Virus record (IMG/VR): IMGVR_UViG_3300020246_000082
Location: 1 to 25,778 of that record
Length of the DNA: 25,778 bases
DNA from: a virus
Strand: one strand, 5' to 3'
The position numbers and the translations under genes are program-made. Positions within the stretch are counted from its first letter, which is position 1, and every line of letters begins with the position of its first letter. The notes beneath the pieces were generated by a model. The model was not told the DNA's origin. It made no database searches and worked only from the letters and a program-made list of their open reading frames with translations. Shown here piece after piece: positions 1 to 25,778 of this stretch.

Positions 1-289
1 AGATCGCAGTTATACAAATAGTTCTCACACTTTTGACACTAAGTAACATTTAAGAGCATTACAGTTAATATAAACAATTAACACACAATTACGCAAAGTT
101 ATTAAATATCAAAATAAACATATATGCGTGATTTATAACAATAACTGTATGTTCCTTAAATATAAACAATTAGCAGTAAATGTGAGATCTTATTGTGTAC
201 TAAGCGAGTGTATCATAAGAAAAAAATAATGTCAACTCACAGATACACAAAATTACACATAGTCCAGTAAATTGTCAGCATTATGTAAC

Positions 290-318
290 AATTAACACTC
301 ACACAGTTGTTGTTAATT
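290..318. promoter_or_regulatory. inverted repeat overlapping the -35 box
   Basis: AATTAACA at 290-297 is the exact reverse complement of TGTTAATT at 311-318, with 13 bases between the arms. A second nested dyad, CTCACA (298-303) with TGTGAG (319-324), shares the same centre region. The right arms cover the -35 element at 310-315, so either dyad could be an operator. They could also be chance in AT-rich DNA. Confidence 0.35.
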
Positions 319-338
319 TGTGAGAATTATGTTATAAT
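310..338 (+). promoter_or_regulatory. sigma70-like promoter with extended -10
   Basis: A -35-like TTGTTA (310-315, four of six consensus bases) lies exactly 17 bases from a perfect TATAAT (333-338). TG precedes the -10 in the TGnTATAAT register, making an extended -10. Predicted transcription would start near 345, leaving a leader of about 270 nt before the first gene at 618. A 12-mer covering the -10 (328-339) is repeated exactly at the second promoter (2146-2157). Confidence 0.55.
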
Positions 339-471
339 ACTAATAGTTAATTAAGAACTATGATTTAACAGACTAATTAATAACAACTCACAGTAACTTG
401 GCAGTCTTAAGTAATAAGAATGTGATGCAGAATTGCACTCACTATTATACAATTAAGGACAGTGTTTTTCG

Positions 472-500
472 TTCTTAAATATTTTTTGTGGTTTTATAAT
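472..500 (+). promoter_or_regulatory. possible weak sigma70-like promoter
   Basis: TATAAT at 495-500 has only a weak -35-like TTCTTA (472-477) at 17-base spacing and no extended -10. It is the nearest candidate promoter to the 618 gene, with a predicted leader of about 110 nt. It overlaps one of the two CTTAAATA motifs. This may be chance in AT-rich DNA. Confidence 0.25.
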
Positions 501-533
501 GGGGGTTTTAATGCTAAGGAACCTTTCTAAGCT

Positions 534-562
534 ATAAACGACCCAATTCGACCTTTCGTTAT
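534..562 (+). promoter_or_regulatory. possible 5'-UTR hairpin
   Basis: ATAAACGA (534-541) can pair with TCGTTAT (556-562), giving five pairs, a bulged A and three further A-T pairs around a 14-base loop. It lies about 55 bases before the 618 start, in the most GC-containing part of the leader. A weaker TATCAG/CTGATA pair flanks the nine-A run just downstream. It could be an RNA structure in the leader or chance. Confidence 0.2.
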
Positions 563-617
563 CAGTCTGAAAAAAAAATTTCTGATATATAAAAACAAAC
601 GGTCAGTCCACATATTA

Positions 618-782
618 GTGAAAAAATTTTCCAAGATTACATTGCCTGTGAGGGTTGACTCAGTTACTGATGAATACATAATCACGATACCTGAGTCTTT
701 TGTACAACAGTTAGATCTGTACGAGGATCAGGAACTTACACTCGAACTATACGAAGAAGGAATCTACATCTCAGAAGCATGA
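618..782 (+). CDS. AbrB/MazE-like small protein, GTG start
   Basis: A 54-residue reading frame begins with GTG and ends in TGA. The last bases form ATGA with the ATG of the next gene, a classic translational-coupling overlap that supports the call. The protein begins MKKFSKITLPVRVDS and contains YIITIPESFVQQLDL followed by an acidic turn (YEDQE) and a short closing strand, LYEEGIYI. This matches the general outline of the swapped-hairpin AbrB/SpoVT/MazE fold (strand, ITIP-type strand, helix, G/D-turn, strand). Such proteins usually dimerise and bind DNA, often as antitoxins or transition-state regulators. No toxin partner is visible next door. No Shine-Dalgarno sequence precedes the GTG, and there is no in-frame ATG nearby. 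Reality of the gene is likely; the fold assignment is an inference from pattern. Confidence 0.65.
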   Translation: MKKFSKITLPVRVDSVTDEYIITIPESFVQQLDLYEDQELTLELYEEGIYISEA

Positions 783-964
783 ACAAGACATATCACATCT
801 ACTTTGAGGATAAGTGTTTGTTTAAGAACCTAGATCAGCATGAATTTGATGTCATCTGGGGGAGAATCTATAGATCTTACCATACAGATAGTATTACATA
901 TGAATGTGTTGGTACAGATTGTGACATTGTTGATAGTGGTGTTTTAGCAGATGCTTCGTACTGA
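779..964 (+). CDS. small hypothetical phage protein (61 aa)
   Basis: This 61-residue protein starts MNKTYHIYFEDKCLF and continues with an F/W-rich middle (HEFDVIWGRIY). This N-terminal style (K-TYHIY...D-CLF-NL...EF) is familiar from small uncharacterised proteins of T4-like marine phages, but I know of no assigned function. There is no signal peptide and no membrane segment. Its ATG sits in the stop of the previous gene (ATGA). Its end overlaps the next gene by 14 bases, so the whole 618-2127 chain is probably co-translated. Alternating hydrophobic strands and its small size suggest a compact alpha/beta fold. Confidence 0.7.
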   Translation: MNKTYHIYFEDKCLFKNLDQHEFDVIWGRIYRSYHTDSITYECVGTDCDIVDSGVLADASY

Positions 965-1544
965 AGGTTATACATGGGGTCCTTACCTGTGGCGAACTAC
1001 ACTTCATAGTGATATAATAAGTGTAATACTTAAGAGGGCGAACTACTATCGTGGTGATAAGTCTGCCACACCTATGCTACCATTCAACTTTGATGACCAA
1101 TGGCATCTACCTGATGAGACAAAGGATTGGTTCTGGGGGATCTTTAAACCTCATCTTAAAAAGTATTTGGGAGGTTATAGTCGGCACAACCAACTACCTG
1201 CTCCTACCGATGATGATATAAGTAACTGGGCATTCGACCATATATGGGTTAACTACTACAAAGAACATGATATGACAGCACTCCACAATCATGTAGGAGA
1301 CTTGTCTATTGTGTTGTACCTACAAATACCTACCTATACGGACGAGGTACTTGGAACTGCTCCTGCACCTGGTTCTATTACATTCTCATGGGGAGACTCT
1401 AAGAAGACATTTGAACCAAAGGAAGGAGAGTTGTTCATATTCCCATCAGGTTTACATCATATGGTAATGCCACATAAGACTAAGGGTGCAGAAAGAGTAT
1501 CCTTATCGGCAAACCTCTACTACAACGCACCTTTTCATGGATAA
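951..1544 (+). CDS. 2OG-Fe(II) oxygenase-like protein, copy 1
   Basis: A 197-residue protein of the phage 2-oxoglutarate/Fe(II) oxygenase type (2OG-FeII_Oxy_5-like pattern). The signature is HDMTALHNHVG around residues 106-116, followed by a beta strand (SIVLYL). Then come PGSITFSW near 140, FPSGLHHMVMP at 164-174 and ERVSLSAN at 181-188. H112 or H114 and H170 are candidate iron ligands, and R182 is the likely 2-oxoglutarate-binding arginine. The usual HxD motif is replaced by HNH, so the acidic ligand is not certain. Known family members hydroxylate proteins or small molecules; no substrate can be named here. The start is supported by alignment with the neighbouring paralogue (TWGPYLW against TWGPPIW). 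It overlaps the upstream gene by 14 bases and the downstream one by 8. Confidence 0.75.
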   Translation: MLRTEGYTWGPYLWRTTLHSDIISVILKRANYYRGDKSATPMLPFNFDDQWHLPDETKDWFWGIFKPHLKKYLGGYSRHNQLPAPTDDDISNWAFDHIWVNYYKEHDMTALHNHVGDLSIVLYLQIPTYTDEVLGTAPAPGSITFSWGDSKKTFEPKEGELFIFPSGLHHMVMPHKTKGAERVSLSANLYYNAPFHG

Positions 1545-2127
1545 AGTTCACACATGGGGTCCTCCTATATGGCAAACTACGATTAGTGATAGTATTATAA
1601 AGGACTTATTAGAGCAAGGCGACGCAGTTCGTAACCATGAACAGTTCAATGCTGAGAATGACTTAGCAATGAATACACATGATGAATGGAATTACCCACC
1701 AGACTTCGTTAAATGGTTCTCACAGGCGATTAGAGGCAAGTTAGATGAATATATGCAGATATGGGGAAAGCATCAAGGACAGACATATAACAAGTGGTTG
1801 TCGTATTGGTATATTGATAGTCTATGGGTCAACTATATGCAGCAGCATGACTGCAATCCATTACATGATCATAAGGGAAGTATAAGTTTTATCATATATC
1901 TGAATGATGTACCAGAGTTACTAACAGAGAAGGAAAGACTGAATCTGACTAATAACGGTCCTGTGCCAGGTTCTGTCATGTTTACTCATAATGATGAGAG
2001 AAAGTTTTTCTTTCCTAACAAAGGGGACTTCTATCTTTTTCCTTCTAATACTCTCCATATGGTTGTACCCTATAAGAGCGATGTCACTCGGATATCTGTA
2101 TCAGGTAATATTATATTTCCAACCTAA
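1537..2127 (+). CDS. 2OG-Fe(II) oxygenase-like protein, copy 2
   Basis: A 196-residue paralogue of the preceding protein. It shares TWGPPIWQTT at the N-terminus, HDCNPLHDHKG at 104-114, FPSNTLHMVVP at 168-178 and TRISVSGN at 184-191. H110 or H112 and H174 are candidate metal ligands and R185 the candidate 2-oxoglutarate contact. The frame is open upstream to an ATG at 1486, but 1537 is preferred. It gives an N-terminus that matches copy 1, reduces the overlap to 8 bases (ATGGATAA), and avoids 17 unmatched residues. Identity with copy 1 is low outside the core, so the duplication is old or the two came separately. It ends just before a strong promoter and may be the last gene of the 618 unit. 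Confidence 0.75.
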   Translation: MDKVHTWGPPIWQTTISDSIIKDLLEQGDAVRNHEQFNAENDLAMNTHDEWNYPPDFVKWFSQAIRGKLDEYMQIWGKHQGQTYNKWLSYWYIDSLWVNYMQQHDCNPLHDHKGSISFIIYLNDVPELLTEKERLNLTNNGPVPGSVMFTHNDERKFFFPNKGDFYLFPSNTLHMVVPYKSDVTRISVSGNIIFPT

Positions 2128-2156
2128 TTGTCAACCTCTATATAATATGTTATAAT
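2128..2156 (+). promoter_or_regulatory. near-consensus sigma70 promoter
   Basis: TTGTCA (2128-2133, five of six) is followed by a 17-base spacer and a perfect TATAAT (2151-2156), with TG in the extended -10 register. It begins directly after the stop codon of the second oxygenase gene and fills the only gap before the glycosyltransferase gene at 2177. Predicted start of transcription is about 2163, giving a leader of about 14 nt. A second TATAAT at 2141-2146 is too close to the -35 to be used with it. This is the form expected for host-polymerase (early or middle) phage transcription. Confidence 0.75.
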
Positions 2157-2178
2157 AATGAAGTGTTACAATCATTAT
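2155..2178. promoter_or_regulatory. dyad between the -10 box and start codon
   Basis: ATAATGA (2155-2161) is the exact inverse of TCATTAT (2172-2178), with a 10-base centre. The left arm overlaps the end of the -10 box and the right arm overlaps the ATG at 2177. The left arm lies mostly before the predicted transcription start, so an operator is more likely than an RNA hairpin. Chance is possible in AT-rich DNA. Confidence 0.3.
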
Positions 2179-2935
2179 GGCTAAAGGATTCACTGTAAAG
2201 GCAAAGTCACCTGCCAAGAAAAAGGCGACTCAGGAATGGGATTACGATAAAGCATGGGAACTATTGAGAGGTAAGTCTCTCGTTTTTTGTATGCCAGGTC
2301 GTGGATGTTCATATGTTTTTCTAAAGAACTTTGTTCAAATGGCATTTGACTTAGTTCAACATGGAGTTAGCATACAGATATCACAAGATTATAGTAGTAT
2401 GGTTAACTTTGCTCGTTGCAAGTGCTTAGGAGCAAATGTTCTCAGAGGACCTGATCAGATACCTTGGGATGGTAAGTTAAAGTATGACTATCAGTTGTGG
2501 ATAGACTCAGATATAGTATTCAAGACAGAACAGTTATTACAGTTAGTCCTAATGGATAAAGATATAGCAGCAGGTTGGTATATGACAGAAGATGGTCAAA
2601 CCACTTCAGTTGCTCACTGGTTGGATGAAGACAACTTCCGTAATAATGGAGGAGTCATGAATCATGAGACTGGTGAAACCATGTCTAAGAGAAAGAAACC
2701 ATTTACAGTCGATTACACTGGTTTTGGTTGGGTTCTTATTAAGAAGGGTGTATGGGAACATGAAGATATGAAATATCCTTGGTTTGCACCTAAGATGCAA
2801 GTCTTTGAGTCAGGTGATGTACAAGATATGTGTGGAGAAGATGTATCATTCTGTTTAGATGCATTAGAAGCAGGGTTTGAGATATGGTGTGATCCTAGGA
2901 TTAGAGTTGGACATGAGAAAACAAGGATTATATAA
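2177..2935 (+). CDS. GT-A-type glycosyltransferase-like protein
   Basis: A 252-residue protein resembling the glycosyltransferase-like proteins common in marine T4-like phages. A lysine-rich N-terminal tail (residues 1-17) precedes the core. KSLVFCMPGRG begins the first strand near residue 33. LWIDSDIVF at 107-115 holds the DxD-type motif (D110, D112) that in GT-A enzymes binds metal and the sugar nucleotide. FTVDYTGFGWVLIKKGVW (176-193) is typical of the acceptor-side segment, and GEDVSFCLDALEAGFEIW (220-237) supplies the candidate catalytic acid before the closing VGHEK. No signal peptide or membrane segment is seen, so it is likely cytoplasmic. It may glycosylate DNA bases, virion proteins or a host glycan; the sequence does not say which. 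It leads a three-gene unit behind its own promoter. Confidence 0.75.
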   Translation: MAKGFTVKAKSPAKKKATQEWDYDKAWELLRGKSLVFCMPGRGCSYVFLKNFVQMAFDLVQHGVSIQISQDYSSMVNFARCKCLGANVLRGPDQIPWDGKLKYDYQLWIDSDIVFKTEQLLQLVLMDKDIAAGWYMTEDGQTTSVAHWLDEDNFRNNGGVMNHETGETMSKRKKPFTVDYTGFGWVLIKKGVWEHEDMKYPWFAPKMQVFESGDVQDMCGEDVSFCLDALEAGFEIWCDPRIRVGHEKTRII

Positions 2936-3051
2936 TGATAGATAGAAAGATTAACAAGAAAACTAGGCAGGGTAATGGTCAGAATACAAAATATTCTGCG
3001 TCGTCCCGAAACGCTGCTCGAAAAAAATACCGTGGGCAGGGCAAAAAATAG
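2935..3051 (+). CDS. basic 38-residue microprotein
   Basis: The ATG overlaps the glycosyltransferase stop as TAATG (2933-2937), and the frame runs to TAG at 3049-3051. The 38 residues begin MIDRKINKKTRQGNGQ and end RKKYRGQGKK. The protein is strongly basic, rich in K, R, N, G and S, and has no acidic residue after D3. Short proteins ending in a K-Y-R-G-Q-G motif are, as far as I recall, common unannotated products of marine T4-like phages. Coupling by one-base overlap supports translation. Its charge suggests RNA, DNA or ribosome contact, but no function is known. A longer frame in another register (from 2975) crosses this gene and is better explained as an over-extended start of the next gene. 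Confidence 0.65.
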   Translation: MIDRKINKKTRQGNGQNTKYSASSRNAARKKYRGQGKK

Positions 3052-3064
3052 CGAGCGTTCCTCG

Positions 3065-3334
3065 ATGATTACTGTAAAGTTCACTATTAAACAGGATGGT
3101 ACTATAACCGACGAGATAGTTGGTGTAGAAACCATCCCTATGAAGGATTGCCTTAAGAAAATACGACATCATATAGATGAGAGACTACTAAGAGATGACA
3201 CTTTATATGAAGAAATACTAAAAGATGCCGAATGGGACGAGAAAAGAATGGATGTCATAGGTCAAAATGGCAATGATGGACTACATTATGAGGATGAATA
3301 CTACGAAAGAGAGCATACTTCTGAGTGTAGTTAA
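3065..3334 (+). CDS. DUF2997-like small protein (89 aa)
   Basis: From the ATG at 3065 the product is 89 residues, starting MITVKFTIKQDGTITDEIVGV. The pattern strand, DG turn, strand, G-V, then an amphipathic segment (MKDCLKKIRHHI) resembles the DUF2997 family of small proteins of unknown function. The C-terminal third is highly acidic (many D, E, Y). The frame is open back to 2975. However, the extra 30 residues (rich in R, N and K) run across the overlapping 38-aa gene in another register and precede the family-like start, so 3065 is preferred. There is no good ribosome-binding site at either start. It is the last gene before the late promoter of the baseplate block. Confidence 0.6.
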   Translation: MITVKFTIKQDGTITDEIVGVETIPMKDCLKKIRHHIDERLLRDDTLYEEILKDAEWDEKRMDVIGQNGNDGLHYEDEYYEREHTSECS

Positions 3335-3353
3335 AAAAAATTAAAAAATAGGG

Positions 3354-3361
3354 TATAAATA
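3354..3361 (+). promoter_or_regulatory. T4-like late promoter upstream of gp25
   Basis: TATAAATA matches the T4 late-promoter -10 consensus exactly. It lies in the 40-base gap between the DUF2997-like gene and gp25, after an A-rich run (TTAAAAAAAATTAAAAAATA). Late T4 promoters have no -35 box and need the phage sigma factor gp55 and sliding clamp gp45, neither of which is in this window. Transcription should start near 3367. Confidence 0.75.
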
Positions 3362-3374
3362 ACTCACGAACCCT

Positions 3375-3782
3375 GTGCCAATTTTGATGGCAGTCAATAG
3401 ATCCCACTCTTATAAAGATATTACACTCGATTTTGTACCAAATCCTGTAACAGGAGACTTAGGAGTACTTAAAAACGAGAGAGCAATCATGCGTTCTGTA
3501 AGAAATCTTGTCCAAACTAGAATAAATGAAAGATTTTACAGTGATGTTGGGTCAGAAGTATCAGATCTTCTCTTTGGTTTTTGTGATGTTGCAACTGGAG
3601 GAGTCATAGCAGACGAAGTTAGGACACTTATAGCAACATTTGAACCAAGAGTGATGAATGTTTCTGTAACAGCAGTGCCTAAACCTGACTTAAATGAGTA
3701 TGAGATGGAAATTAACTATCAAATTGTAGGACAACCAAGAGGTATACAGGGGTTTGCGTTCATTTTAGAGGCAACTAGGTAA
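3375..3782 (+). CDS. 25: baseplate wedge protein gp25
   Basis: A 135-residue protein of the gp25/TssE-like lysozyme-fold family, close to the 132 residues of T4 gp25. It starts with NRSHSYKDITLDF, has a central LKNERAIMRSVRNLVQT helix, and carries the conserved E-P-R motif (TFEPRVMNVSV, residues near 93-103) that marks the family. In T4, gp25 joins gp6 and gp53 in the wedge and helps start sheath assembly. The GTG at 3375 gives MPILMAVNRS. The ATG at 3387 gives MAVNRS and leaves a more comfortable leader of about 20 nt from the predicted late transcription start; either start is possible. gp6 follows after 4 bases, which fits the T4-like order. Confidence 0.92.
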   Translation: MPILMAVNRSHSYKDITLDFVPNPVTGDLGVLKNERAIMRSVRNLVQTRINERFYSDVGSEVSDLLFGFCDVATGGVIADEVRTLIATFEPRVMNVSVTAVPKPDLNEYEMEINYQIVGQPRGIQGFAFILEATR

Positions 3783-3786
3783 CAAA

Positions 3787-5706
3787 ATGCCAGTAAGTAA
3801 GTTTACAAATTTAGATTTTGATCAAATTAAGGATCAGATTCGTCAATATTTGAGATCAAACAGTAATTTTACTGATTTTGACTTTGAAGGATCGAATATG
3901 TCGATCTTAATTGACATTTTGGCATACAATACTTACATTTCAGCATTCAATAGTAACATGGTAGTCAATGAATCCTTCTTGGATTCAGCTACTTTAAGAG
4001 AAAATGTTGTTTCTTTGGCAAGAAATATAGGATATGTACCAAGATCTCGTAAATCTGCTCAAGCAGTCATCAATTTTGACTTTAAATTTAACGGAAATAG
4101 TAATACAGTAAAATTAAACAAAGGATTAGTCTGTGTTGGAGCATCAAATAACACTTCTTTTACATTTTCTATCCCAGAAGATGTAATTGCAGCATCTCCT
4201 GTTGATCAAGGAAGCAATATTTTAGTAAATCCACCAAGAACTGCTAAATTTGAGAACCTCATAGTCTATCAAGGGACTCTTTTAAAGAAAAATTTTGTAG
4301 TAAACGGTAGTTTAGACCAAAGATTTATATTAGAGAACTCATTTATTGATACTGAGTCTATTAGAGTGTTTGTAAGGAAGGGTGGAGCTACTGCAGGACT
4401 AGAATATTCAAGAATTGACAATATTACAGCACTAGATTCAACATCTAACATCTATTTGATACAAGAAATCAAGGATGAGAAGTATGAATTGCTATTTGGT
4501 GATGGATTTTTTGGTACAAAACTAGGAGATGGTGATATTATTGAAATAAGTTACATTATTACTGACGGAAAAGCAGGAAATGATGGTAAATTCTTCTCAT
4601 ATAGTGCAGATGCGGTAGATGATGCGGGTAATCCACTCGCTGCAAGTGCAACACCTATTATAAACACCATACAAAACGCAAAAGGTGGTGGTGATATAGA
4701 AGATATAGAGTCTATTAAGTATATTGCACCCAGAGTTTACTCATCACAGTACCGAGCAGTCACCACAAAGGATTACGAGGCAATAGTACAGAGTGTTTTC
4801 CCTGATGCAGAGTCTGTTTCGGTAGTTGGCGGTGAAGAATTAGATCCACCTGAGTTTGGAACTGTTGTACTAAGCATAAAACCAAGAAATGCAACATTTT
4901 TATCTGATTTTACCAAAACAAGAATTCTAGATCAGTTAAAAAACTACGCAATAGCAGGAATTAACCAAAGAATAGTCGATCTTAAGATTCTATACATTGA
5001 ACTTGATAGTGCAGTCTATTATAACACAAATGTATACGATGAAACTGATACTTTGAAAGCACAAGTAACTCAATCGTTGACAAATTACGGAAGATCTACT
5101 AATTTGAACAGATTTGGAGGAAGATTTAAGTATTCTGACTCTGTAGCAGTTATTGACGATACAAATAAGGCAATTACATCAAACATTACTAAAGTTGTAA
5201 TGCGTAGAGACTTAAAACCTGTATTTAATTCGTTTGCTCAGTATGAATTATGCTTTGGTAATGAATTTCATGTAAACAAAGATGGTAGAAACATCAAAAG
5301 TACAGGATTTACAATTTCTGGTCGATCTGATCTTCTATACTTTACAGATATTCCAAATCCAGACCTAAAAACAGGACAATTAGCAGTTATTCAGTTAGCA
5401 GAGGTTGAATCAGACTCATCTGCTGTTGTTCTTCCATCTGCAGGAACGGTAGATTATGTAAAAGGTGAAATTATCATCAATACATTAAATATTACTAGCA
5501 CAACTCGTGGAAGTGGTCTAATAGAGATTCAAGCATTCCCAGAATCCAATGATATTATAGGATTAAAGGATTTATACCTCCAATTAGACATGGCAAACAC
5601 CAAGATAAATATGGTCAGAGACACGATATCTTCTGGACAACAAATATCTGGAATTGGATATAGAACAACCTCTAGTTACTCAAATGGTACTATAATTAGG
5701 TCATAA
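3787..5706 (+). CDS. 6: baseplate wedge protein gp6
   Basis: A 639-residue protein, close in length to T4 gp6 (660). The N-terminus FTNLDFDQIKDQIRQYL, then NMSILIDILAYNTY and NESFLDSATLRENVVSLARNIGY, is the characteristic gp6/baseplate-J-like opening. Later segments include LLFGDGFFGTKLGDGDIIEISY (residues near 235-256) and the AVTTKDYEAIVQSVFPDAESVSVVGGEE region (near 321-348), both typical of baseplate-J-like wedge proteins. gp6 dimers connect neighbouring wedges into the inner ring of the baseplate. It is 4 bases after gp25 and 5 bases before the giant gene, so all three are probably translated from one late message. No odd features were seen. Confidence 0.92.
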   Translation: MPVSKFTNLDFDQIKDQIRQYLRSNSNFTDFDFEGSNMSILIDILAYNTYISAFNSNMVVNESFLDSATLRENVVSLARNIGYVPRSRKSAQAVINFDFKFNGNSNTVKLNKGLVCVGASNNTSFTFSIPEDVIAASPVDQGSNILVNPPRTAKFENLIVYQGTLLKKNFVVNGSLDQRFILENSFIDTESIRVFVRKGGATAGLEYSRIDNITALDSTSNIYLIQEIKDEKYELLFGDGFFGTKLGDGDIIEISYIITDGKAGNDGKFFSYSADAVDDAGNPLAASATPIINTIQNAKGGGDIEDIESIKYIAPRVYSSQYRAVTTKDYEAIVQSVFPDAESVSVVGGEELDPPEFGTVVLSIKPRNATFLSDFTKTRILDQLKNYAIAGINQRIVDLKILYIELDSAVYYNTNVYDETDTLKAQVTQSLTNYGRSTNLNRFGGRFKYSDSVAVIDDTNKAITSNITKVVMRRDLKPVFNSFAQYELCFGNEFHVNKDGRNIKSTGFTISGRSDLLYFTDIPNPDLKTGQLAVIQLAEVESDSSAVVLPSAGTVDYVKGEIIINTLNITSTTRGSGLIEIQAFPESNDIIGLKDLYLQLDMANTKINMVRDTISSGQQISGIGYRTTSSYSNGTIIRS

Positions 5707-5711
5707 AAAGA

Positions 5712-8700
5712 ATGATAGAAACTTACAGTCCACTATCTTCAAGGGTTAAGACCTATCAAGTTGTCGGAGATCAAACTCCAGAGTTTGCAAAGGCAGAAAA
5801 CCCACTATTAGAAGAATTTCTAAAGCAATATTACATATCACAGGAACATCAAGGTGGTTCTCTTGATATTGGGGAGAATATTGACAAATATATTAAAATT
5901 GATAACTTAACAAAAGAAGTTGTAGCAGGAGTAGCTACTGTTGCATCTGGTATTGACTCTACAACCGATACTATAACAGTTTCCCCTAATACCAAAGGAT
6001 TTCCACAGGAATATGGTCTTTTAAAGATTGACGATGAGATAATAACATATACAGGAGTAACTACCAATACATTTACAGGATGTACAAGAGGGTTTAGTGG
6101 TATTACAACATACCGCACTGTTAATGACCCATACAATCTAACATATACATCAACTACACCTGCTGAACACGATTCTGGTGCAAATATACAAAATTTAAGT
6201 GCATTATTTTTACAAGAGTTCTACACTAAGTTAAAAGCACAATATACACCTGGTTTAGAAGGTGTTACACTAAGTCCTACACTTGATGTTAACAATTTTA
6301 TCAAGGAAGCAAGAAGTTTATATGAATCTAAGGGTACTGATGAGTCATTTAAGATTTTATTCAAAGCATTGTTTGGTTTAGAACCAAAAATTAATGATCT
6401 TGAGCAATATCTGATAAAACCATCATATGCCAACTATTTGAGAAGACAATCCTTTGCTGTTAGGGTAATATCGGGTGATCCTCTTAATTTAATCGGTCAA
6501 ACACTATACCAAGACAACGAAGTAGGCAATGATTTAGTAAATGCTGCATCAGGACCTATTTCAGATGTTGTACAGATAAGAGATGACTATTATCGCATAT
6601 CTGTCTTTATTGGTTTTGATGATAGAGACTTGATTGAAGGTAATTTTGTAATACCAGGCAAAACACAGGCAATTGGCACTATTGGAATAGGTGCAACTGT
6701 AATTACTGTTGATTCTACCATAGGATTCGGAAAAACAGGTACTTTCCAAGTAGGAGTAGCTGATGACTCGTTCTATCAGACATTAGACTATACAGAGAAG
6801 ACTGTAAACCAGTTTATTGGTGTTACAACCGCATTAAAAGAGATTCCATCAGCAACTGAGTTATATGCACCTACTTTAGTCTATGGATTTGAAAATAACG
6901 ACTTAAGTAAGAGAGTCAACATGAGATTGACTGGTGTAATTAGTGGTTTTGAGTCTTTACAGAACTTATATGGACTAACTGAGCAATCTCGCATTCAAGT
7001 TAAGAACTTAGGAAGATATGTCAAGAATCCACCAACAGATCAGACATATTCACAAGTATTTTTCAATTCTTGGATTTATAATACTAGTGCAAGGTATGAG
7101 ATAGAGCAATTCTTTGGAACTACCTTTACTCTGAAGGGAAGGATTGATAAAGCAAGTTTAAAGAAGAATGATACCGTAGAAATCGTTATCAGAAACACCC
7201 AGACGGTCGTTCAAACGGGTTTAAATGTAAACTTCGTAAATACTGCACTAAATCAGGTAACGCTCTCAGGAACCTTTACAGCAGGGTCTGGTATCGACTA
7301 TGATATAAGAAGAGTTCAAGAAAAAGCAAGTAGTTCAACGGTTGAGGTCATTGGTGGACAGGATCAGATACTTGCTGATGTAACTAACACTTATATTCTT
7401 GATGCTAAGTATTCTCCAACTAATTTAAAAGAAGGTTATGTAGCATCTAACTCTATTCCTTCATATGACATAATAACTGAGAAAATAACTGCAACATTAA
7501 CAGATCCTAAGATAGGAAATGCTGATTTTGAAGGATATGATGTTTTAACCAATAGATACACAATTTTATCATTTTCTAGCAGTGTACCCTTTAAAACTGG
7601 AGAAGAAATTTCATATGTGCCACGAGGTAACACTGTACCGATTGGTGGACTGACTAGAGCATCATTTTTTGTAGAAGTATTAGCACAAAACAATAAAATC
7701 AAGTTATATCAGTCAAGATCGTTTATTCCGTCTGGAATATCGGTTGGATTTGTTCCTACAGAACTTCCTACAGGAATTCATGACTTTGTTCGTGTAGAAC
7801 AAGCAAGAAAGTCTATTTTTCCTTCTGGATCACTTAAGAGATTTATTTTAGACCAAAATCTAACTGATGGCACAAAACCAAAGACAACATCTGAACAAAC
7901 ACAAACTGGGACAACAGGAATGTTGGTCAATGGTGTTGAAATTACAAATTACAAATCTGACAAGTGTATTTACTACGGACCTGTAAAATCCTTCGATATA
8001 GTCAATGCAGGTGAAGGATATGATGTTTCATTCCCACCTTCAGTCGGTTTTGAGACTAGTACGACTGGTATCAACACTGCTTATGGTAGAGTATCAGTTG
8101 CAGGTACTGTTACTGGTATTTTAGTAGATCCTGTTGAATATGAGATTAAAAATGTAGTATCTGTAGATATTCATGGTGGAAATGGATCTGGAGCAAGAGC
8201 AGAAGCAATAACAGAACTAGCATACAGATCACTTACTTTTAATGCTAAAAAGTTTGCAATAGGTGGTGATATTGATGTTTCGTCAGATAGATTTATTTTA
8301 GACAAAGAACATTTCTATAAAACAGGTGATAGAGTAATATACAATGCAAATAACAATAATCCAATAGCACTTTCTACTAGCACTGCTATTGGTGTTGATA
8401 CTGGTCTTGTACAAGGTCAATCTTATTATGTTGGTGTTGCAGCAACAAATATATTCCAAATTTACAGAAATAAGACAGATGCGGTATCAGGTGTCAATAC
8501 AATAAGTTTTGGTTCTACTGCAGGTGATTCTAACATTGGTATTCATCAATTTAACGATTATGAGACTAAAAGAAGAATATCTAGAATTGCTATAATTGAT
8601 AGTGGATCAGGTTACACAAATAGAAAAATATCAGTAGATCCTGCAGGAAGTATTGGTGGAATCAGCACTGTTAGAGATTTTGTTGAATTTCCTAATCATG

Positions 8701-11700
8701 GATTCAAAGATGGCGAAGTTGTTCATTATAGCACAGATGGAGTTAGAATTACTGGTTTATCAACAACTGCACAGTATCAAGTATTAACAATTGACGACCA
8801 TAGTTTTAGATTATGCAATTCTGGTTTAGCAACCACAAGACTACCCGATCAAACAAATTATCTCAATAAGTTATACACTAGGTTTGATTCTACTGGTTCT
8901 GGATATCAAAACTTCTTTTATCCTGCGGTAACCGTTGATGTCAATGTTGTTACCAGTGATGACGCTAATAGAACCATAGAAGCATTTCCTATTGTTCGTG
9001 GTAAAGTTATTGACACCATCCTTTATGATGAAGGTCGTGATTATGGATCTAATATAATAAACTTTGAGAAAACACCCATTGTAACTACAAATTATGGTGA
9101 GTTAGGTCAAATTGGATTAACCATTGTTAATGGTAGAATAACAGATGCTTTCGTTCAAGCAGCAGGTCAAAACTATGACGGTCCTCCTGATTTAACAGTT
9201 GTTGGAGTAGGAACTGCTAATGGTGCTAGACTTCGTGCCATAATGAGTGGTGGATCAATTGATAAAGTTAAAGTTCTAGCATCAGGTGTTGGATATGCAT
9301 TATCAACAACATCAGTCACTGTTCTTCCACCAGGTAATGCTGCAACATTTGCTAGTAACATTAGAAAGTTAACAGGTAATAAATTTAAGACAAGTAAGAC
9401 AGTTAATGGAGACTATCTGGGTGCTGTTGAGGGTGGATTAGCAATAGAAAGTGTTGGATATGGTGAGACAGTTAGAACTGTATTTGATGATGATGGTGCA
9501 GGACACTCTCCAATCATAGGATGGGCATACGACGGAAACCCGATTTACGGTCCTTACGGATTTTCTGATAGAGATAATATTCAATCTGGTTCTAGAAGAA
9601 TGCTCACTTCTTACAAGTTAGATGCATCTAGAGTTAAGAATAGACCTAGCACAGGTGTATTTGAAGCAGGATACTTTACAGAAGATTATTACTATGATGC
9701 TAGTGGTGATTTAGATGAGCACAATGGTAGATTCTGCAAGACACCTGAGTTTACTCAAGGGATATATGCATACTTTGCAACTGTAGATAGCTTAGTTCAA
9801 CCTGAGTTTCCATACTACATTGGTCATACTTACAGAGGATTCCCAATAGCAGAGAACATACAAGTAGGTAATAAGATAAAACAAAGTAACTTTGATTTTG
9901 AAAATTCAGAATTAGTTAGAAATACAAATCCATACAATATGTTTGGTAGTGGTGTATCATATGATTATGTGGTTCAACCATACAAATCAATCAATAATAT
10001 TGCTTTCCCTGACAGAATATTATCTGGATCAATAGACAATATCAAAATTGTCCAACCAGGCGTAGGATATACCGTAGGCACACCGTTAACATTTGACAAC
10101 GCAGATACTGGAGGCACAAATGCGTATGCCATTGTTAATCAAATCAACGGTCAACCTGTAAGTAGAATTAGTACAATCTTTAATAAGTTTGAGGATATAA
10201 TATTTTCATGGGGTGGAGGAGATAGAGTTATTGCTCATAGAAAACCATTCCATCAATTAAAGCAAGATGACTTTATACAGGTTTCTGGATTGTCCACTAG
10301 TATTATTGGATTGACCGCATCTCATAAAATTAGTATAGTTGATTATTCAACAACTTTACTCGATGATGGATTTGTTGGTGTTGTAACTGATATTAGAGTA
10401 CAATCTATTGCTCCTACTGTTTCTGTTGGTGCTACAATTGGATTTTCAACACAAATAGTATCTGCAGGTATAGGAACAACTGTTGGTGTTGGATCAGAGA
10501 CTGCACAGATTTTAAATATATTCCCTGATGATCAAGTATTAAGAATTCGTAGATCAGGTGCTGCAGCAACTACAGGAATTCTTGGTATTGGAGTTTCATT
10601 CTTTACAGATCAAGCTATTATACCACTACCAGTTGCTTACTTTGAATCTCAACCAGATAGAAAACTATACTTCAACCCTCAAGAATCAGTTGGATTTGGT
10701 ACTACAGTATCTCAGACTATAACTAGACCCTATCAATACATGGGTGTCACAAAAGATAGATCGCTGTTAACAAGAACAATACATTTAGAGAATCATGGTT
10801 TAGAAACTAATGATGAGTTAAGATTTTCTGTCCCCACTGGTGGATCTCAGATTTCTTGTGCTACATCGGCAATATATGCAGGTACATTTAATTTTCCAAC
10901 TACAGTTTTTGCAGTTAAGAAGACTGAGGATACAATTGGTATAAAAACAACTAAAACTTCTTCTGATATAGTCTTTATCAGTGGAGGAACTGGTAGATAT
11001 GACTACTTAATTGAAAAAGTAGAACCAGTTAAAGTTACAGGTACAATAGAAAAAATAGCAACCACTATTGAAACTACTGCTGATCATAGTTTAGAAGATG
11101 GTGATATAGTTGATTTAATTGTAAAACCAGGTCTTACAACTGGTATTGGTACAACAACATACACTAAATTAAAAGTTATTGATGATTATTTGATTACCAA
11201 TCCTCTAGAAATTGCTGCATCTGGAATAAACACAACTACTAATAGAATTACATCAAATGATCATAGATTAGTTACAGGTGATAGGATATTATATTATGGT
11301 GCAAATTTACCAGATGGTATTACTCAAAAAGAATACTATGTTGTTAGAATAGATGATAATACAATATCTCTTACAAATACTTTTGCAGAAACAACAGGTG
11401 TACCAACACTTGTCAATATAACAAGTCAAGGTGGATCTGGACAGACAATTAACCCTATAAATCCTCAGTTAAGACCTTTCAAAAATAATGATTTAGTCTT
11501 TGATATGAGTGATCCTAGTTTAGCAGATTATCAACTAAAATTCTACTATGATACAAATTATTTCAATGAATTTGTTGGATCTGCTACAACTGATAGTTTT
11601 GAGGTTATTGGTGTAAGCACATTGTCAACTGTTGGTATTGGATCTACTATTCCTACCTTTGACAATCCATTCCACCCAACTACAGTTCTTAAATACTCAG

Positions 11701-14700
11701 ATACTTCACCAGAATTAATATTCTACAATGTATTTGGTGTTAGTGGTGTAGCAACTACTAAAAACACTGGTGTAGTCAATCAAGGTCAAATTAAGTATGT
11801 TGATAGTGGATACACAGGTAAATTTAACATAGTAGGTGTATCAAATACTGAATTTAAAGTCAATCTAAGATTTGCTCCTGAGTCTTTACAATATTCAGAT
11901 ACTGACTGTGATCAATTATCATATACAACTAAATCACCAACTGCTAGTGGTGGTATATCTTCAATTAGCATTCTTAACCGAGGATTGAACTATCAGTCAA
12001 TTCCTGGCATCAGTAGTGTTGCAGGATCTGGTTCTAATGCAATATTGATTGCAGAGTCTGTAGATATTAACAGATTAGCAGAAGTATCTGTTCCTGACGA
12101 TGTTTTTGGTTATCCTTCTGATAATACACTAAAACCAGATGCTTTCATACCTAGAGTTCTTACTATTGCTGATTACTCAACTATTGTAGATGTTAGAGTA
12201 TCATTTGGTGGTAGAGCATATCTTACTGCACCTCAACTGGTTATCTTTGATAAGTTAACAGGTGAAGTTGTAGAAAGTGGACTTATTACTTGTGAGTTAA
12301 GTGATTCTGCTGTTACAAGTGCAACTGTTAGTGTGCCACCTTCGGGATTGTCTGAAAACGAGTTTGGAGTAGCACCTATAAGAAATAGTAATGGTATTGC
12401 TGTACTAGAAGCGTTTGGTGAAGCAGGTGTATTGACATGTAAGATATCTACTCCAATTTTAGGATATAAGAAAGAACCTCTTGCAATAGGTGATTCTATA
12501 TTCTTAGAAGGTATTACATCATATGATGGCACTGGATACAACTCTGCAGATTATAAATTTACACCGTTCAGAGTTGCTGACTATAATAATGCAACAAACC
12601 CAAGACAGGTTACTTTTGATTATACTGGAATTACTACAAATCCTGGTATAGGTGCAACTGCAATCTATGGATTTGGTAATATAACTAAGTTTGGTAATCT
12701 TGCAACATTTGAGGTTACTAAAGGATTCTCATCATTTGTCCAAAATGAGAGATTTAAGAGAAATACCAATCCTCTTGCTGATGTTAGATTAGACTTTGTA
12801 AATGTCAATACAGCAAATATTATTGTTAGTGGTTCTGAAGATTTAGAGACTGGAGACATATTAGTAGGTAAATTAAGTGGATCATCTGCTAGAATTACTG
12901 GGGTAGAAGAATTTGATGGTAATTTCAATATTCAAGCATCCGTCAAAACAACAGTCGGTTGGAGAGACAATGTTGGATTAATTAATGATACAAACCAAGT
13001 ATTACCAGATAATGACTATTATCAAAACTTATCTTATGCTATTGAGAGTCCTAAGACATACGAAGACTTAATTACCTATGTAAACGATATTGTTCACCCA
13101 TCAGGTCTTAAAAACTTTGCTAACACTGAAATTATAACAGATGCAAACTTACCAGGTTACAAAGCTGTTGGAGAAACATTCCAACCTGCTGAAGATAAAG
13201 GTGGTTTAGTATTAGACTTTATTAATGACCCACTTAGAGTAGATGCAATATACCCATATGACTTAGCAAGAGATTTCCAAGCAGAGGGTAATATATCTAA
13301 ATTTGTAGAACTTAGAAGCACTAGATTAGCAGACTTTATACTAAACAAAACAAATAGAGTATTGATGCATGATGATATTAGTCCTCAGTTTGTTTCTAAC
13401 GATTCTAATGATTTAAGTCCATTTAGAATTGTTGCTAGTTATCCTTCTCCAAGAAAATTCCAAAGATTCTTTACTCAGACTGTTCATCAGGCAGAGGATC
13501 CTTCTAAGAACCAGTATCAGTTAAATGAGTTTATTTCAGTAACTGTTGGTGGAGATACATTCTTACTACAAAAATATGAAGCTAAGAATTATGATCAATT
13601 AGGTTTCACTACAAGTTATGTTCAGTTTGACACAGATTTCTATGGATCAACAACAAGTCTATTAATTAGACCTAATGAACCATTCGATACTGATTATGAG
13701 GTTAAAACTTTCCAATCAAACTTCTCTGATACTGTTGGAGTAGGAACTACCGTATTTGGTAAAATTAGACTAGAATCATCAGTTAGCACAGTGGGTGGAG
13801 CAAATACACTAGGAGTTGCTCTCACAACTAATGTTCTTGGTGTTTCTACACTAACAACTCAAGCTGCTGTATTACAATTTGTTGTAAGTGACCTAACAAC
13901 TAGTCAAGTTGATTACTTTGAATATGCAGCAATGCATAATGGTTCTGACACATATCTAACAGAATTAGCAGCATTTAACTCAAAACAAAATTTAAGTGGT
14001 TTATCCTCACCTGAGTTTATTGGAACTATAACTTCTCAGATAGATGGCGGTTTATTAAAGTTTGATTTTGAGAATGGAAGTCAGAATACAGTCGAAGTTA
14101 AGTCTAAAATGATTGCTGTAGATCCTGTTGGTCTAGGAACTACAACTTACAGATTTAAGAACTCTGTATTTGACCCAGATGGAACTGAGAGATCTGCTAG
14201 AATAGAAACTGTAAGTCAAGCAAAAGCAGGTATCGCTACCGTTTGCGGTATTGCTAGTATTAGAGATTTATCTGTTAAGTCAACAGTTCATGTTGCAATC
14301 GGTGATACTCAAACAATACAACAAATTTACCTATTAACTGATCCTTATAATCAACAAAACTTTATAACTGAGTTCCCATTAGCATCAATTGGTGCTACAA
14401 TGGGAATAGGTACATTTGGATCTACATATAGACCTGACGGTCAAATCAATCTTGAGTTCCATCCATCTGTTTCTGGTATAGTTAGTGTTACTTCGTTTAA
14501 CGAAATCTTCTATCTCAATAAAGATCCTAACGGTACTTTAGAAGGTATTGGTGAACTTACCTATGGATCTGCTTTTGAGAGCGTTGCACAAGCAGTATAC
14601 TTAGGAATAAACAACAGAGATAGTAGATCATTTGCGATAACACATCAGGGTACTCCAATATATGCACAAGAAACCAACCCTGCTGACCCTAATGCTCTTA

Positions 14701-17700
14701 TTAGAGATACAGGTACATTTAAACAAAAGCACTTCTTCCAGACTTTTGAGCAACTAATATACAAACCAGACTCAAACCTAATAGGTATTGGCGGTACTGC
14801 TCTAGTATATCAGACAGGTGCAGGTGTAACTGGATATCTTCCTGACCTTGTTTACGCAATAAGAGATAATGACGAAGAATATAGAATAGCATTAACTAAG
14901 AATGACGCAATAGCTGGTACTGCTGTTACCTTCTTACCTAACACAGGTGCGGGTAATAAGCACAGATTCTCAATGGCAAAGAGAGATTCTAAGACAATGG
15001 TAAGTATTAGCGGTCTTGTACAGAAACCAATTGCTTTCACATCAGTCAATTATGAACTAGATGTTCCTGTTGCAGGATTTGTTACCGCATTTGTACTAAG
15101 TGGTATAGGATCTATTCTATCTGGAGATCTTATTAGAATTGAAGATGAATATTCTATTGTAAGGAATGTTGGTTTAGGTACAACCAGTTTAGGTCCTGCG
15201 GTCGGTATAGGAACTTGGAGTCTAGTTGAAGTGGAAAGAGGTGCAGTTGGAACTGCTGCTACTCCACACGCTGCAGGAGAACCTGCTAGGATCTTTAGAG
15301 GGTCATATCAGATATTAGATAGTAATATACATTTCACACAAGCACCTCTTGGTGGAGACTTAGGTATAGTTAATCCAAATAACTTACCATATCCTAGAGC
15401 AACATTTGGTGGAAGAACATTCTTAAGGCAAGATTATCTTAAAAACCAATTGTTTGATGATATATCTAACTCATTTGACGGATTAGAAACTACCTATCCA
15501 TTAACATCTACAGGTGCTGCTGTTACTGGTATTGGTACAACAGGTGGTAACGGTGTATTATTCATCAATAATATATTCCAAGCACCATTTAGTGAGAACA
15601 ACCCAGATGCTAACTTTAAGATTATTGAACAGGCAGGTATTAGTTCTGTACAATTTACTGGTGTTAGTTCGCAAGGATTCTCGACACCGATAATAGACAT
15701 TGGTGATGTCAATGAAAATCAATTACCGAGAGGTGGAATTATTATATCCGCAGGATCTACGCCAGGTAGAGGATATGCTCCATTCATAGGTGCAAAAGTA
15801 TTCCCTGAGATAGATTCAAATGGTAATATTACAAATATTGTTGGAGTTCCTACTGTAGAGGGCACAGGATTCCAGATTAGCACCGCAAACTATGACAATG
15901 TAACAGGTATATTGTCAGTAACAACCGCAACAAATCATGGTTTAACTATTGATGATCAAATAAAACTTGTTGGATTATACTTTACATGTCCTAAAGATGA
16001 TGTAGGAACTCCTACAAACTTTGTGTACAATCCTGCAACTGGCATATCAACAGTTACTTTAGCTAATCATGGATTGTCAAATGGAGATGCAATTAGTTTC
16101 AGAGCTAACTCATTGACTCTTAGTTGTACAATGGGAACTGGTAATAAGACATATCCTCGTCCAACTGATCCTCTTGCAGGTAATGGTCAATATCTAACGG
16201 TGTCTAATGTCACTACAAACACCTTCAGAGTTAATGTAGGTGCTGCAGGTAGTAATGTTTACTGGAACCCTACAGACGCAGACTACGATCCTAACGCAGG
16301 TATCATGACAGTAACCATTGGTACACATGATCTATATGTTGGTAAAGGTGTTGTAATACCTGACAACTCATTCTCATTTACTTGTTTACAAGATGGTAAT
16401 ACTTCTGTTAAGACATATCCTCGTGCTACTGACCCTGTATCGGGTGCATCTATTGATGTTGTCGCAGTTGGAACAGCAACAGCAAATATATCTACCGCAA
16501 TTTACGATCCTACAGCAGGTATTTTGACAGCAACATCCGCAGGTCATAATCTCATGGTGGGTAATAGAATACAAATTGCGGGTAATTCTCTAACATTTAC
16601 ATGTAGTAAAGACAATCACGCAACTTATCACCCATATCCTAGACTAGGTGACCCAATAAGAGATAAATGGGTTGCGGTAGCAAGCACAACAGTTAATACA
16701 TTCTCTATTGATGTGGGATCATCTAGCGGATTGTATCCTCATTATGATGCAAGTGAACATAGACTTTACTCTGTTGCTACGGGTGCGTTGATAAAACAAA
16801 CGGGAACCATTGATCTTAATGTCGGTACAGGAGGAACTGGTACATCTGCACATACTTTTGTTAGTGCTGCTACAAGTTCAGTACAGCATTTACCACAATC
16901 TGCACATACATTTGTATCAGCAGCAACAAATGCCGTTCAAACTCTTAACTATGTTGGTGTTACAACTAACATCTTCCCTGATTATGATCAGTCTACTGAT
17001 ATAACACAGATTGTATCACCTACAATATTCAACACTTTTGTAGGACCTAGCACTATACCTCACATATACAATGGTGGTGGGTCACCATACGCATTTAAGT
17101 ATTTGGATGATCTAACATTTGGTTCTGGTTATAATCAACTTTTAGGTACAGTATCAATAGGTGTATCTGATTCAGTAGGTACAGGAGCGACTATAACAGC
17201 AACTGTAGGTGCAGGTGGTTCATTAATCTTCAGTATTGGTGCTGCAGGAACTGATTACTCTAGTAATACAGAATTATTTGCTCCTGATCCTAACGGAGGT
17301 AATTTAGGAATACAAGGTCTTTACAGACTTGGACTAGGAAATACAACAACTACAGGTGTAGGTGCTTCTATTACAGTTGATATAATTGGAGTCAGCACTA
17401 ATACAGGTGTGGGTGCTACATTGTTTGAAGTAAAAGAATGGGAGTTTAGTAAACCTGGTTATGGATTTAAGATAGGTGATAAATTCACATTAGCTGGGTT
17501 ATCAACTGATCCTACTGCAGGTGATGAGTTTGAACAATTTGAAATAGAAGTTCTCAATATATTCAATGATGATATTTCTGCATATCAATTTGGTCAGTTA
17601 GATTATATTGACAATATCAAACCATTCCAAAATGGAAGAGATAAGAGATTCCCACTTTACTATGAGAACCAACTAGTAAGTTTTGAGAAAGATTTAGATG

Positions 17701-18923
17701 ATCCACAATCTAGACTTATACAGTTAGATGCTGTTCTTTTAATATTTGTAAATGGTGTGCTTCAAGAACCTGGCATAAACTATGAGTTTAACGGAGGAAC
17801 ATCAATATCATTTGATGCTGCACCAACATCAGAGGATGATATATTCATATTCTTCTATAGAGGAACAGTTGGTCAAGATAGTTTTATATTTGATGTTAAT
17901 GAAACTATTAAAGAAGGTGATATAATAGAATTATTCAAGAGTGCAGAACTTGAACTTAACAATGTTGCTAAAGATACAACTAATTTTGCACAGAGAGATG
18001 AAAGAATAATTCAAAGGATTGCAACAGCATCTATTGTTGAAACACCATTCTATCAAGGTAGTGGTGTTAACAATAATGATTTCAAACCACTAAGATGGAA
18101 TAAACAAAAACAAGATATTGAGTATGGTGGTGGATTAATTTCTAAAGCAAGAGATCAAAGTGAGGCACAAATAACACCTATTTGTAATGTCATAGCATCT
18201 ATTGCTTCTACTGACACATTCTTGTTTACTAATCATACAGAAAGATTTAGAGATCTTGATGGCAACTTAGCAGATCCATTTAGTTTATTCGTACAAGCTG
18301 CAAATGTAGGATTTGGAACTACTGCACAGGCAGGTGTTAACTATGAGGTTTGGGGTGATGTTACACCTGACAATAATAATGTTAAAGGTTATATTGGTCT
18401 TATTACTGGTATAACAACATCAGCAGGTATTGGAACTGATCTTGGTCTTGTATTACAGTTAGATACTAACAATCTAATTAATGAATTTAACTCATCTTAT
18501 GTACAAGACCTAGAAGCAGGTTACCCAATCCAAGTTTATGGATCAGGAATACAACCTGTTGCAGGTGTGATTACAAGTATTGATAGTCATGATTCCGATA
18601 TAGTCGGTATCAGCACCTTTGATGTGGACAATATATACTATGTCTCTGCTATATCTTGGGATGGTAGTTCTAGAACAGGTGTTATTACATGTAACATACA
18701 CTCTGGAACTGATGTAAGTGGACTGGTTGGTGTTGGTTCAACACTGCATCCTGCAGCAAGATTAACATGGGGAAAATTCTCTGGAGCGTTAAGAAGCGTT
18801 GCATATCCTCTTGGTATATCTGTCAAAGGTTTGAATTACAATCAAGACCTAGACGAATGGCCAACCGCCAAGCGTATGAATATTGGGTTGCGTAATACTG
18901 GAGCACTCAATAAAACCTTATAA
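5712..18923 (+). CDS. giant modular structural protein in gp7 position
   Basis: One uninterrupted frame encodes 4403 residues, about four times T4 gp7 (1032 aa), and occupies the gp7 slot between gp6 and gp8. The N-terminus (TPEFAKAENPLLEEFLKQYY, and a LYESKGTDESFKILFKALFGLEP segment near 200-220) looks like the wedge-anchoring part. Residues about 83-135 hold a DEIITYTG...CTRGFSGI module. At 1265-1380 there is a YHYH-type domain (GWAYDGNPIYGPYGF, then DEHNGRF and GIYAYFAT). Short modules recur throughout: about nine I-x(3)-V...G-x-G-Y units, several NHG-x(3)-GD units and about twenty G-I/V/L/F-G-T/A/S turns. Residues 3394-3725 form a repeat array. The segment near 4009-4050 (LIFVNGVLQEPGINYEFNGG) is an adhesin-type beta module. 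There is no signal peptide and no long hydrophobic segment. Inferred role: wedge scaffold extended into a surface or fibre protein. The gp7 link rests on position and N-terminal resemblance. Confidence 0.88.
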   Translation: MIETYSPLSSRVKTYQVVGDQTPEFAKAENPLLEEFLKQYYISQEHQGGSLDIGENIDKYIKIDNLTKEVVAGVATVASGIDSTTDTITVSPNTKGFPQEYGLLKIDDEIITYTGVTTNTFTGCTRGFSGITTYRTVNDPYNLTYTSTTPAEHDSGANIQNLSALFLQEFYTKLKAQYTPGLEGVTLSPTLDVNNFIKEARSLYESKGTDESFKILFKALFGLEPKINDLEQYLIKPSYANYLRRQSFAVRVISGDPLNLIGQTLYQDNEVGNDLVNAASGPISDVVQIRDDYYRISVFIGFDDRDLIEGNFVIPGKTQAIGTIGIGATVITVDSTIGFGKTGTFQVGVADDSFYQTLDYTEKTVNQFIGVTTALKEIPSATELYAPTLVYGFENNDLSKRVNMRLTGVISGFESLQNLYGLTEQSRIQVKNLGRYVKNPPTDQTYSQVFFNSWIYNTSARYEIEQFFGTTFTLKGRIDKASLKKNDTVEIVIRNTQTVVQTGLNVNFVNTALNQVTLSGTFTAGSGIDYDIRRVQEKASSSTVEVIGGQDQILADVTNTYILDAKYSPTNLKEGYVASNSIPSYDIITEKITATLTDPKIGNADFEGYDVLTNRYTILSFSSSVPFKTGEEISYVPRGNTVPIGGLTRASFFVEVLAQNNKIKLYQSRSFIPSGISVGFVPTELPTGIHDFVRVEQARKSIFPSGSLKRFILDQNLTDGTKPKTTSEQTQTGTTGMLVNGVEITNYKSDKCIYYGPVKSFDIVNAGEGYDVSFPPSVGFETSTTGINTAYGRVSVAGTVTGILVDPVEYEIKNVVSVDIHGGNGSGARAEAITELAYRSLTFNAKKFAIGGDIDVSSDRFILDKEHFYKTGDRVIYNANNNNPIALSTSTAIGVDTGLVQGQSYYVGVAATNIFQIYRNKTDAVSGVNTISFGSTAGDSNIGIHQFNDYETKRRISRIAIIDSGSGYTNRKISVDPAGSIGGISTVRDFVEFPNHGFKDGEVVHYSTDGVRITGLSTTAQYQVLTIDDHSFRLCNSGLATTRLPDQTNYLNKLYTRFDSTGSGYQNFFYPAVTVDVNVVTSDDANRTIEAFPIVRGKVIDTILYDEGRDYGSNIINFEKTPIVTTNYGELGQIGLTIVNGRITDAFVQAAGQNYDGPPDLTVVGVGTANGARLRAIMSGGSIDKVKVLASGVGYALSTTSVTVLPPGNAATFASNIRKLTGNKFKTSKTVNGDYLGAVEGGLAIESVGYGETVRTVFDDDGAGHSPIIGWAYDGNPIYGPYGFSDRDNIQSGSRRMLTSYKLDASRVKNRPSTGVFEAGYFTEDYYYDASGDLDEHNGRFCKTPEFTQGIYAYFATVDSLVQPEFPYYIGHTYRGFPIAENIQVGNKIKQSNFDFENSELVRNTNPYNMFGSGVSYDYVVQPYKSINNIAFPDRILSGSIDNIKIVQPGVGYTVGTPLTFDNADTGGTNAYAIVNQINGQPVSRISTIFNKFEDIIFSWGGGDRVIAHRKPFHQLKQDDFIQVSGLSTSIIGLTASHKISIVDYSTTLLDDGFVGVVTDIRVQSIAPTVSVGATIGFSTQIVSAGIGTTVGVGSETAQILNIFPDDQVLRIRRSGAAATTGILGIGVSFFTDQAIIPLPVAYFESQPDRKLYFNPQESVGFGTTVSQTITRPYQYMGVTKDRSLLTRTIHLENHGLETNDELRFSVPTGGSQISCATSAIYAGTFNFPTTVFAVKKTEDTIGIKTTKTSSDIVFISGGTGRYDYLIEKVEPVKVTGTIEKIATTIETTADHSLEDGDIVDLIVKPGLTTGIGTTTYTKLKVIDDYLITNPLEIAASGINTTTNRITSNDHRLVTGDRILYYGANLPDGITQKEYYVVRIDDNTISLTNTFAETTGVPTLVNITSQGGSGQTINPINPQLRPFKNNDLVFDMSDPSLADYQLKFYYDTNYFNEFVGSATTDSFEVIGVSTLSTVGIGSTIPTFDNPFHPTTVLKYSDTSPELIFYNVFGVSGVATTKNTGVVNQGQIKYVDSGYTGKFNIVGVSNTEFKVNLRFAPESLQYSDTDCDQLSYTTKSPTASGGISSISILNRGLNYQSIPGISSVAGSGSNAILIAESVDINRLAEVSVPDDVFGYPSDNTLKPDAFIPRVLTIADYSTIVDVRVSFGGRAYLTAPQLVIFDKLTGEVVESGLITCELSDSAVTSATVSVPPSGLSENEFGVAPIRNSNGIAVLEAFGEAGVLTCKISTPILGYKKEPLAIGDSIFLEGITSYDGTGYNSADYKFTPFRVADYNNATNPRQVTFDYTGITTNPGIGATAIYGFGNITKFGNLATFEVTKGFSSFVQNERFKRNTNPLADVRLDFVNVNTANIIVSGSEDLETGDILVGKLSGSSARITGVEEFDGNFNIQASVKTTVGWRDNVGLINDTNQVLPDNDYYQNLSYAIESPKTYEDLITYVNDIVHPSGLKNFANTEIITDANLPGYKAVGETFQPAEDKGGLVLDFINDPLRVDAIYPYDLARDFQAEGNISKFVELRSTRLADFILNKTNRVLMHDDISPQFVSNDSNDLSPFRIVASYPSPRKFQRFFTQTVHQAEDPSKNQYQLNEFISVTVGGDTFLLQKYEAKNYDQLGFTTSYVQFDTDFYGSTTSLLIRPNEPFDTDYEVKTFQSNFSDTVGVGTTVFGKIRLESSVSTVGGANTLGVALTTNVLGVSTLTTQAAVLQFVVSDLTTSQVDYFEYAAMHNGSDTYLTELAAFNSKQNLSGLSSPEFIGTITSQIDGGLLKFDFENGSQNTVEVKSKMIAVDPVGLGTTTYRFKNSVFDPDGTERSARIETVSQAKAGIATVCGIASIRDLSVKSTVHVAIGDTQTIQQIYLLTDPYNQQNFITEFPLASIGATMGIGTFGSTYRPDGQINLEFHPSVSGIVSVTSFNEIFYLNKDPNGTLEGIGELTYGSAFESVAQAVYLGINNRDSRSFAITHQGTPIYAQETNPADPNALIRDTGTFKQKHFFQTFEQLIYKPDSNLIGIGGTALVYQTGAGVTGYLPDLVYAIRDNDEEYRIALTKNDAIAGTAVTFLPNTGAGNKHRFSMAKRDSKTMVSISGLVQKPIAFTSVNYELDVPVAGFVTAFVLSGIGSILSGDLIRIEDEYSIVRNVGLGTTSLGPAVGIGTWSLVEVERGAVGTAATPHAAGEPARIFRGSYQILDSNIHFTQAPLGGDLGIVNPNNLPYPRATFGGRTFLRQDYLKNQLFDDISNSFDGLETTYPLTSTGAAVTGIGTTGGNGVLFINNIFQAPFSENNPDANFKIIEQAGISSVQFTGVSSQGFSTPIIDIGDVNENQLPRGGIIISAGSTPGRGYAPFIGAKVFPEIDSNGNITNIVGVPTVEGTGFQISTANYDNVTGILSVTTATNHGLTIDDQIKLVGLYFTCPKDDVGTPTNFVYNPATGISTVTLANHGLSNGDAISFRANSLTLSCTMGTGNKTYPRPTDPLAGNGQYLTVSNVTTNTFRVNVGAAGSNVYWNPTDADYDPNAGIMTVTIGTHDLYVGKGVVIPDNSFSFTCLQDGNTSVKTYPRATDPVSGASIDVVAVGTATANISTAIYDPTAGILTATSAGHNLMVGNRIQIAGNSLTFTCSKDNHATYHPYPRLGDPIRDKWVAVASTTVNTFSIDVGSSSGLYPHYDASEHRLYSVATGALIKQTGTIDLNVGTGGTGTSAHTFVSAATSSVQHLPQSAHTFVSAATNAVQTLNYVGVTTNIFPDYDQSTDITQIVSPTIFNTFVGPSTIPHIYNGGGSPYAFKYLDDLTFGSGYNQLLGTVSIGVSDSVGTGATITATVGAGGSLIFSIGAAGTDYSSNTELFAPDPNGGNLGIQGLYRLGLGNTTTTGVGASITVDIIGVSTNTGVGATLFEVKEWEFSKPGYGFKIGDKFTLAGLSTDPTAGDEFEQFEIEVLNIFNDDISAYQFGQLDYIDNIKPFQNGRDKRFPLYYENQLVSFEKDLDDPQSRLIQLDAVLLIFVNGVLQEPGINYEFNGGTSISFDAAPTSEDDIFIFFYRGTVGQDSFIFDVNETIKEGDIIELFKSAELELNNVAKDTTNFAQRDERIIQRIATASIVETPFYQGSGVNNNDFKPLRWNKQKQDIEYGGGLISKARDQSEAQITPICNVIASIASTDTFLFTNHTERFRDLDGNLADPFSLFVQAANVGFGTTAQAGVNYEVWGDVTPDNNNVKGYIGLITGITTSAGIGTDLGLVLQLDTNNLINEFNSSYVQDLEAGYPIQVYGSGIQPVAGVITSIDSHDSDIVGISTFDVDNIYYVSAISWDGSSRTGVITCNIHSGTDVSGLVGVGSTLHPAARLTWGKFSGALRSVAYPLGISVKGLNYNQDLDEWPTAKRMNIGLRNTGALNKTL
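9504..9850 (+). other. YHYH-type domain inside the giant protein
   Basis: This part encodes about residues 1265-1380. Marks of the YHYH family (Pfam YHYH, function unknown) are PIIGWAYDGNPIYGPYGF at about 1267-1284, then LDEHNGRFCKTPEF, GIYAYFAT and FPYYIGHTYRGFP. The usual order of these blocks is complete. The motif that gives the family its name reads YAYF here, so both histidines are missing. The domain interrupts stretches of beta-rich repeats and has a much higher aromatic content than its surroundings. It is probably a folded unit exposed on the particle; its ligand is unknown. Confidence 0.75.
15891..16788 (+). repeat. five-unit imperfect protein repeat array
   Basis: In the giant gene, units begin at tyrosine codons 15891, 16026, 16284, 16503 and 16743 (residues 3394, 3439, 3525, 3598 and 3678). 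The full unit reads Y-[DN]-P-x-[AT]-G-[IL]-x-[TS]-[VA]-T, then [NTG]-H-x-L-x(2)-G, then NS-[LF]-[TS]-[LF]-[TS]-C, then YPR-x(2)-DP, then a V-x-x-T-x-N-T-F-x-V-[ND]-V-G strand. Unit 1 is cut short after its FTC core (45 residues to the next start); the others are 73-86 residues apart. The fifth unit keeps only the YDAS start and passes into the SAHTFVSAAT repeats. One cysteine is kept in each of the first four units. Copies are diverged at the DNA level. Confidence 0.8.
16845..16928 (+). repeat. two SAHTFVSAAT repeats, 18-residue period
   Basis: SAHTFVSAAT is encoded at 16845-16874 and again at 16899-16928, exactly 54 bases apart; the flanks (SSVQ and NAVQ) also match. The codons differ at nearly every synonymous position (for example AGT against TCA for the same serine). 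The protein sequence has therefore been kept while the DNA drifted. The repeats close the larger array and may form a beta-turn edge or a docking strand. Confidence 0.75.
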
Positions 18924-18926
18924 ATA
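18919..18926 (+). promoter_or_regulatory. T4-like late promoter overlapping a stop codon
   Basis: TATAAATA spans the TAA stop (18921-18923) of the giant gene and lies 35 bases before the gp8 ATG. Predicted transcription starts near 18932, giving a leader of about 30 nt. It would let gp8 and the following gene be expressed without reading through the 13-kb gene. The exact match and its place in one of the few gaps of the block support it. Confidence 0.7.
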
Positions 18927-18961
18927 TCAAAATAGTAAGACCCTTTTTATAGAATATTGCA

Positions 18962-20533
18962 ATGGCAGCAATTATAACCGATCAATTTAGGATTATCAAC
19001 GCTAACAACTTTATGAAAGATGTTACTAGCGGTGATAACTCTTACTATGCTTTTCTTGGATTAGCAAATCCTACAGTATCGGGATTCGGACGCACAGATA
19101 CTTGGAATAGCACAACTATTCAACCGCCATCACCTGTAGATAGTATTAACTATAATAACCATGTATATGATACTATGCTTTTTGGAAGGAAAGTATTTCC
19201 TGGTGATGTAAGAAGATTAATTAGAAAAGTAAGTTGGACTAAAGGTACATCATACGACATGTATCGTCATGATTATAGCACAACTAATCGTTCTTTGGTA
19301 TCTAACTCTAGTAGATTATATTCAGCAAATTATTATGTTATGAATAAGGACTTTAGAGTCTATGTTTGTATTAATAATGGATCTGCGGGTATAACTACGA
19401 TTGCTAGTGCGTCATTAGATGAACCAGGTTTTACAGATTTGGAACCATCTGCTGCAGGTGTAAGTGGTGATGGTTATCTCTGGAAGTATATGTTTACAGT
19501 TCCTCCTGCGGATATTGTAAAATTTGACTCTACTGAATATGTTGCTGTTCCTAACGATTGGGAAACAACTATTGATGCAGATGTAAAGGTTGTTAGAGAT
19601 AATGGTGACTCAACTGTTAATAATAATCAAATTAAGGTTGTATCTATAGATAATCCTGGCAGAGGATATAACTTCCTTTCTAGTCCTATAGAAGTTGATA
19701 TATTAGGTGATGGGTCTGGAGGAAAAGTAAGAATCTTAACCAATACAAACGGTGAGATTATACAAGCACAAGTAACTCAAGGGGGACAAGGTTACAGTTA
19801 TGGGCGTGTTGATCTATCTACTATTAATTCTAATGCTACGACTTTTGCAAAGTTAACACCTATTATACCACCAAGTTTAGGTCATGGGTTTAATGCGTAC
19901 AAAGAGTTAGGAACTGATAAAGTTTTAATATACACTAGATTTGATGCATCATCTTATGACTTTGTACCTGATACAATATTTGGTCAGGTTGGATTAGTTA
20001 GAAATCCTCAAGCAGTTGGTGCTTCTGGAACTACCTTCTTACAAACATCAGAATTTTCTGCATTAAAATCAATTAAGTTTACAGGAGATACATCACAAGC
20101 TCTTGGCATTGGTACAGTTATAGAACAAAATATAACTGGTGTGGGAACTGCTAGAGGTTATGTTGCGTCTTACGATATTGATACGCAGGTAATTAAATAT
20201 TTCCAAGATAGGACATTATCATTCAACCAATCACTATATGATCAGACTGATAGTAATGATGTTGCTAATCAAACTCCAGTCTTAGAATTTACATCAACTG
20301 CGAATGCTATTACTAGTACCGCATTTAGTGTTAATGTAGATACAACCTTCAGTGGCATATCTACTGTTACTCCTGCAGGTAGAACTGTTGATTTAGGAGT
20401 TCAATTTACAAATGGGATTGCCGATGCTGAGATAAATAAACGCAGCGGTGATTTAATTTATCTTGACAATAGACCCTCTATTACAAGAAATGAGCGTCAA
20501 AAAGAAGACATTAAAATCGTATTAGAGTTCTAA
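18962..20533 (+). CDS. 8: baseplate wedge protein gp8
   Basis: A 523-residue protein with the conserved opening of T4-like gp8 in marine phages: ITDQFRIINANNFMKDV, SYYAFLGLANPT, FGRTDTWN and YDTMLFGRKVFPGDVRRLIRKVSWT, then YDMYRHDYS and ANYYVMNKDFRVYVCI. The SGDGYLWKYMFTVPPADIVKF segment and STEYVAVPNDW are also characteristic. It is longer than T4 gp8 (334 aa). The extra length holds two G-x-G-Y units (NPGRGYNF and QGGQGYSY) like those of the giant protein upstream. gp8 dimers sit in the wedge next to gp6 and gp7. The ATG at 18962 has only a weak ribosome-binding site. It is followed after 4 bases by the DUF4815 gene. Confidence 0.9.
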   Translation: MAAIITDQFRIINANNFMKDVTSGDNSYYAFLGLANPTVSGFGRTDTWNSTTIQPPSPVDSINYNNHVYDTMLFGRKVFPGDVRRLIRKVSWTKGTSYDMYRHDYSTTNRSLVSNSSRLYSANYYVMNKDFRVYVCINNGSAGITTIASASLDEPGFTDLEPSAAGVSGDGYLWKYMFTVPPADIVKFDSTEYVAVPNDWETTIDADVKVVRDNGDSTVNNNQIKVVSIDNPGRGYNFLSSPIEVDILGDGSGGKVRILTNTNGEIIQAQVTQGGQGYSYGRVDLSTINSNATTFAKLTPIIPPSLGHGFNAYKELGTDKVLIYTRFDASSYDFVPDTIFGQVGLVRNPQAVGASGTTFLQTSEFSALKSIKFTGDTSQALGIGTVIEQNITGVGTARGYVASYDIDTQVIKYFQDRTLSFNQSLYDQTDSNDVANQTPVLEFTSTANAITSTAFSVNVDTTFSGISTVTPAGRTVDLGVQFTNGIADAEINKRSGDLIYLDNRPSITRNERQKEDIKIVLEF

Positions 20534-20537
20534 GAAG

Positions 20538-23500
20538 ATGCCACAACAGACCAACCTCAACATAAGTCCTTATTACGACGACTTTGACAGAACCAAGAAT
20601 TTTCATAGAGTTCTATTTAAACCAGGATTTCCTGTTCAAGCTCGTGAACTTACGACTATGCAGTCTATTCTGCAGAATCAAGTTGAACAATTTGGTAGTC
20701 ATATATTTAAAGAAGGATCTGTTGTAGTACCTGGCGGTATTACTTTTGATCCAGAATATTTTGCAGTACAGTTAGACGGAACTCATTTAGGAACTGATGT
20801 TGAAGTATATCTAGGTGCACTTAAAGGTAAAAAGATAAAGGGTCAAAGTTCTGGTGTAGTAGCAAAGGTAATTAATTGTATAACTGCATCCGAATCTAAT
20901 AATAATAATCCAACAATATATGTAAAATATATCTCACCAGGTCCTAGTGGATCTTTTGATTTTTTTGATAACTCAGAATTACTTATATTAGAGGATTCAG
21001 TAACTTATGGTAATACAACATTAAATTTAGGATCTTCTATAGCATCAACTATTACTGTAGATGCATGCCTAACAGGATCAGCAGCAAGTATAGCAAGTGG
21101 TGTTTATTTTGTAAGAGGTAGTTTCGTTAGAGTTAACGAACAGACACTTATATTAGATCAATATACAAATGATAGCACATACAGAGTAGGTTTGCAAGTT
21201 GTTGAGACAGAAGTTGCTGCAAAAGAAGATAACTCTTTATATGATAACGCAAAAGGATTTTCTAACTTTGCTGCACCAGGCGCTGACAGATTAAAGATAG
21301 AATTAATTCTTGCTAAAAAACCAATTACTGATTTTGATGATACTGACTTTATAGAAGTTGTTAGAGTCAGAGAAGGAACTATTGAGAAAGAAAATAATAA
21401 CAACTCACAATATAATTTAATTTTAGATTATCTTGCAAAAAGAACACATGATGAATCTGGAGATTATGCACTAAAACCATTCATAGTTGATGTACAAGAA
21501 AGTTTAAATGATCGTCAAGGAAGTGGCGGTGTTTATTTTGAGAATGAAATTACAAGAGAAGGAAGAGAACCAAATGATGATATAACTGCTGTTAAAATAT
21601 CACCAGGTACTGCGTATGTAAGGGGATATGAATTTTCTACACAAGGAGAGATAATTGACTGTCCTAAAGCAAGATTCTTAACAGAAGAATTTATTGAGCA
21701 GTCATTCACATTTAGATTAGGAAACAAACTTATAGTACAGGATGTCAATGGTAATCCTACACAGGGATCTACAATTGATTTGCAAAGTGGTATTAGTAGT
21801 TCTGTAATTGGGTCTGCAAAAGTATATAATTTTGCATTGTCAGATGCAAAGTATAAGGATAATTCAACTGAGTTTGATTTACATTTATTTGATGTACAAT
21901 TATTTAATAATATAGAATTAAATGAGTATGCTACATGGCCAAGATCAATAACTATTGAAGGTGGTGAGAGTGGTGCTAGAGGTATTGCTGTTACTGCAGG
22001 AACTGCCAGTAGTTCAATAACAGTACAAAATGTATCTGGTAGATTTTTAGATGGAGAACAAATTATATTTACTAATGATTATAATCTAACAAGATCTGCA
22101 CTTAAAGTAAACAGATATGATATTAACAATGTAGAGAATCTATCACAAACTGGATTCTATGCTAAGAAAAAATTATTTAATGTGCTACCTGTAGGATTTG
22201 ATAAGACTGATCCTGTAGAAATTGCCACTAACGGAACTGTCACATGTCCTGGCAAAACATTTGAAGTATTCAAACCTAATCAAATTATAACATATACAGT
22301 ACCTGCTGCATCTTTACCTAGTCGTAATGTTGTAACTGAAGTTGCTGCAGATGGCAGCACTATGAAACTAGCTGCACTAACATCAGTTCCACAAATATAT
22401 AATGGAGCTTTACCTAGCAGCACATACACAGGTGCAATATTTTTAGGTCAACAACAGTTATCTAAAGAAGATAATTCTGGTTTATATCTACCACTTCCTA
22501 AAGCACCTATTGGTGAAGTAGACCTTACTGACGCAGAATTATTATTAAGTGATCAGGTAACAAATGAATCAACAGATGCTAATGGAGTATTAGTTGTAAA
22601 CACTAGTGCTTTGAGTCTCAATGATGTTACTTTTGTAGCATTTGACCAAGAGAGATATCAAGTAACTTATAGTGATGGAACAATTGCAACGATAGACGAT
22701 TCTCAAGTTGTCATAACAAGTGACACATTAACAATTAATAATTTACAATTCTCAGAGACTGGTATAGAAGTTAATGTAACTGTTGTTAAAAGTAATATTA
22801 GAAGTAAAGTAAAAGAATTTAAGAAGAGTCAGTCAGTTACTATAACAAGATCTTCTAATGCTGCATCTGGTTCTAATTCTAATATTAGTCTTAACGACGG
22901 ATTAACAAATTCAGCACTCTATGGTTTAAGAGTACAAGATGCCGATATATCCTTAAATTGTCCTGATGCTGTAAATGTAGTTTGTATCTATGAATCATTA
23001 GATGCAAATGCTCCAATATTTGATAAGTTAGCATTTACATCAACTGACCCTATTTTCCAAAATGCTATTGTTGGTGAAAATATAATTGGTGAGACATCAA
23101 ATGCTGTTGCTAGAATTGTAGAAGTTGATGCAGGTAATAGTAATATTAGTATTGTATATCAAACTCTTGATAAATTTACTCTTCTTGAAAATTTAACATT
23201 CAGTGAATCTAATTCTACTGCAGTTTTACAAAATATTATTAACGGTAAGTTTAAAGATATTACAGATAGTTATCTTTTAGATAAGGGTCAGAAAGAGCAA
23301 TATTATGGATATTCTTTCATATCAAGACTTAATGATAATTATATACCAACAAAACAAATTACAGTTATATTTGATAAGTATGATATTCCATCTACAGATA
23401 CTGGAGATGTATTTACTGTTGCTAGTTATGACCCAGAGAGATTTACTAAGGATGTCCCTGAGATTGGTATAGGTTTAAAGAGAGCAACTGATACACTTGA

Positions 23501-25778
23501 TTTTAGACCAAGAGTTCCTGCTTACGATCCTTCAACTGCAGTATACAGTCCATTTGATCCTTGGAATAGAAATAATATTTTAGGCACTACAAGAACACTA
23601 ACACCAAACGAATCTTCTAAATTTAAGTTTAAACACTATCTTGCCAGAATGGACAAGTTAGTTCTTAAACCTAGCGATGGTATGGTATTGCTTCAAGGTG
23701 TAGATCAAGAAGTTCCTCAACCACCTGCTGATCAACCAGATGCTATGACGATAGCAACTATTGTTTGGCCACCATATACATTTGATGTTGAAGATGTACA
23801 AATATTCCTAGTTGATAATCGTAGATACACAATGCGTGACATTGGTGTAATTGAAGATAGAGTGCAACATCTAGAGAATGTTACAACACTATCTTTCTTA
23901 GAGCAAAAAATTGAGAATTTACAAATTAAAGATGCTGATGGACTTGATAGATTTAAGAGTGGATTCTTTGCAGACTCATTTAAGAGTAGAGATTTAACTG
24001 ATCCTGCATCACCTGTTGATATTGATATTAAAAAAGGCATGATGATGCCATTAAAAGATTTCAATTCAATAGATGTTAATCCAGTCCCATCATCAGAAGT
24101 TCCTCCTGAGCAATTAGATAATGAAGTAGACTATGCTTTATTAGATGAGAATACTCAGAAAACTGGTAGAATGGTTTCTCTTAAGTATGAAGAAGTACCA
24201 ATGGTTGAACAAACTTTTGCTACTAGAGTAGAAAACTTAAACCCATTCTTAGTCCACGATTATACAGGTACATTAAAATTAAATCCTACAAGTGATAACT
24301 GGATTAATACTGTAAACACAACAGGAGTAACAAAGACTAAAACCATTAAGAGACAAAATGTAGATACTAGAGTTAGTCTAACAGAAATAAATGGTGGATT
24401 TGGTGAAGATGCATTATCATTAACTTCTAGAGATAGTGTTCAAAAAGTTGAAAGAGATGATATTACATCAGAAAATACTTTTATAGAAAGTGAGACATTT
24501 GATCCTTTCATAAGATCAAGAAATATAGAATATAGAGCAAGTGGATTAAGACCAAACTCTAGATATTATCAATTCTTTGATGATCTAGGAAATGTAGATG
24601 TTGTCCCTAAAATTATAGGTGTCGATAATGTTGTTGGTGCATTTTCTGTTGGAGAAACAATTACAGCATTAGTTAATGGTGAGACATATCGTTTTAGACT
24701 TTGTAGACCAGATCATAAAAAAGGACCTTTCGCTGCTCCTACAAAAACATATCAAACAAATCCTTTAGATATAAACGAGACATTACCTACAGCATATTCA
24801 CAGGGTTCTACTGTAATTAATATTGATACTGCAGCACTTGCTCAATCAGCACAAGGAGACTTCTTTGGTTTCCTTCCTGTAGGAACTGTGGTGGCAGGAC
24901 AGACTAGTGGTGCACAGGCAACAATTAGAAATCTAACATTAAATTCAGATGGATTTGGTGATTTAATTGCTGCCATGTGGATTAGAGATCCATATTCAAC
25001 ACCAGAACCACTTGCAAAAATTAGATCTGGTGAGAGAGAAGTTAAGGTTACTACTGATAATAATAACTTAGAAGATATTAGAGGTGGAACAACTATATCA
25101 GATGCAACTGCTATATTTTCTGCAACAGGAACTACAAGAGTCATACAAACTGATGTAAGTGTAACAACATTAGAGACTACAACAATACAAAGAGATGTAA
25201 CTATTACATTTACTAATAGAACAACTCCACCACCTCCACCACCTCCTGCACCTGTTATAATCAGACAAGAGGTAGTAGTAGAAGCTCCACAAAGAGGAAG
25301 AAGAAGTCGTTGGAGAAGAAGGAATAGATGGAGGAGAAGATTACGAAGGAGAAGGAGAAGAGGAAGAAGAGGAAGGAGAGGTGGAAGAGATCCCTTGGCA
25401 CAATCATTCAGAGTGGGTGAGGAAGGAGCATATGTAACATCAGTTGACATATTCTTCGCTGAGGTTGAAGATCCAGCTGTGCCTTGGTGGGTAGAAATAA
25501 GAACAATGGAAGTGGGATTACCAACAGAACAATTGGTATCTCCTGATGCTAGAGTTGATTTAGATGCTAGTGAAGCATTAGTTTCTTCTGATGCATCAGT
25601 TCCAACTAATATTGCATTCCCATGTCCAATATACTTAGAACCTGATACAGAATACTGTTTTGTTGTAGGATCACCTTTCAACACATACGAAGTATTTACA
25701 GCAGAGATGGGTCAGACTGCTCTGAACGCACAGCAGTTACCTGCAGCAGCAGGAAATGTTTATAGTAACCAGTTCTCA
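20538..25778 (+). CDS. DUF4815-type structural protein, open at right edge
   Basis: The frame starts at ATG 20538 (four bases after gp8) and stays open to the last base: 1747 codons, no stop, so the gene is partial at its 3' end. The N-terminus reads SPYYDDFDRTKNFHRVLF, KPGFPVQARELTTMQSIL and FGSHIFKEGSVV, the signature of DUF4815 tail or baseplate proteins found after gp8 in marine T4-like phages. The middle is beta-rich, with VKISPGTAYVRGYEF near residue 351. The final conserved part starts DPLAQSF (about 1618) and runs through VTSVDIFF and WWVEIRT. Between them are seven prolines (residues 1564-1570) and a 32-residue segment with 22 arginines (1586-1617). Inferred role: outer baseplate or host-contact component. 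The arginine segment is the unusual part. Confidence 0.85.
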   Translation, partial: MPQQTNLNISPYYDDFDRTKNFHRVLFKPGFPVQARELTTMQSILQNQVEQFGSHIFKEGSVVVPGGITFDPEYFAVQLDGTHLGTDVEVYLGALKGKKIKGQSSGVVAKVINCITASESNNNNPTIYVKYISPGPSGSFDFFDNSELLILEDSVTYGNTTLNLGSSIASTITVDACLTGSAASIASGVYFVRGSFVRVNEQTLILDQYTNDSTYRVGLQVVETEVAAKEDNSLYDNAKGFSNFAAPGADRLKIELILAKKPITDFDDTDFIEVVRVREGTIEKENNNNSQYNLILDYLAKRTHDESGDYALKPFIVDVQESLNDRQGSGGVYFENEITREGREPNDDITAVKISPGTAYVRGYEFSTQGEIIDCPKARFLTEEFIEQSFTFRLGNKLIVQDVNGNPTQGSTIDLQSGISSSVIGSAKVYNFALSDAKYKDNSTEFDLHLFDVQLFNNIELNEYATWPRSITIEGGESGARGIAVTAGTASSSITVQNVSGRFLDGEQIIFTNDYNLTRSALKVNRYDINNVENLSQTGFYAKKKLFNVLPVGFDKTDPVEIATNGTVTCPGKTFEVFKPNQIITYTVPAASLPSRNVVTEVAADGSTMKLAALTSVPQIYNGALPSSTYTGAIFLGQQQLSKEDNSGLYLPLPKAPIGEVDLTDAELLLSDQVTNESTDANGVLVVNTSALSLNDVTFVAFDQERYQVTYSDGTIATIDDSQVVITSDTLTINNLQFSETGIEVNVTVVKSNIRSKVKEFKKSQSVTITRSSNAASGSNSNISLNDGLTNSALYGLRVQDADISLNCPDAVNVVCIYESLDANAPIFDKLAFTSTDPIFQNAIVGENIIGETSNAVARIVEVDAGNSNISIVYQTLDKFTLLENLTFSESNSTAVLQNIINGKFKDITDSYLLDKGQKEQYYGYSFISRLNDNYIPTKQITVIFDKYDIPSTDTGDVFTVASYDPERFTKDVPEIGIGLKRATDTLDFRPRVPAYDPSTAVYSPFDPWNRNNILGTTRTLTPNESSKFKFKHYLARMDKLVLKPSDGMVLLQGVDQEVPQPPADQPDAMTIATIVWPPYTFDVEDVQIFLVDNRRYTMRDIGVIEDRVQHLENVTTLSFLEQKIENLQIKDADGLDRFKSGFFADSFKSRDLTDPASPVDIDIKKGMMMPLKDFNSIDVNPVPSSEVPPEQLDNEVDYALLDENTQKTGRMVSLKYEEVPMVEQTFATRVENLNPFLVHDYTGTLKLNPTSDNWINTVNTTGVTKTKTIKRQNVDTRVSLTEINGGFGEDALSLTSRDSVQKVERDDITSENTFIESETFDPFIRSRNIEYRASGLRPNSRYYQFFDDLGNVDVVPKIIGVDNVVGAFSVGETITALVNGETYRFRLCRPDHKKGPFAAPTKTYQTNPLDINETLPTAYSQGSTVINIDTAALAQSAQGDFFGFLPVGTVVAGQTSGAQATIRNLTLNSDGFGDLIAAMWIRDPYSTPEPLAKIRSGEREVKVTTDNNNLEDIRGGTTISDATAIFSATGTTRVIQTDVSVTTLETTTIQRDVTITFTNRTTPPPPPPPAPVIIRQEVVVEAPQRGRRSRWRRRNRWRRRLRRRRRRGRRGRRGGRDPLAQSFRVGEEGAYVTSVDIFFAEVEDPAVPWWVEIRTMEVGLPTEQLVSPDARVDLDASEALVSSDASVPTNIAFPCPIYLEPDTEYCFVVGSPFNTYEVFTAEMGQTALNAQQLPAAAGNVYSNQFS
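25293..25388 (+). repeat. purine-rich tract encoding 22 Arg in 32 codons
   Basis: Almost every base on the + strand here is A or G, made from AGA, AGG and GGA codons, with only a few T or C (CGT, two TGG, one TTA, CGA). It contains many GGAGG/AGGAG-like strings that resemble Shine-Dalgarno sites. The encoded segment has 22 Arg, 5 Gly and 2 Trp with single S, N and L, and no acidic residue. A seven-proline run lies 46 bases upstream (25227-25247). Simple-sequence expansion is a likely origin. Confidence 0.8.

Follow-up and report, generated by a model that had tools for sequence, protein, structure and literature searches.

The window, by which we mean the whole stretch of DNA analysed (25,778 nucleotides, IMG/VR record IMGVR_UViG_3300020246_000082), ends inside a long gene whose product carries a proline run, an arginine-only tract and a DPLAQSF domain. 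The features of this gene are as follows.

20538-25778, plus strand: gene for a DUF4815/VrlC (VriC) baseplate protein, its 5' 1747 codons; it continues past the window end.
23619-24320, plus strand: top-scoring part of the match to the Pfam DUF4815 profile (residues 1028-1261).
25227-25253, plus strand: proline run PPPPPPPAP, start of the slot; seven Pro at 25227-25247, then Ala-Pro to 25253.
25254-25292, plus strand: hypervariable linker VIIRQEVVVEAPQ, that is VIIRQEVVVEAP (12 residues, 25254-25289) plus Gln (25290-25292).
25293-25388, plus strand: Arg-only tract of 32 residues with 22 Arg, 2 Trp and no Asp, Glu or Lys; predicted to be disordered.
25389-25778, plus strand: DPLAQSF domain, predicted to be lectin-like (jelly-roll) from an AF2 model and from fold and sequence matches; its last codons lie beyond the window.

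A preliminary description of this DNA had taken the protein for a structural, DUF4815-type part of a baseplate, and profile searches agree with it. Pfam PF16075 (DUF4815) matches the window protein with E 1.6e-53 and 182.3 bits, against a curated cut-off of 30, and phrog_358 matches residues 1-1732 with 1321 bits. The closest annotated relatives are cyanophage structural proteins named VrlC/VriC, at about 42% identity. Intact homologues are about 2440 aa long (2440 aa in the full-length protein of contig L003), and in longer contigs about 820 aa follow from the start of DPLAQSF onward. The genes on the 5' side match baseplate wedge PHROGs (3375-3779, 3787-5703, 5712-18920 and 18962-20530), the last of these, directly before the DUF4815 gene, matching gp8 of P-SSM2; the gene thus lies in a T4-like baseplate wedge neighbourhood. 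Judged by these matches, the window protein belongs to the DUF4815/VrlC family and to the baseplate of a T4-like marine phage. The only tie to T4 gp10 is that S-CAM22 and S-SZBM1 carry the annotation "baseplate wedge tail fiber connector". The reading frame at 5712-18923 alone fills about 13 kb of the window; the 4403-aa protein that it encodes matches a baseplate wedge PHROG with 4179 positions. At 951-2127, 5' of the baseplate genes, two ORFs of 197 and 213 aa overlap, and each of them matches PHROG 81, a 2OG-Fe(II) oxygenase family.

The frame 20538-25778 translates to ...TNRTTPPPPPPPAPVIIRQEVVVEAPQ-RGRRSRWRRRNRWRRRLRRRRRRGRRGRRGGR-DPLAQSF..., and the full reading from the hinge to DPLAQSF is TTPPPPPPPAPVIIRQEVVVEAPQRGRRSRWRRRNRWRRRLRRRRRRGRRGRRGGRDPLAQSF, the ORF being open at the window end. 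The seven-proline hinge and the segment with 22 Arg in 32 residues that had been described before DPLAQSF are exact on this translation. The charge had been called unusual, and it is far beyond chance: Arg makes up 3.9% of the ORF outside the slot, while the binomial probability of at least 22 Arg in 32 residues is about 1e-21 even at 5.1% Arg. An artefact of sequencing or assembly in the purine tract had been considered as well. The same Arg core is found in frame on at least nine further contigs (L002-L010) from different marine samples and is written in ordinary Arg codons, which rules out assembly as the origin of the tract. In Arg-rich slots the Arg codons are AGA (0.69), AGG (0.13) and CGT (0.10), and in the remainder of the same proteins AGA (0.76), CGT (0.09) and AGG (0.08). 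Because the two mixes resemble each other, the purine tract is mostly a matter of codon preference. CGN codons are frequent in the Arg-rich slots of L150 and L147, and these, together with the codon mix and the independent contigs, also disfavour slippage in a purine tract as the origin. On the minus strand an antisense ORF of 280 codons (24842-25684) runs across the slot; it has 282 codons in G001 and 77-166 in sister contigs and is probably due to chance, because its reading frame is broken up in the sisters.

The slot, from the proline run up to DPLAQSF, was modelled as disordered, with pLDDT about 24-32 over most of residues 190-300 in a model of the 1121 C-terminal residues of L003. Its contents vary widely. 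Some relatives have no insertion, and a plain strand (..FYDPLAQSF or ..VGWYDPLAQSF) leads into the domain; others carry a Pro run and an N/T/V-rich stretch whose end is acidic, or else Pro/Val, Pro/Arg or Arg tracts, the largest with 28 Arg in 40 residues. A run of seven to ten Pro is common to close sisters, with or without the Arg block, therefore hinge and Arg block are separable. The N/T/V sisters (L011-L019, L035) share this Pro run with the window, and L012 also has the same neighbouring genes. Identity over the C-terminal 1100 residues is about 66-69% for L011-L016 and 60% for L018. They differ from the window in a slot that reads INNTTVIDNTVT.. and has an acidic or neutral net charge, and in a remainder of the protein that is about 35 charges less acidic. 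Variation on the smallest scale is seen between L007 and L008, where nonsynonymous codons number 11 of 46 aligned in the slot, 2 of 493 upstream and 0 of 130 downstream. Almost all of these slot changes fall in the linker and the Arg core is kept; no change from Arg to Lys was found in any pair among seven close relatives.

The DPLAQSF domain is present in about 1000 records. Searches made without selection on the slot yielded 66 distinct slots, of which 11 were Arg-rich (at least 12 Arg in 40 residues), seven of these in the window's clade when L033 is counted in. The segment is therefore not one that nearly all DUF4815 relatives possess, which would have made it commonplace. An Arg-only tract was found in none of 23 phage records, which are mostly of cultured cyanophages, Ackermannviridae and Herelleviridae with a few single-cell records. 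On a tree of 148 DPLAQSF domains the Arg-rich label changes 13 times, 10 of these changes being forced by well-supported branches; the tree is the product of a quick search, and some label changes lie near the threshold of 12 Arg. Part of its loci came from a search pattern biased towards Arg ahead of DPLAQSF, so the tree informs on recurrence and not on frequency. Read in this way, it indicates that Arg-rich states arose repeatedly, with at least 10 changes. A good example is the Arg tract of L098 and L102, whose nearest cultured relatives, SynMITS9220M01, Bellamy and S-SM2 (61-65% identity), are without the Arg block, and at that site the cultured relatives of L098 run from ..VGWY directly into DPLAQSF. 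This comparison clearly points to a separate, independent gain of Arg. The opinion that such charge is unexpected in a baseplate part can accordingly be kept in so far as the tract is not general among relatives, and has to be given up in so far as it recurs at the same spot in several separate lineages. A motif R-x-R-x-R before DPLAQSF, which appeared in one profile, was produced by the search pattern and is absent from the set not selected on the slot.

Arg is used in these slots almost to the exclusion of Lys. The ratio of Arg to Lys is 473:2 in 29 distinct Arg-rich slots and 2470:2123 in the remainder of the same proteins (p 2e-115); among loci found without selection on the slot it is 174:1 in the slot and 849:922 in the remainder. 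A single transition turns AGA into AAA. In AT-rich genomes such as these, where one transition would suffice, the near-absence of Lys is difficult to account for unless the guanidinium group itself is selected. A need to avoid slippage on poly(A) could help to keep out runs of Lys, and it would still permit single Lys codons.

The charge of the slot is also related to the charge of the rest of the chain. In the window's clade, proteins with a slot charge of -7 to -1 have a remainder of -64 to -72, and the remainder goes to -83 with a slot of +9, to -89 with +15, to between -103 and -107 with +20 to +22, and to -112 with +33. The whole protein of L003 is strongly acidic despite its tract, with a net charge of about -84. 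Phylogenetic contrasts of slot against remainder charge, which presuppose Brownian change, gave a slope of -1.03 (p 5e-5) for 50 proteins and of -1.08 (p 2.6e-6; rank test p 4e-4) for 84 proteins. Within the window's clade (14 contrasts) the slope is -1.23 with r -0.91, and outside of it -0.87 (p 0.024; p 0.07 when all branch lengths are set equal); L187 and L272 are contrary cases. The analysis is exploratory: the data first brought the relation to notice, and the tests then used those proteins together with added ones. By these values the remainder of the same protein makes up for slot charge at a ratio of about one to one, more weakly outside the window's clade. Most of the compensation comes from gain of Asp and Glu and, in the window's clade, also from loss of Lys and Arg. 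As a control, 20 other alignment blocks were treated in the same way and none was compensated (mean slope near +0.2), which speaks against total charge being constrained in general. The acids that compensate are scattered through the protein, somewhat denser at about residues 200-350, 950-1150, 1500-1550, 1650-1750 and 2150-2300, a distribution equally compatible with a global charge constraint and with docking of the tract. An acidic partner encoded by a neighbouring gene was rejected: in a comparison covering the orthologous gp8, the 4400-aa wedge protein, the small downstream proteins and the fibre, net charge and the most acidic stretches are similar in the Arg and N/T/V clades, small differences being left in gp8 of the window's clade and in the fibre. 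One of the small downstream genes, at 8658-8870 of L003, follows the DUF4815 gene; its product of about 70 aa contains a KKKKKK run in the Arg clade and only scattered Lys in the N/T/V clade.

The domain that follows the tract was modelled by itself with AF2 (pLDDT 84.5). Its predicted fold matches that of the solved baseplate DUF4815 protein of phage phi812, with Z 18.4-21.4 and rmsd 2.2-2.9 over 156-157 residues at 31% identity, and its sequence profile matches residues 792-949 of phi812 ORF65 with E 6.7e-26, so that the DPLAQ[ST]F domain can be assigned the fold of this homologue. A jelly-roll is further indicated by matches to the lectin-like domain of Cwp84 (4d59/4ci7), with Z 11.7-12.0 over 133 residues, while structure entries of CBMs score lower (Z 5-8). 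Searches with the whole C-terminal part gave weak fold matches, and those with the single domain clear ones. In the pre-contraction structure of phi812 (PDB 9euf) the domain aligns to chain residues 792-950, and in the post-contraction structures (9eui and 9euj) the range is 584-949, which may be a quirk of alignment or a rearranged first strand. In total ORF65 (PDB 9euf, 9eui, 9euj) resembles the window protein in DUF4815 similarity along the protein, in DPLAQSF at residue 792 and in the same lectin-like fold, and differs in its length of 1152 aa in comparison with about 2440 aa. It probably has no Pro/Arg insertion, judging from its relatives among Herelleviridae, EF24C and Goe24, where a plain strand leads into DPLAQSF.

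Related proteins have been described in phages of Gram-positive hosts. According to a paper on Bacillus phages, the "Tail fiber/VrlC" proteins Deep-Blue Gp176 and Vp4 Gp120 carry two CBMs, the first of which (about 811-963) matches the Cwp84 lectin-like domain, and the homologues of Deep-Blue, Vp4 and Listeria phage A511 (Gp176/Gp120/Gp106) form pyramids on the tail fibre (PMC11406892). The same paper has Gp106 of A511 reorienting to the cell wall on attachment, and a review proposes VriC as a downward prong in Ackermannviridae (PMC11721090). These three proteins are like the window protein in their VrlC annotation and in the part matched to the Cwp84 domain (811-959), and like phi812 ORF65 in size (about 1150-1170 aa). 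They are unlike it in their hosts, no Arg tract is mentioned in that account, and reorientation is reported for A511 and not for the window lineage. Through phi812, a shared domain and the annotation suggest that they are equivalent to the window protein. Cyanophage VrlC/VriC proteins (S-T4, Sf-CH8, S-SM2, P-SSM2, Bellamy) are homologues with DPLAQSF or DPLAQTF whose slots, unlike that of the window, are plain (..VGWY), mixed Arg/Glu (S-T4, Sf-CH8) or of another kind, none being Arg-only. From the predicted fold the DPLAQSF domain is a probable surface-binding, lectin-like domain, and, with the published VrlC relatives, this means that the Arg tract would be joined directly to such a domain.

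We conclude from sequence comparison that the Arg tract is probably not noise but a charged tether under selection. Our working interpretation, to which we would give a chance slightly short of even, is that of a charge-balanced guanidinium tether beside a surface-binding domain, docking on the acidic body of its own protein and/or on envelope polymers. The slot would be a tolerant, disordered insertion site at the N-terminal edge of the lectin-like domain, filled with an Arg-only tract in the window lineage and separately in others, where selection would keep Arg. Before attachment the guanidinium groups would rest on the unusually acidic body of their own protein or of adjacent copies; when the baseplate protein turns cellward they would engage anionic envelope groups next to the lectin-like domain, and this contact would add weak, sequence-tolerant adhesion. 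Self-docking, reorientation in the window phage and contact with envelope polymers are steps that we infer. A further-reaching version, in which the slot is a hotspot for repeated, independent, Lys-free and acid-balanced Arg tracts that act as a switchable latch, docked in the free virion and released as a lure to host polymers, is rather doubtful. The preliminary description had named three targets: DNA at the tail tip, lipopolysaccharide or other anionic surface polymers, and a partner held by charge. An anionic surface polymer seems to fit best, since the lectin-like domain that directly follows the tract is part of a protein that probably meets the cell surface. Holding a partner by charge fits too, the partner indicated being the same protein and not a neighbour, and no finding speaks positively for DNA at the tail tip.

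It is also conceivable, although on balance unlikely, that charge balance is all there is: the tract would pair with acids of its own oligomer and hold the lectin-like domain as an assembly or pre-attachment latch, with no host contact. One-for-one compensation inside the same protein, absent from other blocks, agrees with this, as does the small shift of gp8, the 4400-aa wedge protein and the downstream fibre; diffuse acids do not, a latch cannot be generally needed when sisters with neutral or acidic slots keep the gene intact, and simple charge pairing alone leaves the near-absence of Lys unexplained. That same lack of Lys, at 473:2 with AAA one transition away from AGA, weighs against functionless low-complexity filler made by purine-tract slippage in an insertion-tolerant linker. 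Filler would account for the wide variation in slot length and content, for a linker part that differs between near-identical phages and for AGA/AGG being most of the Arg codons; it would not lead one to expect a codon mix like that of the remainder, CGN codons in L150 and L147, an Arg core kept without any change from Arg to Lys in seven close relatives while the linker is not, or recurrent gains on the tree. We consider filler improbable, and of the rivals it fits the composition data worst.

Equally improbable is a nucleic-acid-binding arm at the tail tip, one that would act on phage or host DNA or RNA in the manner of protamines or of the Arg-rich termini that some viral capsid proteins have. 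Protamines, and Arg/Trp antimicrobial and cell-penetrating peptides, are Arg-rich disordered tails, and 22 Arg with 2 Trp in 32 residues, with Arg preferred over Lys, would suit such an arm. The likeness is one of composition only: the window tract is an internal tether in a putative virion protein, free of Lys and with compensating acid in the same chain. Moreover, the protein is a peripheral one of the baseplate for which no link to the DNA channel was found, its tract adjoins a lectin-like domain, and it is strongly acidic overall. Still less probable is a translational pause, with the upstream part folding or oligomerising first while ribosomes are slowed at a domain boundary. Proline runs and polybasic nascent chains can both slow ribosomes, and here they stand together at such a boundary, but compensation elsewhere in the protein is not predicted by a pause, and in many relatives one or both elements are missing.

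Among open-licence papers we found nothing on Arg-rich baseplate tethers, on the function of DUF4815 or on DPLAQTF. The family and the fold were already known; no description of an Arg-only, charge-compensated and recurrent occupant of the slot was found in this literature. VrlC/DUF4815 proteins are very widespread and little characterised in marine T4-like phages, Ackermannviridae and Herelleviridae. Arg tracts with acid in the same chain offer a testable idea, namely non-specific electrostatic adhesion without a baseplate that sticks to itself or to debris, and the slot is a natural swap site for linker experiments. Its alternative occupants include N/T/V/I-rich repeats (INNTTVIDNTVT.. and TNVTNVTEVTNVTNVT..) in L011-L019 and L035 and in L132, L148 and L173, which look like short beta-repeat stalks by their sequence. 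The cultured cyanophages Sf-CH8 (L228) and S-T4 (L283) fill the slot with a repeat of mixed Arg and Glu, which reads REIRTREIRTREVVREVQRR in Sf-CH8 and is possibly a self-neutralised version of the Arg tract.
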